Below are positions 1 through 64,000 of a stretch of DNA of 64,000 bases, piece after piece. The translations under genes were made by a program, and so were the position numbers. The stretch lies in assembly GCF_900115815.1 (NCBI RefSeq), contig NZ_FOXV01000001.1, forward strand, positions 186,001 through 250,000. Reading direction: 5' to 3'. Origin of the DNA: Roseivivax halotolerans. Its GTDB lineage: Bacteria > Pseudomonadota > Alphaproteobacteria > Rhodobacterales > Rhodobacteraceae. The notes beneath the pieces are model-generated. The model worked only from the letters and a program-made list of their open reading frames with translations, did not search any database and was not told the DNA's origin. Position 1 is the stretch's first letter. The number at the start of each line of letters is the position of its first letter.

Positions 1-2332
1 GCAATCCGCCTGGCTGAAAGAGCGGATCGAGGGCTATGGCAAGGAGGTGAAGTTCACCCGCGAGGGCCGCAAGGCGATCCTCAACAAGATGGTCGAAGCC
101 GAGGGCTTCGAGAAGTTCCTGCACGTCAAGTACATGGGCACCAAGCGCTTCGGCCTCGATGGCGGCGAAAGCGCGATCCCGGCGATGGAGCAGATCATCA
201 AGCGCGGCGGTGCGCTCGGCCTCGAGGAAATCGTCATCGGCATGCCCCACCGGGGCCGCCTCTCGGTCCTGGCGAACGTGATGGGCAAGCCCTACCGCGC
301 GATCTTCAACGAATTCCAGGGCGGCAGCTTCAAACCCGAGGATGTCGACGGCTCTGGCGACGTGAAATACCACCTTGGCGCATCATCCGACCGCGAGTTC
401 GACGGCAACACCGTTCACCTCTCGCTGACCGCGAATCCCTCGCACCTCGAGGCGGTGAACCCGGTCGTGCTCGGCAAGGTCCGCGCCAAACAGGACCAGC
501 TCAAGGACAGCTCACGCACCAAGGTGTTGCCGATCCTTCTGCATGGCGACGCGGCCTTCGCGGGCCAGGGCGTCGTCGCGGAATGTTTCGCACTCTCGGG
601 CCTGCGCGGGCACCGGACGGGCGGCACGATCCATCTCGTGGTGAACAACCAGATCGGGTTCACCACCGCGCCGCACTTCTCGCGCTCCTCCCCCTACCCG
701 ACCGACAACGCGCTCGTCGTCGAGGCACCGATCTTCCACGTCAACGGGGATGACCCGGAAGCCGTGGTTCACGCTGCCAAGGTCGCCACGGAGTTCCGCC
801 AGAAATTCGGCAAGGACGTGGTCATCGACATGTTCTGCTATCGCCGCTTCGGTCACAACGAAGGCGATGAGCCGATGTTCACCAACCCGTTGATGTACAA
901 GCAGATCAAGGGCCACAAGACAACGCTCACGCTTTATACCGAACGCCTTGTGAAAGACGGGCTCATCCCCGAGGGCGAGATCGAGGACATGAAAGCCTCG
1001 TTCCAATCGCATCTCAACGAGGAGTTCGAGGCCGGCAAGAACTACAAGCCCAACAAGGCCGACTGGCTCGATGGGCGCTGGTCGCATCTCGATCGCCAGA
1101 AAGAGGGCAAGTACCAGCGTGGCAAGACCTCGATCAAGAAGAAGACCCTCGAGGAAATCGGCCGCGCCCTGACGGAGCCACCCGAAGGCTTCCCGCTGCA
1201 CAAAACGGTCGGCCGTCTCCTCGAGACCCGAAAGAAGATGTTCGAGACCGGGCAGGGCTTCGATTGGGCGACCGCCGAGGCCCTGGCCTTCGGCTCGCTC
1301 CTGACAGAAGGCTATCCGGTGCGGCTCTCGGGCCAGGATTCGACGCGCGGGACGTTCTCTCAGCGCCATTCGGCCCTGATCGACCAGGAAACCGAGGAAC
1401 GGTATTATCCGCTCAATCATATCCGTGAGGGTCAGGCCCGCTTCGAAGGGATCGATTCCGCCCTTTCGGAATACGCGGTGCTCGGGTTCGAGTACGGCTT
1501 CTCGATGGCCGAACCCAATGCGCTCACCCTCTGGGAAGCGCAGTTCGGCGACTTCGCCAATGGCGGCCAGATCATGTTCGACCAGTTCATCTCTTCGGGC
1601 GAAAGCAAGTGGCTGCGGATGTCGGGTCTCGTCTGCCTTCTGCCGCATGGCTACGAGGGACAGGGCCCGGAGCACTCCTCCGCCCGGCTCGAGCGCTTCC
1701 TGCAGATGTGCGGTCAAGACAACTGGATCGTGGCGAATTGCTCGACCCCGGCGAACTACTTCCACATCCTGCGGCGGCAGCTGCACCGCTCCTTCCGCAA
1801 GCCGCTGATCCTGATGACGCCGAAATCGCTTCTGCGCCACAAGCTCTGCGTCTCTGAAGCGGAGATGTTCGTGGAAGGCTCGTCCTTCCACCGCGTCCTC
1901 TGGGACGATGCGGAGAAGGGTCATTCCGAGACCGAGCTGAAGCCCGACGCCGAAATCAAGCGCGTCGTGCTGTGCTCCGGCAAGGTCTATTACGACCTCT
2001 TGGAAGAGCGCGACAATCGCGGGATCGACGACGTCTACCTGATGCGGATCGAGCAGTTCTACCCGTTCCCCGCCGTCTCCGCGGTGAACGAGCTGCAGCG
2101 GTTCAAGCAGGCCGAGATCGTCTGGTGCCAGGAAGAGCCCAAGAACCAGGGCGCCTGGAGCTTCATCGAACCCAATCTGGAATGGGTGCTCGGCCGGATC
2201 GAGGCTGAGTACAAGCGCGCCCGGTATGTCGGCCGCGCGACCTCGGCCTCGCCCGCAACGGGTCTGGCCTCGACCCACAAGGCACAACAAGCGGCGCTCG
2301 TGGACGAAGCGCTGACGATTGAAGGAAAGTAA
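1..2332 (+). CDS. sucA: 2-oxoglutarate dehydrogenase E1 component, 5' end cut off
   Basis: This is the thiamine-diphosphate-dependent E1 subunit that decarboxylates 2-oxoglutarate in the TCA cycle and passes the succinyl group to the SucB lipoyl arm. The frame is open from base 2, so the gene starts left of the window. About 776 residues are present against roughly 985 in the family, so some 200 N-terminal residues are missing. Visible family motifs are [29 protein letters not shown] and [11 protein letters not shown] in the cofactor-binding half and [19 protein letters not shown] in the C-terminal half. The stop is 5 bp before the sucB ATG, so the two are cotranscribed and probably translationally coupled. 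Confidence 0.97.
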
Positions 2333-2337
2333 GTGAC

Positions 2338-3927
2338 ATGACCACCGAAGTGCGCGTTCCCACCCTGGGCGAATCCGTCTCCGAGGCGACCGTGGCAACC
2401 TGGTTCAAGAAACCGGGGGATAGCGTCGAGCAGGACGAAATGCTGTGCGAGCTGGAAACCGACAAGGTGACGGTCGAGGTGCCCTCGCCCGCCGCCGGAA
2501 CCCTCGCCGATATCGTTGCGGGCGAAGGAGAGACTGTCGGCGTCGATGCGCTTCTGGCGAACATCTCCGAAGGCGCGTCTGGCGGCAAATCCGACGAGGG
2601 CTCGAAAGAGACCAAGGAGGCGCCGAAGGAAGAGGCGGCCGGGTCGGGCGGCGACCAGGGCGACACGACGGGCGAGACCGTTGATGTCATGGTTCCGACG
2701 CTCGGCGAGTCGGTCTCCGAAGCCACCGTCTCCACCTGGTTCAAGAAGGTCGGCGACAGTGTTGAGGCGGACGAGACGCTGTGCGAGCTGGAGACCGACA
2801 AGGTCTCCGTCGAGGTGCCCGCGCCGTCCGCGGGCACGCTCTCCGAGATCAAGGCCGAGGAAGGCTCCACCGTGGAAGCCGGCGGCCAGCTTGCCGTGAT
2901 CGCGAAATCCGCCGCCGGTCAGTCCGGCAAGGCCAAGCCCGATGCGGGCGTGGAACACGGTGGCGACAGCCCCTCTGCCAAGGAAGGCGACAACCAGTAT
3001 TCGACACCTCCCGCCGGGCAAGGCCGCAAGGATGTGGAGGATGCGCCTTCGGCCAAGAAGGCGATGGCCGAGAAAGGCGTCAGCCGCGACCAGGTCACCG
3101 GCACCGGCCGCGACGGGCGAGCGATGAAGTCAGACGTGGACGCGGCACTCGCCGCCGCCAAATCCGCCCCCGCCGAGGGCAGCCAGCCCAAGCAGGCCCC
3201 GCGCGCCCCGGTCTCCGCCGAGGATGCCGAGCGCGAGGAGCGGGTGAAGATGACCCGCCTGCGCCAGACCATCGCCCGTCGCCTCAAGGACGCGCAGAAC
3301 ACCGCGGCCATGCTGACCACCTACAACGAGGTGGACATGACCGAGACGATGGCGCTCCGCTCCGAATACAAGGAGCTCTTCGAGAAGAAGCACGGCGTGC
3401 GTCTCGGCTTCATGTCCTTCTTCACGAAGGCCTGCTGCCATGCGCTTAAAGAGGTGCCCGAGGTCAATGCCGAGGTGGACGGCACCGACATCGTCTACAA
3501 GAACTTCGTGCATATGGGCATCGCGACGGGCACGCCGCAGGGTCTCGTCGTGCCGGTGATCCGGGATGCGGACGCCAAGTCCTTTGCCGAGATCGAGGCC
3601 GATATCGCGGACAAGGGCAAACGCGCCCGAGACGGCAAGCTCTCGATGGCCGAGATGCAGGGCGGCACGTTCACCATCTCGAACGGCGGCGTCTACGGCT
3701 CGCTCATGTCCTCGCCGATCCTGAACCCCCCGCAATCGGGCATCCTCGGCATGCACAAGATCCAGGAGCGGCCGATGGTCGTGAACGGCAAGATCGAAGC
3801 GCGCCCGATGATGTACCTCGCGCTCAGCTACGATCATCGCATCGTTGACGGCAAAGGCGCGGTGACCTTCCTCGTGCGGGTCAAGGAAGCCCTCGAGGAT
3901 CCGCGCCGGATGCTGATGGATCTGTGA
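2338..3927 (+). CDS. sucB: Dihydrolipoamide succinyltransferase (E2 of the 2-oxoglutarate dehydrogenase complex) with two lipoyl domains
   Basis: The E2 core carries the succinyl group from SucA to CoA. The 529-residue protein has two lipoyl domains, each with the lipoylation motif ETDKV (Lys43 and Lys155), joined by a Gly/Glu/Lys-rich linker. A peripheral-subunit-binding domain follows around residues 225-265 ([12 protein letters not shown].. GTGRDGR) and then the acyltransferase core ending in the HRIVDG motif (His500, Asp504). Many proteobacterial SucB proteins have a single lipoyl domain and about 400 residues, so the second domain explains the extra length. The two domains are near copies of each other (both contain [13 protein letters not shown]). 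It lies between sucA and a small gene that overlaps its stop. Confidence 0.97.
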
Positions 3928-4577
3928 TGACGGTCTTCGGGGCGCAGTGCTTGCGGGCCGTTTACGGCATGCGAGACTGCGCCTCGGGCCCATCCTCGGC
4001 CCAAGCCATGCAAAGAGATCCCGTGCACCATTTCGACACAGCCCTCCAAGCCCGCCGCGCCTTCGCCCCCGAAGGCTACGCGACGCTCGCCGATGTCGGC
4101 CTCGATCTGCCATTGGTCTCGCCCTATCAGCTCTCTTGCCGCAATCCCGATGGCCCGGTGCTGATCTCCTACAATCACATGGACGCGCCCACCGCACTGG
4201 CCAACAGGGAGCGGATCGCGCGGGACGGCTATCTGCCGGAAATGCTGTTCAACCGGGTGCTCGACCGGGCGCTGGCGCTGGCGCGGATGGTGCGTCGCGA
4301 CATCTATCTGACCCACGCGTTCCATGCCTTGCCCGAAGCCCGCTCCGCCGCGATCCCGGCCCGCCTCGTTGAGGAAAGCTTCGACCGGATCACCAGGCAC
4401 GAAATCGACAGGCGCCCCGTCATCGCGCTTGGTCGGGACGCGGCCCGATGCTGCGCGCGCTTCGGCGTGTCGCATCAGGCGCTGCCGCATCTCTCGGCGC
4501 GCGGCGAAAGCCTCGACACCAAGGCCCGCCGTCTGGCCGACGCGCTGCCCCAATCCGCAAAAAGGCATGCCGCATGA
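3927..4577 (+). CDS. Unrecognised protein, possibly of the uracil-DNA-glycosylase fold
   Basis: The reading frame begins with an ATG that shares its first base with the sucB stop (TGATG), which suggests translational coupling; a GTG at 3924 and ATGs at 3969 and 4008 are alternatives, and conserved-looking sequence starts only near HHFDTALQARRAF. The protein is about 216 residues, soluble and without a signal peptide. The layout resembles uracil-DNA glycosylases: a hydrophobic strand (GPVLISYN), a segment like RDIYLTHAFHAL, then RPVIALGRDAARCCARFG followed by LPHLSARG, which recalls the ALG..A and HPSxR motifs. The catalytic first motif (GEAPG type) is not visible, so enzymatic activity is unproven. 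It sits inside the 2-oxoglutarate dehydrogenase operon and overlaps the next gene by 4 bp. Confidence 0.7.
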   Translation: MTVFGAQCLRAVYGMRDCASGPSSAQAMQRDPVHHFDTALQARRAFAPEGYATLADVGLDLPLVSPYQLSCRNPDGPVLISYNHMDAPTALANRERIARDGYLPEMLFNRVLDRALALARMVRRDIYLTHAFHALPEARSAAIPARLVEESFDRITRHEIDRRPVIALGRDAARCCARFGVSHQALPHLSARGESLDTKARRLADALPQSAKRHAA

Positions 4578-4972
4578 CCCCCGAACTCACTATCCTCGCC
4601 CTAGCGGCGCTTCTGCAATGCGTGCAGTTCGTGCTGTTCGCGATCCCTGCGAACCTCGAACTGGGCCCCGGCTACACGATGTCCGCCCGCGACCGCGAGC
4701 CCTCGCGCGAGCTCTCGACCGGGACCGCCCGGCTCCAGCGGGCGCTCGGAAATCATTTCGAGGGGCTCATCCTCTTCACCATCGCGGTCGTCGTCGTCAC
4801 CTATGCCGACAAGGGCGATGTCTTCACCGCGGCCTTCGCCGTGATCTACCTGCTGGCGCGTATCCTCTACGTGCCGGCCTATTACTTCGGTTGGCGTCCG
4901 GGCCGCTCCCTCATATGGGCGGCGGGCTGGCTCGCCACGGTTCTCATGCTGATTTACGCGCTGATCTCCTGA
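4574..4972 (+). CDS. MAPEG-family membrane protein
   Basis: The product is a 132-residue inner-membrane protein with about four hydrophobic segments: an N-terminal one ([20 protein letters not shown]), one near [12 protein letters not shown], one near [14 protein letters not shown] and a C-terminal one. Between the first two is a loop with [19 protein letters not shown], whose N-H-F-E pattern is typical of MAPEG (eicosanoid and glutathione metabolism) proteins. Bacterial members are mostly of unknown substrate. The start overlaps the previous stop as ATGA. It belongs to the sucAB-lpdA transcription unit, but no direct role in the complex can be read from the sequence. Confidence 0.85.
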
Positions 4973-5006
4973 TCGGCGCTCCGACAGAAAAGAAAGGACA
5001 AGGGAA

Positions 5007-6395
5007 ATGGCTTCCTACGATGTCATCGTGATTGGCTCCGGCCCCGGCGGCTACGTGGCCGCGATCCGCGCCTCGCAGCTCGGTCTCAAGACGGCCTGCG
5101 TCGAAGGGCGCGAGACGCTGGGCGGCACCTGCCTCAACGTGGGCTGCATCCCCTCCAAGGCGCTCCTGCACGCCACGCACCAGCTGCACGAGGCCGAGCA
5201 CAACTTCGCCAAGATGGGCCTCAAGGGCAAATCCCCCTCGGTCGACTGGGACCAGATGCAGACCTACAAGGGCGAGACGATCGAGACCAACACCAAGGGC
5301 ATCGAGTTCCTGTTCAAGAAGAACAAGATCGACTGGCTCAAGGGCTGGGGCTCTATCCCCGAGAAGGGCAAGGTCAAGGTCGGCGACGAGGTGCACGAGG
5401 CGAAGAACATCATCATCGCCACCGGCTCGGACGTCGCCACGCTCAAGGGTGTCGAGATCGACGAGAAGATCGTCGTCTCGTCTACCGGCGCATTGTCGCT
5501 GCCGAAGATTCCCAAGAAGATGGTGGTGATCGGCGCGGGCGTGATCGGTCTCGAGATGGGCTCGGTTTATGCGCGCCTCGGCACCGAGGTTACGGTGGTC
5601 GAATATCTCGACAAGATCACCCCGACGATGGACGGCGAGGTTTCCAAGAACTTCCAGAAGATCCTGCAGAAACAGGGGCTGACCTTCGTGCTGGGTGCGG
5701 CCGTCTCGGGCGTCGAGACGATGAAGACCAAGGCGAAGGTCTCCTACACGCTCAAGAAGGACGACAGCGAGGAGGTGCTGGACGCCGATGTCGTTCTCGT
5801 CTCCACGGGCCGCAAGCCGGTGACCGAGGGCCTCGGCCTAAAGGAACTCGGGGTCGAGATCACCGAGCGCGGATTCGTGAAAACCGACGGGCATTGGAAG
5901 ACCAACATCGACGGCATCTACGCAATCGGCGATGCGACCGAAGGCCCAATGCTCGCTCACAAGGCCGAGGATGAAGGCATGGCCGCCGCTGAGGCGATTG
6001 CCGGCAAGGCGGGCCACGTGAACTACGACGTGATCCCGAGCGTCATCTATACCCATCCAGAGGTCGCCGCTGTCGGCAAGACCGAAGAAGAGCTGAAGGA
6101 TGCGGGGCACTCCTACAAGGTCGGCAAGTTTTCCTTCATGGGTAATGGCCGGGCGAAGGCCAATTTCGCCGCGGACGGCTTCGTGAAGATCCTCGCCGAC
6201 AAGGACACCGACCGCATCCTTGGGGCACATATCATCGGGCCGATGGCGGGCGATCTTATCCACGAGATCTGCGTAGCGATGGAGTTTGGAGCGGCGGCGG
6301 AGGATGTGGCCCTCACCTGCCACGCCCACCCGACCTATTCCGAAGCGGTGCGCGAGGCTGCCCTGGCCTGCGGAGACGGCCCGATCCACATGTGA
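5007..6395 (+). CDS. lpdA: Dihydrolipoyl dehydrogenase (E3)
   Basis: This is the FAD/NAD-dependent flavoprotein that reoxidises the dihydrolipoyl groups of SucB. The 462-residue protein has the N-terminal FAD-binding GSGPGG motif (residues 10-15), the redox-active disulfide [13 protein letters not shown] (Cys42 and Cys47), the NAD-binding [17 protein letters not shown] segment, the second FAD motif YAIGDAT and the C-terminal dimerisation domain with [15 protein letters not shown], which supplies the catalytic His-Glu. An AGGG-type ribosome site (5001-5005) precedes the ATG. It is the last gene of the sucA-sucB operon; a terminator hairpin follows 22 bp after the stop. Its place beside sucAB rather than pyruvate dehydrogenase genes points to a main role in the 2-oxoglutarate complex. 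Confidence 0.97.
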
Positions 6396-6417
6396 TCGGC
6401 TCGTCAGCCCGGCACCG

Positions 6418-6450
6418 AAGCCCGCCCTTGCCGACAGGGGCGGGCTTTGT
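6418..6450 (+). terminator. Rho-independent terminator of the sucA-lpdA operon
   Basis: AAGCCCGCCC (6418-6427) and GGGCGGGCTT (6438-6447) form a perfect 10-bp stem with a 10-nt loop and are followed by TTTGT. It separates the lpdA mRNA from the riboswitch just downstream. Confidence 0.8.
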
Positions 6451-6457
6451 CACATCT

Positions 6458-6620
6458 GGGTTGTGCAGGTGCCCCGCATGGGGAGAATCGGGAAGCCGGG
6501 GCAGCTCCGGCGCGGGCCCGCCGCTGTGACGGGGACGGGACGGCAATGCCACTGGAGCGATCCGGGAAGGCGCCGCGACCCGGACGATCCGAAGCCAGAA
6601 GACCGGCCTGCACAAAACCC
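6458..6620 (+). ncRNA. Cobalamin (adenosylcobalamin) riboswitch
   Basis: The 5' leader of bluB carries the cobalamin aptamer signature: AGGTGCC at 6467-6473, AGAATCGGGAAGCCGG at 6484-6499, the B12 box GCCACTGG with GGGAAGGCG at 6547-6572, and the closing GAAGCCAGAAGACC at 6591-6604. The order and spacing match the class found upstream of B12 synthesis and transport genes. Control is probably at translation, because the bluB ribosome site (6662-6668) lies about 50 nt past the aptamer, in GC-rich sequence that could pair. The exact 5' and 3' limits are estimates. Confidence 0.93.
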
Positions 6621-6674
6621 GCGCCCCGCGTAAGGACGGCGAGGCGGCGCAGCGTTTTGCAAGGGAGGCCTGCC

Positions 6675-7355
6675 GTGCCGCCATCGTCCACTTGCGCGCC
6701 GAAGCCAGCGCGCGTTTTCACCGACACCGAGCGTCAGGCTCTCCACGATGTCATCGCCCACCGGCGTGATGTCCGGAACGAATTCCTGCCGGACCCGATC
6801 GAGCCGTCCCTCCTGCGCCGCATCCTCGAGGCGGCGCATCGCGCCCCGTCGGTCGGACTGTCGCAGCCGTGGAATTTCATTCTCGTTCGCGACCCCGCGC
6901 GCAAGGCCGACGTTAAAGCGATCTTCGACCGCGCCAACGACGCAGCTTGCGCGATGTTTCCCGAGGCGCGGCAATCGGACTATGCGCGGCTCAAGCTCGA
7001 AGGAATTGAAAAAGCGCCGCTGAATATCGTCGTCACCTGCGACCGGCGCCGCGGCGGTCAGGTCGTGCTGGGTAAGACCCAGAACCCCGAGATGGATCTC
7101 TATTCGACCGTCTGCGCGGTGCAGAACCTCTGGCTTGCCGCCCGGGCAGAAGGTGTCGGCATGGGCTGGGTCAGTATCTACGACAAGGCAGAGCTCTCGG
7201 CCCTGTTCGCGCTGCCCGAGAATGTGGAGATCGTCGCCTATCTGTGTCTCGGCCACGTGTCGGACATGTTCGACGGGCCAGAACTTGAAGCGCGAGGATG
7301 GGCACGGGCCGAAAGCCTCGACGCCGCGATCATGGAGGAGGACTGGCAGGGTTAG
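6675..7355 (+). CDS. bluB: 5,6-dimethylbenzimidazole synthase (BluB), GTG start
   Basis: BluB splits FMNH2 with O2 to make 5,6-dimethylbenzimidazole, the lower ligand of cobalamin. The 226-residue nitroreductase-fold protein contains HRRDVRNEFLPDPI near the N-terminus (FMN phosphate contact), the segment RAPSVGLSQPWNF, and GMGWVSIYD toward the C-terminus, all typical of BluB. The frame stays open upstream through the riboswitch, so I chose the GTG at 6675, which has AGGGAGG six bases before it. The riboswitch leader independently supports the function. The stop codon overlaps that of the facing gene by 4 bp. No other B12 synthesis gene is in the window. Confidence 0.93.
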   Translation: MPPSSTCAPKPARVFTDTERQALHDVIAHRRDVRNEFLPDPIEPSLLRRILEAAHRAPSVGLSQPWNFILVRDPARKADVKAIFDRANDAACAMFPEARQSDYARLKLEGIEKAPLNIVVTCDRRRGGQVVLGKTQNPEMDLYSTVCAVQNLWLAARAEGVGMGWVSIYDKAELSALFALPENVEIVAYLCLGHVSDMFDGPELEARGWARAESLDAAIMEEDWQG

Positions 7356-7969
7356 CGGCGCGCGGCTACCGTGCAAGTGTATTCCGTCCCGTCGGGGTCG
7401 GGCTCGCGATATTTGGCCTCGTCTCCCTTGATCCAGATGAACCGCCCGAAAGAGCCGTCATATCGCGCGCCGGAGGCGGTGCGGCTGAGCGTTCCGGCGT
7501 CGATCGTGTCGCCGCGCTCGAACCTCACGCTCGGAAGTTCGGTGTCGAAGAACAGCGTCACGACCTCGTTCGCAGGAGTGCCGCCACAGGTCCAGAACAC
7601 GGTCTCCGCTGGTTCCTCGAGTCGCCAGGTCGCGACCAGTTCACCCTCACGGCGCAGATACGCATCGCTGACGCAGGCGCGCAGGTCTTCGGCTTTCCAG
7701 CAGTCGTCACGACCCGAAATCCAGCCGCGCTGCTTTGCCCGCAGCTCCGCCTCCGCATCCGCCGCTCCGGCATCGAGGCCCTGCACGACAGAAAGAGCCG
7801 CGCCGAAACGATCCGCGAGCCTGCGGTCGAGCCGCGCAAGATCGGCATCCGAGCAGATGAGTGTTTCCGCCTCGCTCCCCGCGTTAGCACACTCGAAGGA
7901 CGGACCGTCCTGTGCCAGCGCAGGCGCGGAAATCCCGAGGATTGCGATGAGGGGATGAACGAGTCGCAT
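7352..7969 (-). CDS. Secreted protein with an LprI-type (DUF1311) and an MliC-type lysozyme-inhibitor domain
   Basis: The 205-residue product starts with a Sec signal peptide (MRLVHPLIAILGISAPALAQ) cleaved after ALA-Q, so it is periplasmic or secreted. Residues about 25-110 look like the DUF1311/LprI N-terminal domain, with paired Cys in FECANAGSEAETLIC and WISGRDDCW. The C-terminal part has the MliC pattern: FWTCGG, then TASGARYDGSFGRFIWIKGD and a final Cys in EYTC. MliC proteins inhibit C-type lysozyme, and LprI has also been linked to lysozyme inhibition, so a defensive cell-wall role is likely by family. The start has a strong GGAGGT site. It converges with bluB and ends inside its stop codon. 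Confidence 0.85.
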   Translation of the reverse strand: MRLVHPLIAILGISAPALAQDGPSFECANAGSEAETLICSDADLARLDRRLADRFGAALSVVQGLDAGAADAEAELRAKQRGWISGRDDCWKAEDLRACVSDAYLRREGELVATWRLEEPAETVFWTCGGTPANEVVTLFFDTELPSVRFERGDTIDAGTLSRTASGARYDGSFGRFIWIKGDEAKYREPDPDGTEYTCTVAARR

Positions 7970-8046
7970 GGCGGACCTCCTTTTGACCGATAACGGGATG
8001 ATACCGCCCGGACAGGTCGTCACCAATCATCATTCGGGGCAGCGCA

Positions 8047-8649
8047 TCACCACATACGATCCTTGGCGCGCTCGGCGTAGCCCGCATCATAGTCCGGTCC
8101 GCCATGCGATCCGGCCGAGCCTTCCTCGATAAGCTGGCCAGTCGTGGGCACGCCCTCCGCATCGTCGCGGTCCCAGAGCCCCGAGCGCATGATGGCTTTC
8201 GCACATTGCGCGTAAAGCTCCACGACCTCGATGACGATGACGCTTTTCGGGCAACGGCCGCGCTGCTCGAACCGGGCGCACGCATCGGTGTCGTCGGTCA
8301 CGAACGCCGTGCCGTTGACGCGCACGACGCTCTTGTGGCCGGGAATCATGAACATCAGCGCGACGCGCGGATCGCGCACGATATTCCGCAAGGAATCGAG
8401 GCGATTGTTGCCCTGCCAATCAGGCATCAGGATCGTGCGCTCATCCGCCACCATCACGACGGGGCCATCGTCACCGCGTGGGCTGCCGTCAACGCCCTCC
8501 GGACCGACCGTCGACAGGATGCAGAAGCGCGACGCCTCGATCCATTCGCGATGTCTCGGACCAATCCGGGTGGCGACCTTCGTCAGCGATGCGGGCACCG
8601 GTGCGTCGTAGAGCGCGTCAAGCGCCGCCTCGCTTTCAAGTTTTTGCAT
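8047..8649 (-). CDS. PPOX-class FMN-binding flavoprotein (pyridoxamine 5'-phosphate oxidase-like)
   Basis: The 200-residue cytoplasmic protein has the split-barrel PPOX layout: FCILSTVGPEGVDGSPRGD as the first beta hairpin, TILMPDWQGNNRLDSLRNI for FMN phosphate contacts, then DPRVALMFMIPGHKSVVRVNG. It resembles the FMN-dependent MSMEG_1061-type group rather than true PdxH. The substrate is unknown. Its 5' end overlaps the plsC 3' end by 14 bp, so it is the last gene of the leftward ftsE-ftsX-plsC unit. Confidence 0.88.
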   Translation of the reverse strand: MQKLESEAALDALYDAPVPASLTKVATRIGPRHREWIEASRFCILSTVGPEGVDGSPRGDDGPVVMVADERTILMPDWQGNNRLDSLRNIVRDPRVALMFMIPGHKSVVRVNGTAFVTDDTDACARFEQRGRCPKSVIVIEVVELYAQCAKAIMRSGLWDRDDAEGVPTTGQLIEEGSAGSHGGPDYDAGYAERAKDRMW

Positions 8650-9370
8650 GAAATCCGGCCTCTTCGAGAAGTGTGTCCGATGCCGCCTCGACCTCGGTTT
8701 CGAGGCGCTTGAGAAAGCCCTCCCGGCTGGTGCCTGCCGGGATGCGCGGCAGAAACTCGACGACGGCCTTGCCGGGTCTGCGGTAGATACCCTTGCGCTG
8801 CCAGGTCACGCCGGCATTCGTCGCGACCGGCACGCAATCCTGCCCGAGCTGGTCGAAAAGGACCGAGGTGCCGATCTTGTAGGGCGCTTTCACACCCGGC
8901 GCGACCCGCGTGCCCTGCGAATAGATGATGAGCTGCCCCGGCTCCGCGCGCCCTTTGTCGACGTCCGAGACCATTTGCTTGATCGCTTGGCCCCGCTTGC
9001 CGCGATTGACCGGCACGCAACCGATCCGCAAGGCGTATTGCCCGATGATCGGCGCGAACATCAATTCGCGCTTCATGATGAACTTGCCGGCGGGCACGGC
9101 GTAGAAAATCAGGATGATGTCGAGAAAGGATTGGTGCTTCGCCGCGATCAGCACTTCATCTTGCGGCACATCTCCGCGGATGTCGTAGGTGATCCCGATC
9201 ATCCAGCGCGCGGTCCAGAGCGTGAAGCGGCACCATGTCTTGCAAGCTGCCCGCGCTCCTCGCGGCGAGAAGATCGCCCAGGGAAAGAAGACGATCCCGA
9301 GGACCAGCATCGCGACGTAGATCGTCACGATATGGATGAGAGAGCGAAGCCATTGGATCGCATGGGCCAT
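8636..9370 (-). CDS. plsC: 1-acyl-sn-glycerol-3-phosphate acyltransferase
   Basis: This membrane enzyme acylates lysophosphatidic acid to phosphatidic acid. The 244-residue protein starts with a hydrophobic N-terminal helix (about residues 12-35) and has the acyltransferase catalytic motif HQSFLD (His79, Asp84), a second block KRELMFAPIIGQ and the block IYSQGTR, close to the usual FPEGTR substrate motif. The ATG overlaps the ftsX stop (ATGA), which fixes the start and suggests coupling. The FtsEX-PlsC order ties division-site wall control to phospholipid synthesis only by cotranscription; a functional link is inference. Confidence 0.93.
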   Translation of the reverse strand: MAHAIQWLRSLIHIVTIYVAMLVLGIVFFPWAIFSPRGARAACKTWCRFTLWTARWMIGITYDIRGDVPQDEVLIAAKHQSFLDIILIFYAVPAGKFIMKRELMFAPIIGQYALRIGCVPVNRGKRGQAIKQMVSDVDKGRAEPGQLIIYSQGTRVAPGVKAPYKIGTSVLFDQLGQDCVPVATNAGVTWQRKGIYRRPGKAVVEFLPRIPAGTSREGFLKRLETEVEAASDTLLEEAGFHAKT

Positions 9371-10275
9371 CAGGCGAGATCCTCCAGAACACGATTGGCG
9401 GCGGCGCGCGTCGCCAGGAGCGCGACCAGCGCGGCGAGCGGCGGCACGAAGACCGGCCAGACCCAATCCCAGCCCTGGAAACCGAGCCCGGTGAGAACTC
9501 CGCCCGCATCGCCAGTATCGGGAATGAGCGTCACGAGCACTACGCCAAGCAGAGTGCCTGCCGCTGCCCCCGCCAGCGCGCGCAACGTGTAGCGGCGCAC
9601 GAAGGCCGCCGCGATATAGGCATCGGTCGCCCCTACGAGCCGCAAGACAGCAATGACCTGCGCGTTGGCCGCGAGCGCGGCATTGGCCGCAAGCGTCACC
9701 ATCGCCGCCGTCGCAGCCGCAATCAGGATGAGCGCGGTCCAGCCGAAGAGACGCATCCCCCCGGCCGCGGCCAGAAGCGGCCGCCGCCAGCGGGCATGAT
9801 CATCGAGAACGGCTCCCGGCACCTCGGCTTGAAGCCTTAATCGCAAGCCTGCCGCATCGAAGCCGTCGCCGGTCTCTGTGACCTCGATCAGGCGCGGCAC
9901 GGGCAGTTGCGCGAGCGGCAGCTCCGCCCCGAACCATGGCTCGAGGAGAGCACGCTGTTCATCATCCGAGAGCGCGCGGAATTCCGCGATCCCCGGCGTC
10001 GTCTCGAGAACGGCGAGTGCGGCACTCGTCTGCCGTTCCATCTCCTCCTCGGGGGCGGAGATCCGGATGGTGACCGATCGCGCAAGCTCGTCGCCCCAAC
10101 GGTCCGCCAGACGCCCCGCGGCAAGCGACAAGGCCAGCGCGAAGACCGCGAGAAACGCCATCGCCGCCGATGTGAAAAGTGTCAGCTGCACCGTGAAGCC
10201 GGCGGGCGGGACCACTCGGTCCGCCCCGGCCTCCCGGACGAAGACAGCGCGGATATCGGGCAGAAGCCGTCTCAC
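9370..10275 (-). CDS. ftsX: Cell-division ABC transporter permease FtsX, GTG start
   Basis: FtsX is the membrane partner of FtsE and controls peptidoglycan hydrolases at the division site. The 301-residue protein shows the family topology: one N-terminal membrane helix (FTSAAMAFLAVFALALSLAA), a periplasmic domain of about 110 residues, then three C-terminal helices (GWTALILIAAATAAMVTL, ALAGAAAGTLLGVVLVTLI, VFVPPLAALVALLA) with AVLRLVGATDAYIAAAFV, the conserved cytoplasmic coupling segment. I chose the GTG at 10275, which overlaps the ftsE stop as GTGA; longer in-frame starts would run inside ftsE. The stop overlaps the plsC start. Confidence 0.93.
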   Translation of the reverse strand: MRRLLPDIRAVFVREAGADRVVPPAGFTVQLTLFTSAAMAFLAVFALALSLAAGRLADRWGDELARSVTIRISAPEEEMERQTSAALAVLETTPGIAEFRALSDDEQRALLEPWFGAELPLAQLPVPRLIEVTETGDGFDAAGLRLRLQAEVPGAVLDDHARWRRPLLAAAGGMRLFGWTALILIAAATAAMVTLAANAALAANAQVIAVLRLVGATDAYIAAAFVRRYTLRALAGAAAGTLLGVVLVTLIPDTGDAGGVLTGLGFQGWDWVWPVFVPPLAALVALLATRAAANRVLEDLA

Positions 10276-10991
10276 AGGTCCGCCCCGGCAAGCTGCAGCT
10301 TGCGGCTTGCGATCCGCAACACGCGCGCCTGCACGTGGGCTTTGGCCGCACGGATGAGACTTAGATCGTGCGTCGCGATCATCACCGTCTTGCCCATGCG
10401 GTTCAATTCCAGAAGAAGCCGCAAGAGCCGCTGCGACATGTCCCAATCGACATTGCCCGTGGGCTCGTCGGCAAGGATCACGTCCGGCGACATGATGACC
10501 GCTCGCGCAAGCGCCGCACGCTGACGCTCGCCCCCGGACAATTCCGGCGGGCGTGCGTGTGCGCGGTTCGTGAGCCCGACCCAGGTCAGAAGCTCGCTGA
10601 GATCGGCTTCCATCGCCGCGTTCTCCTCGCCGGCGACGCCAAGCGGCAGCGCGACATTCTCGGCGACGGTCAGGTGGTCGAGGAACTGGCAATCCTGATG
10701 CACGACACCGATCCTGCGCCGCGCCAGCGCCACCCCGTCCCGGCCGATCCGCGTGACATCCCGGTCGAAAAGCCGGACATGTCCGGCGGTCGGCAGAAGC
10801 GCACCGTAGCAGAGCTTGAGAAAAGTGGTCTTGCCCGCGCCGGAGGGACCCGTAAGAAAATGGAACGAGCCGGGCTGGAGGCTCAGCGACACATCCGACA
10901 GAAGCTCGCCCCCGCCATAGCTATACGCCACATTCTCGAACTCGATCACGCCTGCCCCCGGGACCAATGCCGCGTTGTTGTGCCCGAGCAT
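10272..10991 (-). CDS. ftsE: Cell-division ATP-binding protein FtsE
   Basis: FtsE is the ABC ATPase that drives FtsX. Walker A is GPSGAGKT, the signature is LSGGERQRAALARA, Walker B is VILADEPTG and the switch His is in IATHDLS. With the ATG at 10991 the protein is 239 residues; a GTG at 10949 (giving VIEFENVAYSY as the N-terminus, where the family usually begins) has a GGGGGCAGG stretch before it and may be the real start. It is the first gene of a leftward unit ftsE-ftsX-plsC-PPOX and is divergent from the zinc-ribbon gene. Confidence 0.95.
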   Translation of the reverse strand: MLGHNNAALVPGAGVIEFENVAYSYGGGELLSDVSLSLQPGSFHFLTGPSGAGKTTFLKLCYGALLPTAGHVRLFDRDVTRIGRDGVALARRRIGVVHQDCQFLDHLTVAENVALPLGVAGEENAAMEADLSELLTWVGLTNRAHARPPELSGGERQRAALARAVIMSPDVILADEPTGNVDWDMSQRLLRLLLELNRMGKTVMIATHDLSLIRAAKAHVQARVLRIASRKLQLAGADL

Positions 10992-11053
10992 CGTCGCGGT
11001 TTCAATGAGGAGCGTCTGCGAAAACGGCTTTTACACGCGGGTGAGCCAGCTTA

Positions 11054-11067
11054 TTGTTTCCAAACAA
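11054..11067. promoter_or_regulatory. Short AT-rich inverted repeat between ftsE and the zinc-ribbon gene
   Basis: TTGTTT and AAACAA are separated by CC in the divergent gap (10992-11101), 35 bp before the zinc-ribbon ATG. The repeat stands out against GC-rich surroundings and could be an operator or part of a promoter. No regulator can be named. Confidence 0.3.
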
Positions 11068-11101
11068 CGACTTTTGGCAGGATAACGGGACGGGACCGAG
11101 G

Positions 11102-11968
11102 ATGCGACTGATCTGCCCCAATTGCGGCGCGCAATACGAGGTGCCGACGGAGGTCATCCCGGAGGCCGGTCGCGACGTGCAATGCTCCAATTGCGGGCAT
11201 ACCTGGTTCCAGTATCATCCCGACCACGCGGCCTACGAGCCGGACGATATCGAGGCGGACGAGTATGCAGTCGAGGAGGACACGGCGGAGGCCTCCGCAC
11301 CGCCGTCGCCTCCAGAGCCGGAGCCGGAACCGCCAGAAGAGCCGCCCGTTCCCGAGGCGCCCCCTGCACCCGAGGCTGGCCCCGCACCCGGCACGACCGG
11401 GCCGCAACGCCGCTCGCTCGATCCCAGCGTGGCCAGCGTTTTGCGCGAAGAAGCCGAGCGCGAGGCACAGGCGCGCAAGGCCGATAGCGGCGCACTCGAG
11501 ACGCAGCCCGATCTGGGCCTCGACAGCCCATCCGAAACCGATGAAGAACGCCGCGCACGGCAGGCGCGCGAACGTATGGCGCGCATGCGCGGTCCGAGTG
11601 CCGAAGTCGATCCGCACCCGCCGGAAGAAAAGCCGCAAAGCGAGACCGGCTCGCGCAGCCAGATGCTGCCCGATGTGGACGAGATCAATCAAACGCTGCG
11701 CTCGGCGACCGACCGTCGCCCCGTCGAGACGCCGCAGGGACGCGCCCCGGAGATCGAGGAAGAGCGGCGCGGCGGCTTCAGCCGCGGCTTCTTCCTGATG
11801 ATCCTCTTGCTGGTCGTGATCGTGGCGCTCTATGTTCTCGCCGCCCCGCTGGCCGAGATGGTCCCGGCGCTCGCACCGCTTCTCGAAACCTATGTGGCAG
11901 AGATCAATGATCTTCGCGTCTGGCTTCAGGACAGTGTCGCGGGCCTGACCGCACCCACGGCAGAATAG
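11102..11968 (+). CDS. Zinc-ribbon (MJ0042-type) membrane protein
   Basis: The 288-residue protein begins with an MJ0042-type zinc ribbon, MRLICPNCGAQYEVP, followed by QCSNCGHTWFQY, that is two CxxC pairs about 23 residues apart. A long acidic and Pro/Glu-rich low-complexity region follows (about residues 45-215), then one C-terminal membrane helix (FFLMILLLVVIVALYVLAAPL) and a short periplasmic tail. The layout suggests a membrane-tethered cytoplasmic zinc-binding sensor or adaptor; the function is not known. The start MRLICP was chosen because the ribbon begins there and GAGG precedes it. It is divergent from ftsE. Confidence 0.85.
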   Translation: MRLICPNCGAQYEVPTEVIPEAGRDVQCSNCGHTWFQYHPDHAAYEPDDIEADEYAVEEDTAEASAPPSPPEPEPEPPEEPPVPEAPPAPEAGPAPGTTGPQRRSLDPSVASVLREEAEREAQARKADSGALETQPDLGLDSPSETDEERRARQARERMARMRGPSAEVDPHPPEEKPQSETGSRSQMLPDVDEINQTLRSATDRRPVETPQGRAPEIEEERRGGFSRGFFLMILLLVVIVALYVLAAPLAEMVPALAPLLETYVAEINDLRVWLQDSVAGLTAPTAE

Positions 11969-12041
11969 GCGCAGCGCAGATCCTTACGCTTTGGTAACGC
12001 GCCCGCGCTAGGGTCTCTCTCGTCAGCAGAAGGGGCCAGCG

Positions 12042-12380
12042 ATGGAGCTTGCAATTCAGCAGTGCGGCGAGGCGAAAATCGTCCGGCCGGAAGCCGCGCG
12101 CATCGATGCGGCGGTCGCAATTGAGTTCAAGGACCTCATGCGACCGGTTTGCGCTGAAGCAGACGGGCGCATCCTGCTCGATTTATCCGAGGTCCAGTTC
12201 ATCGACTCAAGCGGTCTCGGGGCCGTGGTCGCGGTCATGAAAATGCTCGAGCCGCCCGCGACACTCGAACTCGTGACGCTCAACCCGACGGTCGACATGG
12301 TGTTCCGCCTCACCAGGATGGACAGTGTGTTCCGTATTCACGCCACGCTCGACGCAGCGCTCGCGCAAGATGCGGCCTGA
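12042..12380 (+). CDS. STAS-domain anti-sigma factor antagonist
   Basis: The 112-residue protein is a single STAS domain like SpoIIAA and RsbV. The phosphorylation motif FIDSSGLG (Ser56/Ser57) is intact. In such partner-switching modules the unphosphorylated STAS protein binds the anti-sigma kinase and frees its target; the kinase inactivates it by phosphorylation. The next gene, overlapping by 11 bp, encodes the matching kinase. GAAGGGG lies in front of the start. No sigma factor or PP2C phosphatase gene is nearby. Confidence 0.9.
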   Translation: MELAIQQCGEAKIVRPEAARIDAAVAIEFKDLMRPVCAEADGRILLDLSEVQFIDSSGLGAVVAVMKMLEPPATLELVTLNPTVDMVFRLTRMDSVFRIHATLDAALAQDAA

Positions 12381-12834
12381 GCCGGTGCCGGCGCTCGACT
12401 TGCCGGACACTCCGGCCGTACTCGAGCTCAAGATCGGGGTGTCTCCACTCGCCGTCCGACACGCCTGCGAAAAAATAGCGCTGGCCTTGAGGGAGAACGG
12501 CGCCCGCGCCGCCGACCTGAACCGCATCGTCCTTGTCTGTGCCGAGGCGCTGAACAACGTGGTGGAGCACGGCGGCCTCGAGGAGACCAGCCCGCCGATC
12601 CGGCTTCAGCTCACGCTCGGCGCGCCCTGGCATGTGCGGATCCTCGATGCGGGCCGCACCATGCCAGCCGTTCTTCTGGCCGCGTCGAATACGGCCTTTA
12701 CGGCCCCGGCTTGTGCGACAGAAGATTTGCCAGAAGGGGGCTTCGGCTGGCGGATGATCAATTCGCTCTCCGACCGGCTCGATTACGTACGACATCGAGG
12801 CTCGAACCGCCTCGAGATCGTGATCGCCGGCTGA
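12370..12834 (+). CDS. Anti-sigma factor serine kinase (RsbW/SpoIIAB-type HATPase)
   Basis: The 154-residue protein has the GHKL ATPase N-box in CAEALNNVVEHGG (Asn for Mg-ATP) and the glycine-rich GGFGWRMINSLSD segment with the downstream DYVRHRGSNRLEIVI strand. It is expected to phosphorylate the preceding STAS protein and to hold a target, often a sigma factor, inactive. The ATG at 12370 lies inside the STAS gene, giving tight coupling. A 9-bp tandem repeat begins at its stop codon. The target of the pair cannot be read from this window. Confidence 0.9.
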   Translation: MRPEPVPALDLPDTPAVLELKIGVSPLAVRHACEKIALALRENGARAADLNRIVLVCAEALNNVVEHGGLEETSPPIRLQLTLGAPWHVRILDAGRTMPAVLLAASNTAFTAPACATEDLPEGGFGWRMINSLSDRLDYVRHRGSNRLEIVIAG

Positions 12835-12857
12835 TCGCGGTGATCGCGGTGATCGCG
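12832..12857. repeat. Tandem repeat of a 9-bp unit (TGATCGCGG)
   Basis: Two full copies of TGATCGCGG and a third truncated copy (TGATCGCG) follow one another. The first TGA is the stop codon of the kinase gene. A related TGATCGCCGG lies 11 bp before, so the array may have grown from the coding end by slippage. Confidence 0.75.
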
Positions 12858-13049
12858 TCATGCGGACCCGACAGGCGCTTCCAGAAGGTGCTGCTCCGGG
12901 CAGATATTGCCTCAAAAAGACCAAGTTTGCCGCCAAATGACGACACAGAGATGCGTCAAAAACGCGATTGTAGCTGCAAAAGGCTTCCCTCGACGTCGCG
13001 TCGAAATTGCCCCCACCCAGGGCGCGGCGTCGAGGTTCTTACCCCTACA

Positions 13050-13077
13050 TTGACGCCGGTGCCGCCTTCCGTATGGT
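13050..13077 (+). promoter_or_regulatory. Candidate sigma-70-type promoter of ggt
   Basis: TTGACG (13050-13055) and TATGGT (13072-13077) are 16 bp apart and end 30 bp before the ggt ATG, in the 273-bp gap 12835-13107. The rest of the gap shows only the tandem repeat at its left end. This is a pattern match by eye and not proof of activity. Confidence 0.4.
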
Positions 13078-13107
13078 TCGCGAGGATCAAAAGGGGGACC
13101 TCCGAAC

Positions 13108-14682
13108 ATGCGCGATTTTCACATGCCCGGCCGCTCGGCCGTCTACGCAACGAATGGCATGGCAGCGACGTCGCATCCTTTGGCTGCGGCGGCGGCCATC
13201 GACATCCTGAAATCGGGTGGCAATGCGGTGGATGCCGCGATCGCAGGCGCAGTTCTTCTCGGCCTCTGTGAGCCGCAGATGACGGGGATCGGCGGCGATT
13301 GCTTCGCGCTCATCTCTGAGCCTGGCAAGGACGTCGTCTCGATCAACGGCTCGGGCCGCGCGCCCGCCGGTGCCAGTGCCGCGCGCCTCCGCGAGGCCGG
13401 CCACGAGACAGTGCCCATCGGCAGCGCCGATGCCGTGACGATCCCCGGCGCGATGGATGCTTTCGACCGGATGTCGGCTCGGTGGGGCAAGCTTGGCCTC
13501 GCCGACAGCCTCGCACCCGCGATCCGGTACATGGACGAAGGTGTGCCCGTGGCCCCGCGCGTCGCCTTCGACTGGGCCGCTCAGATCGACACGCTGCAAG
13601 GCGCGGCGCGGGAGCATTTCCTGACCGCCGGCAAAGCGCCCGCCGCCGGCGCGCCTTTCTCCCTGCCCGGCCAGGCAGAGGTCTTGCGCCGCGTCGCCAA
13701 GGACGGCGCGCGGGCCTTCTACGAGGGTGAGGTTGCGGAGGACATGCTGGCGACGCTGCGCGGCCTTGGCGGTGTTCACACCGAAGAGGATTTCCGCGCG
13801 GTCGAGGCAACCTTCGGCGATCCGATCGAGGGCAGCTATGGCGGCGCGGAGCTTTTGGAGCATGCTCCGAACGGTCAGGGCGCGACGGCGATCCTGCTTC
13901 TCAACATTCTAAAGAAGTTCGACTTGGCGCGTATGGACCCCTGGGGAACGGAGCGCGCGCATATCGAGGCCGAGGCCACCAAGCTGGCCTATGACGCCCG
14001 TAACCGCTTCCTCGCCGATCCCGACCACATGACCCGTCTCGATCACATGCTGAGCCAGGAGACCGCCGACAAGCTGGCCGGGCTCATCGATCCGCGCCGC
14101 GCGCAGGCCGCCGTGACCGAGATCTCCGAAGCGGTGCATAAGGACACGATCTACATCACCGTGGTGGACAAGGACCGCATGGCGGTTTCGCTCATCTACT
14201 CGATCTTCCATGGCTTCGGCTCTGGCATCGCCTCGGAGAAGTTCGGCATCCTCTTCCAGAACCGCGGCGCGGGCTTCTCGCTGAAAGAAGGTCATCCGAA
14301 CGAGATAGCCCCCGGCAAGCGCCCGATGCACACGATCATCCCGGCGATGCTGCGCGAGAACGGCGCGGTCAGCATGCCCTTCGGTGTCATGGGCGGACAG
14401 TATCAATCCGCGGGTCATGCGCGCATGGTTACGAACTGGCGCGATTTCGGGCTCGATCCGCAAGACGCGCTCGACGCGCCACGCTCTTTCGCCGAAGGCG
14501 ACACGCTCCAGGTCGAGCGGGGTTATGCGGGCCAGGTGCGCGAGGAACTGGCCGAGATGGGCCACAAGGTCGTGGTGCCAGACGGGCCTATCGGCGGCGC
14601 CCAGGCAATCCGAATTCACGAGAACGGCACGCTCGAAGGCGCGTCGGATCCCCGCAAGGATGGCGCGGCGCTCGGCTACTGA
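13108..14682 (+). CDS. ggt: Gamma-glutamyltransferase family protein
   Basis: Enzymes of this family hydrolyse or transfer the gamma-glutamyl group of glutathione and related amides. The 524-residue precursor has the N-terminal GMAATSHPLAAAAAIDILKSGGNAVDAAIA block with the glycine-rich GIGGDCF motif, and the autocleavage site in HKDTIYITVVDKDRMAVSLIYS, where the Thr after KD would become the catalytic N-terminus of the small subunit. No clear signal peptide is seen, so it may be cytoplasmic, unlike periplasmic E. coli Ggt. It faces gshA across 12 bp, giving a small glutathione-related pair. Substrate could also be another gamma-glutamyl compound. Confidence 0.9.
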   Translation: MRDFHMPGRSAVYATNGMAATSHPLAAAAAIDILKSGGNAVDAAIAGAVLLGLCEPQMTGIGGDCFALISEPGKDVVSINGSGRAPAGASAARLREAGHETVPIGSADAVTIPGAMDAFDRMSARWGKLGLADSLAPAIRYMDEGVPVAPRVAFDWAAQIDTLQGAAREHFLTAGKAPAAGAPFSLPGQAEVLRRVAKDGARAFYEGEVAEDMLATLRGLGGVHTEEDFRAVEATFGDPIEGSYGGAELLEHAPNGQGATAILLLNILKKFDLARMDPWGTERAHIEAEATKLAYDARNRFLADPDHMTRLDHMLSQETADKLAGLIDPRRAQAAVTEISEAVHKDTIYITVVDKDRMAVSLIYSIFHGFGSGIASEKFGILFQNRGAGFSLKEGHPNEIAPGKRPMHTIIPAMLRENGAVSMPFGVMGGQYQSAGHARMVTNWRDFGLDPQDALDAPRSFAEGDTLQVERGYAGQVREELAEMGHKVVVPDGPIGGAQAIRIHENGTLEGASDPRKDGAALGY

Positions 14683-14694
14683 GCGCCGCCCACA

Positions 14695-16065
14695 TCAATA
14701 GGCGAATTCCTCGAAGACCGGGCGGACGTCGCGGTTCCAGTCGGTCTCGTACCGGCGAATAAGCTCGTCCGCCGGCGCCTGCCCGCTATCGACGCTTTCG
14801 CGGAGCGCGTTGAGGAAATGCGTCTCGTCCGGCAGAAGCCCGCCCGCGCCGGGCCGCGCCCGCGCCTTCAGCCCCGCCTCGGCGATGTCCAGAACCTCGC
14901 GCGCCACGTCGAGCATCTTCTGCCCGCCGACCTCGGCATGGAGCCCATCCACCGACGCAGCGACGCGCCACGCCTCGCGCGTATCCGCATCCAAGCTCTT
15001 CGCCATGTCCCAGGCGGCATCGAGCGCGCCCTGGTCGTAGGTCAGCCCGACCCAGAAAGCCGGGAGCGCGCAAAGCCGCCGCCACGGACCGCCATCCGCG
15101 CCGCGCATCTCGATGAACTTCTTGATCCGCGCTTCGGGGAAGATGGTCGTGAGGTGATCGGCCCAGTCGCTCAGCGTCGGCTTTTCGCCCGGCAGCGCGG
15201 GCAGCTCGCCACGCAGGAAATCGCGGAAGGACTGGCCGAGCGCGTCGATATACTGCCCATCGCGGTAGACGAAGTACATCGGCACATCGAGCGCGTACTC
15301 GGCCCAGGCCTCGAACCCGAAGCCCGGCTCGAACACGAAAGGCAGCATGCCGGTGCGGTCCGCATCGAGATCCCGCCAAATGCGGCTGCGCCAGCTCTTG
15401 TGGCCATTGAGTTTGCCTTCGAAGAACGGCGAGTTGGCGAACAGAGCCGTGGCGACCGGCTGCAAGGCCAGCGCCACACGTAGTTTCTGCACCATGTCCA
15501 CCTCGGAGGCGAAGTCGAGGTTCACCTGAACGGTGCAGGTCCGGTACATCATGGATTTCCCCATGGTCCCGACTTCGTCCATGTACCGGGTCATCAGCCG
15601 ATAGCGCCCTTTCGGCATCATCGGCATATCCTCGAAGTGCCAATGCGGCGCAGCGCCAAGTCCGATGAAGCCCACATCGATCGCGTCGGCCACATCGCGC
15701 ACCTCCGCGAGGTGCTGGTTCACCTCGTCACAGGTCTGGTGAATCGTCTCGAGCGGCGCACCCGAAAGCTCGAGCTGCCCACCCGGCTCGAGCGAGATAT
15801 TCGCGCCGTCCTTCTCGAGCCCGATCAGATGACCGGATTCCTCGATTGCCGACCAGCCGTGGCGGTCGCGGAGACCTTCGAGCACGGATCGCACCGATTG
15901 ACGGCCCTCATAGGGCAGAGGCTCCAATGATCCTTTGAGAAAGCCGAACTTCTCGTGCTCGGTGCCGATACGCCAATCCTCGCGCGGCTTGCAGCCGCTT
16001 TCGAGATATTCGGCAAGCTGGGCATGGGACTCGATCGGACCGCCGCCGCTCTGGGGAATGGACAT
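14695..16065 (-). CDS. gshA: Glutamate-cysteine ligase (plant/alphaproteobacterial type)
   Basis: This enzyme makes gamma-glutamylcysteine, the first step of glutathione synthesis. The 456-residue protein matches the plant-like class of alphaproteobacteria: WRIGTEHEKFGF near residue 32, ISLEPGGQLELSGAP for substrate binding, MMYRTCTVQVNLDF, and FIEMRGADGGPWRRLCALPAFWVGLTYD. It is unrelated in sequence to the enterobacterial GshA form. It is transcribed leftward, converging on ggt. gshB is not in the window. Confidence 0.95.
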   Translation of the reverse strand: MSIPQSGGGPIESHAQLAEYLESGCKPREDWRIGTEHEKFGFLKGSLEPLPYEGRQSVRSVLEGLRDRHGWSAIEESGHLIGLEKDGANISLEPGGQLELSGAPLETIHQTCDEVNQHLAEVRDVADAIDVGFIGLGAAPHWHFEDMPMMPKGRYRLMTRYMDEVGTMGKSMMYRTCTVQVNLDFASEVDMVQKLRVALALQPVATALFANSPFFEGKLNGHKSWRSRIWRDLDADRTGMLPFVFEPGFGFEAWAEYALDVPMYFVYRDGQYIDALGQSFRDFLRGELPALPGEKPTLSDWADHLTTIFPEARIKKFIEMRGADGGPWRRLCALPAFWVGLTYDQGALDAAWDMAKSLDADTREAWRVAASVDGLHAEVGGQKMLDVAREVLDIAEAGLKARARPGAGGLLPDETHFLNALRESVDSGQAPADELIRRYETDWNRDVRPVFEEFAY

Positions 16066-16125
16066 CAGGACGCTCCGTTCAGTCTTCTTCGTGGATGACA
16101 GCCATGGTCAGGAACGCGCGGGGTG

Positions 16126-16647
16126 TCAATGCAGCCGCCGGTGGCTCTCGGGCCCGTGACGCCGCCAGAGGATGGCGAGGCCCTCATGGTCCCGCTCGAG
16201 AGCGCGCAACATCGCGGAGGTGTCGAAATTCGGCAGACCCGCGAAGGCATCGAAGAGCCGATCCGCGCCGGCCGCGGTCACCGGGATGAACAGCGCCGGG
16301 CCACCGGCATGGTCGATCCGCCAGTGCTTCGGCCGCGCCGAGCCGTCGAGCGCGACCCCGGTCACGTCGTCGAGCGCCGCGACACCACCCGAAAGCGGGC
16401 CGAAATACGAAAGCTGCCGCTCCGTGACCTCGACGATGCCCGGCCCGTCTTCGCCGGAACGAAAGCGCCCGCGCTGCAAACCGATCCCGGCCAGCACGAC
16501 ACCCAGAACGACGAGAAGCGCCCCGAAGGTCAGCGTCAGCCAACCCAGCGCGCCCCAGGCGATTGCCAAACCGATAGCCGCGAGGCCGACACCGATCAGG
16601 GCCTCGCGCCAGCGCATGATCTGCGTGCGCGCTTCGGGTCGGATCAT
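16126..16647 (-). CDS. Small membrane protein with a PH-like C-terminal region, function unknown
   Basis: The 173-residue protein has two membrane helices close together (about residues 15-57: ALIGVGLAAIGLAIAWGALG and FGALLVVLGVVLAGIGL) followed by a soluble beta-rich domain (IVEVTERQLSYFG.. ALDDVTGVALDG.. HWRIDHAGGPALFIPVTAAGAD) that recalls bacterial PH-like domains. I do not recognise a named family. The ATG overlaps the rsmE stop (ATGA), so it is made from the same mRNA as RsmE. Confidence 0.85.
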   Translation of the reverse strand: MIRPEARTQIMRWREALIGVGLAAIGLAIAWGALGWLTLTFGALLVVLGVVLAGIGLQRGRFRSGEDGPGIVEVTERQLSYFGPLSGGVAALDDVTGVALDGSARPKHWRIDHAGGPALFIPVTAAGADRLFDAFAGLPNFDTSAMLRALERDHEGLAILWRRHGPESHRRLH

Positions 16648-17390
16648 GTCCAGTCTCCGAGTTGCATCTGCCAGAGCGTCAGAGCGGCGACCGCCGCGGT
16701 ATCCGCGCGCAGGATCCGGGGTCCGAGCCCGGCCACGTAGGCGAAGGGCAGCCCGTGCAGATGGACGCGTTCCCGGTCCGAAAACCCGCCCTCGGGCCCG
16801 ATCAGCACCGCCCAGGGCCCACGTTCGCTCGCCGCCGCGAAGCGGCCCGCCCGGGCCGACGAGCTGCCCTCTCCCGTCTCGGCCTCTGCCTCGTCGCAGA
16901 ACATGAGCCGCCGCCCATCCGGCCAATCCGCCAAGATATCGCGGAGCTTCGACAGCTCGGCCACCTCCGGCACGAAGAGCCCGCCGCATTGCTCCGCCGC
17001 CTCCTTGGCATGCGCCTGCAACCGGTCCCGCCGCACCCGTTCGGAATTGGTGAACTCGGTGGCGACAGGCACGATTCGGCGCACTCCCATCTCGACCGCT
17101 TTCTCGACGATGAAATCGGTGCGGGCCTTCTTCACCGGCGCGAACAGCAACCACAGATCCGGCGGCAGGCTCTGCGCGCGGGTCTGTTCAACGGCCTCGA
17201 GCACGCCGCCGCGCTTGTGGGCCTCGGCAACGCGCGCGCGCCATTCACCGTCCTGCCCGTTGAACAGCGTCACCTCGGCACCCACGGAGAGCCGCATCAC
17301 CCCGAAGAGATAATGCGCCGCGTCCCGCGACAGCGTCACCGGTTGTCCTGCCCCGAGGGCGTCGTCTACATACAGCCTGACCTGAGCCAT
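16644..17390 (-). CDS. rsmE: 16S rRNA (uracil-1498-N3)-methyltransferase
   Basis: RsmE methylates U1498 in the decoding region of 16S rRNA using S-adenosylmethionine. The 248-residue SPOUT-class protein has an N-terminal PUA-like part (HYLFGVMRLSVGAEVTLFNGQDGEW), then APVKKARTDFIVEKAVEMGVRRIVPV, RLQAHAKEAAEQCGGLFVPEV and the knotted SAM site VLIGPEGGFSDRE .. LGPRILRADTAAVAAL. It is divergent from ubiA with only 13 bp between the two start codons. Confidence 0.95.
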   Translation of the reverse strand: MAQVRLYVDDALGAGQPVTLSRDAAHYLFGVMRLSVGAEVTLFNGQDGEWRARVAEAHKRGGVLEAVEQTRAQSLPPDLWLLFAPVKKARTDFIVEKAVEMGVRRIVPVATEFTNSERVRRDRLQAHAKEAAEQCGGLFVPEVAELSKLRDILADWPDGRRLMFCDEAEAETGEGSSSARAGRFAAASERGPWAVLIGPEGGFSDRERVHLHGLPFAYVAGLGPRILRADTAAVAALTLWQMQLGDWT

Positions 17391-17403
17391 GAGGGGGGAC
17401 CCT

Positions 17404-18363
17404 ATGACCCGACCGGGCAAAGCGCCAGAGGGCCAGATCGCCGACGCGGTCAGCGGCAATTGGGTGGACAAGAGCGCCCCCGAGGCCTGGAAGCCGTATT
17501 TCCGCCTGTCGCGGCTCGACCGCCCGATCGGCACCTGGCTTCTCCTCCTGCCCTGCTGGTGGGGCCTGTTCCTGGGATCGGTGCATACCGGTACCTTCAC
17601 CTGGCACGATCTGTGGATATTCGCGGGCTGCGGGATCGGCGCGATCCTGATGCGCGGCGCGGGCTGCACCTGGAACGACATCACCGACCGGGACATCGAC
17701 GGCTCGGTCGCGCGCACCGCGCTCCGGCCGATCCCGGCAGGCGACGTGACCGCGCGGCAGGCGCTCGGCTGGGCCGTTGCCCAATGCCTCGTCGCCTTCC
17801 TGATCCTGCTGACCTTCAACACGGCAGCGATCGCGCTCGGCATTCTCGCGCTTCTGCCCGTCGCGATCTACCCCTTCGCCAAGCGCTTCACCTGGTGGCC
17901 GCAAATCTTTCTCGGCCTCGCGTTCAACTGGGGCGCGCTTCTGGCCTGGACCGCCCATACCGGCAGCCTCGGATGGCCGGCGGTGCTGCTCTATCTTTCG
18001 GGCATGGGCTGGACGCTCTTCTATGACACGATCTACGCCCACCAGGACAAGGAAGATGACGCGCTCATCGGCGTGAAATCGACCGCCCGGCTCTTCGGCG
18101 ACCGCACGCCGCGTTTCCTGGCCATGTTCCTCGTTGGTGCGACCCTGCTCATGGCCGGGGCGGTCTGGATCGCTCTGCCACCGAATGCGCCGCTCACCGC
18201 CACTCTTGTCGCTCTCGGTCCCATCGCCTTCGCCATCCACCTCGCCCGCCAACTCGCACGGACCGAGCTCGACAACCACGACCGGCTGCTGGCACTCTTT
18301 CGCTCGAACCGCGATGCGGGGCTCTTGCCTGTGCTGTTTTTCGCCGGTGCCGCATTCGTGTGA
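17404..18363 (+). CDS. ubiA: 4-hydroxybenzoate polyprenyltransferase
   Basis: UbiA is the integral-membrane enzyme that attaches the polyprenyl tail to 4-hydroxybenzoate in ubiquinone synthesis. The 319-residue protein has eight or nine hydrophobic segments and the two Asp-rich Mg-diphosphate sites: NDITDRDIDG after helix 2 and DTIYAHQDKEDD after helix 6. The ATG at 17404 is preferred over the ATG at 17389 because it has a GAGGGGGGA ribosome site. That ribosome site fills most of the 13-bp gap to rsmE, so the promoter must lie within rsmE. Confidence 0.95.
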   Translation: MTRPGKAPEGQIADAVSGNWVDKSAPEAWKPYFRLSRLDRPIGTWLLLLPCWWGLFLGSVHTGTFTWHDLWIFAGCGIGAILMRGAGCTWNDITDRDIDGSVARTALRPIPAGDVTARQALGWAVAQCLVAFLILLTFNTAAIALGILALLPVAIYPFAKRFTWWPQIFLGLAFNWGALLAWTAHTGSLGWPAVLLYLSGMGWTLFYDTIYAHQDKEDDALIGVKSTARLFGDRTPRFLAMFLVGATLLMAGAVWIALPPNAPLTATLVALGPIAFAIHLARQLARTELDNHDRLLALFRSNRDAGLLPVLFFAGAAFV

Positions 18364-18422
18364 TTGCAGGTCCACCCCCTGCCGCCTACAAGGCGGCGGC
18401 TGAGACAAAGTCCGGAAGATCC

Positions 18423-20330
18423 ATGCGACTCTCCACACTGACGACGCTCGGCGGCACCTTCCTCGGCGCCGCAGCCCTGTCCATCATCGCCGCGAGCCTG
18501 TCGGCCCGCGTGATCGAGGAAAGCTCCATCACCGGAGTGGCCCGCGTTCTCGAGACCGACGGGATCGACTGGGCCGAAGTGGACGCGAACGGGCTTCAGG
18601 TCTTCGTCTACGGCACCGCACCCTCCGAGGCCGACCGCTTCCGCGCCCTGTCCCTTGCGGGCCAGGTTGTCGACGCGGCGCGGGTGATCGACGAGCTCAA
18701 CGTCAATGACAGCAGTGACATCGAGGCCCCGCAATTCTCGGTTGAGATCCTCAGGAATGAAGACCGCATCTCGCTGATCGGTCTCGTTCCGACCAGCTTC
18801 GACCGCGAACCGCTGGTCCAGACTCTCGAAGCGCTGGCCGACGATCCCGAAGACGTCTCGGATCTGATGGAAAGCGCGAATTTCCCCGCTCCCGAGAGCT
18901 GGGGGCCCGCCATGCGCTTCGCCGGCTTTGCGCTCGCCGACCTGCCCCGGGCCAAGATCTCCGTCAATGCCGAGCGGATCGCCATCGAAGCGATGGCCGA
19001 GACCGCCGAGGACCGCGACCGGATCGCCGCGAAGCTCGACAGTGCCGCGCCGGACGGGATCGAGCTTGTCCTGGACCTCGAGGCACCCCGCCCCGTTATC
19101 TCGCCCTTCGCCCTGCGCTTCACGATCAGCGAGGATAGCGCAGAGCTCGAGACTTGCGCCGCCGACACGGAGGCCGCGCGCGCCAGCATCGTCAATGCAG
19201 CGCGGCTCGCAGGCGCGTCTGCGGACACCGATTGCACCATCGCGCTCGGCGTTCCGTCCCCCGACTGGGGCACCGCCGGCGCAGAGGCCATCGCGGCCCT
19301 TGCCGAGATTGGTGGCGGCTCCGTCACCTTCTCCAACGCCGACATCGCGCTCGTCGCGGCCGAGGGCACGGACCCGGCACGGTTCGACCGGGTCGTCGGC
19401 GCGCTTGAGGGCGATCTGCCCGAGAGTTTCGTACTCGACGCGGTCCTGCCCGAAACGCCCGACGAAGACGCCGCCCCGCTCGAATTCGTCGCGACCCGCA
19501 GCCCCGAGGGCCAAGTCGCGCTACGTGGCCTGATCGATAACGAGGTGACCCGCACCGCCATCGACGGCTTCGCCCGCGCCGCGTTCAGCTCGAACTCGAT
19601 CCAGGTGGGCGCGCGCGTGTCGGACAATCTGCCGGACGGCTGGCGCGCCCGTGTTCTCGCCGGTCTCGAAGCGCTGTCCCGCCTCGACAACGGCGCCGCC
19701 ATCGTCACCCCGGACCGGATCTCCGTGCGCGGCGATACGGGCAACAAGGACGCCTCCGCCGAGATCGCCTCGCTCCTGTCCGAGAAACTCGGCACGGACC
19801 AGTTCGAGATCGACGTCACTTATGTCGAAAAACTGGATCCGAGCCTCGGCATCCCGACGCCCGAGGAATGCGTCGCCCAAATCGATGACATCATCGGTGA
19901 GCGCAAGATTTCCTTCGAGCCAGGTGCCGCCACGTTCGATGCCACCGCAAGGGACATCCTCGACGATATCGCCGAGCTCCTGAAACTCTGCGGCGATATC
20001 CCGCTCGAGATCCAGGGCCACACCGACAGCCAGGGCCGCGAGGTGATGAACCAGCAGCTCAGCCAGGAGCGGGCCCAGGCCGTGCTGATAGCGCTGGCCG
20101 AGCGCCGCGTGCTGACCTCCGCGTACCGCGCCGTCGGATACGGCGAGGAAGACCCCATCGCCGACAACGATACCGAAGCGGGCCGCGAGGCCAATCGCCG
20201 GATCGAATTCACCCTGATCGAGCCTGATCCCGTCCCGGAAGAAGAAACAACGCTCGAAAGCGTTGAAGCCGCGCCCCAAGATGGGGCACAAGAAGAAAGC
20301 GGGGACGGGACGGACGAGGCAGGCGAGTGA
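18423..20330 (+). CDS. OmpA-family protein with N-terminal membrane anchor and BON-like repeats
   Basis: The 635-residue protein starts with an uncleaved-looking hydrophobic segment (TFLGAAALSIIAASLSARVIE), which places the rest in the periplasm. Several BON-like repeats follow (for example GLQVFVYGTAPSEADRFRAL and later GQVALRGLIDNEVTRTAIDG). The C-terminal OmpA domain (about residues 500-615) carries ISFEPGAATFDATA and IQGHTDSQGREVMNQQLSQERAQAV and binds peptidoglycan by family. The tail is acidic. The stop overlaps the next gene's GTG (GTGA). The layout suggests a factor linking inner membrane and wall; the exact role is unknown. Confidence 0.9.
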   Translation: MRLSTLTTLGGTFLGAAALSIIAASLSARVIEESSITGVARVLETDGIDWAEVDANGLQVFVYGTAPSEADRFRALSLAGQVVDAARVIDELNVNDSSDIEAPQFSVEILRNEDRISLIGLVPTSFDREPLVQTLEALADDPEDVSDLMESANFPAPESWGPAMRFAGFALADLPRAKISVNAERIAIEAMAETAEDRDRIAAKLDSAAPDGIELVLDLEAPRPVISPFALRFTISEDSAELETCAADTEAARASIVNAARLAGASADTDCTIALGVPSPDWGTAGAEAIAALAEIGGGSVTFSNADIALVAAEGTDPARFDRVVGALEGDLPESFVLDAVLPETPDEDAAPLEFVATRSPEGQVALRGLIDNEVTRTAIDGFARAAFSSNSIQVGARVSDNLPDGWRARVLAGLEALSRLDNGAAIVTPDRISVRGDTGNKDASAEIASLLSEKLGTDQFEIDVTYVEKLDPSLGIPTPEECVAQIDDIIGERKISFEPGAATFDATARDILDDIAELLKLCGDIPLEIQGHTDSQGREVMNQQLSQERAQAVLIALAERRVLTSAYRAVGYGEEDPIADNDTEAGREANRRIEFTLIEPDPVPEEETTLESVEAAPQDGAQEESGDGTDEAGE

Positions 20331-20656
20331 ACAGGATCGAATTCATCATCAGCACAGCGATCATATTATTCGTGGCGTTCTGCCTGGGCTGGTTCGCGAA
20401 CTGGCTGGTGCACCGCTTCACGCGCGTCAGCCAAAGCGACATCTCCGAGCTCGAGAAGATGAGCCAGGAGCTGCACGAGGCCGAAGAAACGCGCGACCAG
20501 GCGATCACCTACCTGCAGCAGCGCGAAGCCGAGCTCACCAATCAGCTCGCACAGACCGAGGCTGAGCTTTCGGCGGCCATGGAGGGCTTGCGCGAGGCGC
20601 GCCACGAGGCCGAAGAGCTGCGCTCCTATCTCGAACGCAGCCAGGCCGCGGGCTGA
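20327..20656 (+). CDS. Membrane-anchored coiled-coil protein, partner of the OmpA-family gene
   Basis: The 109-residue protein has one N-terminal membrane helix (FIISTAIILFVAFCLGWFANWLV) followed by a long, highly charged helix (residues about 38-105) with heptad-like spacing, predicted by eye to be a coiled coil. The GTG start overlaps the upstream stop (GTGA), so both proteins are made together in a fixed ratio. No enzymatic motif is seen. A helper or scaffold for the OmpA/BON protein is plausible inference. Confidence 0.85.
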   Translation: MNRIEFIISTAIILFVAFCLGWFANWLVHRFTRVSQSDISELEKMSQELHEAEETRDQAITYLQQREAELTNQLAQTEAELSAAMEGLREARHEAEELRSYLERSQAAG

Positions 20657-20663
20657 CCCTTTC

Positions 20664-20771
20664 TCTTGGGTTGGCCAAAATACCGCGGGGAGCGCGAGGG
20701 GCCGCGCCCCTCGCTCGCGGGATGATCGGAACGATCAGCCCGCCAAGGATGCGCGGGCCCAAGGCCCGCTC
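20664..20771 (-). repeat. Intergenic hairpin element, copy 1 of 3
   Basis: A 25-bp core (20666-20690, ending ATACCGCGGGG) is followed by three inverted repeats: a 9-bp stem at 20694-20714, TGATCG-GAA-CGATCA at 20723-20737, and GCGGGCC-CAA-GGCCCGC at 20753-20769. Read leftward from the HNH gene stop (20779) it becomes GC hairpins ending in CGCGGTATTTTGG, which looks like a terminator. The rightward coiled-coil gene ends just before it, so it may act for both directions. Related copies lie at 48784-48915 and 53000-53080. Confidence 0.8.
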
Positions 20772-20778
20772 CGCCGGA

Positions 20779-21075
20779 TCATCGTTTGCGCCGCCCGCCC
20801 GAAGATCTTTTGTGAAATGTCGGCGGACGCTTTGCGACCCAGGTGAGGAATCCTTGCATCCTGGGATGCGCGCGCAGCTTCTCGGGCGTGTCGTAGTCCC
20901 GCGCAAGATCGGCCTCGGTGAAGGTGGCATGGATCTCGTTGTGGCAGATCTGATGCAACCTGACGACCGGCCCGCCTTTCCCGCCTTTGAGCTTCGGAAC
21001 GAGGTGATGCAGGCTGCTCTTCGCGTCGGGCGGAATGGGCCGCAGACACAGCGGACAGATCGGATCATCGGTCAT
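20779..21075 (-). CDS. HNH endonuclease-like protein
   Basis: The 98-residue protein has the small HNH/treble-clef layout: CPLCLRPIPP near the N-terminus, then SLHHLVPKLKGGKGG, LHQICHNEIHATFTEADLAR, with the H..N..H residues and Cys pairs for zinc intact. HNH domains of this size act as nucleases or nicking domains in many settings; no methylase, phage or intron gene is next to it, so its biological role is open. The start codon is inside CATG (21073-21076), which also reads ATG on the other strand for a possible start of the flavoprotein gene. Confidence 0.85.
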   Translation of the reverse strand: MTDDPICPLCLRPIPPDAKSSLHHLVPKLKGGKGGPVVRLHQICHNEIHATFTEADLARDYDTPEKLRAHPRMQGFLTWVAKRPPTFHKRSSGGRRKR

Positions 21076-21085
21076 GGCAGGCAAG

Positions 21086-22294
21086 ATGGCAGTGGCTGAT
21101 ACGGCTTCAAGAGCGGATGCGCTGGTGATCGGCGGCGGCCCTGCAGGCCTGATGGCCACCGAAGCCTTGCTCGATGCCGGTCTTAGCGTGCTCCTGGCGG
21201 ACCAGAAACCAAGCCTTGCGCGCAAGTTCCTGATGGCCGGGAAATCCGGGCTGAACATCACCCATGACAGCACCCCCGCAGCCTTCCGCGCCGCCTTTGG
21301 CGCCGCGACCTGGCTGCACCCGGCTTTGGACGCATTCGGCCCACGCGAGGCCATCGCCTTTTGCGAGGCGCTGGGACAAGAGACGTTCACCGGCTCGACG
21401 GGCCGCGTCTTTCCCAAGGCGATGAAAGCGTCGCCGCTTCTGCGCGCATGGCTCGCACGGCTTGCGGGCAAGGGCCTTCAGACCCGTACGCGCTGGCGCT
21501 GGCAAGGCGATCTCGGCCCGTTCACTTTCGAAACGCCGGAGGGCGCCACGGAAATCGCTCCGCGGGTAACGGTTCTGGCGCTCGGCGGAGCAAGCTGGCG
21601 GCGTCTTGGCTCGGATGGCGCATGGGCTTTGCCCCTTGCCAGCGCGGGCATCCCGCTCACGCCCTTTGCCCCCAGCAATTCAGGGCTGTGGGTGCGCTGG
21701 TCGGATCACATGCGCCGCCATTTCGGCGCGCCTCTCAAGAACGTGGCGTTTCGCGCAGGTGATCTGACGTCGCAAGGCGAAGCGGTGATCTCCGAACGGG
21801 GCCTGGAAGGGGGCGGGCTCTACCCGTTGACACCTGCCTTGCGCGAAGGTGCCCCGCTCAAGATCGACCTTGCGCCGGGTCTGAGCATGGATGATGTGGC
21901 GCGGCGGCTCGCGAGACGGCGCGGGAAGGAGAGCCTGTCCAACCGGCTACGAAAGGCTCTAAATCTCGCGCCCCAGGCGCAGGCGCTTTTGATGGAATGG
22001 GGTCGACCCCTTCCTGGTGATGCCGCCGAGCTTGCCGCATGCGTCAAATACCTGACCGCTCAGCATGACGGGCTGCGGCCAATGGACGAGGCGATTTCGA
22101 CAGCCGGGGGTATCCAAGCCGACGCGCTCGATACCGGCTTCATGCTCAACAGCCATCCCGGCATCTTCGCCGCTGGCGAGATGCTCGACTGGGAGGCCCC
22201 GACGGGCGGCTTTCTTCTGACCGCCTCGATGGCGACCGGCCTTTGCGCGGGCCGGGCCGCCGCGCGCTACGGCAGGGCCGACGCCCGTTTGTAA
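21086..22294 (+). CDS. NAD(P)/FAD-dependent oxidoreductase (HI0933/TIGR03862-like flavoprotein)
   Basis: The roughly 402-residue flavoprotein has the N-terminal dinucleotide motif VIGGGPAGLMATEALLDAG and then LMAGKSGLNITHD, typical of the HI0933/YhiN group, and a C-terminal FAD-binding stretch with TAGGIQADALDTGFMLNSHPGIFAAGEMLDWEAPTGGFLL. Substrate is unknown in the family. I placed the start at 21086; an ATG at 21074 would share bases with the HNH start codon. Its 3' end overlaps that of the facing GST gene by 28 bp. Confidence 0.9.
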   Translation: MAVADTASRADALVIGGGPAGLMATEALLDAGLSVLLADQKPSLARKFLMAGKSGLNITHDSTPAAFRAAFGAATWLHPALDAFGPREAIAFCEALGQETFTGSTGRVFPKAMKASPLLRAWLARLAGKGLQTRTRWRWQGDLGPFTFETPEGATEIAPRVTVLALGGASWRRLGSDGAWALPLASAGIPLTPFAPSNSGLWVRWSDHMRRHFGAPLKNVAFRAGDLTSQGEAVISERGLEGGGLYPLTPALREGAPLKIDLAPGLSMDDVARRLARRRGKESLSNRLRKALNLAPQAQALLMEWGRPLPGDAAELAACVKYLTAQHDGLRPMDEAISTAGGIQADALDTGFMLNSHPGIFAAGEMLDWEAPTGGFLLTASMATGLCAGRAAARYGRADARL

Positions 22295-22857
22295 GCCTCG
22301 CGGGCGCGTAGGGTCCGCGTGTAGTCCTTGAAGGCCTCGGGTGGGTCGGGAAACTTCGCCGCGCGTGCCCAGCCGCCGCAATGGCACAAGAGGATGTCCG
22401 GCACGGTCATGGTTTCACCCAGAAGGTAAGGCCCCGCGATGTCGTCTGTGATCCGCGACAGGTTCTCGGCGAACTCGGATTTCAGACTGTCCTTGATCGC
22501 GGGCACGCGCGCAGGTTCGGGCAGGATGAAAGAGTGCCGAGCCGCCGTCCACAGAAGCGCGTCGAGCTCGTCGAGAATTCGAAACGTCCAGGCGTCCTGC
22601 TTGGCGCGCTCAACCGTTCCGGCGGCAAAGGTGAAAGCCCCGTGCCGGTCCGCGAGAAATTGCAGGATCGCTGCGGAATCGGGAATGGCCCGATCGTCCG
22701 CAAGAAGGACCGGGACCTTGCCTAGTGGGCTTGCGCGCCGCACCTCGTCGCTGCGCGGGCCGACGGGCTGGTGCTCGTAGTCGACCTCAAGCTCTTCCAA
22801 GAGCCAGAGCGGGCGGAAGGCGCGCGTTTTGGCCGTGCCAAGAAGGGTGTATTTCAT
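22267..22857 (-). CDS. Glutathione S-transferase family protein
   Basis: The 196-residue protein has the thioredoxin-like GST N-terminal domain (MKYTLLGTAKTRAFRPLWLLEEL, SPLGKVPVL, IPDSAAILQFLADRHG, where the cis-Pro and the glutathione-binding DS are visible) and an alpha-helical C-terminal domain with GETMTVPDILLCHCGGWA. The start has a clean AGAGGAGAG site. The substrate cannot be told. It stands between a flavoprotein gene (convergent) and holA (same strand, 54 bp upstream). Confidence 0.9.
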   Translation of the reverse strand: MKYTLLGTAKTRAFRPLWLLEELEVDYEHQPVGPRSDEVRRASPLGKVPVLLADDRAIPDSAAILQFLADRHGAFTFAAGTVERAKQDAWTFRILDELDALLWTAARHSFILPEPARVPAIKDSLKSEFAENLSRITDDIAGPYLLGETMTVPDILLCHCGGWARAAKFPDPPEAFKDYTRTLRAREAYKRASALP

Positions 22858-22911
22858 CTGATGCTCTCCTCTGCGGTGCAGAGTGACAGCCACCTTCTGC
22901 CCCGGCAAGGC

Positions 22912-23937
22912 TCAGCGGCGGGCGAGCATCGCAAGGCGGATGAGCGCGCGCTCGACCAGCGCCATCTGCGGCGCGGTCTGGCCCGCAGAGCGCAGGCTGA
23001 GATCCGTATCGGTCAGGATGGTCAGCGCTTGTTCGAGCTTGCGCCCGCCCCATCCTTGCGCCTGCCGCAACATCCGGTCGCGGCGCGGCCCGAAGACGGG
23101 CGGGCGCACGCGCCCGATCCCAGCCTGCGGCCCGCCAGGATCGGAGGCCGCCGCGTGCAGCGTGCGGAAATGACGGGTCGCCATGATAACGAGCGTCACC
23201 GCGTTGCTCCCCTGAGCCTCGAGCCGCTGCATGACTGGGCCAATCTCTTCGGTCCGCCCTTCTGCAACGACATGCAGGATCTCGTCCACATCCGCTTCGG
23301 TCGAGGTCGGCGCCATCAGCGCCACCTCGGAAGCGGATAGCGGGGCCTCGTCGCCGATCTTGTAAAGCGCAATCTTCTCGACCGTCTGGCGGAAATCGCC
23401 GGGATCGAGGCTGCGCGCGAGCGCGAAAAGCGCATCGCCCGCGGACCGGTCGATCCGCGACAGGCCAGCGCGTTCCAGGTCGGCCTCGATCTCCGCACGG
23501 CTTGGCGGGTCGTTGTAGATGCCAGCGGCATAGGCGCGAGGATGCGCCTCGAAGGCTTTGCGGAGCTTGGAGGTGGCCTTGAGCTGGCCCGCCGTGACGA
23601 TGATCTGCGCATCGCCCGGTTGCCAATCCGCAAGCGCCGTGGTGACCGGCGCCGCGACGTTGTCGTTGCCTTCCTCGACAAAGGCGACGCGCGGGCCGGG
23701 GAAGAACCCTTGCGCCTTGATCGCATCGATGAGTCGCGCAGGCTCTTTCCTCAGCTCGGCGGCGGACATGCGTTCGAGCCGCATCTCCTCCTCACCGCTT
23801 GGGCCGATGAGCGCCGCGATCACCTCTTGCCGGCGAAGCGCCACGCGCATCGCGTCCTCGCCATAGATCAGAAGGCCAGCGGCCTCCGGGTCGGGCTTTC
23901 GGAAATAGGCGGGCGCATCGCGGGGCGAGAGTTTCAT
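22912..23937 (-). CDS. holA: DNA polymerase III subunit delta
   Basis: HolA is the clamp-loader wrench that opens the beta clamp. The 341-residue protein has the alphaproteobacterial HolA layout: LLIYGEDAMRVALRRQEVIAAL, then a AAA-like body with RKEPARLIDAIKAQGFFPGPRVAFVEEG, ALADWQPGDAQIIVTAGQLKATSKLRKAFE, and the C-terminal helical collar with LVIMATRHFRTL. The ATG overlaps the lptE stop (ATGA). It closes the leuS-lptE-holA leftward unit. Confidence 0.93.
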   Translation of the reverse strand: MKLSPRDAPAYFRKPDPEAAGLLIYGEDAMRVALRRQEVIAALIGPSGEEEMRLERMSAAELRKEPARLIDAIKAQGFFPGPRVAFVEEGNDNVAAPVTTALADWQPGDAQIIVTAGQLKATSKLRKAFEAHPRAYAAGIYNDPPSRAEIEADLERAGLSRIDRSAGDALFALARSLDPGDFRQTVEKIALYKIGDEAPLSASEVALMAPTSTEADVDEILHVVAEGRTEEIGPVMQRLEAQGSNAVTLVIMATRHFRTLHAAASDPGGPQAGIGRVRPPVFGPRRDRMLRQAQGWGGRKLEQALTILTDTDLSLRSAGQTAPQMALVERALIRLAMLARR

Positions 23938-24434
23938 CGCGCCGGGGTCAGACGGTCCGCGACGAACAGGAGATCCTCGACGATCCGGTCGCCGAGAATC
24001 GTCGCCAGCCGCTCCTCCGCATCGGATTGGGACGCAGGCGTCGAAACGATGGAGCCGGTAGCCGAATAGCCGACGAATTCCTCGGCCTCACCCTCCGCGA
24101 TCTCGATGCCGCGCGAATCCTTTAGCGAATAGGTGGCGCTGCCGACGATGCGGAAGCGCGTGGTGAAGCCGGCCGAGGTCGTGCCGAAATCCTGCTCTTC
24201 GGTTGAGACGTTCACGGTCAGAACGTAAGGCCCTTCGGCCCGGCCGATCCGCTCCTCGATCCGTCGGCGCAAGAGATAGCCGGAGCGATTGTCCGGCGCA
24301 TCGACCCGGATCTGACCGTCCAGCACCTGCGCGCCACCCGACGGCCCATAGGCCGGGGTGAAGCCGCAGCCGGTCAGCGACGCCGCGATCAGGCTCGCCG
24401 CAACGCCATGCCGGATCCGCTCAAACGACCACAT
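23934..24434 (-). CDS. lptE: LPS-assembly lipoprotein LptE
   Basis: LptE plugs the LptD outer-membrane barrel that inserts lipopolysaccharide. The 166-residue precursor has a lipoprotein signal peptide with lipobox LTGC (Cys at residue 23), then [11 protein letters not shown] and [22 protein letters not shown], matching the short alphaproteobacterial form (DUF/YrbK type). It overlaps the leuS 3' end by 14 bp and the holA start by 4 bp; this order is common in alphaproteobacteria, which supports the call. Confidence 0.9.
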
Positions 24435-26994
24435 TCACGATCCGTCCCGGCACCACGATCACCTTCTTGGGTTCGGCACCATCAAGCGCCTTGACCACAG
24501 CATGATGAGCGAGCGCGGTCTTTTCAACCTCGGCCTTGTCCATGTCCTTCGGTACGGCGATCTCCGCGCGGCGCTTGCCGTTGATCTGGATGGGAAGCGT
24601 CACGGTGTCCTCGACCATCATCGCCGGGTCGGCCTCGGGCCAGGGCGCATCGACGATGAGCCCCTCGCCGCCGAGCATCGACCAAAGCTCTTCAGAAAGG
24701 TGCGGTGTCATCGGCGACATGAGCTGCGCCAGCACGCGCGCTGCCTCCCGCTTCGCCTCGCCTCCGGCCTCGGCCTTCGAAAGCGCGTTGGTGAAGGCGT
24801 AAAGGCGCGCGATGGCGGCATTGAAGCCAAAGCTTTCAACGCCCTTCGTCACCTCGTCGATGGTCTTGTGCATCTCGCGCAAGAGCACCTCGTCCCCCTC
24901 TTGCGAGGAAGCCTCGGAGGCGGCCGCTTCGGAGGCGATGCGGTAGACCCGTGCGAGGTGCCTGGACGCAGCTTCCGCCCCCGCGGCGGTCCACTCGACA
25001 TCCCGCTCGGGCGGGCTGTCGGAGAGGACGAACCAGCGCGCGGTATCCGCGCCGTACTGATCGATGATCGAGACCGGATCGACGACGTTCTTCTTCGATT
25101 TCGACATCTTCGCAGATGGTACGATCTCGACCTCGGTGCCGTCTTTCAGGAACGCGGAATCGCCGCGCAGCTCGACATCCTCGGGGAAGTGGTAGACCGG
25201 GCGGCCCGCCTTGTCCTTGGTCTGGAAGATCGCGTGCGTCACCATGCCTTGCGTGAAGAGCGCGTCGAACGGCTCGTTCGCGGTCTCGGGCAGATGCCCG
25301 GTCAGGTGCATCGCGCGGGCAAAGAAGCGCGAATAGAGAAGATGGAGGATCGCGTGCTCGATCCCGCCGATATACTGGTCGACATTCATCCAGTAATCGG
25401 CTTCCGCCCGATCCGTCGGCGTCTCCGCGCGCGGCGCGGTGAAGCGGGCGAAATACCAGGACGAATCGACGAATGTGTCCATCGTGTCGGTCTCGCGCCG
25501 AGCCGCCGCACCGCAGTTCGGACAAGGGACATCGCGCCAGGTCGGATGCCGGTCGAGCGGATTGCCCGGCACGTCGAAGCTGACATCGTCCGGCAGCTCG
25601 ATCGGCAGGTTCTCCTTTTTCTCGGGCACCACGCCGCAGGTCTCGCAATGGACGACCGGGATCGGACAGCCCCAATAGCGCTGGCGCGAGAGACCCCAGT
25701 CGCGCAGTCGGAACTTGGTCACGCCCTGCCCGACGCCCTGTTCTTCGCAAAACGCGATGGCGGCCTCGAGCGCCTCGTCACCGGTCTGCGCCTCCTGTCC
25801 CGCGAAGCCCTTGATATAGCGCACGGTCTCGGCCTTGGGCGGCACGTAGGCGGGCCCGCCCTCTTCCGGCAGGATGAAGGTGCCTTCCTCGCCCATCGCC
25901 GGGGCAAAGACGGTGGTGACCGGCAACTCATATTTGCGCGCGAAATCGAGGTCGCGCTGATCGTGGGCCGGGCAGCCGAAAATGGCGCCCGTGCCGTAAT
26001 CCATCAGGATGAAGTTCGCGATATAGACCGGCAGCTCCCAGCTCGTATCGAACGGGTGGCGCACGGTGATACCCGTGTCAAAGCCACGCTTTTCGGCTTT
26101 CTCCAGCTCCTCTTCGGAGGTGCCCATGCGGCGGCACTCGGCGTTGAACGCGGCGATCTCGTCATTGTCGCGCTCAAGCTGCCGGGCCAGCGGATGGTCG
26201 GGCGAAACGCCGACGAAGGACGCGCCAAGCAGCGTGTCGGGCCGGGTCGTATAGACCTCGATCCGGTCGAATCCTTCGGGCGCGTCCACCGTCGAGAACG
26301 CGAATTGCAGCCCCCGCGACCGGCCGATCCAGTTGGCCTGCATGGTCTTCACCTTGGCGGGCCAGTCGTCGAGCGTATCGAGCGCATCGAGCAGCTCTTC
26401 GGAATAATCCGAGATGCGGAAGAACCATTGCGTCAGCTCGCGCCGCTCCACCAAGGCGCCCGACCGCCAGCCGCGCCCGTCCTCCACCTGCTCGTTGGCG
26501 AGCACGGTCATGTCGACGGGGTCCCAGTTCACCACCGCGTTCTTGCGGTAGACGAGACCCTTCTCGAGGAAATCGAGGAAGAGCGCCTGCTGCTGGCCGT
26601 AATATTCGGGATCGCAGGTCGCGAACATCCGGCTCCAGTCGAGCGAGAAGCCGAGCGGCTTCATCTGCTTCACCATCGTGTCGATGTTGTCGTAGGTCCA
26701 GGTCTTGGGATGCCCACCCGACGCCATCGCGGCGTTCTCGGCCGGCATGCCGAACGCGTCAAACCCCATCGGGTGCAGCACGTTATGCCCGGTCGCCCGC
26801 TTGTAGCGCGCCACCACGTCACCCATCGTGTAGTTACGGACATGGCCGATATGAATACGCCCGGACGGATAGGGGAACATCTCGAGCACGTAGTATTTCG
26901 GCTTGTCGCCGGTGCGGCGGGCTTCGAAGCTGCCGGCCTCGTGCCAGGCATCCTGCCATTTCGGCTCGATCTCGGCGGGGGTGTAGCGCGCCAT
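24421..26994 (-). CDS. leuS: Leucyl-tRNA synthetase
   Basis: The 857-residue class I synthetase has the HIGH motif in [15 protein letters not shown] (about residue 45), the CP1 editing domain with [13 protein letters not shown] and the catalytic KMSKS in [14 protein letters not shown] (about residue 620). The zinc-like CETCGVV and [11 protein letters not shown] pairs are present. [17 protein letters not shown] is the family N-terminus, so the ATG at 26994 was chosen although the frame is open further upstream. It is followed by lptE and holA. The opposite strand has a very long open frame which is a mirror of its codon usage. Confidence 0.97.
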
Positions 26995-27179
26995 GCGGGC
27001 GTCCTTTCGGGGATCGGATCGTGTTTTCGCCTCGGGGTGATAGGGCGCACGGCGCGCGGCGTCCAGCCCAAGGGCGGGGCGTCCGGGGCACAATGGCCCG
27101 GAAACCGGTCGCATCCGGAGTGACGCTGCCACCCGGCTCGTGTCACATCCCACGCGAGACGACATCGGACCTGCGCGAC

Positions 27180-28439
27180 ATGAAGATCCTCTGCATCCAC
27201 CAGAACTTTCCCGGCCAGTACAAACACCTCGCCCCGGCGCTGGTCGAGGCCGGACACGATGTCTGGGCGCTCACGCTCAGGGTCAAGGAACGCGCGATGT
27301 GGAAAGGCGTGAAGCTCGTGCCCTACAAGGTGGAGCGATCATCGACCAAGAACGTCTTTCCGCTCGTCGCCGATTTCGAGACCAAGCTCCTGCGGGCGAC
27401 CTACTGCTATCGCAACGCGATGACGCTGAAAAAGCAGGGCTTCGAGCCGGATGTCATCCTGGCGCATCACGGCTGGGGCGAGAGCCTCTTTCTCAAGGAT
27501 GTCTGGCCGAACGCGCGGATGGGGCTTTATTGCGAATTGTATCATCTGTCAGACCCGGAATTCACGCAGTTCGATCCCGAATTCGCGCCGAAGACGCCCG
27601 AGGATCAGCCGCTCAAGCTGCGGCTGAAGAACCTCAACAACCGTTTGCACGAAGAGATCATGGATTCCGGCCTGTCGCCGACGCGGTTCCAGGCCGGGAC
27701 GTTCCCCGCCGCCTTCCAGGACCGGCTCAGCGTCATCCATGACGGGATCGACACCGATACGGTCCGCGCCGACCCTGACGCTGCGCTACAGATCGAGAAC
27801 GGCCCGCGCCTTTCGCGCGAGGACGAGGTCGTCACCTTCATCAACCGCAACCTCGAGCCTTATCGCGGCTATCACGTCTTCATGCGCGCCCTGCCCCGGC
27901 TGCTGCGGGACAGGCCCAACGCGCAGGTCGTCATCCTGGGCGGCGATGGCGTGAGCTATGGCTCGAAATCACCCGATGGGCGCAGCTGGAAAGACATCTT
28001 TCTCGATGAGGTGCGCGGACAGATCCCGGATGCGGACTGGGCGCGGGTGCATTTCCTCGGCCGCATTCCCTACGAGACCTTCCTGTCGGTGCTGCAGGTC
28101 AGCCGCGTGCATGTCTACCTGACTTACCCGTTCGTTTTGAGCTGGTCGCTGCTCGAGGCGATGAGCGCCGAGGCCGCCATCGTGGCGAGCGACACCCGGC
28201 CCGTGCGCGAGGTGATCGCGCAGGGAGAGACGGGGCGGCTGGTGGATTTCTTCGACCGCGAGGCTCTGCTGCGCGAGATATACGCGCTTCTGGACGATCC
28301 CGAGACGCGCGCGCGGCTCGGGGCGGCAGCGCGCCGGCACGTTGTGGAGACCTACGATCTCAGAACGAGGTGCCTGCCGGAGCAGATGGCCTGGGCCGAA
28401 GAGCTGGCGGCCAAGACCGCCCGCCCGCCGCAAGACTGA
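27180..28439 (+). CDS. Glycosyltransferase family 4 protein
   Basis: The 419-residue cytoplasmic protein starts [21 protein letters not shown], the usual first strand of a GT-B fold. It has the C-terminal GT4 pattern: [71 protein letters not shown] and [18 protein letters not shown], with the Glu of the E-x7-E type donor site near SLLEAM. The sugar donor and acceptor are unknown; envelope polysaccharide is the usual target. It is transcribed rightward between leuS and the DUF3576 gene, both leftward, and ends directly at the DUF3576 stop (no gap). Confidence 0.9.
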
Positions 28440-28946
28440 TCAGAACCGCGAATCCTGCTGGCGGAGCTGCCGCGCGCGGGTGAGGATCGCGTCCTCGACC
28501 GCGAGGACGGTCGCCGCGTTCGCCGGGCCGGACCGCGTCATCAGCGCCACGTTCAGGGAACGCGCATCGAGCGCCGGATCGGTGACGTAGACCGTCGCGC
28601 GATAAGGCTGCCCTCCGCCCGGCGGGGTGCCGAAGCCGGTGGTGATGACGCCGGTGAAGGGATCGATGGAATCGACCGGCAGGAAGCTCAGCGTCTCGAG
28701 CGAGGCGTTCCAGATGTAGCGGTTGACCGCGCCGATCTGCTCGTTGTCGCCGCGATTGCGGAAAAGATCCCAGATGGTGCTCGAAGGAGGGCCTTCGTCG
28801 CCGTAGATCTCCTGGTCGAGGATCTCGCTCGCGGGGCGGGTCTCGACCGGCGGCGCGTTCGGGTCGCGCTGGAAGACACCGCAACCGGTGAGCGCCACCA
28901 GCGCCATCGTGAGCCCAAGCCCTTTCGCGATCCGCATTGCGTTCAT
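28440..28946 (-). CDS. DUF3576 outer-membrane lipoprotein
   Basis: The 168-residue precursor has a lipoprotein signal with lipobox LTGC (around residue 22) and then a conserved body with NEQIGAVNRYIWNASLETLSFLPVDSIDPFTGVI and the acidic ALDARSLNVALMTRSG, which I recognise as the DUF3576 family of alphaproteobacteria. Function is unknown. In related genomes, as I recall, this gene is next to leuS, lptE and holA; here a glycosyltransferase on the opposite strand stands between it and leuS. Confidence 0.88.
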   Translation of the reverse strand: MNAMRIAKGLGLTMALVALTGCGVFQRDPNAPPVETRPASEILDQEIYGDEGPPSSTIWDLFRNRGDNEQIGAVNRYIWNASLETLSFLPVDSIDPFTGVITTGFGTPPGGGQPYRATVYVTDPALDARSLNVALMTRSGPANAATVLAVEDAILTRARQLRQQDSRF

Positions 28947-29229
28947 GTCCCCGTCCCTTGCGCCTTATAGTCTATAGTAACGCGCTCCTCATTAACGGCG
29001 GCGGCTGCGCCCGACAAGCGATCAATGGGCAAGGCCGGGATGCCGCGCCCGCCTTCGGGCCAGCCCGCACGGCCTGTGGCAGCTTTGTGGCAAATGTGCA
29101 TCATGGACCGAGTTGTTCCCCCGGCCATTTCTGCACCGCTTGCAAGACCAGGGGTGCTCGGCGCATAGAAATCCCATCAAGGCCGGGCATCCGGATTGGT
29201 ACGTGCCTTACGAACACATGAGGGAAACA

Positions 29230-30384
29230 ATGAAAAAGCTTCTTCTTGCATCGACTGCGCTCGTTGCAACCGCAGGCGTCGCTCAGGCCGATATCGCCCT
29301 GACTGGTGGCGCCGAAATGGGTATCTTCGACAACGGCAACGATGACACTCAATTCTTCACCGACCTCGAGCTCCGGTTCACGTTCTCCGGCGAGGCAGAC
29401 AACGGCCTGTCGTTCGGCGCGACTATCGACCTCGACGAGGCCAATGCTAACGGCGTTCATGAGAATCCGGCACTTCAGGGTGGCGAAGCAATTTTCGTGT
29501 CTTTCGGTGGCGCAACGCTCACCATGGGTGACACCGACGGTGCGCTTGACGCACGTTCGCCCGAAGCCAAGGTCGGCGGTGCGTCCTCCCTGGCGGACGA
29601 CGAGACCATTCACCTCGGCTATAACCCCGATGACGGCTACGCTATCTTCGGCGGCGGTGGTCTGGCGATTGACGGTGCCGGCGATGGGCAGGTTGCTCGC
29701 TTCGACTACACCGTCGGCGGCCTGATCCTCTCTGCTTCCGTCGAGCAGTACTCGGATGGAAATGACAACACGAACAACTTCGATTTCGACCTATTCGGCG
29801 GATTGGTCGAGGGGAATCGTGGCGGCATCAACGGCAACCTCGGCTCGGCTATCAACGTTGTCGATGGGAATGCAGACGTTGGTGAAGTCTTCGGTGTCGG
29901 CGCTTCTTACGCAACGTCCTTCGGCGGTGCTGACCTTCTGCTGGGCGCTGGCTACCAGACTTCCGAGAACTTGGCGTCCACAGCCTCCATTGGCGCAAAC
30001 ATGACGTTCTCGAATGGCTTCTCCGCTGGTTTGTCCTTCGCGCAGACGCAAATCGATGACACTCTTGAAAGCGCAATCGAAACCGCACTCGTAACGGGTA
30101 TTGGTGGCGGTGCCGTAAGACCGAGCATCGACACCACGATTTCGCACTTTGGCGTTGGCGTCGGCTACGAGATGAACGCTCTGGCAATCGGCCTCAACTA
30201 CGGCCGTTACGAGAGCGACGAGATCGAAGTAGACGGCTACGGCCTCGCTGTTGCATACGATCTTGGCGGTGGTCTGTCGCTGAACGCAGGCTACGGCTAC
30301 TCTGATGCAGACATCGACTTCACGACTGCTGATTACGACGACGACTTCGACACCTTCTCGCTGGGTGCACGCATGAGCTTCTAA
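29230..30384 (+). CDS. Rhodobacter-type outer-membrane porin
   Basis: The 384-residue precursor has a signal peptide MKKLLLASTALVATAGVAQA followed by ADIALTGGAEMGIFDNG, the typical mature start of Rhodobacter/Roseobacter porins (Porin_4 type). Alternating beta strands with Gly/Asp/Asn-rich turns run to the C-terminus, which ends SLGARMSF with the aromatic last residue needed for Bam insertion. Few Lys or Cys and a high Asp content suggest cation preference by inference. GAGGGAAA precedes the ATG. Its codon use is plainer and less GC-rich than the neighbours, as expected of a highly expressed gene. A strong terminator follows. The 283-bp gap upstream (28947-29229) likely holds its promoter but I cannot define it. 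Confidence 0.93.
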   Translation: MKKLLLASTALVATAGVAQADIALTGGAEMGIFDNGNDDTQFFTDLELRFTFSGEADNGLSFGATIDLDEANANGVHENPALQGGEAIFVSFGGATLTMGDTDGALDARSPEAKVGGASSLADDETIHLGYNPDDGYAIFGGGGLAIDGAGDGQVARFDYTVGGLILSASVEQYSDGNDNTNNFDFDLFGGLVEGNRGGINGNLGSAINVVDGNADVGEVFGVGASYATSFGGADLLLGAGYQTSENLASTASIGANMTFSNGFSAGLSFAQTQIDDTLESAIETALVTGIGGGAVRPSIDTTISHFGVGVGYEMNALAIGLNYGRYESDEIEVDGYGLAVAYDLGGGLSLNAGYGYSDADIDFTTADYDDDFDTFSLGARMSF

Positions 30385-30406
30385 TCTCCCCGGAGATTGG
30401 ATTGGA

Positions 30407-30439
30407 GAGCGGGTCCTTCGGGGCCCGCTCTTTTCTTTT
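30407..30439 (+). terminator. Rho-independent terminator of the porin gene
   Basis: GAGCGGGTCC (30407-30416), a TTCG loop, GGGCCCGCTC (30421-30430), then TTTTCTTTT. One G-U pair; a very stable UUCG tetraloop. It ends the porin transcript 23 bp after the stop. Confidence 0.92.
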
Positions 30440-30466
30440 GCGAAGGCGCGGCTTAGACCGAGTCCC

Positions 30467-31951
30467 ATGTCGCGCGCGCCGCAAAATACCGCCCAGCCGG
30501 GCCCCCTGACCGCCCGGTTCCAGGCCGGGATCGCCGCCTTGCAGGCCGGGCGTCTGGGCGAGGCGCGTAAGATCCTTGCCGCGCTCGATCTCGAGCGGCC
30601 GAACCAGCCCGAAATCCTGTTTCAGCTCTCGCGTCTCGCGCATCTCGAAGGCGATGCGAAAGGCCGCGCGCGGTATCTCAAGAATGCGCTCGCCGCGAAG
30701 CCAAACGAGCCTGCGCTGCTGACCGAGGCGGCGGAGGCGTTCGCCCGTGCAGATCTTCCGAAAGACGCGCTCTCGGCCCATGACCGGCTCATCGCCGCCG
30801 CGCCGTCGCAGATCAAACCCAAGGCCGACAAGGCGCTCTACCTGCAACGGCTGGGGCGGTTCGACGAGGCCGAGGATATCTTCCGCAAGCTTCTGGCGAA
30901 GCATCCGCGCGAAGGCTCGCTCTACCGGATGTTCTTTGCCACCTCGAAACTCGACGCCGGTGATCCGGCTCTGCCCGCTCTCAGGAAGGCGTTGAACAAT
31001 CCTGCCGTGACCGGCGAGGCGCGAATCCAGGGGCATTTCGCGATGGCGAAAGCGCTGTTCGACCAGGGCGAGGGTCCGCGCGCCTTCGAGGAGCTGGACC
31101 GCGCCAACAAACTCCAGCGCAAGGCGGCGCCCTATGACGATGCCGCGCGCCGGGCCGAGCAATTGGCGATCCGCGCCGCGCAGGAAGGCGTCGACCTGAC
31201 ACCCATCGGCTCCACCCCTGAGCCGCGCCCGGTCTTCGTCACCGGCCTGCCGCGCTCTGGCACGACGCTGGCCGAACAGATCATAGGCGCGCATAGCGAG
31301 GCGACGGCGGGCGGGGAGCTTGCCCATGCGCTCCGGCTCGTTTGGACATCCTTCGTAACCGAGGGCCGGATGGCGCCGCTCCGCAAAGCGTCCGACGCGC
31401 AGATCCGCGACCTCGCCCGCGCCTACACGATGATGGTGCGGCGCGACACCGGCGCGCGGTCCGGCGTCGTGACCGACAAGTCGATCCAGACGCATCTGAT
31501 CTACGGGTTCCTGTCGAAGGCCCTGCCCGGCGCGCGCTTCATCGTGATCCACCGCGATCCGCGCGACATCGCGCTGTCGATCTACCGCAACCATTTCGCC
31601 ACGGGCACGCACCGCTACGCCAACGATCTCGGCGATATCGCGGGCGTCATCAAGGATTTCCGCGCCAGCATCGCCTATTGGAAGGGCCGGCTCGGCGACC
31701 GCATCGTCGAGTTCCGCTACGAGGATCTGGTGAGCGATCCCGAACCGCAGGCCCGCGCGCTCGTCGAGGCGGCAGGTCTCGATTGGGAAGATGCCTGCCT
31801 GCGCTTTCACGAATCGGGCGGCGCCGTCAAAACGCTGTCCGTGGCGCAGGTGCGCGAACCGATCCATGCCGGACGCCGCGCCGCCTGGACGAAACACGAG
31901 GCCGAGCTGGCCCCCTTCATCAAGGCCTGGGGAGACGATCCATGGGACTGA
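30467..31951 (+). CDS. TPR-repeat sulfotransferase family protein
   Basis: The 494-residue protein has an N-terminal half of helical TPR-like repeats (about residues 15-230, for example GIAALQAGRLGEARKILAAL and ADKALYLQRLGRFDEAEDIF) and a C-terminal sulfotransferase domain. The PAPS 5'-phosphosulfate loop is FVTGLPRSGTTLAEQII and the 3'-phosphate site is FIVIHRDPRDIALSIY. Bacterial enzymes of this build often modify proteins or polysaccharides; the substrate here is unknown. Its 3' end overlaps yggS by 10 bp. Confidence 0.9.
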   Translation: MSRAPQNTAQPGPLTARFQAGIAALQAGRLGEARKILAALDLERPNQPEILFQLSRLAHLEGDAKGRARYLKNALAAKPNEPALLTEAAEAFARADLPKDALSAHDRLIAAAPSQIKPKADKALYLQRLGRFDEAEDIFRKLLAKHPREGSLYRMFFATSKLDAGDPALPALRKALNNPAVTGEARIQGHFAMAKALFDQGEGPRAFEELDRANKLQRKAAPYDDAARRAEQLAIRAAQEGVDLTPIGSTPEPRPVFVTGLPRSGTTLAEQIIGAHSEATAGGELAHALRLVWTSFVTEGRMAPLRKASDAQIRDLARAYTMMVRRDTGARSGVVTDKSIQTHLIYGFLSKALPGARFIVIHRDPRDIALSIYRNHFATGTHRYANDLGDIAGVIKDFRASIAYWKGRLGDRIVEFRYEDLVSDPEPQARALVEAAGLDWEDACLRFHESGGAVKTLSVAQVREPIHAGRRAAWTKHEAELAPFIKAWGDDPWD

Positions 31952-32595
31952 GCGACATCAAGGCGCGTATCGCCAAGGCGGAGGCGGATGCGGGCCGCGA
32001 GCCCGGATCGACGCACCTCATCGCGATCTCCAAGGTGCAGCCGAACGAACGCGTCGAAGCGGTGCTGAATGAAGGGCATCGCCTCTTCGGTGAGAACAAG
32101 GTGCAGGAAGCCGAAGGCAAGTGGCCGGATTTCCAGGCGCGCTTTCCGGGCACCGAGGTGCATCTCGTCGGCCCGCTGCAATCGAACAAGGCGCGCCGCG
32201 CGATGGAGCTTTTCACGGCGATCCATTCGCTCGATCGCCCGAAACTGGCGCGGAGCATGGCGCGGCTCGCGCAGGAGATCGGCTCCTGCCCCGATCTCTT
32301 CATCCAGGTGAATACCGGCGAGGAAGAGCAGAAGGCCGGGATCGCGCCCGCCGACGTGGATGGCTTCGTCGCGGAATGCCGCGACCTGGATCTGCCGATC
32401 CGCGGCCTCATGTGTATCCCGCCCGTCGAAGAGACACCTTCGCTGCATTTCTCGCTTCTGGCGAAGATCGCAGAGCGTAACGGTCTCAGCGGCTTGTCGA
32501 TGGGCATGTCGGGCGATTTCGAGGAGGCCATCTCCTTCGGTGCCACGCATGTTCGGGTCGGGTCGGCGATCTTCGGAGAGCGGGTCTACGACTAG
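31942..32595 (+). CDS. yggS: YggS-family pyridoxal phosphate homeostasis protein
   Basis: The 217-residue protein is the alanine-racemase-barrel PLP carrier family. It has the PLP Lys in LIAISKVQPNERV, then LFGENKVQEAEGKW, HLVGPLQSNKARRAMEL, IHSLDRPKLARSM, FIQVNTGEEEQKAGI, LPIRGLMCIPP and LSMGMSGDFEEAI with GATHVRVGSAIFGER, the full family pattern. It acts in vitamin B6 balance and has no known catalysis. Start ATG overlaps the sulfotransferase gene, so the two are cotranscribed. Confidence 0.95.
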   Translation: MGLSDIKARIAKAEADAGREPGSTHLIAISKVQPNERVEAVLNEGHRLFGENKVQEAEGKWPDFQARFPGTEVHLVGPLQSNKARRAMELFTAIHSLDRPKLARSMARLAQEIGSCPDLFIQVNTGEEEQKAGIAPADVDGFVAECRDLDLPIRGLMCIPPVEETPSLHFSLLAKIAERNGLSGLSMGMSGDFEEAISFGATHVRVGSAIFGERVYD

Positions 32596-32684
32596 GGTCG
32601 AACGCCCACGCGGCGACGGGTGACAAGCTGATCGCGCCCTCCTATAAGGCGCGCGACATACGTTGCGTCAAACGAGGACATTCC

Positions 32685-33605
32685 ATGACCATCCAGGTTT
32701 TCGGCCACAAATCGCCCGACACCGACTCCACCGGCAGCCCGATCATCTGGGCCTGGTATCTGAGTGAAATCAAGGGCGAGACAGCCGAGCCCGTCCTCTT
32801 GGGCGAGCCCAACACCGAGGCCGCCTTCATGCTGGAGCGCTGGGGCCTCACGATGCCGCGCGTTCTGGGCAAGCTGGAGGAAGGTGCTCCGGTCGTGATC
32901 GTGGACACGAACAATCCCGCCGAGCTGCCCGAGAACATCAATTCCGCCGACATTCGCGGGATCATCGACCATCACAAGCTGGTCGGCGGCCTCGAGACCA
33001 AGGGCCCCATCGATATCCGTATCGAGCCTTTGGCCTGCACCGCCACGATCATGTGGAAGATGATCGGCAAGGACATGGCGCAAGCGCCCAAGCACGTGAA
33101 AGGCGCGATGCTGACCTGCATCCTGTCCGACACGCTGGAGTTCCGCTCGCCCACGACGACGCAGGAAGACAAGGCCATCGCGCATGAGCTCGCGAAGGAT
33201 CTCGGCATCGACATTTCGGACTATGCCGCCGAGATGTTCGCGGCGAAATCCGATGTCTCCGCCTTCTCGGATGCAGAGCTCATCCGCATGGACAGCAAGG
33301 AATACGAGGTCGACGGCGTGAAGCTGCGCGTCTCCGTTCTCGAGACCACCGCGCCGGAGCAAGTGCTGTCGCGCAAGGAGAGCCTGATGGCCTCCATGAG
33401 CGATGTCTGCGTCGAGGACGGCGTGGACGAGGTGACGCTCTTCGTCGTCGACATCCTGAAGGAAGAGGCGACGATGCTGATCCCGAACAACCGGGTGAAG
33501 ACCATCGCCGAGAAAAGCTTCGGTGCGAATGTCGACTGCGACACGGTCGTGCTCCCGGGCGTCATGAGCCGGAAAAAGCAGATCATTCCGAATTTGAAGG
33601 CGTAA
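32685..33605 (+). CDS. ppaC: Manganese-dependent inorganic pyrophosphatase (family II)
   Basis: This DHH-superfamily enzyme splits pyrophosphate and so pulls biosynthetic reactions. The 306-residue protein has all metal-site motifs: GHKSPDTDS (residues 7-15), IVDTNN, IIDHHKL, CILSDTLEFRSPTTT and the C-terminal substrate-binding SRKKQIIP. Family II is the Mn/Co type, distinct from the common family I Ppa. CGAGGA precedes the ATG. It stands alone between yggS and a HAD gene. Confidence 0.95.
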   Translation: MTIQVFGHKSPDTDSTGSPIIWAWYLSEIKGETAEPVLLGEPNTEAAFMLERWGLTMPRVLGKLEEGAPVVIVDTNNPAELPENINSADIRGIIDHHKLVGGLETKGPIDIRIEPLACTATIMWKMIGKDMAQAPKHVKGAMLTCILSDTLEFRSPTTTQEDKAIAHELAKDLGIDISDYAAEMFAAKSDVSAFSDAELIRMDSKEYEVDGVKLRVSVLETTAPEQVLSRKESLMASMSDVCVEDGVDEVTLFVVDILKEEATMLIPNNRVKTIAEKSFGANVDCDTVVLPGVMSRKKQIIPNLKA

Positions 33606-33637
33606 GCGCGTTCGGCGCAGCCAAAACTCAAACCACG

Positions 33638-33664
33638 TCATCCTCGGATCAACTCCGAGGATGA
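33638..33664. terminator. REP-like palindrome / terminator hairpin after ppaC
   Basis: TCATCCTCGGA and TCCGAGGATGA form a perfect 11-bp stem around TCAAC. No T-run follows, so it may be a REP-type element or RNA stabiliser instead of an intrinsic terminator. Only one copy is in the window. Confidence 0.55.
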
Positions 33665-33738
33665 TTGGCGTCGTTTGGCATCTAGCCATTCGCGGGCCCG
33701 CCCCCTACCAATAGGCGCATCGCCACAGGAGCCGCCTC

Positions 33739-34611
33739 ATGACCGAAATCATCCGCCAGCTCTCTGACATCTCGGCGCGGTATGACGCGTTGTTCGTCGA
33801 TCTCTGGGGCTGCGTGCATAACGGCGTCGTGGCCTATGACGACGCGGTCACGGCGCTGCAGGCGTTCCGCGCGACGGGCGGCAAAGTGGTGCTCGTTACC
33901 AACGCGCCGCGCCCTCGCGACAGCGTGGCGCGCCAGATCGCGAAGCTCGGCGTGCCGGACGATGCCTGGGACACGATCGCGACCTCGGGAGATTCCGCCC
34001 GCGCGGCGATGTACCGTGGCGCGGTTGGCCGCAAGGTCTGGTTCATGGGCGAGGATCACGACAAGAGCTTCTTCTCTCCTCTCCACATCGTCGACAACCC
34101 GGTCGAGATCGAACAAGTCCCGCTTGAGGAAGCCGAGGGTATCGTCTGCTGTGGCCCGTTCGATCCGCACGCGGATATCGCGGTGAACCGGCCCGAACTC
34201 CTTTATGCCAAGCAGAAGGGCCTGAAGCTGCTTTGCGCCAATCCCGATATCGTGGTCGACCGCGGCGACAGTCGCGAATGGTGCGCGGGCGCGGTCGCCA
34301 AGCTCTACACCGAGATGGGCGGGGAAAGCCTCTATTTCGGCAAGCCGCATCCGCCGATCTACGATCTTGCGCGCAACCGGCTGGCCGAACTGGGCGAAGC
34401 GCCGAGCAATTCAGGGATCTTGGCCATCGGGGATGGCCCGCAGACCGATATCTCGGGTGCGATGGGCGAGGATCTCGATTCTCTCTTCATTTCCGGTGGA
34501 CTTGCCTCTGAAGAGACGCGCACCACCACCGATCCCGACCCCGATGCGTTGAAGGCGTATCTGGCAAAGGAAGGCATATCCCCAAGCTTTGCCATCGGTT
34601 ATCTGCGCTAA
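33739..34611 (+). CDS. TIGR01459-type HAD-IIA hydrolase (NagD-like phosphatase)
   Basis: The 290-residue protein is a class IIA HAD phosphatase. Motif I is FVDLWGCVHNG, with the nucleophile Asp but Trp where the general acid Asp normally is two residues on; this DxWG form is, to my knowledge, typical of this alphaproteobacterial subfamily. VLVTNAPRPR is motif II, KPHPPIYDLA motif III and AIGDGPQTDISGAMGEDLDSLFISGG motif IV. The substrate, probably a sugar or nucleotide phosphate, is unknown. It stands between ppaC and a MaoC gene. Confidence 0.9.
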   Translation: MTEIIRQLSDISARYDALFVDLWGCVHNGVVAYDDAVTALQAFRATGGKVVLVTNAPRPRDSVARQIAKLGVPDDAWDTIATSGDSARAAMYRGAVGRKVWFMGEDHDKSFFSPLHIVDNPVEIEQVPLEEAEGIVCCGPFDPHADIAVNRPELLYAKQKGLKLLCANPDIVVDRGDSREWCAGAVAKLYTEMGGESLYFGKPHPPIYDLARNRLAELGEAPSNSGILAIGDGPQTDISGAMGEDLDSLFISGGLASEETRTTTDPDPDALKAYLAKEGISPSFAIGYLR

Positions 34612-34653
34612 GGGCCTCTGCGACCAAAGCGGCGCTTGATTTCTGCGCTCGCG

Positions 34654-34702
34654 AAGTAATATTGTTGCCCGAAAGGCCGCGACGCGTCGCGGGATATTAC
34701 TT
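34654..34702. promoter_or_regulatory. Nested inverted repeat upstream of the maoC-type gene
   Basis: Outer arms AAGTAATAT (34654-34662) and ATATTACTT (34694-34702) flank a perfect 16-bp palindrome CCGCGACGCGTCGCGG (34677-34692). It lies 21 bp before the GTG start, within the only gap of the maoC gene (34612-34723). It may be an operator or an RNA structure; the AT-rich arms look unlike their surroundings. Confidence 0.5.
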
Positions 34703-34723
34703 ACACAAGACGCGGAGGCGGAA

Positions 34724-35167
34724 GTGTTGGATAATCAACCGCGCGGCACGATTCCCATCGAGGATATCGAGATGGGCATGACCCGGTATCTCCAGAAAGA
34801 GATTACCGATGCCGATATCGAGAAATTCGCCGATGTCTCAACCGACCGGAATCCTGTCCATCTCGACGAAGGTTATGCGCGCGATACGATCTTCGGCGGT
34901 CGCATCGCCCACGGTATGCTGACCGCTGGACTGGTCTCGGCTGTCATCGGCGAACAGCTTCCCGGTCACGGCACCGTCTATATGAGTCAGACGCTCAAGT
35001 TTCTTGCACCCGTGCGGCCCGGCGATCTCGTCCATGCCGAGGTGAAGGTCACCGGTATCGAGGTCGGCAAGCGCCGCGTGACGCTCGATTGCCATTGCTC
35101 CGTCGATGGCAAGAAGGTTCTGATCGGCGAGGCGACCGTGCTCGCGCCAACGCGCAAGTTCGACTGA
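34724..35167 (+). CDS. MaoC-family (R)-specific enoyl-CoA hydratase, GTG start
   Basis: The 147-residue hot-dog-fold protein has the hydratase-2 motif FADVSTDRNPVHLDEGYARDTIFGGRIAHGML, with the catalytic Asp and His (D..NPVH..  and GRIAHG). Members of this size supply (R)-3-hydroxyacyl-CoA for polyhydroxyalkanoate or hydrate enoyl-CoA in fatty-acid metabolism. I chose the GTG at 34724 because GGAGG lies 7 bp before it and no ATG is in place. A PHA synthase is not in the window, so the pathway is open. Confidence 0.9.
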   Translation: MLDNQPRGTIPIEDIEMGMTRYLQKEITDADIEKFADVSTDRNPVHLDEGYARDTIFGGRIAHGMLTAGLVSAVIGEQLPGHGTVYMSQTLKFLAPVRPGDLVHAEVKVTGIEVGKRRVTLDCHCSVDGKKVLIGEATVLAPTRKFD

Positions 35168-35183
35168 ACCCGCGCCTTGCAGA

Positions 35184-35200
35184 GGCCCCGCTCCGGGGCT
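35184..35200 (+). terminator. Short hairpin between the MaoC gene and ribF
   Basis: GCCCCG-CTC-CGGGGC gives a 6-bp GC stem 17 bp after the MaoC stop, followed by AATT only. A weak terminator or a pause site; it ends 11 bp before the ribF ATG. Confidence 0.35.
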
Positions 35201-35211
35201 AATTGCGGCCC

Positions 35212-36144
35212 ATGCGGATCTTTCGCGATCATCGCCGGATACCCGAGGACGCCCGCGGCGCAAGCGCCGCCATCGGGAATTTCGACGGCGTGCATCGTGG
35301 ACACCGTTCCGTCCTGGAGATCGCGCGAGAGGCGGCACCGGACGCACCCCTCGGCGTCCTGACCTTCGAGCCCCATCCGCGTGAATATTTTGCGCCCGAT
35401 GCGCCTCCGTTTCGCCTGACATCTGCGGCGGCCCGCGCGTCGAGACTGCAGAAGATCGGCGTCGAGACCCTGTTCGAGTTGCCCTTCGATGCCGCGCTGG
35501 CAAGCCTGTCGCCCGAGGCTTTCGCGCAGGACGTACTCGCCGACGGTCTGGGTCTTGCCCATGCTGTTGTTGGCGCGGATTTCTGTTTCGGAAAAGGACG
35601 CGCAGGCACGGCAGACGATCTGAAAGCCTTCGGGGCGAAGATGGGCTTCGGTGTCACCATCGCGCCGCTCATGAAGGCGGGCGATCGGCAGGTGTCGTCG
35701 ACCGCGATCCGCCGCGCGCTCAGTGAGGGCCGCCCGAGGGCGGCGCAAGATCTGCTGGGCCATTGGCACCGGATCGAAGGCCCCGTCCTGCACGGAGAGA
35801 AGCGCGGGCGCGACCTTGGCTATCCCACCGCGAACATGTCGATCGATGGGCTGCATCCGCCCCGCTTTGGCGTTTACGCCGTCTTCGCCGACGTGCTGAC
35901 CGGGCCGCATACAGGCACCTATCGCGGTGCGGCATCCATCGGCGTGCGCCCGATGTTCGGTGAGAACCAGGCCAATATCGAAACCTTCCTGTTCGATTTC
36001 AAAGGCGACCTCTACGGCGCGCAGGTCTCGGTCGCGCTCGTGGAATTCCTGCGCCCCGAAGAGAATTTCGACAGTCTGGATGCGTTGATCACACAAATGG
36101 AAGACGATTGCGCCCGCGCCAGGGCGATCCTCGAGGCGGCATGA
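35212..36144 (+). CDS. ribF: Bifunctional riboflavin kinase / FAD synthetase
   Basis: RibF converts riboflavin to FMN and FAD. The 310-residue protein has an N-terminal nucleotidyltransferase domain with AAIGNFDGVHRGHRSVL, the HxGH-like site, VLTFEPHPREYF, VGADFCFGKGRAGT and VSSTAIRRALSEG, and a C-terminal flavokinase domain with LGYPTANM, GVYAV, GAASIGVRPMFG and ETFLFDFKGDLYG. Both activities seem intact. It overlaps the YcgN gene (ATGA). Its place near flavin genes such as bluB in the window is coincidental distance. Confidence 0.95.
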   Translation: MRIFRDHRRIPEDARGASAAIGNFDGVHRGHRSVLEIAREAAPDAPLGVLTFEPHPREYFAPDAPPFRLTSAAARASRLQKIGVETLFELPFDAALASLSPEAFAQDVLADGLGLAHAVVGADFCFGKGRAGTADDLKAFGAKMGFGVTIAPLMKAGDRQVSSTAIRRALSEGRPRAAQDLLGHWHRIEGPVLHGEKRGRDLGYPTANMSIDGLHPPRFGVYAVFADVLTGPHTGTYRGAASIGVRPMFGENQANIETFLFDFKGDLYGAQVSVALVEFLRPEENFDSLDALITQMEDDCARARAILEAA

Positions 36145-36617
36145 GCGACAAAGACCCGATCGACCGGAACGGCCTGACCGAGCGGTTCTGGGAGCGGAAA
36201 GCGCTCAAGGATCTCTCGCCCGCGGAGTGGGAGGCGCTTTGCGACGGCTGCGGCAAGTGCTGCCTCAACAAACTGGAGGACGAGGATACGGGCGAGGTCG
36301 CGCTGACCCGCGTCGCCTGCCGTCTCTTCGATGACGAGACCTGCCGCTGCAGCCAATACGACATCCGGCACTCCTTCGTGCCCGAATGTATCGTCCTGAC
36401 CCCGAAGACCATCGAACAACACGCCTACTGGCTGCCACGCACCTGCGCCTATCGCCTGCTCTGGGAGGGGCGGGATCTCTACGACTGGCATCCGCTTCTG
36501 ACCGGCACGCCCGAGAGCGTGCACGAGGCAGGCGTCTCCGTCCGCGATATGACCGTGCCCGAATTCGAAGTCGATAGCGATGAATGGGAAGACCATATCA
36601 TCGAAGAGCCCAACTGA
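36141..36617 (+). CDS. YcgN/UPF0260-family cysteine-rich protein
   Basis: The 158-residue protein has the strict Cys pattern of this family: CDGCGKCCLNKLED near residue 35, then VACRLFDDETCRCSQYDIR and a later FVPECIVL and RTCAYRLLWEGRDLYDWHPLLTG. The Cys set likely binds a metal or Fe-S cluster; no catalytic role has been fixed to my knowledge. Start overlaps the ribF stop (ATGA), and the stop lies 13 bp before the threonine aldolase ATG, so the three may be one unit. Confidence 0.9.
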   Translation: MSDKDPIDRNGLTERFWERKALKDLSPAEWEALCDGCGKCCLNKLEDEDTGEVALTRVACRLFDDETCRCSQYDIRHSFVPECIVLTPKTIEQHAYWLPRTCAYRLLWEGRDLYDWHPLLTGTPESVHEAGVSVRDMTVPEFEVDSDEWEDHIIEEPN

Positions 36618-36630
36618 AAGCCGCACCCCC

Positions 36631-37665
36631 ATGTTCTTCGCATCCGACAATTCCGGCCCCGTGCCGCCGCAAATCCTCGACGCGCTCGCACGGGCGAACC
36701 AAGGACCGGCCAAGGCCTACGGCAACGACCCGCTCAGTGAAGAGGTTGTCCATCGCCTCCGCACGCTTTTCGAGGCGCCCGACGCCGCCGTCTATCTCGT
36801 GGCAACCGGCACAGCCGCCAACAGTCTTGCTCTGGCAAGCTACGTGAAGCCTTACGACGCGATCTTCTGCACGCCGCCCTCCCATATCGAGGAAGACGAG
36901 TGCAACGCGCCCGAGTTCTATACCGGTGGGGCGAAACTGCGGCTCGTGGGAGACAGCGACCTTCTCGATGCAGACGATCTGCGCGCCGCGATCGACCGGT
37001 CGGGCCGTGCGGTTCACAACGCGCAACGCGGCGCCGTGTCGATCACACAAGCGACGGAAAAAGGTCATGTCTATACTCTGGAAGACATCGCCGCGCTGAG
37101 CGCGGTTGCCCGCGATTACGGCCTGCCGCTGCACCTCGACGGCGCGCGGTTCGCCAATGCCTGCGCCGCACTAGACTGCACGCCGGCAGAGATGACGTGG
37201 AAGGCGGGAGTCGATGTCGCGGTATTCGGTGGCACCAAGAACGGTCTGATGGGCGTAGAGGCCGTGATTTTCTTCGATCCCGAGAAAGCGCGGGAATTCG
37301 AGCTGCGGCGCAAACGGGGTGGGCACTTGTTTTCCAAGCACCGCTATCTCGCCGCGCAGATGCAGGGTTACCTCCAAGACGATCTGTGGCTGGATCTCGC
37401 GCGGGAAGCCAATGCCAAATCCAAGAGGCTCCTCGACGGGCTCACGGGCGTGGCAGAGATCGCCGGCACTCCGCAGGTCAACATGATCTTTGCCAAGCTG
37501 CCGCGAAAGCTCCATGCGAAGGCGTTCGCGGCCGGAGCCTATTACTACTGCATGGACGACGTGGAATCGGGCGACCAGGATCAGCCAGTCATGGCGCGCT
37601 ATGTCTGTGACTGGTCCATCTCGGAGGACCAGATCGACAGATACCTTGAGATCGTCACGGGCTGA
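36631..37665 (+). CDS. Low-specificity L-threonine aldolase family protein
   Basis: The PLP enzyme splits threonine or allo-threonine to glycine and acetaldehyde. The 344-residue protein has FFASDNSGPVPPQIL (residues 2-16), ATGTAANSLALASYV for PLP phosphate, LHLDGARFANA with the PLP ring Asp, and the Schiff-base Lys in VAVFGGTKNGLMG. Some members act as phenylserine aldolase, so the substrate is not certain. The stop lies 7 bp from that of the facing hspQ. Confidence 0.9.
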   Translation: MFFASDNSGPVPPQILDALARANQGPAKAYGNDPLSEEVVHRLRTLFEAPDAAVYLVATGTAANSLALASYVKPYDAIFCTPPSHIEEDECNAPEFYTGGAKLRLVGDSDLLDADDLRAAIDRSGRAVHNAQRGAVSITQATEKGHVYTLEDIAALSAVARDYGLPLHLDGARFANACAALDCTPAEMTWKAGVDVAVFGGTKNGLMGVEAVIFFDPEKAREFELRRKRGGHLFSKHRYLAAQMQGYLQDDLWLDLAREANAKSKRLLDGLTGVAEIAGTPQVNMIFAKLPRKLHAKAFAAGAYYYCMDDVESGDQDQPVMARYVCDWSISEDQIDRYLEIVTG

Positions 37666-37672
37666 GCCCGGT

Positions 37673-37999
37673 TCAGTTCATCTGAAAATGCGGCTCGTAG
37701 GAGCCGTCATGGAACTGGCCGAACAGCTCGGAGATGTCGGGGTGATCCACCGGCTCGCCCGAATAATCCGCCACGAGATTCTGCTCGGATACATAAGCCA
37801 CGTAGAAGCTCTGATCGTTTTCCGCGAGCAGGTGGTAGAACGGCTGGTCCTTTACCGGGCGGCTTTCCTCGGGGATGGACTCGTACCATTCCTCGGTATT
37901 CGCGAACTCCGGATCGACATCGAACACGACTCCGCGGAAGGGATGCTTGCGGTGCCGTACGACCTGACCGAGCTTGTATTTGGCGCGTTGTGTGTTCAT
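37673..37999 (-). CDS. hspQ: Heat shock protein HspQ
   Basis: HspQ (YccV) binds hemimethylated DNA and acts as a Lon-related specificity factor in enterobacteria. The 108-residue protein has the family body KYKLGQVVRHRKHPFRGVVFDVDPEF, DQPFYHLLAENDQSFYVAYVSEQNL and DHPDISELFG. AGAGGA precedes the ATG. The gap on its upstream side (38000-38252, 253 bp) is shared with a divergent transglycosylase gene; it holds a pair GTTTGTCC/GGACAAAC 46 bp apart and nothing else I can name. Confidence 0.93.
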   Translation of the reverse strand: MNTQRAKYKLGQVVRHRKHPFRGVVFDVDPEFANTEEWYESIPEESRPVKDQPFYHLLAENDQSFYVAYVSEQNLVADYSGEPVDHPDISELFGQFHDGSYEPHFQMN

Positions 38000-38252
38000 G
38001 GGCGTGATCCTCTACCCTTGACACCTAGCGCTTTCAACGCCGGTTTGTCCATTTTTCCGCCCCATTCTCGCCGGAAACACTCTGTGCAGGTGAGTCGGAC
38101 AAACGGGACTCGCTTTGAGCGCATGTCGGGCGATAAGCCGCCGTTTACAAGAGGCGCGACGAATTATGGCCCATTCGTGATTTCCTCGCGCGCCGTGTTC
38201 CGCTAGAGTGGACGCCAAGAGCCGATAACGGCCAATTCAGAGCGAGAGGCAA

Positions 38253-38843
38253 ATGAGCAGTTTCCTTCGCGCGCTTGTGATCGTGTTGCTGGCGGCGTCC
38301 TGCGGGGGCGGCGGTCCGAAGACCGCGCCGTCCAATCTGGACGATGCCTGTGAAATCCTGCGCGAGCGCCCACATTACACCCGCGCTTTCCGCGCCACCG
38401 AACGGAAATGGGGCGTCCCCGTCCACGTTCAGATGGCCACGATCTACCAGGAAAGTAAATTCATCGGCGATGCCCGGACGCCTTTCCAGTATCGGCTGGG
38501 CGTGATCCCCGTAGGACGGCAAAGCTCTGCCTTCGGCTACGGCCAGGCGCTCGACGGCACTTGGGAAGAGTACCAGGAGCAGCATGGCGGGTTCCGTACA
38601 CGCCGCGACGACATCAACGATGCGACCGACTTCATGGGGTGGTATATGGCCCAATCGCAGCGTGACCTGGGGCTGTCCATGTGGGATGCCCGGAACCAGT
38701 ACCTTGCTTATCACGAAGGCCGGGCCGGATTTCGCCGAGGCAGCTACAATTCGAAAGCGTGGCTGTTGCGGGTCGCCGATTCCGTCGGCTCCCGCGCGAC
38801 GACCTATCAAGCGCAGCTCGTCGGATGCCGCTACGCGCGCTGA
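38253..38843 (+). CDS. Lytic transglycosylase-like lipoprotein
   Basis: The 196-residue precursor has a lipoprotein signal with lipobox LAASC (Cys18 region) and a transglycosylase SLT-like domain in which the catalytic Glu is in MATIYQESKFIGDAR. SSAFGYGQALDGTWEEYQ and QYLAYHEGRAGFRRGSY are the later family blocks. It should cleave peptidoglycan at the outer membrane's inner face. It converges on lolA across 60 bp with a hairpin between. Confidence 0.88.
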   Translation: MSSFLRALVIVLLAASCGGGGPKTAPSNLDDACEILRERPHYTRAFRATERKWGVPVHVQMATIYQESKFIGDARTPFQYRLGVIPVGRQSSAFGYGQALDGTWEEYQEQHGGFRTRRDDINDATDFMGWYMAQSQRDLGLSMWDARNQYLAYHEGRAGFRRGSYNSKAWLLRVADSVGSRATTYQAQLVGCRYAR

Positions 38844-38856
38844 ACGCATCAAATGG

Positions 38857-38888
38857 CTGCCGGACCGCCCATGAAGGCGCTCCGGCAG
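38857..38888. terminator. Hairpin between convergent genes (transglycosylase and lolA)
   Basis: CTGCCGGA (38857-38864) and TCCGGCAG (38881-38888) pair, with CGCC/GGCG inside after one mismatch and a 6-nt loop. It lies about 15 bp from both stops and may end both transcripts, although no T-run follows. Confidence 0.45.
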
Positions 38889-38903
38889 ACGTCGCGATCT
38901 CGC

Positions 38904-39500
38904 TTAATTGGCCTCCGCAACCGCCCGGTCGATATTGAACAGCGAGTTCGGCAGCTCTTGCTTCTGCAACGCGCCCAGCACGACGGTGGTCGTCTGCCCG
39001 TTCTGATCGGTGACGACCCATTGCTTGAGTTCCACCGGGTTGTCGGTGAACTTCATCTGGATCGTGCCGTATTCGGGTCGCCGGGGATCGCGCGCGGTCA
39101 CGGTGGTCGCGGTGCCATCGAAGGTGTGGCCCACGACCATGCCTTGCTGCGCGAGATTGACGTTCTGCGCCAGGATGATCGACAGCGGTGTCTGGTTCAG
39201 CGGATAAGTCTCGGGCACCCCGCCGACTTTCTTGTCGATGATGACGACCGTGCCCCGCCCCGCCATCACAAGCGCCTGCTCGGGCGGATTGTAGTCGAAG
39301 CGCATCTTGCCGGGCCGGGACAGCGCAAGCTCACCTGTCGAGATCGTGCCGTCGCCGTTGATCTGGGTGAAATCGCTCGCTGCCGTGCGGATCCCGTTGA
39401 GGTAGTTCGAGACCTCGTTCAGCGACAGCTTGTCCGCCGCCGCCTGCCCTGCGGAAAGAAGCCCGATACCAAGGGCCGCGATGAAACCAGTGAAACGCAT
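38904..39500 (-). CDS. lolA: Outer-membrane lipoprotein carrier protein LolA
   Basis: LolA carries lipoproteins through the periplasm to the outer membrane. The 198-residue precursor has a signal peptide ending SAGQAAA-D, then LSLNEVSNYLNGIRTAASDFTQINGDGTISTGELALSRPGKMRFDYNPP, the classical LolA-like opening, and KFTDNPVELKQWVVTDQNGQTTTV, matching the family's second half. An AAGAGGAT site precedes the ATG. LolBCDE are not in the window. Confidence 0.92.
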   Translation of the reverse strand: MRFTGFIAALGIGLLSAGQAAADKLSLNEVSNYLNGIRTAASDFTQINGDGTISTGELALSRPGKMRFDYNPPEQALVMAGRGTVVIIDKKVGGVPETYPLNQTPLSIILAQNVNLAQQGMVVGHTFDGTATTVTARDPRRPEYGTIQMKFTDNPVELKQWVVTDQNGQTTTVVLGALQKQELPNSLFNIDRAVAEAN

Positions 39501-39580
39501 GGCGTGTGATCCTCTTTGCGTCGTGTCGTTCTGAGCTTCGATATGGGCCGAGGCGGCCTGATATGCGATAGCGCGTGATT

Positions 39581-40222
39581 TCATTGTGATAAAAGCAGCA
39601 ATGGCCCGCCAATCAACGCGGGAACCGCCGCGCAAATCGCGAGGAACATGACCGCACCATCGCGGGCGGTGATCGCAAGCCCGAAGATGAAGATTCCGAT
39701 CATCGGGATGATCCCCGCGAAGGGCACAAGCTCGAGCGGCGGAACCGTCGCGCAAAGCGCCAGGATGAAGACCGCCGCGACCTTGCGTGCCGCTTTGCCT
39801 GCCAGCATGCTCATTCTCTGTCCGAACCAGCGATCCATCCGCGCGGCGACAGGCTCGATCCGGTCGAGCGCGGCGCAGAGACGTCTATCGGGCACGTTTT
39901 GGCGGCGGATGATGCGCGGCGTCCAGATATGATCGCTGCCGAACAGCATATGCAGGGCAGCGAAAGTCATGATCGCGGCCGTGAAGGTCGGCACACCCGG
40001 CACGCCTCCGAGCGGCGTCAGGATGAGCGCCGAGAGGATCAGAAAGACCGGCCCGAAGCCGCGCTCGCCGATGGCCTCGACGACATCGCCCACGGTCACG
40101 GTCTTGCGCGTCTCATCTTCTTGCGACACGCGATCGCGAAGATGGTTCACGACATCGCACACCTCCGAGCCACCCGGCGCGGCGAATGCCTTGATCTGTT
40201 CTGTCGCGTCGGCCCCTGACAT
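39581..40222 (-). CDS. ExoD-like exopolysaccharide synthesis membrane protein
   Basis: The 213-residue protein has a cytoplasmic N-terminus and about four membrane segments, among them GPVFLILSALILTPLGGVPGVP, MTFAALHMLF, AAVFILALCATVPPLELVPFAGIIPMIGIFIFGLAI and AVMFLAICAAVPALIGGPLLLL. The GDVVEAIGERGFGP segment and the repeated P-G-V-P are the ExoD signature (named in Sinorhizobium for exopolysaccharide defects; biochemical role unknown). It lies between lolA and ftsK on the same strand. Confidence 0.9.
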   Translation of the reverse strand: MSGADATEQIKAFAAPGGSEVCDVVNHLRDRVSQEDETRKTVTVGDVVEAIGERGFGPVFLILSALILTPLGGVPGVPTFTAAIMTFAALHMLFGSDHIWTPRIIRRQNVPDRRLCAALDRIEPVAARMDRWFGQRMSMLAGKAARKVAAVFILALCATVPPLELVPFAGIIPMIGIFIFGLAITARDGAVMFLAICAAVPALIGGPLLLLSQ

Positions 40223-40281
40223 GCAGGCCCAACGTCACGCTTGCGTGAGGGGTTCCGGTGCGGCGGAGCCACCTAGCCCGA

Positions 40282-43200
40282 TCACTGCTGTTCCGGCACC
40301 AGGATCTCGCGCTTGCCGACATGGTTCGCCGAGGAGACGACGCCCTGATCCTCCATCTGCTCCACGAGCCGCGCGGCCTTGTTGTATCCGATGCCGAGCT
40401 TGCGCTGGATATAGGAGGTCGAACACTTGCGATCCTTGATGACGATGCCCACCGCCTCGTCGTAAAGGGCATCCTCGCCGCCGGTATTCCCGCCGGTATT
40501 GAGGCCGAGAACCGCGTCGATATTGTCCGCCTTGTCGTCTTCGGGCCCTTCGACCACGCCGCCGACATAGGAGGGCGGACCAAAGGCCTTGAGGTGATTC
40601 ACCACCTCCTCGACCTCCTCGTCCGAAACGAACGGGCCATGACAGCGGGTGATCTTCGCACCGCCCGCCATGTAGAGCATGTCGCCCTGCCCCAGAAGCT
40701 GCTCGGCGCCCATCTCGCCCAAGATCGTGCGGCTGTCGATTTTCGACGTCACCTGGAAAGAGATGCGCGTCGGGAAGTTTGCCTTGATCGTGCCGGTGAT
40801 GACATCGACCGAGGGACGCTGCGTCGCCATGATGAGGTGGATGCCCGAGGCCCGTGCCATCTGCGCGAGGCGCTGGATGCAGGCTTCGATCTCCTTGCCC
40901 GCGACCATCATCAGGTCGGCCATCTCGTCGACGATGACGACGATATAGGGCATCTTCTTGGGCTCGAATTCCTCGGTCTCGAAGACCGGCTCGCCAGTCT
41001 CGTCGTCAAAGCCCGTCTGGACTGTCCGGGAGAACATCTCGCCCTTCTTCTGGGCGTCCTCGACCCGGCCGTTATAGCCGTCGATGTTCCGCACGCCCAT
41101 CTTGGACATCTTGCGGTACCGGTCTTCCATCTCACCGACGACCCATTTCAGCGCGACGACCGCTTTCTTGGGGTCGGTCACAACCGGGCTCAGCAGGTGC
41201 GGGATGCCGTCATAAACGCTGAGTTCCAGCATCTTGGGGTCGATCATCACGAGCCGCAGATCCTCGGGCGTGAGCTTGTAGAGAAGCGACAGGATCATCG
41301 TGTTGATCGCTACCGACTTACCCGAACCCGTCGTACCCGCGATCAGCAGGTGCGGCATCTTGGCGAGGTTCGCGACCATCGGATCGCCGCCGATATCCTT
41401 GCCGAGCGCGAGCGGCAGGCGTTGGTTGCCGTCCCCGTAGGAGCGCGAGGAGAGGATCTCGCGGAAGGACACCATCTCGCGGTTGTCGTTCGGCAGTTCG
41501 ATCCCGATCACGCTGCGGCCCGGCACGGTCGAGACTCGCGCGGAGAGCGCCGACATCGACCGCGCGATGTCATCGGCAAGACCGATCACGCGGGAGGCCT
41601 TGAGTCCCGGCGCGGGCTCAAGCTCGTACATTGTCACGACAGGACCGGGACGCACGCTGACGATCTCGCCTTTCACGCCGTAATCGTCGAGCACGGTTTC
41701 CAGCATCCGCGCGTTCTCTTCGAGCGCTTCATCCGAGAGGTGCAGCCGTTCGATCCGTTCGGGGTTCATCAGAAGCGACAGGGGCGGGAGTTCGAAATCT
41801 GTCTGGTTGTCCTCGAAGGACAGGCGCGGCTGCGCCTCTTCCTGCGCGCGACGCGACGGCTGCACGGGTTTGCGCTGCGCCGTCTGAACGACCTTTTTCG
41901 GCTGCGCGGCGGGCATCGCCGGACGTTCGAAGGCAGGCGCGGGCGCTTCGGCATAGGCCGAAAAATCGCTGTCCGCGTCGTCCTCGTCATCCTCGACCGC
42001 GATGAAGCGATCCTCGGGCACCTCATCGGCGCGCGGCGCGGCGCGGCTCGAAATGCGTGCGGGCTCCGCGGCGGGTGCGGGCGCTGCCGGTGCCTCGGGC
42101 GCCGCAGGCGCGCCGGAACGCGCGGTAAGCGGCGGCTCGGCGCGCAAACCGACCGGTGCGGGCGTGTAGATCAGAGGATCGGGGCCTCGGCCACGACCCT
42201 TGGTGAGCGGCATCTCCTCGGCGATGCGTGCTTCGGGCACACGGCGCAGCTTGGCCTTCACCGCGTCCGAGATCTTTGCGCTGACCCGCGCGGTTTCGGG
42301 CATGGCGGCATCCGGCGCGAGATCGGGTTCGATCAGCTCGGGTTCGAGATCTTCGGGCTGGCTGCGCGGCATGAGCCTCGAGAGGAAACCACCGGACTTT
42401 TCGGTTGCAGGCGCGGCATGTGCCGGATGCGCCTGGGCTTGAACGGAGGGCGCGGGACGCCGGGCGGTCAGGCTCGGCTCGGCACGCACGACGCGCTGCC
42501 CGGCTGATGCAGCCGCGGGAGCCGCCGCTGCACGCGGCTCCGCCCAAACCTGTGCATACTCGGCCTCTTCGGCACGCGCGGCACGGCGCGCATCCTGCGC
42601 CGCCTGCATCGCACGCGCACCGCGCACCGCGCCGGCTGCGCCTTTGCCGAATACTTTCAGAAGCGCGGCATAGGCCATGACCACACCGACGAGCGCCAGC
42701 TGCGCTCCGCGCGCCAGCTCATCACGCGTGAAGCCGAGAACGAACGCACCGAACGCAAGGACGCCAAGCCCGAAGACCAGCATGGCAAGCTTGAGCGATG
42801 CCCCCGCGCCCAACGGCAGGAAGGTCAGAACCGATCCCATCGCCATGTCGCCGAAAAGTCCGCCCATTCCGAAACTGTGGCTCCAGCCGTCGCCGGGCAG
42901 CTGGCCTGCCGCGAAGATCGACATGAGGGCAATCCAGATCGGCGCGAAAAGGGCGCGGGAGACCGCGCGCTCCTCGCCGCGATGAAGAACGAGCCGCAGG
43001 CCCCAGACGATCAGCACCGCGGCGATCGCCCAGGCGCCGCGCCCGACGATCATGTAGAGCGGTGCCGCAACGGCGGCCCCGAACCGGCCCATCCAGTTCT
43101 GCACGGGCGCATCCGTCGAAGAGATCCAGGACGGATCGTCCGGCGAGTAGGAGCCGATCATCGCGGCGGCCATCAGCCCCACCAATACCAGGGCAAGGCC

Positions 43201-43284
43201 CACAAGCTCCTTGCTCCGTTTCTCGATCGCCGCCTGCATGTCGCTGTCAAAGAGCGGTTCGCGTCCCCGTGCCGGATATGCCAT
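40282..43284 (-). CDS. ftsK: DNA translocase FtsK
   Basis: FtsK pumps chromosome ends through the division septum and activates XerCD recombination. The 1000-residue protein has about four or five N-terminal membrane helices (residues 30-210), a 270-residue Pro/Ala-rich linker, then the motor: [22 protein letters not shown] (Walker A), [13 protein letters not shown] (Walker B) and the C-terminal gamma winged-helix domain with [42 protein letters not shown] that reads KOPS sites. I chose the ATG at 43284; a longer GTG start at 43320 would run to the aminotransferase stop. Confidence 0.96.
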
Positions 43285-43320
43285 TCCTCGCCTCGTCTTC
43301 GGTCTTTTGTAATTATGCAC

Positions 43321-44499
43321 TCAGTCGTAGAGGCAGGCGCGCAATCTCTCGAGCCCGTCCTGCATCTCGTCTCTCGGGGCGACCATCGCCGCCCGGATAT
43401 ACCCTGTTCCCGGATTGCCCGAAGGCGTCTCTCGGGAGAGATAGGCGCCGGGCAAAACCCGAACGCCCGTGTCGCGCCAAAGCTTCAGCGCCGCCGCTTC
43501 GCCATCCTCGACAGGCAGCCATAGGAAAAACCCGGCCTCGGGTGCCCCGGCGCCGTCGATGCCTTCGAACACGCGATCGGCGATATCGAATTTCTCGACG
43601 TAAAGCCGGCGGCTCTCTTCGACATGCGCTTCATCCGCCCAGACCTTTTCCGCCACGCGCTGAAGCGGCATCGGTAGAGGTGCGCCGGAATAGGCACGAA
43701 GCTGGCGAATGCGCGCGATGCTCTCGGGACCGCCCGCGACGAAGCCGGAGCGCAGGCCCGGCAGGTTCGACCGCTTGGAGAGCGAATGAAACACGACAAC
43801 CCGTTCGGGGCTGACGCCCATGTCGCGCGCCACCTCGAGCGCGCCGATCGGCGGCACGTCGCGGTAGATCTCGGAATAGCACTCGTCCGCGAGAATCTGG
43901 AAATCGTGTTCCTCGGCGAGGCCAATGAGCCGCTCCCAATAAGCGCGATCGGCCACCGCGCCCTGCGGGTTCGCTGGCGAGCAAATGTAGCACAGCGCGG
44001 TGCGCTCCAGCACATCGCGCGGCAGGCCCGCATAATCGGGCAGATGCCCGGTCTCGGCCGTGGCGGGCACGTAGACAGCCTCTGCGTTCACCGAAAGAGC
44101 CGCGACCGCGTAGACCTGGTAGAACGGGTTCGGCGTCAGGATCACAGGCTGCTTGCCACCCTTCGTCTCGGGGCAAAGCGCCATCGCCGCGTTGTAGAGC
44201 CCTTCCCGCGTGCCGTTCAGCGCCATGACGCGGGTTTCAGGATCGAGATCGACGCCATAGCGGCGACCCAGCCAATCGGTGATCGCGCGGCGTAGCTCTT
44301 CGCTGCCTTCGTTCACGGGATAGCGCGAGAACTCGTTCACATGTCGCGCTAGCACCTCGCCCACCCAATCCGGGAAGGCGTGGCGCGGCTCACCGATCGT
44401 CATGTGGACGACCGGCCCGCCGGGCTCATACGCGTCGAGAAGCGCCCGAAGGCGCGGAAACGCATAGGCCGGAAGGTCCGAAAACCGTTCGGGAAACAT
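43321..44499 (-). CDS. Class I/II PLP aminotransferase, DapC-like
   Basis: The 392-residue enzyme has the aminotransferase pattern: MTIGEPRH, NEGSEELRRAITDWLGRRYGV, LTPNPFYQVY, CSPANPQGAV, ADECYSEIY, then the PLP Lys in HSLSKRSNLPGLRSGFVAG and a C-terminal Arg in TGYIRAAMVAP. It resembles N-succinyl-diaminopimelate aminotransferase of lysine/peptidoglycan synthesis, which fits its place beside ftsK, but other amino donors are possible. The stop is 36 bp before the ftsK ATG. The 135-bp gap upstream (44500-44634) holds no clear site. Confidence 0.88.
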   Translation of the reverse strand: MFPERFSDLPAYAFPRLRALLDAYEPGGPVVHMTIGEPRHAFPDWVGEVLARHVNEFSRYPVNEGSEELRRAITDWLGRRYGVDLDPETRVMALNGTREGLYNAAMALCPETKGGKQPVILTPNPFYQVYAVAALSVNAEAVYVPATAETGHLPDYAGLPRDVLERTALCYICSPANPQGAVADRAYWERLIGLAEEHDFQILADECYSEIYRDVPPIGALEVARDMGVSPERVVVFHSLSKRSNLPGLRSGFVAGGPESIARIRQLRAYSGAPLPMPLQRVAEKVWADEAHVEESRRLYVEKFDIADRVFEGIDGAGAPEAGFFLWLPVEDGEAAALKLWRDTGVRVLPGAYLSRETPSGNPGTGYIRAAMVAPRDEMQDGLERLRACLYD

Positions 44500-44634
44500 G
44501 CTCGACTGCCTCGTGAATGCGGGATCGTTCCTGCCCCGCTTTGAGGGGACGATACCCTGTCAGGGGGAGGGTCGTCCAGAAATTCCCAGAACTCTCAAGG
44601 AGCTGTGGCAGGAAATCCGCATTGACAGAAAAGT

Positions 44635-45966
44635 CTATGCAAGGGCGCGTTCTGTCTCTGCCGCAACGCGCAAAAGCCGCGACTCGCCCCAAGGCGCGCC
44701 GTTGAGCAAAAGCCCCGCCGAGGGTGTGCCCGTCGGCAGGCTCACCCCCGCCAGACCCATGAGGTTGCCGACGCGCGTATTCCTGAGGGTGCGAAGGTTC
44801 TCCGACACATAATACTCGCCATCCGTCATCAGCCGCTCCGCCTCGGGCGGCAAGTTCGGCGTCGTGGGGCAGAGCACCGCATCGACGCCGGCGGTAGCCC
44901 GCGCCCATTCCGCGCGCACGGCTTTCATCCGCTCGACCGCCCGCAGAAAGGTCGCCGCCGCAACCTCTTTGCCCGCTGCGAAGCGCGACCGCACCGCGCC
45001 GAACATCAGATCGCCCTTCTCGTCGATGAGCGCGCCCCATTCCGCCCAGGCCTCAGCGGTGTAGAGAACGCCCGCATCGCCCATCGGACCTTCAAGCGCT
45101 GGAAAGTCGAAATCCACGATCTCTGCGCCCGCCGCCCGAAGCTTCGCGAGCACGGTCTCGTAGGCCTCGGCGATTGCCGGTGAGAGATCGTCTTCCACGA
45201 TCGTGCGAAGCCGGGCGAAGCGCCGTCCTGAAAGGCCCCCTGCCCTCCCCGGCACCGGCGGCTGCACGCCGTCCAGCGCCGCGAAGAGCGCCGCCGCATC
45301 GGCGACGTCGCGGCAGAGCGGCCCGACCGTGTCGAACCCTTTCGCCAGCGGCACCACACCTTCGAGGGGCAGCCGCCCCGAGGTCGTCTTGAGCCCCACA
45401 AGGTCATTCCATGCCGAGGGCACGCGGACCGATCCGCCGGTATCCGATCCGATGGCCGCGGCGGCGAGCCCGAACGCGACCGAAGCCGCTGCTCCCGACG
45501 AAGATCCCCCCGGAACGGCAGCTTGATCGTTCACGCAAGGCGGGGTGGCTGTCACCGGGTTCAACCCCAGCCCCGAAAAGGCGAGCTCGGACATATGCGT
45601 CTTGCCAAGGCAGACGAGCCCCATCGCGGCACCGTTCCGCAGCACGCGCGCATCCGCAGAGGGCACTCGTCCCGCCAGCATGGCAGAGCCCGCCTCCGTC
45701 GCGATCCCGGCCGTGTCGAACAGATCCTTCCAGCTCACCGGCACACCGTCGAGACGCGAGCGCCGCCGCCCGATGCGCGCGCGCTCCGCCGCCGCCTTCG
45801 CTTCCGCGCGGGCACGATCCGCGGTCACGCGCGCATAGATCCGGTCACGCAGCGGATGTTCGTCGATCTTCTCCAGAAAGGTCTCCGTCAGCTTGTCCGC
45901 GTCGATCTCACCGCGTCCGATGCCGTCGCCCAACGCAAGGGCGTTCATCTCCGTCCAATCGCTCAT
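44635..45966 (-). CDS. Amidase-signature family hydrolase
   Basis: The 443-residue protein has the Ser-cisSer-Lys triad of the family: Lys in GVPVSWKDLFDTAG (about residue 80), and GGSSSGAAASVAFGLAAAAIGSDTGGSVRVPSAWNDLVGLKTT. It may hydrolyse simple amides or act as an accessory to GatA, but no gatB or gatC is near, so a catabolic amidase is likelier. It lies downstream of the UbiH-type gene start across an 81-bp divergent gap. Confidence 0.88.
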   Translation of the reverse strand: MSDWTEMNALALGDGIGRGEIDADKLTETFLEKIDEHPLRDRIYARVTADRARAEAKAAAERARIGRRRSRLDGVPVSWKDLFDTAGIATEAGSAMLAGRVPSADARVLRNGAAMGLVCLGKTHMSELAFSGLGLNPVTATPPCVNDQAAVPGGSSSGAAASVAFGLAAAAIGSDTGGSVRVPSAWNDLVGLKTTSGRLPLEGVVPLAKGFDTVGPLCRDVADAAALFAALDGVQPPVPGRAGGLSGRRFARLRTIVEDDLSPAIAEAYETVLAKLRAAGAEIVDFDFPALEGPMGDAGVLYTAEAWAEWGALIDEKGDLMFGAVRSRFAAGKEVAAATFLRAVERMKAVRAEWARATAGVDAVLCPTTPNLPPEAERLMTDGEYYVSENLRTLRNTRVGNLMGLAGVSLPTGTPSAGLLLNGAPWGESRLLRVAAETERALA

Positions 45967-46047
45967 GCCGTCCTCCGTTGACCTTTCGAGACGCTAGCGG
46001 CGGGACGCCTCATGGACAATGCCGCGCACGAGAGCATATTTCGCCCC

Positions 46048-47271
46048 ATGAAGATGGATTGCGATATCGCCATAATCGGTGGCGGCCTTGCCGGTGGCAC
46101 GCTGGCCCTTGCGCTGGCTCACGCGGGCTTTGGCGTCACCTTGCTGGATGCCGCTCCGGCGGAGACCCACCGCGCGCCCGATTTCGACGGACGGTCCTAT
46201 GCGCTCGCGCTGACGTCGAAGCGTCTCCTGGCGAATCTCGGGCTCTGGGACGTGCTCGGCCCCGATAGCCAGCCGATGAATCGGATCAAGGTGACCGACG
46301 GGCGCGTCGGCGATGCCTCGGTCGCACTTGGCCTCGAGTTCGACAGCGCGGAACTCGAGGAAGGGCCGATGGGCCACATGGTCGAGGACCGGCACCTGCG
46401 CGCGGCTATGCTCGATGCGCTGGACGCCGCGCCGGGAATCGACCACCGCACCGGCACGCGCGTCACGAACCAAAGCGCGGCGGAACATGGCGCGACGCTG
46501 GCGCTTGAGGATGGACGTGACATCACCGCGCCCCTCGTGATCGCCGCCGATGGCCGCCAGAGCGGCACTGCCCGTCGCGCCGGCATCACGCGCACGGGAT
46601 GGGACTACCCCCAGACCGCGCTCGTCTGCGCCATTGCCCATGAGCGGGATCATGGCGGCACCGCCCACCAGCTCTTCCTGCCCTCCGGTCCGCTCGCGAT
46701 CCTGCCACTGACCGGCAACCGCTCCTCCATCGTCTGGAGCGAACGGCGCGGCCTTGCGGAAGACATCAACGCCTTGTCCGAAGAAGATTACCTGACCGTG
46801 CTGCGACCCCGTTTCGGGGATTTCCTCGGCGAGGTTTCACTCGCCGGCGCGCGCTACAGCTATCCTCTGAACCTGACGCTGGCCGACAGCCTCACCGCGC
46901 CCCGCCTCGCGCTCGTGGGCGATGCCGCGCACGGCGTGCATCCGATCGCGGGCCAAGGCCTCAATGCAGGTCTGAAAGACGTCGCGACGCTGGCCGACGT
47001 TCTGTCCTCCGCCCGCCGCCGGGGTGAGGATATCGGTGCGCCGCAGGTTCTGGACCGCTACGCGCGGTGGCGGCGCTTCGACACGTCAAGCCTCGGGCTC
47101 GCGACCGATGTCTTCAACCGCCTCTTCTCGAACGACAGCGCGGCGCTTCGGGCGATCCGCGATCTCGGCATGCAGGCGGTCAATGCCGCGCCCGGTCTGC
47201 GCCGGGTCTTCATGCGCGAGGCGGCAGGCCTTTCGGGCGAGTTGCCCGAACTCATGGCCCGCGAGCGCTGA
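46048..47271 (+). CDS. UbiH/UbiF-type FAD-dependent ubiquinone hydroxylase
   Basis: The 407-residue flavoprotein monooxygenase has IAIIGGGLAGGTLALALAHAG at the N-terminus, the middle motif LVIAADGRQSGTARRAGI and the FAD ribityl motif LALVGDAAHGVHPIAGQGLNAGLKDVATLA, the UbiH signature. It would hydroxylate a ring position during ubiquinone synthesis; position specificity (UbiH, UbiF or UbiL) cannot be told by eye. The ATG at 46048 starts just before the FAD domain. It is divergent from the amidase gene. Confidence 0.93.
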   Translation: MKMDCDIAIIGGGLAGGTLALALAHAGFGVTLLDAAPAETHRAPDFDGRSYALALTSKRLLANLGLWDVLGPDSQPMNRIKVTDGRVGDASVALGLEFDSAELEEGPMGHMVEDRHLRAAMLDALDAAPGIDHRTGTRVTNQSAAEHGATLALEDGRDITAPLVIAADGRQSGTARRAGITRTGWDYPQTALVCAIAHERDHGGTAHQLFLPSGPLAILPLTGNRSSIVWSERRGLAEDINALSEEDYLTVLRPRFGDFLGEVSLAGARYSYPLNLTLADSLTAPRLALVGDAAHGVHPIAGQGLNAGLKDVATLADVLSSARRRGEDIGAPQVLDRYARWRRFDTSSLGLATDVFNRLFSNDSAALRAIRDLGMQAVNAAPGLRRVFMREAAGLSGELPELMARER

Positions 47272-47274
47272 TCC

Positions 47275-47784
47275 TCAGCCCGGGCGCAGCCCGGTCTCGA
47301 CGAGCATGCCCTGCCGCTTGGCCTCGTAGTAGTAACCGCGCGCATACCAACTGACCGCAGTGCCGTGATCGCCGTCCGACAAAAGCCAGGCGCCGCGCAG
47401 GTATTTCACCGCGTATTTGAGGTTCGTCTCCGCATCCAAGAGATCCTCGGGCGCGCCGCGGAAGCCCATTGTTCGTGCGGTCGCGGGCAGGATCTGCATG
47501 AGCCCGTAATACGGCCCGTTCCGCGCCCAGGGCCGATGCGTACTCTCGCGAATGACGACGCGATGCACCAGCTTGCGCGGAACCTGATAATAGTCGGCAT
47601 ATTCGTTGATGAGTGCACGCAGCTCTTCGGTCTCGTTCGGGTGAAGCGGCGGATTGTAGCTGTCGACCGGTTCGGGCGCAGCGGCGAATTGCAGCCGCTC
47701 GGTCGATCCAAGGTCGGGAAGAGAACAGGCAGACAGAACGGAACCGAGTAAAAGAGCCAAGGCGAAACGAAGCATATCCGTCAT
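47275..47784 (-). CDS. Soluble lytic murein transglycosylase-type lipoprotein
   Basis: The 169-residue precursor has a lipoprotein signal with lipobox LSAC and an SLT domain in which the catalytic Glu is in VVIRESTHRPWARN, followed by YGLMQILPATARTMGF, LLDAETNLKYAVKYLRGAW and WYARGYYY, the family's GLMQ and AxxY motifs. It cuts glycan strands to anhydromuropeptides. A second ATG at 47775 is an alternative start. Its stop lies 3 bp from the facing hydroxylase gene. Confidence 0.9.
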   Translation of the reverse strand: MTDMLRFALALLLGSVLSACSLPDLGSTERLQFAAAPEPVDSYNPPLHPNETEELRALINEYADYYQVPRKLVHRVVIRESTHRPWARNGPYYGLMQILPATARTMGFRGAPEDLLDAETNLKYAVKYLRGAWLLSDGDHGTAVSWYARGYYYEAKRQGMLVETGLRPG

Positions 47785-47909
47785 CCGGAATTGTTGAACT
47801 GCCTCGCTTGTGCCCTCTGCCCATGATTCGCGCGACCCCGGCCTTGCGCGGTAGGCGGGGCGCCGCCCATCCCTTGCCAAATGCGCGGGCGCGCGCCAGT
47901 TTCGCGACC

Positions 47910-48782
47910 ATGACAGGCACGCTTCTTTCACTGGGTCACGGCTATTCCGCGCGCGCGCTGGCAGCGCGGCTTTTGCCGCAAGGCTGGACCGTGATCGGCA
48001 CGACCCGCGCTCCCGATAAGCTGGGCTCGCTCGCCGAGACCGGGATCGAGCCGATTCTCTGGGACCGCGAAGCGGTCGAGCGGGCCTTGGCCCGCGCCGA
48101 TCATCTCCTGATGTCCGCCGCCCCAGGCGACGAGGGCGATCCGGCCCTTGCGCTCGCACGCGACACCATCGCCGCGCGGGCACCAAATATCCGCTGGGCG
48201 GGCTATCTTTCCACCACCGGCGTCTACGGCGATGCGGACGGCGCGTGGATCGACGAGACGGCACCTCTCAATGCCCATAGCCGGCGCGGGCGCGCGCGCG
48301 TGAAAGCCGAAGCCGACTGGGCCGCGATACCCGGCCTGCCGATCCATATCTTCCGCCTTGCTGGCATCTACGGGCCGGGCCGCGGCCCGTTCGCCAAGGT
48401 CCGCGAGGGACGCGCACAGCGGGTGGTCAAACCCGGACAGGTTTTCTCGCGCACCCACGTGGAGGACATCGCCCGCGTGCTGGAAGCCTCCATCGCACAT
48501 CCGACCCCGGGCGAGGCCTTCAATGTCTGCGATGACGAACCCGCCCCGCCACAGGACGTGATCGCCCATGCCGCCGAACTGCTCGGCCTGCCGATCCCGC
48601 CCGAAGTCCCCTTCGACGAAGCCGACATGAGCCCCATGGCCCGCAGCTTCTATGCCGATAACAAACGCACATCGAACGAGAAGGTGAAGCACATGCTTGA
48701 CCTTGAAATGCGCTACCCGACCTACCGCGAAGGCCTCGCCGCCCTCTTGCGCGAGACCGAAGGGGACAGCGGCACGCCCTGA
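47910..48782 (+). CDS. NAD-dependent epimerase/dehydratase-like protein (YeeZ-type SDR)
   Basis: The 290-residue atypical SDR has a shortened nucleotide motif SLGHGYSARALAARL in place of GxxGxxG, then LLMSAAPGDEGDP, WAGYLSTTGVYGDADGAWIDE with the active-site Thr-Tyr, a diphosphate segment AGIYGPGRGPF and FSRTHVEDIARVLEAS. It resembles the YeeZ family of unknown substrate. The 125-bp gap to its left is divergent from the transglycosylase gene. Hairpin element copy 2 follows at once. Confidence 0.88.
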   Translation: MTGTLLSLGHGYSARALAARLLPQGWTVIGTTRAPDKLGSLAETGIEPILWDREAVERALARADHLLMSAAPGDEGDPALALARDTIAARAPNIRWAGYLSTTGVYGDADGAWIDETAPLNAHSRRGRARVKAEADWAAIPGLPIHIFRLAGIYGPGRGPFAKVREGRAQRVVKPGQVFSRTHVEDIARVLEASIAHPTPGEAFNVCDDEPAPPQDVIAHAAELLGLPIPPEVPFDEADMSPMARSFYADNKRTSNEKVKHMLDLEMRYPTYREGLAALLRETEGDSGTP

Positions 48783-48783
48783 T

Positions 48784-48915
48784 CTTTGGGTTGGGACAAA
48801 TACCGCGGGGGTGAATTGGCGGCCCCGCCGCCAAGAGGGGGCAGCGCCCCCTTCGCTGCCCGATGATCGGCACGATCAGCGGGCCAGACATGCCCCGCGC
48901 GGCACGCGCGGGACC
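48784..48915 (-). repeat. Intergenic hairpin element, copy 2 of 3
   Basis: A core at 48786-48810 (ending ACAAATACCGCGGGG) is followed by TTGGCGGC-CCC-GCCGCCAA (48816-48834), AGGGGGC-AGC-GCCCCCT (48836-48852), TGATCG-GCA-CGATCA (48864-48878) and CCCGCGCG-GCA-CGCGCGGG (48894-48912). All arms pair perfectly. It fills the gap between the epimerase stop and the dxs stop, so in dxs direction it forms GC hairpins ending GCGGTATTTG. Likely a bidirectional terminator or a mobile REP-like repeat. Confidence 0.85.
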
Positions 48916-48921
48916 GCTGTA

Positions 48922-50847
48922 TCAGGCGCGCTTTTCCATGCGCGCAACACCCAGGACGTCGAGAACTTTCGCCTCGATATCAGAGGCGTTCAGCCTTGCG
49001 ACGGCATACATGTCCGCCGGGCTCGCCTGGTCGATGAACGTGTCGGGCAGCACCATGGAGCGGTATTTCAGACCGGTATCGAACACGCCTTCCTCGGCCA
49101 GCAGCTGCGCGACATGGCTTCCGAAGCCGCCGATCGCGCCTTCCTCGATCGTCACGAGTGCCTCGTGATCCCGCGCAAGGCCGAGGATCAGTTCGCGGTC
49201 GAGAGGTTTCACAAAGCGCGCATCGGCGATAGTCGGATTGATGCCCCGCGCCTCCAGAGCCTCCGCGGCCTGCAACACTTCCTTCAGCCGCGCCCCGTAG
49301 GACAGGATCGCGACGCGTGCGCCCTCGCGGATCATCCGGCCCTTGCCGATCTCGAGGATTTCTCCCCGTTCCGGCATCTCCACACCCATGCCCTCGCCGC
49401 GCGGATAGCGGAACGCGATCGGCCCGTCGTCATGCGCCGCGGCTGTTGCGACCATGTGCTTGAGCTCTGCCTCGTCCGCCGCGGCCATCACGGTGAAACC
49501 CGGCAGATTGGCCAGATACGCCACGTCGTAGCTGCCCGCATGGGTCGCCCCGTCGGCACCGACGAGCCCCGCACGATCGATGGCGAACCGCACCGGCAGC
49601 CGCTGTATGGCGACATCGTGCACGACCTGGTCGAAGCCGCGCTGGAGGAAGGTCGAATAGATCGCCGCGAACGGCCGCATCCCGCCCGCGGCGAGGCCCG
49701 CGCAGAAGGTCACGCCGTGCTGCTCGGCGATACCCACGTCGAAGCAGCGCGACGGAAACCGCTCGGCCATCAGGTTGAGTCCGGTCCCATCCGGCATCGC
49801 CGCTGTCACCGCGCAGATCCGGCTGTCCTCCTCGGCAAGCTCCACCAACGTCTGACCGAAGACCTTGGTATAGGCCGGTGCATTGGAGGCCGCCTTCTTC
49901 TGCTCGCCCGAGCTCACGTCGAATTTCGCCGTCGCATGGCCCCGGTCCGGGCGGCCTTCAGCGGGCGCGTAGCCCTTGCCCTTCTTGGTGATGCAATGAA
50001 TGAGGATCGGCCCATCCGCCCGCGCCTTCACGGTCCTCAGGACCGGCAGCAGGCTTTCCATGTCATGCCCGTCGATGGGTCCGATATAGGAAAAGCCGAG
50101 CGCTTCGAAGAGCGTGCCTCCGACGGCCATGCCCTTGATCATGTCCTTGGCCCGCCTGGCCCCTTCGCGGAATGGCTCCGGCAGAAAGCTCACCGCTCCC
50201 TTGGCGACATCCTTCAGTGAATGGAACGGCGCCTCGGCATAGAGCCGCGAGAGATAGGACGACATCGCTCCCACGGGAGGCGCGATGGACATCTCGTTGT
50301 CGTTCAGGATCACGATCAGCCGTTTGCCGAGGTGGCCGGCATGGTTCATCGCCTCGTAGGCCATGCCCGCCGACATCGCGCCGTCGCCGATGACCGCGAT
50401 GGCATCGCCATGCCCCGTCTCGGACGCGCCGTTCAAATCGCGCGCCACCGCGAACCCCAGGCTCGCTGAAATCGACGTCGAACTGTGGGCCGCCCCGAAC
50501 GGATCGTAGGGGCTTTCGGAACGCTTGGTGAAGCCCGACAGCCCGTCCTTCTGGCGCAGCGTGCGGATACGGTCGCGCCGCCCCGTGAGGATCTTGTGCG
50601 GATAGCTCTGATGGCTCACATCCCAGACGATCTTGTCCCGCGGCGCATCCCAGACCGCGTGCAGCGCGACGGTCAGTTCCACGACGCCCAGCCCCGCGCC
50701 GAGATGCCCGCCCGTCTCGGAGACGGCCGAGATCGTCTCGGCGCGCAACTCGTCCGCCACCTGTCGGAGCTCGGTATCAGAGAAGGCCTTGAGGTCTGCC
50801 GGTGTATGGACGCGGTCAAGCAGCGGTGTTTGGGGGCGGTCGGACAT
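48922..50847 (-). CDS. dxs: 1-deoxy-D-xylulose-5-phosphate synthase
   Basis: Dxs condenses pyruvate and glyceraldehyde 3-phosphate with thiamine diphosphate, the entry to the MEP isoprenoid pathway. The 641-residue protein has [59 protein letters not shown] (ThDP GDG motif), [15 protein letters not shown] and a C-terminal transketolase domain ending [14 protein letters not shown] chose the ATG at 50847; a GTG at 50853 is two codons up. ispA lies 36 bp upstream on the same strand. Confidence 0.97.
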
Positions 50848-50883
50848 CGTCACTCACATCTGGTTCGGTCTGCCCGGAATGGA

Positions 50884-51747
50884 TCAGGCTTTCCGGGCGA
50901 TAACGAAGCGGGCGGCCTCGATCAAGCCGCGTGCCTCCTTGCCGTAGTCAGATAGGGCCGTCTCGGCGCTGTCCACCAGCTCGGCCGCGCGCGCCTTCGC
51001 GCCACCCAGCCCCAGGAGCGAGACGAAGGTGGCCTTGCCTCGATCGGCATCCTTGCCCGCCGCCTTGCCCATCGCCGCTGCGTCGCCCTCGATGTCGAGG
51101 ATGTCGTCGGCAATCTGGAAAGCGAGGCCCAGCGCATCGGCATAGGCCCGCATCGGCGCGGAATCAGCCCCGGCAAGGCGCGGACCCGCTTCCGCGGCCC
51201 AGCGAATGAGCGCGCCGGTCTTGCCCGCCTGGAGGGCCGTGATCTCCTCGAGGTCTAGCGGCGTGCCCGCGCTCTCGGCGGCAATATCGAGCGCCTGGCC
51301 CAGAACCATGCCCTCCGCCCCGCTCGCACGTGCGAGGCTCAGGGCGAGATCCGCACGCACCGACGGATCGGGATGCGCCTCGGGCGCAAGGCAGAGCTCG
51401 AAGCCCAGCGCCTGCAGACCGTCCCCCACCAGGATCGCGGTCGCCTCGTCCCATTTTCGATGCACGGTCGGCTGACCGCGCCGCAGATCATCGTCATCCA
51501 TCGCCGGCAGATCGTCATGAACGAGGCTGTAGGCATGCACGGCCTCGATGGCGAGCGCGGCATTCAGCGCATCGCCCGCGCCGTGCAGCCGCGCGCCTTC
51601 AAGTGCGAGATAGCCGCGCAGGCGTTTACCGCCGCGCGTGGCATAGGCCATCCCGCGGTGAAGCGGCAGATCCGCGCGGGCCTCGAAAAGCCTGTCGAAC
51701 CCGCCCTGGATCCGGGTCTGCGCCTCCGTCAGTCCGGCCTCGAACAT
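50884..51747 (-). CDS. ispA: Farnesyl diphosphate synthase (polyprenyl synthetase)
   Basis: This enzyme adds isopentenyl units to give farnesyl (or geranylgeranyl) diphosphate. The 287-residue protein has RGGKRLRGYLALEGARL, the first Asp-rich motif DDLPAMDDDDLRRG and the second DDILDIEGDAAAMGK, plus KTGALIRWAAEAG. With dxs next, it makes the prenyl precursors that ubiA and quinone synthesis use. xseB starts 6 bp upstream in the same direction, giving the usual order xseB-ispA-dxs. Confidence 0.95.
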   Translation of the reverse strand: MFEAGLTEAQTRIQGGFDRLFEARADLPLHRGMAYATRGGKRLRGYLALEGARLHGAGDALNAALAIEAVHAYSLVHDDLPAMDDDDLRRGQPTVHRKWDEATAILVGDGLQALGFELCLAPEAHPDPSVRADLALSLARASGAEGMVLGQALDIAAESAGTPLDLEEITALQAGKTGALIRWAAEAGPRLAGADSAPMRAYADALGLAFQIADDILDIEGDAAAMGKAAGKDADRGKATFVSLLGLGGAKARAAELVDSAETALSDYGKEARGLIEAARFVIARKA

Positions 51748-51753
51748 GCGAGG

Positions 51754-52002
51754 TCAGAGCCCCTCGACCGGGGTCGTCCCCTTGGGCTGGCCCTCGGCGT
51801 CGAGCGTGATCGCCGCGACCTTTTCCTCGGCCTCTTTCAGCTTCTGCTCGCAACGCTTCTTGAGCTTCGCACCGCGTTCGTAAAGCGCGATCGACTGCTC
51901 GAGCGGCACGTCCCCGCGTTCGAGTTGCCCCACGACCTCTTCAAGTGCGCGCATCGCTTCCTCGAAACTCATCTCTTCGACGGGCTTGCCTTCGTCGCTC
52001 AT
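51754..52002 (-). CDS. xseB: Exodeoxyribonuclease VII small subunit
   Basis: The 82-residue protein has the XseB core MSFEEAMRALEEVVGQLERGDVPLEQSIALYERGAKLKKRCEQKL, a helical hairpin that binds XseA. XseA is not in the window. Start overlaps the stop of the histone-deacetylase-like gene as ATGA. Confidence 0.95.
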   Translation of the reverse strand: MSDEGKPVEEMSFEEAMRALEEVVGQLERGDVPLEQSIALYERGAKLKKRCEQKLKEAEEKVAAITLDAEGQPKGTTPVEGL

Positions 52003-52925
52003 TCGCCTGCCTCCATCAATGCGCGCACATGCGCCGCCCCGGCCTCGGACAGCGCCTGAAGATCATAGCCGCCCTCGAGTGTCGAGACCACGCGGCCGCC
52101 GCAGACCTCGCTGGCCAGCTCGCAAAGCCGCTCGGTCAGCCAGCGGAAATCCTCGGTCTGCCAGTTCAGGTTGGCCAGCGGATCGTCGGCATGGGCATCG
52201 AACCCTGCCGACAGGATGATGAGCTCGGGGGCGAAATCCCGCAGCCGCGGGAAGACCCGGTCCTCGTAGACCTCGCGCATCCGCGACCCGTCGCTCCCGG
52301 GCGGCAGCGGCAGGTTCAGCACGTTGTCATGGGCTCCGGTCTCGTGCGACGCGCCGGTGCCGGGCCAGAGCGGCGACTGGTGCGAGGTGATCGTCAGCGC
52401 CCGCCTCTCGTGCCAAAGAAGATCCTGAGTGCCATTGCCGTGATGCACGTCGAAATCGACGACAGCCACGCGCGAAAGACCCCGCGACTCGAGCGCGTAT
52501 TTCGCACCGATTGCCGCGGTCCCGAACAGGCAGAAGCCCATCGCCGTCGTCCGTTCCGCGTGATGGCCGGGCGGGCGCATCGCAACGAAGGCATTGGCGA
52601 CCTCGCCGTCCAGCACCATGTCGATGGCCTTCACGATCCCCCCCGCCGCGCGCCGCGCCGCATCGAGCGATCCCGGCGACAGCCAGGTATCCCCATCGAC
52701 CTGATGCAAGCCCCGCGACGGCAGATGGCTCTCGAGCGAGCCGATATAGCTCGGCGGATGACAGCGCTCGATATCGCTGTCCTCCGCCAACGGCGCGGGC
52801 ACGCGCATCAGCGGGAAGGCGGCCAGCGCATGCAGGAGATGCTCGATCCGCGCCACCCGCTCGGGATGACCTTCGGGCGTGACGTGATGCAATGCGGCGT
52901 CATGGGTGAGAAGGGCAGTGACCAA
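51999..52925 (-). CDS. Histone deacetylase-like (acetoin utilisation / acetylpolyamine amidohydrolase) family protein
   Basis: The 308-residue zinc hydrolase has MRPPGHHAE, DFDVHHGNGTQDL, SLHQSPLWPGTG and ILSAGFDAHADDPLANLNW, the His-His and Asp-His-Asp zinc site of the family. Bacterial members deacetylate polyamines or unknown proteins. It is first in a leftward row with xseB, ispA and dxs, a layout that recurs in this order in alphaproteobacteria as I recall; a metabolic link with isoprenoids is not evident. Confidence 0.92.
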   Translation of the reverse strand: MVTALLTHDAALHHVTPEGHPERVARIEHLLHALAAFPLMRVPAPLAEDSDIERCHPPSYIGSLESHLPSRGLHQVDGDTWLSPGSLDAARRAAGGIVKAIDMVLDGEVANAFVAMRPPGHHAERTTAMGFCLFGTAAIGAKYALESRGLSRVAVVDFDVHHGNGTQDLLWHERRALTITSHQSPLWPGTGASHETGAHDNVLNLPLPPGSDGSRMREVYEDRVFPRLRDFAPELIILSAGFDAHADDPLANLNWQTEDFRWLTERLCELASEVCGGRVVSTLEGGYDLQALSEAGAAHVRALMEAGE

Positions 52926-52999
52926 GGCGCATCCTTTCCTGAACGGGCTCGAACAAACCGCGAAACGGCGCCGCTGGCAACCCGGTGACCGGCGCCCCC

Positions 53000-53080
53000 T
53001 TTGGATTGGGACAAATACCGCGAGAGCGCGAGAGCTGGCTCTCGCCGGCCGGGTCCGGGGCTCGATGCCCCGGGACCGGA
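53000..53080 (-). repeat. Intergenic hairpin element, copy 3 of 3
   Basis: A core at 53001-53025 (ACAAATACCGCGAGA) is followed by GCGAGAGC-TG-GCTCTCGC (53028-53045) and GGTCCGGGGC paired with GCCCCGGGACC (53052-53077, one bulged base). It lies between two leftward genes, 5 bp after the GlsB stop, and 75 bp before the deacetylase-like start. The TGATCG hairpin of copies 1 and 2 is absent here. Confidence 0.75.
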
Positions 53081-53084
53081 CGCG

Positions 53085-53321
53085 CTAGCGCCGCCAGTGG
53101 GTCGGCACGATGATGAGCGCGCCAACCGAAGCCAGAATCGCGTTCCAGCCCTGTCGGCCAAAACCGATGCCGAACATGATCGAAACGAAATAGAACAGGA
53201 AGGCGCCGCCGACGCAGATGATGACGCTGGCAAGCACACCGTTATGCGTGAAGCCGGACCGCTCCGAGAGATATCCGACGATGCCCGCGATCACCACGGT
53301 GCCGATCAGGGTTGGGAACAC
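53085..53321 (-). CDS. GlsB/YeaQ/YmgE-family stress-response membrane protein
   Basis: The 78-residue protein has three membrane segments: FPTLIGTVVIAGIVGYL, GVLASVIICVGGAFLFYFVSIMFGIG and AILASVGALIIVP, with GFGRQGW between the last two, the usual build of the family. Function is unknown; members are induced by stress. It is just downstream of fmt (6 bp). Confidence 0.88.
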   Translation of the reverse strand: MFPTLIGTVVIAGIVGYLSERSGFTHNGVLASVIICVGGAFLFYFVSIMFGIGFGRQGWNAILASVGALIIVPTHWRR

Positions 53322-53327
53322 CTCGCC

Positions 53328-54245
53328 TCACTCCTCTCCGAGCCGATCGCCCGGGACAAGACCTGCCCCGCGCAGGAACGCATCGGCATCCTGCGCACCG
53401 CGTCCTGCCTTCTGCAAGCGCGTAACTTCGATCGCGCCATCGCCGCAGGCGACGCGGAGGCCGGGCCCGCCCAGGACTTCGCCCGGCGCGCCCTCCCCGT
53501 CCGACATCCGGCTCCCGAGAAGTTTCAGCCGCTCGCCACGCGCCTCGGTCCAGGCGCCGGGAAAGGGGGCAAGCGCGCGGATCTGCCGATCGACGATACG
53601 GGCGGGCCGCGTCCAATCGATACGGGCCTCCGATTTCTCGATCTTGGTCGCGTAGATCACGCCCTCGTCGGGCTGCGGTTCAGGGGTGAGCGTGGACAGC
53701 CTCGAAAGCGTGTCGACGATCATCCGCGCGCCCATCTCCGACAGCCGGTCGTGCAGGGTCTCGCTTGTCTCCTCCGCTGCGATCTCGGTCGCCTCGGCCA
53801 TGAGGACGGGGCCGGTATCGAGACCCGCTTCCATCTGCATCACGGCGATGCCGGTCATCCGGTCGCCTGCGAGGATCGCGCGCTGGATGGGCGCGGCCCC
53901 GCGCCAGCGAGGCAGGAGGGACGCATGGATGTTGAGGCAGCCGTAATCCGGTGCATCGAGGACCGGCTGGGGCAGGATCAGCCCGTAGGCGACGACCACC
54001 GCGACCTCGGCCTCGAGCGCAGCAAAGGCCGCCTGCTCGTCAGCTCCCTTCAAGGATGCCGGGTGGCGCACCTCCAGCCCAAGTTCGAGTGCGCGCGCGT
54101 GGACCGGGGTCGGCCGGTCTTTCTTGCCGCGCCCGGCGGGCCGGGGCGGCTGGCAATAGACCGCGGCGATCTCGTGTCCGGCCGCCGCCAGCGCCTCCAG
54201 GACCGGAACCGAAAAGTCCGGCGTGCCCATGAATACGACGCGCAT
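53328..54245 (-). CDS. fmt: Methionyl-tRNA formyltransferase
   Basis: Fmt formylates initiator Met-tRNA with 10-formyl-tetrahydrofolate. The 305-residue protein has [59 protein letters not shown] (formyl-transfer HxS..  motif) and [18 protein letters not shown] precedes the ATG. In many relatives def lies next to fmt; here the neighbour on that side is an alanine symporter, and no def gene is in the window. Confidence 0.96.
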
Positions 54246-54313
54246 CGCGCACCAACTCCTTTTGTCTGTCCCACCCGGCTTATCGCGCCGGGCGGATCAG
54301 GAAAAGGGTGGCC

Positions 54314-55846
54314 TCATTTCACCTTGCGGATCTCGCCCGAGCGCAGCTTCTCGGAATATTTCCGAAGCTCCTGCTTCACCAGCGGCATCAGGAAGTAGAG
54401 CCCGATCACGTTGAAGATCGCCATCGAGAAGAGCGCCGCATCGGAGAAGGCGATGACCGGATCCAGGCTCGCCGCCGCTCCGATCACGACGAAGAAGCAG
54501 AAGATCGCCTTGAAGACGAGCTCCTTGCCCTTGCCTTCGCCGAATAGGAAGGTCCAGGCCTTGAGGCCGTAATAAGACCAGCTCAACATCGTCGAGAAGG
54601 CAAAGAGCACCACCGCGACGGCCAGCACGATCGGGAACCAGGAGAACGCCGTCGCGAAGGCGTCCGAGGTCAGCGCGACACCCGTTGCCCCCGACTGGGT
54701 CACGATCTGACCGTTCTCGACCACGAAGAGCCCGGTCTCGGGATCGGTGACGAGTTGATCGGAGATGATGATGACAAGCGCGGTAATGGTGCAGATCACG
54801 ACCGTGTCGATGAAGGGCTCGAGAAGCGCGACGAAGCCCTCGGTGATCGGCTCCTTGGTTTTCACCGCCGAGTGGGCGATGGCCGCCGAGCCGATGCCCG
54901 CCTCGTTCGAGAAGGCGGCGCGCCGGAAGCCCTGGATCAGCGCCCCGACCATGCCGCCGGCGACACCGAGCCCGGTGAAGGCGCCCTCGATGATGCGGCT
55001 GAAGGCGATGCCGATCTGGTCGAAATTGGCGAGGATGATGACGAGCGCCGCAAGGACGTAAAGGATGCCCATGAAGGGCACGACCTTCTCCGTGACACGG
55101 GCGATGGATTTAAGACCGCCGATGATGACGACCCCGACGATCACCGCGAAGACGATGCCGGTAATCCAGCCGGGATATTCCCCTACAACGCCAGAGATCT
55201 GCTGGTGCGCCTGGTTGACCTGGAACATGTTGCCGCCGCCGAGGGCGCCGAGCAACGTGAAGACCGAAAAGCCCACGGCAAGGAAAGTGCCGCCGGGAAG
55301 GCCGCGTTCCTTGAACCCCTTGGTGAGGTAATACATCGGCCCACCCGAGACGCTGCCGTCCGGGAACTCGTTGCGATATTTCACGCCAAGCGTGCACTCG
55401 GTGAATTTCGTCGCCATGCCCAAAAGACCTGCCAGGATCATCCAGAACATCGCGCCGGGCCCGCCGATGCTCATCGCCACGGCGACGCCCGCGATATTTC
55501 CGAGCCCGACCGTGCCCGAGAGCGCGGTCGCGAGCGCCTGGAAATGGCTGACCTCACCGGCATCGTTCGGGTCGGAATAATCGCCTTTCACAAGGCGGAT
55601 CGAATGTCCCACCCAGCGAAACTGCACGAAGCCGAAATAGAGCGAGAAGACCACCGCGCCGATCACCAGCCAGCCGACGATCCAAGGCACCTCGGTGCCG
55701 GGAAAGTTCGCGAAAATCAGGTCCACGTACCAGCCCGTCGAGCTTTCGAAGAGGCCGTTGATGGTCTCGTCGAGCGATTGCGCCTGCGCGCCCGTGGCCG
55801 CGAGGAGCGCGGCGAAGAAAACGAAGATGCGAGAGATGACTGACAT
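54314..55846 (-). CDS. Sodium:alanine symporter (AGCS family)
   Basis: The 510-residue inner-membrane protein has about eleven helices and the AGCS markers HFQALATALSGTVGLGNIAGVAVAMSIGGPGAMFW and FRRAAFSNEAGIGSAAIAH. It takes up alanine or glycine with Na+. An N-terminal stretch (AALLAATGAQAQSLDETINGL) looks like a cleavable signal, an unusual extra that moves the first true helix to about residue 55. It follows uspA-type gene by 12 bp in one leftward unit. Confidence 0.93.
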   Translation of the reverse strand: MSVISRIFVFFAALLAATGAQAQSLDETINGLFESSTGWYVDLIFANFPGTEVPWIVGWLVIGAVVFSLYFGFVQFRWVGHSIRLVKGDYSDPNDAGEVSHFQALATALSGTVGLGNIAGVAVAMSIGGPGAMFWMILAGLLGMATKFTECTLGVKYRNEFPDGSVSGGPMYYLTKGFKERGLPGGTFLAVGFSVFTLLGALGGGNMFQVNQAHQQISGVVGEYPGWITGIVFAVIVGVVIIGGLKSIARVTEKVVPFMGILYVLAALVIILANFDQIGIAFSRIIEGAFTGLGVAGGMVGALIQGFRRAAFSNEAGIGSAAIAHSAVKTKEPITEGFVALLEPFIDTVVICTITALVIIISDQLVTDPETGLFVVENGQIVTQSGATGVALTSDAFATAFSWFPIVLAVAVVLFAFSTMLSWSYYGLKAWTFLFGEGKGKELVFKAIFCFFVVIGAAASLDPVIAFSDAALFSMAIFNVIGLYFLMPLVKQELRKYSEKLRSGEIRKVK

Positions 55847-55858
55847 GGTCTGGCTCCT

Positions 55859-56293
55859 TCAGGGAAGGATGGTGCAGGGCACAGGCGAGACCTGGACCAG
55901 CGTTGCGGCGGTGGAGCCGAAAAGACGGGCCTTGAAGGCCGAAGAGCCATCGCGACCGACGAAGATCTGCCGGGCTTTCTCGGACTTGGCGAGCTCGACC
56001 AGGATCTCGGCGGAATGGCCGTAGCGGATCACGGGCGACACCTCGACGCCGTGTCCCGAGACCCGTTCGAGCGCAGGCGTGACCACGGCGCTTTCGGCGC
56101 GGGCCAGCTCTTCCTTGCGGCGGCGGTGGCGCTCGGCCAGCTCTTCCTGCGTCAGAAACGAATACGGCGACCATTCGAGAACATGGACAAGAATGATCGG
56201 CGTGGACGCTTCGACCGCTTGCGCGATGGCGACATCGAGCGCCCGATCCGAAGCGGGGCTGCCGTCATAGCCGACGATGAATGGATCTGACAT
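55859..56293 (-). CDS. Universal stress protein (UspA family)
   Basis: The 144-residue protein has FIVGYDGSPASDRALDVAIAQA, VVTPALERV, and VGRDGSSAFKARLFGSTAATLVQVSPVPCTILP; the ATP-binding G-x2-G-x9-G-(S/T) loop is recognisable as GRDGSSAFKARLFGST. The start codon choice follows the GGAG seven bases before. It stands 12 bp before the alanine symporter, so it may be a cytoplasmic partner that senses ATP for the transporter; this is inference. Confidence 0.9.
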   Translation of the reverse strand: MSDPFIVGYDGSPASDRALDVAIAQAVEASTPIILVHVLEWSPYSFLTQEELAERHRRRKEELARAESAVVTPALERVSGHGVEVSPVIRYGHSAEILVELAKSEKARQIFVGRDGSSAFKARLFGSTAATLVQVSPVPCTILP

Positions 56294-56420
56294 GGGAAGG
56301 CTCCGGCTGTGGGAACAATGGAGTTCACCTAGCGCAGATGTGAAGTGCGGCCAAAGAATTGTTTTCCCAACGCATGACGCAAGGAACGCAAGAGCGGCCT
56401 TGCAAGGCAAGACCGCTCAG

Positions 56421-56452
56421 AAAATACGCGGCGCGGCCCCGAAGGGCCACGC
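56421..56452 (-). terminator. Terminator of serA
   Basis: On the minus strand a stem of about nine pairs (GCGTGGCCC with GGGCCGCGC) around a TTCG loop is followed by GCGTATTTTC. It starts 14 bp after the serA stop. A second imperfect hairpin with 11 of 12 pairs lies at 56392-56418. The tail resembles the CGCGGTATTTT of the dispersed elements. Confidence 0.8.
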
Positions 56453-56466
56453 GATATCCGCCCGTG

Positions 56467-58062
56467 TCAGGCGACGTCGAATTGCAGGTTGCGGATCTGC
56501 CGGAACAGACCGGTCTCGTGCAGTTCCTTCAGCGCCTCTGGCTTCACCGCCTCGTCGACGTAGAGAAGCGCGATCGCCTCGCCCTTGGCTGCCGAACGCC
56601 CGAGGGTAAAGTTCGCGATGTTCACGCCGTTCTTGCCCATCGTCGTGCCGAGCGTGCCGATGATGCCAGGCACGTCCTCGTTCGTCGTGTAGAGCATGTG
56701 GCGGCCGATCTCGGCGTCGATATTGATGCCCTTGATCTGGATGAAGCGCGGCTTGCCGTCCGAGAAGACCGTCCCGCCGATGGAGCGCTCGCGCTTGTCG
56801 GTTGCGACCGTCACCTTGATATAGCCCTCGAAGGCACCCGATTGCGCCTGCCGCGTGGTCGAGATCTTGATCCCGCGCTCCTTCGCGATGAGCGGCGCGG
56901 AGACCATGTTCACCTCGGGATTGATGCTCTTCATGATCCCCGCGATCAGGCTGCAATTGAGCGCCTCGAGATTCATCTCGGATACCGAACCGTCATAGAG
57001 GATGTTGATCGCCTTGATCGCCTCGTCGGTCATCTGCCCGATGAAGCTGCCGAGGTGATCGGAGAGCTTGATCCACGGCCCCATGACCTTGGCCTCTTCG
57101 GCGGTCACAGACGGCATGTTGAGCGCGTTCTGCACGGCACCGGTCAACAGGTAGTCGGCCATCTGCTCGGCGACCTGGAGTGCCACGTTCTCTTGCGCCT
57201 CGGTGGTCGCCGCGCCCAGATGCGGGGTGCAGACGACGTTCGGCAGGTTGAAGAGCGGGTTCTCCTTGGCCGGCTCCTCGGCGAAGACGTCGAAACCCGC
57301 ACCGGCGACATGGCCCGACTTCAAAAGCTCGGCCAGCGCCGACTCGTCGACGAGCCCGCCGCGCGCGCAGTTGATGATCCGCACGCCCTTCTTCGTCTTC
57401 TCGAGGTTCTCCTTGGAGAGAATGTTCTTCGTCTGGTCGGTCAGTGGCACATGCAGCGTGATGAAGTCGGCGCGGCTCAAAAGCTCATCGAGCTCGACCT
57501 TCTCGACGCCCATCTTGTCGGCCTTTTCCTGGCTGAGGAACGGATCATAGGCGACGACCTTCATCCGCAAGCCCCGCGCGCGGTCGCAGACGATGCCGCC
57601 GATATTGCCCGCGCCGATGACGCCAAGGGTCTTGCCCGTCAGCTCGACCCCCATGAATTTCGACTTCTCCCACTTGCCAGCGTGGGTCGAGGCCGAAGCC
57701 TCCGGGATCTGGCGGGCAACGGCGAACATCATCGCGATGGCGTGCTCGGCGGTCGTGATCATGTTGCCGAAGGGCGTGTTCATCACGATGACGCCCTTCT
57801 TGGACGCCGCCTCCTTGTCGATATTGTCGGTGCCGATGCCGGCGCGGCCGATCACTTTCAGGTTCGGCGCATTCTCGAGGATCGTCGGCGTGACCTTGGT
57901 GGCCGAGCGGATCGCGAGACCATCGTAGTCACCGATCACCTCGGCGAGCTTGTCCTTGTCCTTGCCGAGGTCGGGCTGGAAGTCGACCTCGATGCCGCGG
58001 TCGCGGAAGATCTGCACCGCAGCGTCAGACAGTTTGTCGGAGATGAGAACCTTGGGAGCCAT
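56467..58062 (-). CDS. serA: D-3-phosphoglycerate dehydrogenase
   Basis: SerA oxidises 3-phosphoglycerate to 3-phosphohydroxypyruvate, the first step of serine synthesis. The 531-residue long form has the NAD site LGVIGAGNIGGIVCDRA, the active-site NCARGGLVDESAL and HLGAATTEAQENVALQ with His, then an ASB domain and a C-terminal ACT domain (IQIKGINIDAEIGRHMLYTTNEDVPGIIGTLG) for serine feedback. It is the last gene of the serC-serA leftward unit and ends at a terminator. Confidence 0.97.
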   Translation of the reverse strand: MAPKVLISDKLSDAAVQIFRDRGIEVDFQPDLGKDKDKLAEVIGDYDGLAIRSATKVTPTILENAPNLKVIGRAGIGTDNIDKEAASKKGVIVMNTPFGNMITTAEHAIAMMFAVARQIPEASASTHAGKWEKSKFMGVELTGKTLGVIGAGNIGGIVCDRARGLRMKVVAYDPFLSQEKADKMGVEKVELDELLSRADFITLHVPLTDQTKNILSKENLEKTKKGVRIINCARGGLVDESALAELLKSGHVAGAGFDVFAEEPAKENPLFNLPNVVCTPHLGAATTEAQENVALQVAEQMADYLLTGAVQNALNMPSVTAEEAKVMGPWIKLSDHLGSFIGQMTDEAIKAINILYDGSVSEMNLEALNCSLIAGIMKSINPEVNMVSAPLIAKERGIKISTTRQAQSGAFEGYIKVTVATDKRERSIGGTVFSDGKPRFIQIKGINIDAEIGRHMLYTTNEDVPGIIGTLGTTMGKNGVNIANFTLGRSAAKGEAIALLYVDEAVKPEALKELHETGLFRQIRNLQFDVA

Positions 58063-58111
58063 GTCAGTGGTCCTTTGAATGAACGATATTGGAGAGGACC
58101 GGGCCCGCCGC

Positions 58112-58156
58112 CCGAGACGTCACGTGACGTCTCGGACGAAATCCATATGGATTTCG
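58112..58156. repeat. Two adjacent perfect palindromes between serC and serA
   Basis: The first palindrome (58112-58135) has the 12-bp arm CCGAGACGTCAC and its exact complement; the second (58137-58156) has the arm CGAAATCCAT and its exact complement. One base separates them. They lie 20 bp after the serC stop and 50 bp before serA. No T-run follows either. They could cap or stabilise the serC mRNA, or be a binding site with the CACGTG centre. Confidence 0.85.
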
Positions 58157-58175
58157 GACCCGGCGGAAACCGGGA

Positions 58176-59330
58176 TCAGGCCGCTTCGGAAAGCGCCGCG
58201 TATTCGGTGTGGTAGGCCCATTCGAGCCAGGGCAGCATCGCCTCGATATCGGAGGTCTCGACCGTGCCGCCGCACCAGATCCGAAGACCTGCCGGCGCAT
58301 CGCGGTAGGAGCCGACATCGAGCGCGACGCCCTCGGCCTCGAGCCGCTTCTGAACCGACTTGGCGAAAGCCGCGGGATCCGAGATCGCGCCGTCGGTGAA
58401 CTTGAGGCAGACCGAGGTGTTCGACCGGGTCGCACGATCCTGCGCGAGGTTGTCGATCCAGTCCCGGCTCTCGCAGAAGTCCCAGACCGCCTGCGCGTTG
58501 GCATCGGCCCGCGCCATCAGGCCCTTGAGGCCACCGACAGAGCGCGCCCAGTCGAGCGCGACGAGGTAATCCTCGACCGCGAGCATGGAGGGCGTGTTGA
58601 TCGTTTCACCGATGAAGATGCCTTCGTTGAGCTTTCCGCCTTTGGTCAGGCGGAAGATCTTCGGCAGCGGCCAGGGCGGCGTATAGCTCTCGAGCCGCTC
58701 CACCGCGCGGGGGCTCAGGATGAGGATGCCATGCGCGGCCTCACCGCCCAGCACTTTCTGCCAGGAGAAGGTCGTCACATCGAGCTTGTCCCAGGGCAGA
58801 TCCTGCGCGAACGCCGCCGAGGTCGCATCGCACAAGGTCAGACCCGCGCGATCCGCGGGGATCGCCTCACCCGACGGCATCCGCACGCCCGATGTCGTGC
58901 CGTTCCAGGTGAAGCAGACGTCGCGGTCATAATCGAGCGACGCCATGTCGACGATCTCGCCATACTCGGCGGTATGAACCGTGTGCTCGATCTTGAGCTG
59001 CTTGACCGCGTCGGTGACCCAGCCTGCGCCGAAGCTTTCCCAGGCGACCATTTCGGCGGGCCGCTCGCCCAGCATCGTCCACATCGCCATCTCATAGGCG
59101 CCCGTGTCGGATGCCGGCACGATGCCGATGCGGTAGTCATCAGGAACGCCCAGGATCTCGCGCGTGCCATCGATCGCGGCTTTCAGCTTGTCCTTGCCCA
59201 CCTTCGCGCGGTGGGACCGGCCAAGTGCCGCATCCGAGAGCATATCGAGGGAGAAACCGGGGATCTTGGCGCAAGGGCCAGAGGAAAAACGCGGGTTTTC
59301 CGGCCGCGTGCCGGGTTTGGTCAACGCCAT
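58176..59330 (-). CDS. serC: Phosphoserine aminotransferase
   Basis: SerC turns 3-phosphohydroxypyruvate into O-phosphoserine with PLP. The 384-residue protein is the alphaproteobacterial type: [61 protein letters not shown] and the PLP Lys in [15 protein letters not shown]. It is cotranscribed with serA and has a structured leader at its 5' end. Confidence 0.96.
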
Positions 59331-59340
59331 ATCTGTCTAA

Positions 59341-59396
59341 CCTTCCAGATAGAAGCCCCTCGTTGGGGAGGGGTGTCCCGCGGACGCATCTACTGC
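59341..59396 (-). ncRNA. Candidate serC RNA motif (leader structure of serC)
   Basis: On the minus strand, immediately before the serC ribosome site GGAAGG (59341-59346), an outer stem CAGTAGATGC/GCTTCTATCTG (one bulge, one mismatch) encloses two hairpins: GTCC-GCG-GGAC and CCCCTC-CCCAAC-GAGGGG. The position and shape fit the serC motif described upstream of serC in alphaproteobacteria; I match it from memory. The stem touches the ribosome site, so control of translation is likely. Confidence 0.65.
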
Positions 59397-59555
59397 CCGC
59401 CCCTTTGTTCCACAAGTCGCAAAAGAGCCGTGCGGCGACCTTTCGCAGCGCAAAAGCGGCATCGGTGGAGCGGATCGGAAACTTCTCGGCGCAAGCCTTT
59501 CAGGCGCGGGCCTGCCGGTTTATAGCGCGATCATGTCCATCCGAGGCTAAGCTCC

Positions 59556-60434
59556 ATGTCCCATGTCGTCACGCTTCTCACCGCGCCCAGCGCGCCATCG
59601 CTAGAACCTGCGGCGGCCGAGGCGCTCCGCAATGCCTGGGGTGGCGGCGCGATTCATTGGCTCGCCCCGGATGAAGCCTGCGAGTTCGAAGTGCCGGGCT
59701 GTCCGGTGAACCTCGCGCAGGTCTGGCAGGATCTTCAGGCTCTGAAGATCGATCTTGTCTGCCAGCCCGCCGAAGGACGCCTGAAACGGATGCTCCTCGC
59801 GGACATGGACTCGACGATGATCCAGCAGGAATGCATCGACGAGCTGGCAGACGAGGCCGGTGTCGGCGAGCGGGTCAAAGAGATCACCGCCCGAGCCATG
59901 AACGGTGAGCTCGACTTCGAAGGCGCACTCATCGAACGCGTCTCGTTGCTCAAGGGACTTCCCGAAGCGGTGATCGCGCGCGTTTTGGCCTCCCGTATCT
60001 CGCACATGCCGGGCGGACGTGAATTGGTGGCAACGATGCGTGCCAATGGCGGTTACGCGGCGCTCGTCTCCGGCGGGTTCACGGCCTTCACGGGCGCTGT
60101 CGCCGAGGCGCTCGGTTTCGATGAACACCGCGCCAACACGCTTCTGATCGACGGCGGCACGCTGACGGGAGAAGTCGCTCGGCCGATCCTCGGACGCGAG
60201 GCCAAGGTGACGGCTCTGGAAGAGATCACCCGGCGGCTCGGCATCAACGAGAGCGATGTGATCGCAGTCGGGGACGGCGCGAACGATCTTGGCATGATCC
60301 AGCGCGCCGGAACGGGCGTGGCTCTGCATGCCAAACCGTCGGTTCAGGCCGAAGCCGAACACCGGATCAACTTCGGCGACCTGACGGCGCTCCTCTACAT
60401 CCAGGGCTACGCGAAAACCGAATTTGCCGCTTAA
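59556..60434 (+). CDS. serB: Phosphoserine phosphatase
   Basis: SerB releases serine from phosphoserine. The 292-residue HAD enzyme has the nucleophile motif LLADMDSTMIQQEC (Asp83, Asp85), SGGFTAFTG as motif II, and the C-terminal motif VIAVGDGANDLGMIQRAGTG. The first 70 residues form the small N-terminal domain of the long SerB class. It is divergent from serC, so all three genes of serine synthesis lie within 4 kb. It converges with the asparaginase gene with a 4-bp overlap. Confidence 0.96.
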   Translation: MSHVVTLLTAPSAPSLEPAAAEALRNAWGGGAIHWLAPDEACEFEVPGCPVNLAQVWQDLQALKIDLVCQPAEGRLKRMLLADMDSTMIQQECIDELADEAGVGERVKEITARAMNGELDFEGALIERVSLLKGLPEAVIARVLASRISHMPGGRELVATMRANGGYAALVSGGFTAFTGAVAEALGFDEHRANTLLIDGGTLTGEVARPILGREAKVTALEEITRRLGINESDVIAVGDGANDLGMIQRAGTGVALHAKPSVQAEAEHRINFGDLTALLYIQGYAKTEFAA

Positions 60435-61432
60435 CCCAGAAGCGTCACCGCCGGTTTGATCGACCCGGTGACGATGCCGCGCCGGTTGGTGATCTGGGGC
60501 GACAGGAACCGCGCCACGTCCCTGTGATCCGCATCCAGAACACCCATCCGGACGAGCACCGCCGCGATCGCGCATTCCGCGGCCCGCGTGGCACCGTCTT
60601 GCGCCTTGATCGCGATACCTTGGCCGCGCTCTGGCAAAATCGCGATAAAGAACCCTTCCGCCCCGGTCTTGAGGGCGACAGGCTCCTTCGCGGCCTGCAT
60701 CAGGAGCGTGCAGGCGCGACCCTCACCCGCAACGAGCAATGGATGTGCCATCATCGCTTCGCGCAGACGGACGCCGGCGCGCGACAGGGTATCCTCGCGG
60801 CGATGCGCCGTGGCGAACCAGGACATTGCACGCGCCATCGCGGACATCGTCGTTGCGAAATTCGGCGCCGAGCATCCGTCGATCCCGAAGCCTGGGCTTT
60901 CACGATCGGTGACCACCTCGAAGGCATCGCGGGCGGCGATCTGGACGGGATGTTCCGGCTCGACATATTCCGCGCCACCCCCAAGCTGCGCGGCGAGGGT
61001 CAGGAACCCTGCATGCTTGCCTGAGCAATTGTTGTGAAGCTGCGAGGGAGACTTGCCATCCCGAATCATCTCGAACCGCAGATTCTTGTCGCGCGACGGC
61101 TCGGGCCCGCAGCGCATCTCCGCCTCGTCGAAACCTTCGGCCGCCAGCCACTCGGCCACTTTTGCGACATGCAGCGGCGCGCCCTGATGGCTGGCACATG
61201 CCAAAGCGAGTTGTTCGGGCCCGAGCCCCCGTGCGTCGGCGGCTCCCGACGCGACAAGAGGCAGTGCCTGGATCATCTTGGCAGAGGAGCGTGGCAGGAT
61301 CGTCGCGTCGGGGTCGCCCCAGGCGGCTTCGACCTCTCCATCCGGCCCGGCAATCACGACATGACCGAAATGCACCGACTCGGCGATGGGTCCGCGCCAA
61401 ACTTCACACAGGCGCGCGGTGGATGGGCTCAT
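60431..61432 (-). CDS. L-asparaginase, Rhizobium etli type (PF06089-like)
   Basis: The 333-residue enzyme belongs to the thermolabile rhizobial class unrelated to E. coli AnsA/AnsB. It has TILPRSSAKMIQALPLV with the Ser-Ser-x-Lys catalytic motif, LACASHQG, LHNNCSGKHAGFL and GIDGCSAPNFATTM with Cys that bind zinc in the known structure. AGGA precedes the chosen ATG at 61432; a GTG lies five codons up. It breaks asparagine to aspartate and ammonia. Confidence 0.9.
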   Translation of the reverse strand: MSPSTARLCEVWRGPIAESVHFGHVVIAGPDGEVEAAWGDPDATILPRSSAKMIQALPLVASGAADARGLGPEQLALACASHQGAPLHVAKVAEWLAAEGFDEAEMRCGPEPSRDKNLRFEMIRDGKSPSQLHNNCSGKHAGFLTLAAQLGGGAEYVEPEHPVQIAARDAFEVVTDRESPGFGIDGCSAPNFATTMSAMARAMSWFATAHRREDTLSRAGVRLREAMMAHPLLVAGEGRACTLLMQAAKEPVALKTGAEGFFIAILPERGQGIAIKAQDGATRAAECAIAAVLVRMGVLDADHRDVARFLSPQITNRRGIVTGSIKPAVTLLG

Positions 61433-61570
61433 CGGGAGTGTCCTCACAGGTTGGCGATTATCTGCCGAGAGGGCTTTTCGCCCATGGCAAAATCAGGCTA
61501 ATGTCCGCGGCGAATTCGGGTTTCAACCGGCAACATAAACCGGGGCGCTTTCGGCACAACCCGAAGCTTT

Positions 61571-61598
61571 GAGGGTCAGGTTTTTCTGGAGGGTCAGG
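61571..61598 (+). repeat. Duplicated ribosome-site block in front of the IalB-like gene
   Basis: GAGGGTCAGG occurs at 61571-61580 and again at 61589-61598, 18 bp apart, each holding a purine-rich GGAGG-type site. The second is directly before the ATG at 61601. Likely a small local duplication. Confidence 0.5.
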
Positions 61599-61600
61599 CA

Positions 61601-62128
61601 ATGAAAGCTCAGATCGGGGTCGGCCTCGTCGCAGCGCTCTTCGCGTGGGGCGGCATGGCCCACGCACAGGATGAAAGCACCAACCGCGTCGATGCGATGA
61701 CGGACTGGTCGGTGTTCGAGGGATCGGACCCGCGCGAATGCTGGGCGGTGACCACTTACAAGGAAAGCGTGAACACCCGCGACGGCCGCGTCGTGGCGGT
61801 GACGCGCGGCGAGATCCTGTTGATGGTCTTCTACCGCCCCGAGGCGGAAGTCATGGGCCAGGTCGCATTCACCGGGGGCTATCCCTTCGCGGAAGGCTCG
61901 ACGGTTAACCTCAATATCGGCGGCACGGAATTCGAGATGTTCACCGAGGGCGAATGGGCCTGGCCGGCGACACCGCAGGACGACAATCGCATCATCACGG
62001 CGATGAAGCGCGGCGCGGACGCGGTTCTGACCGCACGCTCCTCGCGCGGCACAGCGACCGAGGATACGTTCTCGCTTCTGGGCTTCACCGCCGCGGTCGA
62101 GGATGCGGAGCGCCGCTGCACGAGCTGA
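61601..62128 (+). CDS. Invasion-associated locus B (IalB)-like periplasmic protein
   Basis: The 175-residue precursor has a signal peptide (MKAQIGVGLVAALFAWGGMAHAQ) and a body with TDWSVFEGSDPRECWAVT, the Trp-x-x..C start of IalB proteins, and a last Cys in ERRCTS that would pair with it. The family is widespread in alphaproteobacteria and not linked to invasion outside Bartonella. Role unknown. A terminator hairpin follows 36 bp after the stop. Confidence 0.8.
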   Translation: MKAQIGVGLVAALFAWGGMAHAQDESTNRVDAMTDWSVFEGSDPRECWAVTTYKESVNTRDGRVVAVTRGEILLMVFYRPEAEVMGQVAFTGGYPFAEGSTVNLNIGGTEFEMFTEGEWAWPATPQDDNRIITAMKRGADAVLTARSSRGTATEDTFSLLGFTAAVEDAERRCTS

Positions 62129-62164
62129 TCGCTCCCGAGCCGCTCCTTCGAGACAAACATCGCA

Positions 62165-62202
62165 GCGCGTCGATTTTCTTTTGGAATCGGCGCGCTCTTC
62201 CT
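62165..62202 (+). terminator. Terminator of the IalB-like gene
   Basis: GCGCGTCGATT (62165-62175) pairs with AATCGGCGCGC (62185-62195) with one G-U, loop TTCTTTTGG, then TCTTCCT. The stem is strong, the T-run weak. Confidence 0.6.
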
Positions 62203-62254
62203 ATATCAGGCCCACTTTCGCACGTATCGCGCCCCTCGGGACCAAGAGACCGCC

Positions 62255-63439
62255 ATGACCTCGAACGCACCGATCACGCAGGACCTCGTCACCATCCCCC
62301 GCAAGGCGGAGGAGGGCCCGCAGAATATCGTCGGAATGACGCGGATTGCGCTCCGTGATGCGCTGCTGGCCGTCGGAACACCTGAAAAGCAGGTGAAGAT
62401 GCGTGTGAACCAGGTCTGGGCCTGGCTCTATCACTGGGGCGTGCGCGACTTCGAGGCGATGACGAACCTCTCCAAGGACTATCGTCGCCTTCTGACCGAG
62501 AACTTCGCGATCCGGTTGCCCGAGGTGGTGTCCAAGACCGTGTCGATGGATGGCACGCGCAAGTATCTCGTGCGGATCGCCGGCGGCCACGAGGTCGAGA
62601 TGGTCTACATCCCCGAAGAGGATCGCGGTACGCTCTGCATCTCGAGCCAGGTCGGCTGTACGCTGACATGCTCCTTTTGTCATACCGGCACGCAGAAGCT
62701 GGTTCGCAACCTGACGTCGGCTGAGATCGTGGGGCAGATCATGCTGGCACGTGACGACCTTGACGAATGGCCCGCGCCTGGCACCGGCACAGGCGAGAAC
62801 GGCCCGCGGCTCCTGTCGAACATCGTGCTGATGGGGATGGGCGAGCCGCTCTACAATTTCAACAACGTGCGCGATGCGATGAAGATCGCGATGGACGGCG
62901 AAGGCATCGCCCTGTCCCGCCGCCGGATCACGCTGTCGACCTCGGGTGTCGTGCCCGAGATCGCCCGCTGCGCCGAGGAGATCGGCTGCCAGATGGCCGT
63001 CAGCTTCCACGCGACGACCGACGAGGTGCGCGACAAGCTCGTGCCGATCAACAAGCGCTGGAATATCGAGACTCTGCTGACCGCGCTCAAGGAATATCCG
63101 CGTCTGTCGAACTCTGAGCGGATCACTTTCGAATACGTGATGCTGAAGGACGTGAACGACAGCGATGCCGATGCGCGCCGCCTCGTGCAGCTCATCAAGG
63201 GCATTCCGGCAAAGATTAACCTGATCCCGTTCAACGAATGGCCCGGCGCGCCCTATGAGCGCTCTGATTGGAGCCGGATCGAGGCCTTCGCCGACATCGT
63301 CTACAAGGCCGGCTATGCCTCGCCGATCCGCACCCCGCGCGGAGAAGATATCATGGCGGCCTGCGGTCAGCTCAAATCCGCGACCGAGCGCGAGCGCAAG
63401 AGCCGCCGCGAGATCGAAGCCGAAGCCGCACGCGGATAG
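62255..63439 (+). CDS. rlmN: Dual-specificity RNA methyltransferase RlmN (23S rRNA A2503 / tRNA A37)
   Basis: The 394-residue radical-SAM enzyme has the cluster motif C-x3-C-x2-C in CTLTCSFC (Cys135, Cys139, Cys142), [12 protein letters not shown], the glycine-rich SAM site [15 protein letters not shown] and [11 protein letters not shown]-type block ([14 protein letters not shown]). The N-terminal accessory domain ([25 protein letters not shown]) reads substrate RNA. It makes C2-methyladenosine in rRNA and tRNA. Confidence 0.97.
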
Positions 63440-63453
63440 GATCCGAGACGTTA

Positions 63454-63494
63454 TTGACGCAAGGGTAGCTCGGATGTAAATCATATTTACATCC
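63454..63494 (+). promoter_or_regulatory. Promoter with an operator-like palindrome before the DUF2306 gene
   Basis: TTGACG (63454-63459) is followed after 17 bp by TAAATC (63477-63482). Over the -10 region lies a perfect inverted repeat GGATGTAAAT-CAT-ATTTACATCC (63472-63494, 10-bp arms). A repressor bound there would block the polymerase. The regulator is unknown. Confidence 0.5.
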
Positions 63495-63572
63495 ACACTC
63501 GGTGTTACGCTTGCCGTTGAACCACGCCAACAAAAGTTCACCAGTCGCTCGGCGTCCTCGACCGGGGCAGAG

Positions 63573-63971
63573 ATGAACTTCGCCCCGCTCTGGGCAGACG
63601 GCCCCGTCATCTCCGTTCACGCCCTCGCAGCGCTGGCAGCTTTCGCGATCGGGGCGTCGCAATTCGCAATGCGGAAAGGCACTGCGCGCCATCGCTTTGT
63701 CGGATGGGTGTGGGTGAGCCTTATGGCGGTCGTTGCGCTATCCAGCTTCTGGATTCACGAGTTTCGCGTTTTCGGCCCGTTCAGCCCGATCCATATTCTG
63801 TCGATCTTAACGCTCGCGACGCTTGTCTATGCCGTGCGATCCGCGCGTGCGGGTCGGATCGCGGCACATAAATCCGCCATGACCTTCCTATTCCTGCTCG
63901 CCATCATGCTGACAGGCGCTTTCACGCTTCTGCCCGGCCGCACCATGCATGCGGTCCTGTTCGGCGGCTGA
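63573..63971 (+). CDS. DUF2306-type four-helix membrane protein
   Basis: The 132-residue protein has four membrane helices: VISVHALAALAAFAIGASQFA, FVGWVWVSLMAVVALSSFWI, IHILSILTLATLVYAV and MTFLFLLAIMLTGAFTLL, with KGTARHRFVGW and AAHKSAM between them. His residues near helix ends (His, HRF, HEF, HK) suggest heme or metal contact as in similar small cytochrome-like proteins; not proven. Upstream is a promoter with a palindrome. It ends 29 bp before the window edge. Confidence 0.82.
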   Translation: MNFAPLWADGPVISVHALAALAAFAIGASQFAMRKGTARHRFVGWVWVSLMAVVALSSFWIHEFRVFGPFSPIHILSILTLATLVYAVRSARAGRIAAHKSAMTFLFLLAIMLTGAFTLLPGRTMHAVLFGG

Positions 63972-64000
63972 ACCCGCCTCGAATTGCAGCTTTCTGCGGT

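Follow-up and report, generated by a model that had tools for sequence, protein, structure and literature searches.

Genome-specific tails on mosaic hairpin repeats at gene ends in Roseivivax halotolerans and related bacteria

Gene-end copies in the window and across the genome

The window, a 64,000-nt stretch of Roseivivax halotolerans contig NZ_FOXV01000001.1 (positions 186,001 to 250,000), contains three copies of an intergenic element, each beside the end of a leftward open reading frame: an HNH ORF, dxs, and glsB, respectively (Table 1). The three sites named in the initial annotation were confirmed, as were their gene-end position and the exactly pairing hairpins of 7 to 9 bp, with differing arm sequences, beside the cores. 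On the minus strand, each copy has a 24-nt tail of the form CGCGGTATTT-N3-CCAAYCCAA(AG/GA), preceded by at least two exact GC hairpins. Rightward genes also stop at 20656 and 48782, within about 10 nt of the starts of copies 1 and 2, which therefore lie in convergent gaps. The identity of copies 1 and 3 to copy 2 had been put at 22 of 25 bases; counted over the 25 bases ending in CGCG with copy 2 as the reference, it was 19/25 for copy 1, in which three of the mismatches were free N3 bases, and 23/25 for copy 3. The serA terminator, proposed to carry a related tail, had only CGCGTATTTT in common with the element; it lacked the conserved second half and was left out of the family.

Table 1. Positions of the element copies and of Rfam features in the window
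Feature	Position	Strand	Sequence or remark
Copy 1 tail	20664..20687	-	CGCGGTATTT-TGG-CCAACCCAAGA (minus-strand letters)
Copy 1 linker	20688-20693		GCTCCC
Copy 1 proximal hairpin, class i	20694..20714	-	GCGAGGGGC-GCG-GCCCCTCGC
Copy 1 second hairpin	20717..20743	-	CTGATCG..CGATCA module, GCGGGCTGATCG-TTC-CGATCATCCCGC
Copy 1 third hairpin	20753..20769	-	GCGGGCC-TTG-GGCCCGC; about 10 nt from stop of leftward HNH ORF (20779)
Copy 2 tail	48784..48807	-	CGCGGTATTT-GTC-CCAACCCAAAG
Copy 2 linker	48808-48815		TTCACCCC
Copy 2 proximal hairpin, class ii	48816..48834	-	TTGGCGGC-GGG-GCCGCCAA
Copy 2 second hairpin	48836..48852	-	AGGGGGC-GCT-GCCCCCT
Copy 2 third hairpin	48859..48883	-	CTGATCG..CGATCA module; dxs stop at 48922
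Copy 3 tail	52999..53022	-	CGCGGTATTT-GTC-CCAATCCAAAG
Copy 3 linker	53023-53027		GCTCT
Copy 3 proximal hairpin, class i variant	53028..53045	-	GCGAGAGC-CA-GCTCTCGC
Copy 3 second hairpin	53049..53079	-	CCGGTCCCGGGGC-ATCGA-GCCCCGGACCCGG; glsB stop at 53085
Cobalamin riboswitch	6450-6625	+	Rfam; ordinary
serC leader	59332-59383	-	Rfam; ordinary

A search of the full 3.77-Mb genome with the pattern CGCGGTATTTNNNCCAAYCCAAAG, allowing up to three mismatches, gave 67 matches, and the reversed control gave none; the family is therefore not due to chance, and the window copies belong to a multicopy element. According to a rough, home-made gene caller, 65 of the 67 copies were intergenic, compared with 9% of a 464-kb sample that was intergenic DNA; the two copies called genic both have hairpins, and their calls probably reflect errors of the gene caller. 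Convergent genes flanked 28 copies, co-directional genes 32, and divergent genes 7. In the 464-kb sample, gaps 60 nt or longer numbered approximately 25, 134, and 66, respectively, so that convergent gaps held 28/67 copies while making up 11% of the gaps. The expectation that copies elsewhere would be tied to gene ends was thus borne out.

The constant orientation toward the leftward gene in the window proved to be a local accident. Genome-wide, the 32 co-directional copies comprised 22 hairpin-first and 10 core-first cases (21 versus 10 without the one copy called inside a gene; two-sided p 0.07), and one core-first copy is really convergent, because the gene caller misses the HNH ORF beside copy 1. 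Twelve copies on plasmids of Ruegeria sp. TM1040 and Leisingera, placed against the annotation, were all intergenic or at a gene end; five were convergent, two hairpin-first, and five core-first (two of these five being orthologous), so no fixed orientation is apparent. A one-way terminator is not supported, because 10 of the 32 co-directional copies in the genome and five versus two on the plasmids were core-first. Three pairs of tails in the genome face each other as inverted copies (G000:C31:290927/290971, C31:267067/267111, and C29:168404/168574; G000 is the window's genome), two with a spacing of about 20 nt and the third with one of 146 nt; in two of the pairs, one partner is without a clear GC hairpin.

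Toward the tail, the element consists of a GC hairpin, a class-specific linker, GGTATTT, three free bases, and CCAAYCCAAAG. The stem-linker combinations were GCGAG..CTCGC with GCTCCC, TTGGC..GCCAA with TTCACCCC, CCGGG..CCCGG with ACCCCC, and GTGGG..CCCAC with ACCCC. A perfect stem of at least 5 bp was present in 66/67 copies and one of at least 7 bp in 61/67, with a mean stem score of 22.5 versus 9.7 after the upstream 45 nt were shuffled. The copies thus have the GC stem-loop of an intrinsic terminator; a T-run directly after the stem is not found, the end of the stem and TATTT being 9 to 14 nt apart in 59 of 66 copies (mode, 11 nt). A terminator scan of window positions 45000 to 64000, which covered copies 2 and 3 only, returned a single inner stem, a weak one at copy 3. 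The intrinsic-terminator reading of the initial annotation therefore stands as to position and is strained by the distance between stem and T-run. The hairpins had also been described as covarying, and 34 distinct stems scored 0.645 versus 0.144 when shuffled and no more than 0.124 when slid. Only perfect stems had been taken as rows, which inflates the effect size, and the score demonstrates varied arms rather than testing pairing independently.

The tail is conserved over about 22 bp with sharp edges and three free bases inside, partly because the search demanded it, and CCAAYCCAA is near-invariant beyond what the search required. One tail is common to hairpin classes i to iv in the window's genome. 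The N3 bases were linked weakly to hairpin type (p about 0.003 to 0.007) and not to the pre-tail or to Y, and five copies were alike in hairpin, pre-tail, and N3. The tail as a hairpin partner (TTTGGG..CCCAAA) was discarded as a general explanation, since it works for some N3 triplets only. By eye and across dialects, GG before TATTT often accompanied CC after N3 (GGU..ACC), resembling a mini-stem around AUUUNNN.

Genome-specific tails behind shared hairpin classes

When four tail positions were left open, YCCA occupied them in 43 of 45 copies of the window's genome and GAAG in 66/66 copies of a sister species (G149) and 38 of the 39 listed among 55 copies of G151, with no control matches. A looser pattern, with one to three control matches per genome, found CCAAG(C/A/T)TGAAG in 28 of 30 matches in G156 and GAAAGGTGAAG in 12/18 matches of G152 and 22/27 of G155; genomes G150, G153, and G154 each gave four matches, mostly due to chance. 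Every relative found with the element has another tail. Among 84,980 species genomes, which possibly leave out the source genome itself, the dialect of the window's genome had four exact matches, with about 3.7 expected by chance; by title these belonged to Verrucomicrobiales, Neisseria, Bacteroidales, and Algoriphagus, and none was alphaproteobacterial. In genomes of the 148 other genera of the taxonomic family, up to three mismatches yielded 25 matches in 23 genomes, whereas the reversed control yielded 11 matches spread over 10 genomes, and at least one of the 25 (L064) sits behind a hairpin that carries another tail. The core is thus species-private. The initial annotation's statement that similar strings occur in Rhodobacterales gaps accordingly applies to the hairpin and linker and fails for the core.

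A tail-blind pattern, consisting of a hairpin arm and linker only, after which the downstream letters were printed, matched in 49 of 149 genera; a few rows were chance matches, and two genomes had one control match each. In three genera, with all rows listed, one private tail each accounted for 8/8, 11/11, and 11/11 rows. One tail was present in 6/8 rows of G144 and 8/9 of G066, two tails divided G148 (3/8 and 5/8), and three tails divided G110 (16, 7, and 3 of the 26 listed among 36), where the tail type matched the pre-tail bases (GGAG or AGAG, GGGG, and GGGA) in 26/26 listed rows. In the window's genome, the main tail followed in 18/20 cases and a second tail in 2/20. This minor second dialect (G000:C27:9452-9491 and C32:18103-18142) has a class i hairpin and the form GGAG-TATTT-NNN-GCCAGATCATG. 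Outside the taxonomic family, one or two matches each came from 12 of 187 class-level genomes, and by eye none was element-like.

A scan by hairpin class, covering stretches of each genome, gave the same picture of private tails. The main tail followed in 11/13 rows from G000, the other two being the inner hairpin of a composite and a row that is not an element. G156 had 10 elements in 16 rows (8 with one tail and 2 with another) and 6 non-elements. In G155, 10 of 13 rows were elements and 3 were not; the seven of class i had one tail, and the three of classes ii and iv had another. Element rows numbered 3/3 in G152, 3/4 in G154, 3/3 in G151, and 1/2 in G150, and none appeared in the 40 kb scanned of each of G149 and G153. 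By a rough class test, loci selected by their tail departed from classes i to iv in 12/22 cases in G149, 7/21 in G151, 14/17 in G155, and 4/4 in G152. A fifth class, in which a small CCTCCGGCGGGAG hairpin abuts TATTT, was seen in G149 and G151 (loci L212, L217, L236, and others) with canonical spacing and the same tail. The hairpin classes are common to the genus and partly to the family, and the tail is genome-specific; because both the tail-blind searches and the class scan turned up private tails, the hairpin classes look older than the tails.

Tail differences at orthologous sites and signs of spread

Downstream of dxs, the element was found in four species (G000, G156, G152, and G155), each with a different tail, and three of the four carry CTGATCG..CGATCA and TTGGCGGC-type hairpins. 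The CTGATCG..CGATCA module, present in window copies 1 and 2, also occurs downstream of dxs in G152 and G155. The same gap in G154 had another TATTT tail, and no element was seen in 190 nt of it in G149, G150, G151, and G153. Twelve sites of the window's genome had a facing ortholog in the part of G156 that was compared; by eye, within 190 nt, the element was present at six, doubtful at one, and absent from five, and the G156 elements had G156 dialects, some with a different hairpin class. The same comparison in G155 found the element at 5/12 sites.

In the speB-TetR gap of Leisingera, three tails stand behind a near-identical hairpin: ACCAGAAAGAAG in NJS204, NJS201, M527, and M658, and also in L. 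thetidis with a different pre-tail; GCAAAGGTGAA in S132; and GGAAAGATGAA in L. caerulea S185. When L. thetidis is compared with S185, both flanks align by eye and the tail alone differs, and in L. caerulea S141 and M561 the gap is 48 nt long and the element is absent. The Leisingera plasmids, searched whole, contained both tail kinds mixed, mostly each with its own pre-tail. Within the window's genome, composite copies about 60 nt long made up two pairs with different N3 bases, and in G156 second-dialect copies formed seven tandem pairs, 128 to 155 nt apart (14/31 copies). The composite pairs, the tandem pairs, and the presence or absence of the element among L. caerulea strains look like repeat spread, and the five copies alike in hairpin, pre-tail, and N3 are a further sign of it. 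Copying of whole elements as the sole cause was rejected, since four hairpin classes share one tail and N3 is only weakly linked to hairpin type.

Interpretation and relation to known systems

A private tail implies that the many copies of one genome are acted on together. The elements are probably REP/BIME-like mosaic repeats at gene 3' ends that an agent homogenizes genome by genome. The initial annotation's interpretation as a whole is partly supported. The repeats form an interspersed group at the level of the taxonomic family (Rhodobacterales by the named matches). In each, one or more GC hairpins of a few classes are joined to the class linker, which is followed by a GG(A/G)TATTT-like stretch, some three free bases, and a tail of 10 to 12 nt. 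From their position and hairpins, they may end or protect transcripts, serving as a 3'-end module, either a hairpin-protected end or a terminator, that would be usable from either side. Classical intrinsic termination from the stem is unlikely for most copies, because the T-run is weak and distant. The agent would copy or convert tails inside a genome, leaving one or a few dialects, and the hairpin classes would persist longer. Several observations count against this reading: the weak T-run lies far from the stem, core-first copies make up 10 of the 32 co-directional cases, no mobilizing enzyme was found, many tails stand outside classes i to iv in the rough class test, and N3 varies between otherwise equal copies, contrary to what simple recent copying would lead one to expect.

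Our first choice is copying or conversion by a putative agent, with a co-evolving factor as the bolder option. In the latter, a rather unlikely account, the tail would be the putative binding site of a termination or roadblock factor with drifting specificity, and the dialects would be factor-site pairs co-evolved by selection. The sharp motif edges and the free N3 between near-invariant halves fit such a site, as do the single tail across hairpin classes i to iv, the swap of tails between aligned flanks in L. thetidis and S185, and the agreement of pre-tail bases with tail type in the listed G110 rows. The two or three tails in G110, G148, G155, G156, and the window's genome (2/20) would require several factors, however; no candidate gene was identified, and a factor that has dozens of sites generally changes slowly, which counts against the idea. 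Ordinary intrinsic terminators, with tails made alike by composition or a common mechanism, would account for a GC stem followed by TATTT at gene ends, but they are improbable given a species-private tail conserved downstream of the T-run, a stem-to-T-run distance of about 11 nt, and above all the dialect data, which weigh heavily against them.

DNA-uptake signals (DUS/USS-like) placed in terminators would also come as genome-specific dialects with a gene-end bias and inverted pairs, of which the window's genome has three, and a comparable pattern appears for Neisseriaceae in sections of PMC3630211. This origin is very improbable and was rejected on copy number and placement: the element has 67 copies, 65 of them intergenic and none clearly genic, rather than the hundreds to thousands, many in genes, of uptake signals, and its tail adjoins the stem without forming it. 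REP elements driven by RAYTs are extremely improbable, even though the repeats are palindromic, interspersed, genome-specific, and partly in tandem pairs, and some carriers in the family (e.g., G097) have a Y1 transposase. This enzyme (PF01797) was detected in 0/9 genus genomes and 15/149 genera and was not found in carriers G000, G005, G078, G110, and G139; with no cognate Y1 transposase in the genus genomes, a RAYT origin was dismissed. By eye, neither GTAG nor a similar tetranucleotide stands beside the stem in linkers of the GCTCCC, TTCACCCC, ACCCCC, and ACACCCC types.

The joint change of dozens of scattered sites from one sister species to another needs a cause, be it a mobilizer, conversion, or a factor that co-evolves, and the present analysis found none of the three. 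A broader proposal is possible, if tentative: a fast-changing agent with sequence specificity, either a termination factor or an enzyme that copies, might read the genome-private gene-end dialects and, within a genus, rewrite scattered 20-bp sites by the dozen and in concert. The dialect-like tails of about 20 letters, which have one or a few fixed versions per genome and change by species, suggest a process that keeps scattered gene-end signals in step. The system is small and occurs in many genera, including named cultured marine bacteria (Leisingera and Ruegeria), so that the concerted evolution of short noncoding signals becomes directly testable; the elements could also mark species and horizontal transfer and bear on transcript ends in alphaproteobacteria.

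The element is dispersed, extragenic, palindromic, multicopy, and mosaic, as broadly expected of REP/BIME-like repeats. It shares with REP, BIME, and REPIN sequences (PMC2817692, PMC3116915) a short palindromic, interspersed, mosaic, and genome-specific makeup, tandem or inverted pairs, and an extragenic location; unlike them, it has an asymmetric conserved tail beside varying hairpins, no GTAG was seen, and no RAYT was found in its genus. The CGTC-tagged palindromic repeats, mostly from alphaproteobacteria, are likewise hairpin repeats without a dedicated transposase in the sections of PMC3733652 that describe them. By eye, the element has no CGTC tag; their two outer AT pairs occur in class ii and not in classes i, iii, and iv, and a long private tail is not part of the description in those sections. 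Dialects of DNA uptake sequences in terminators are also genome-wide, private, and tied to terminators, according to sections of PMC3630211 and PMC13020248; compared with them, the element has more than tenfold fewer copies, gene ends as its only location, and a tail outside the stem.

No description of the element was found in open-licence PMC, which does not prove its absence from print. No Rfam family scored above the gathering threshold in the three copies (copy 1 gave chance-level matches only), so a known Rfam RNA was set aside, as was a phage origin, the one element searched having no phage match. Rhizobium intergenic mosaic elements (RIME) are mosaic intergenic palindromes in alphaproteobacteria, and the element resembles them in these general respects. 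Bidirectional intrinsic terminators with a hairpin occur between convergent genes; the element is like them in position and hairpin and unlike them in its one-sided T-run, 11 nt away, and its conserved private tail.
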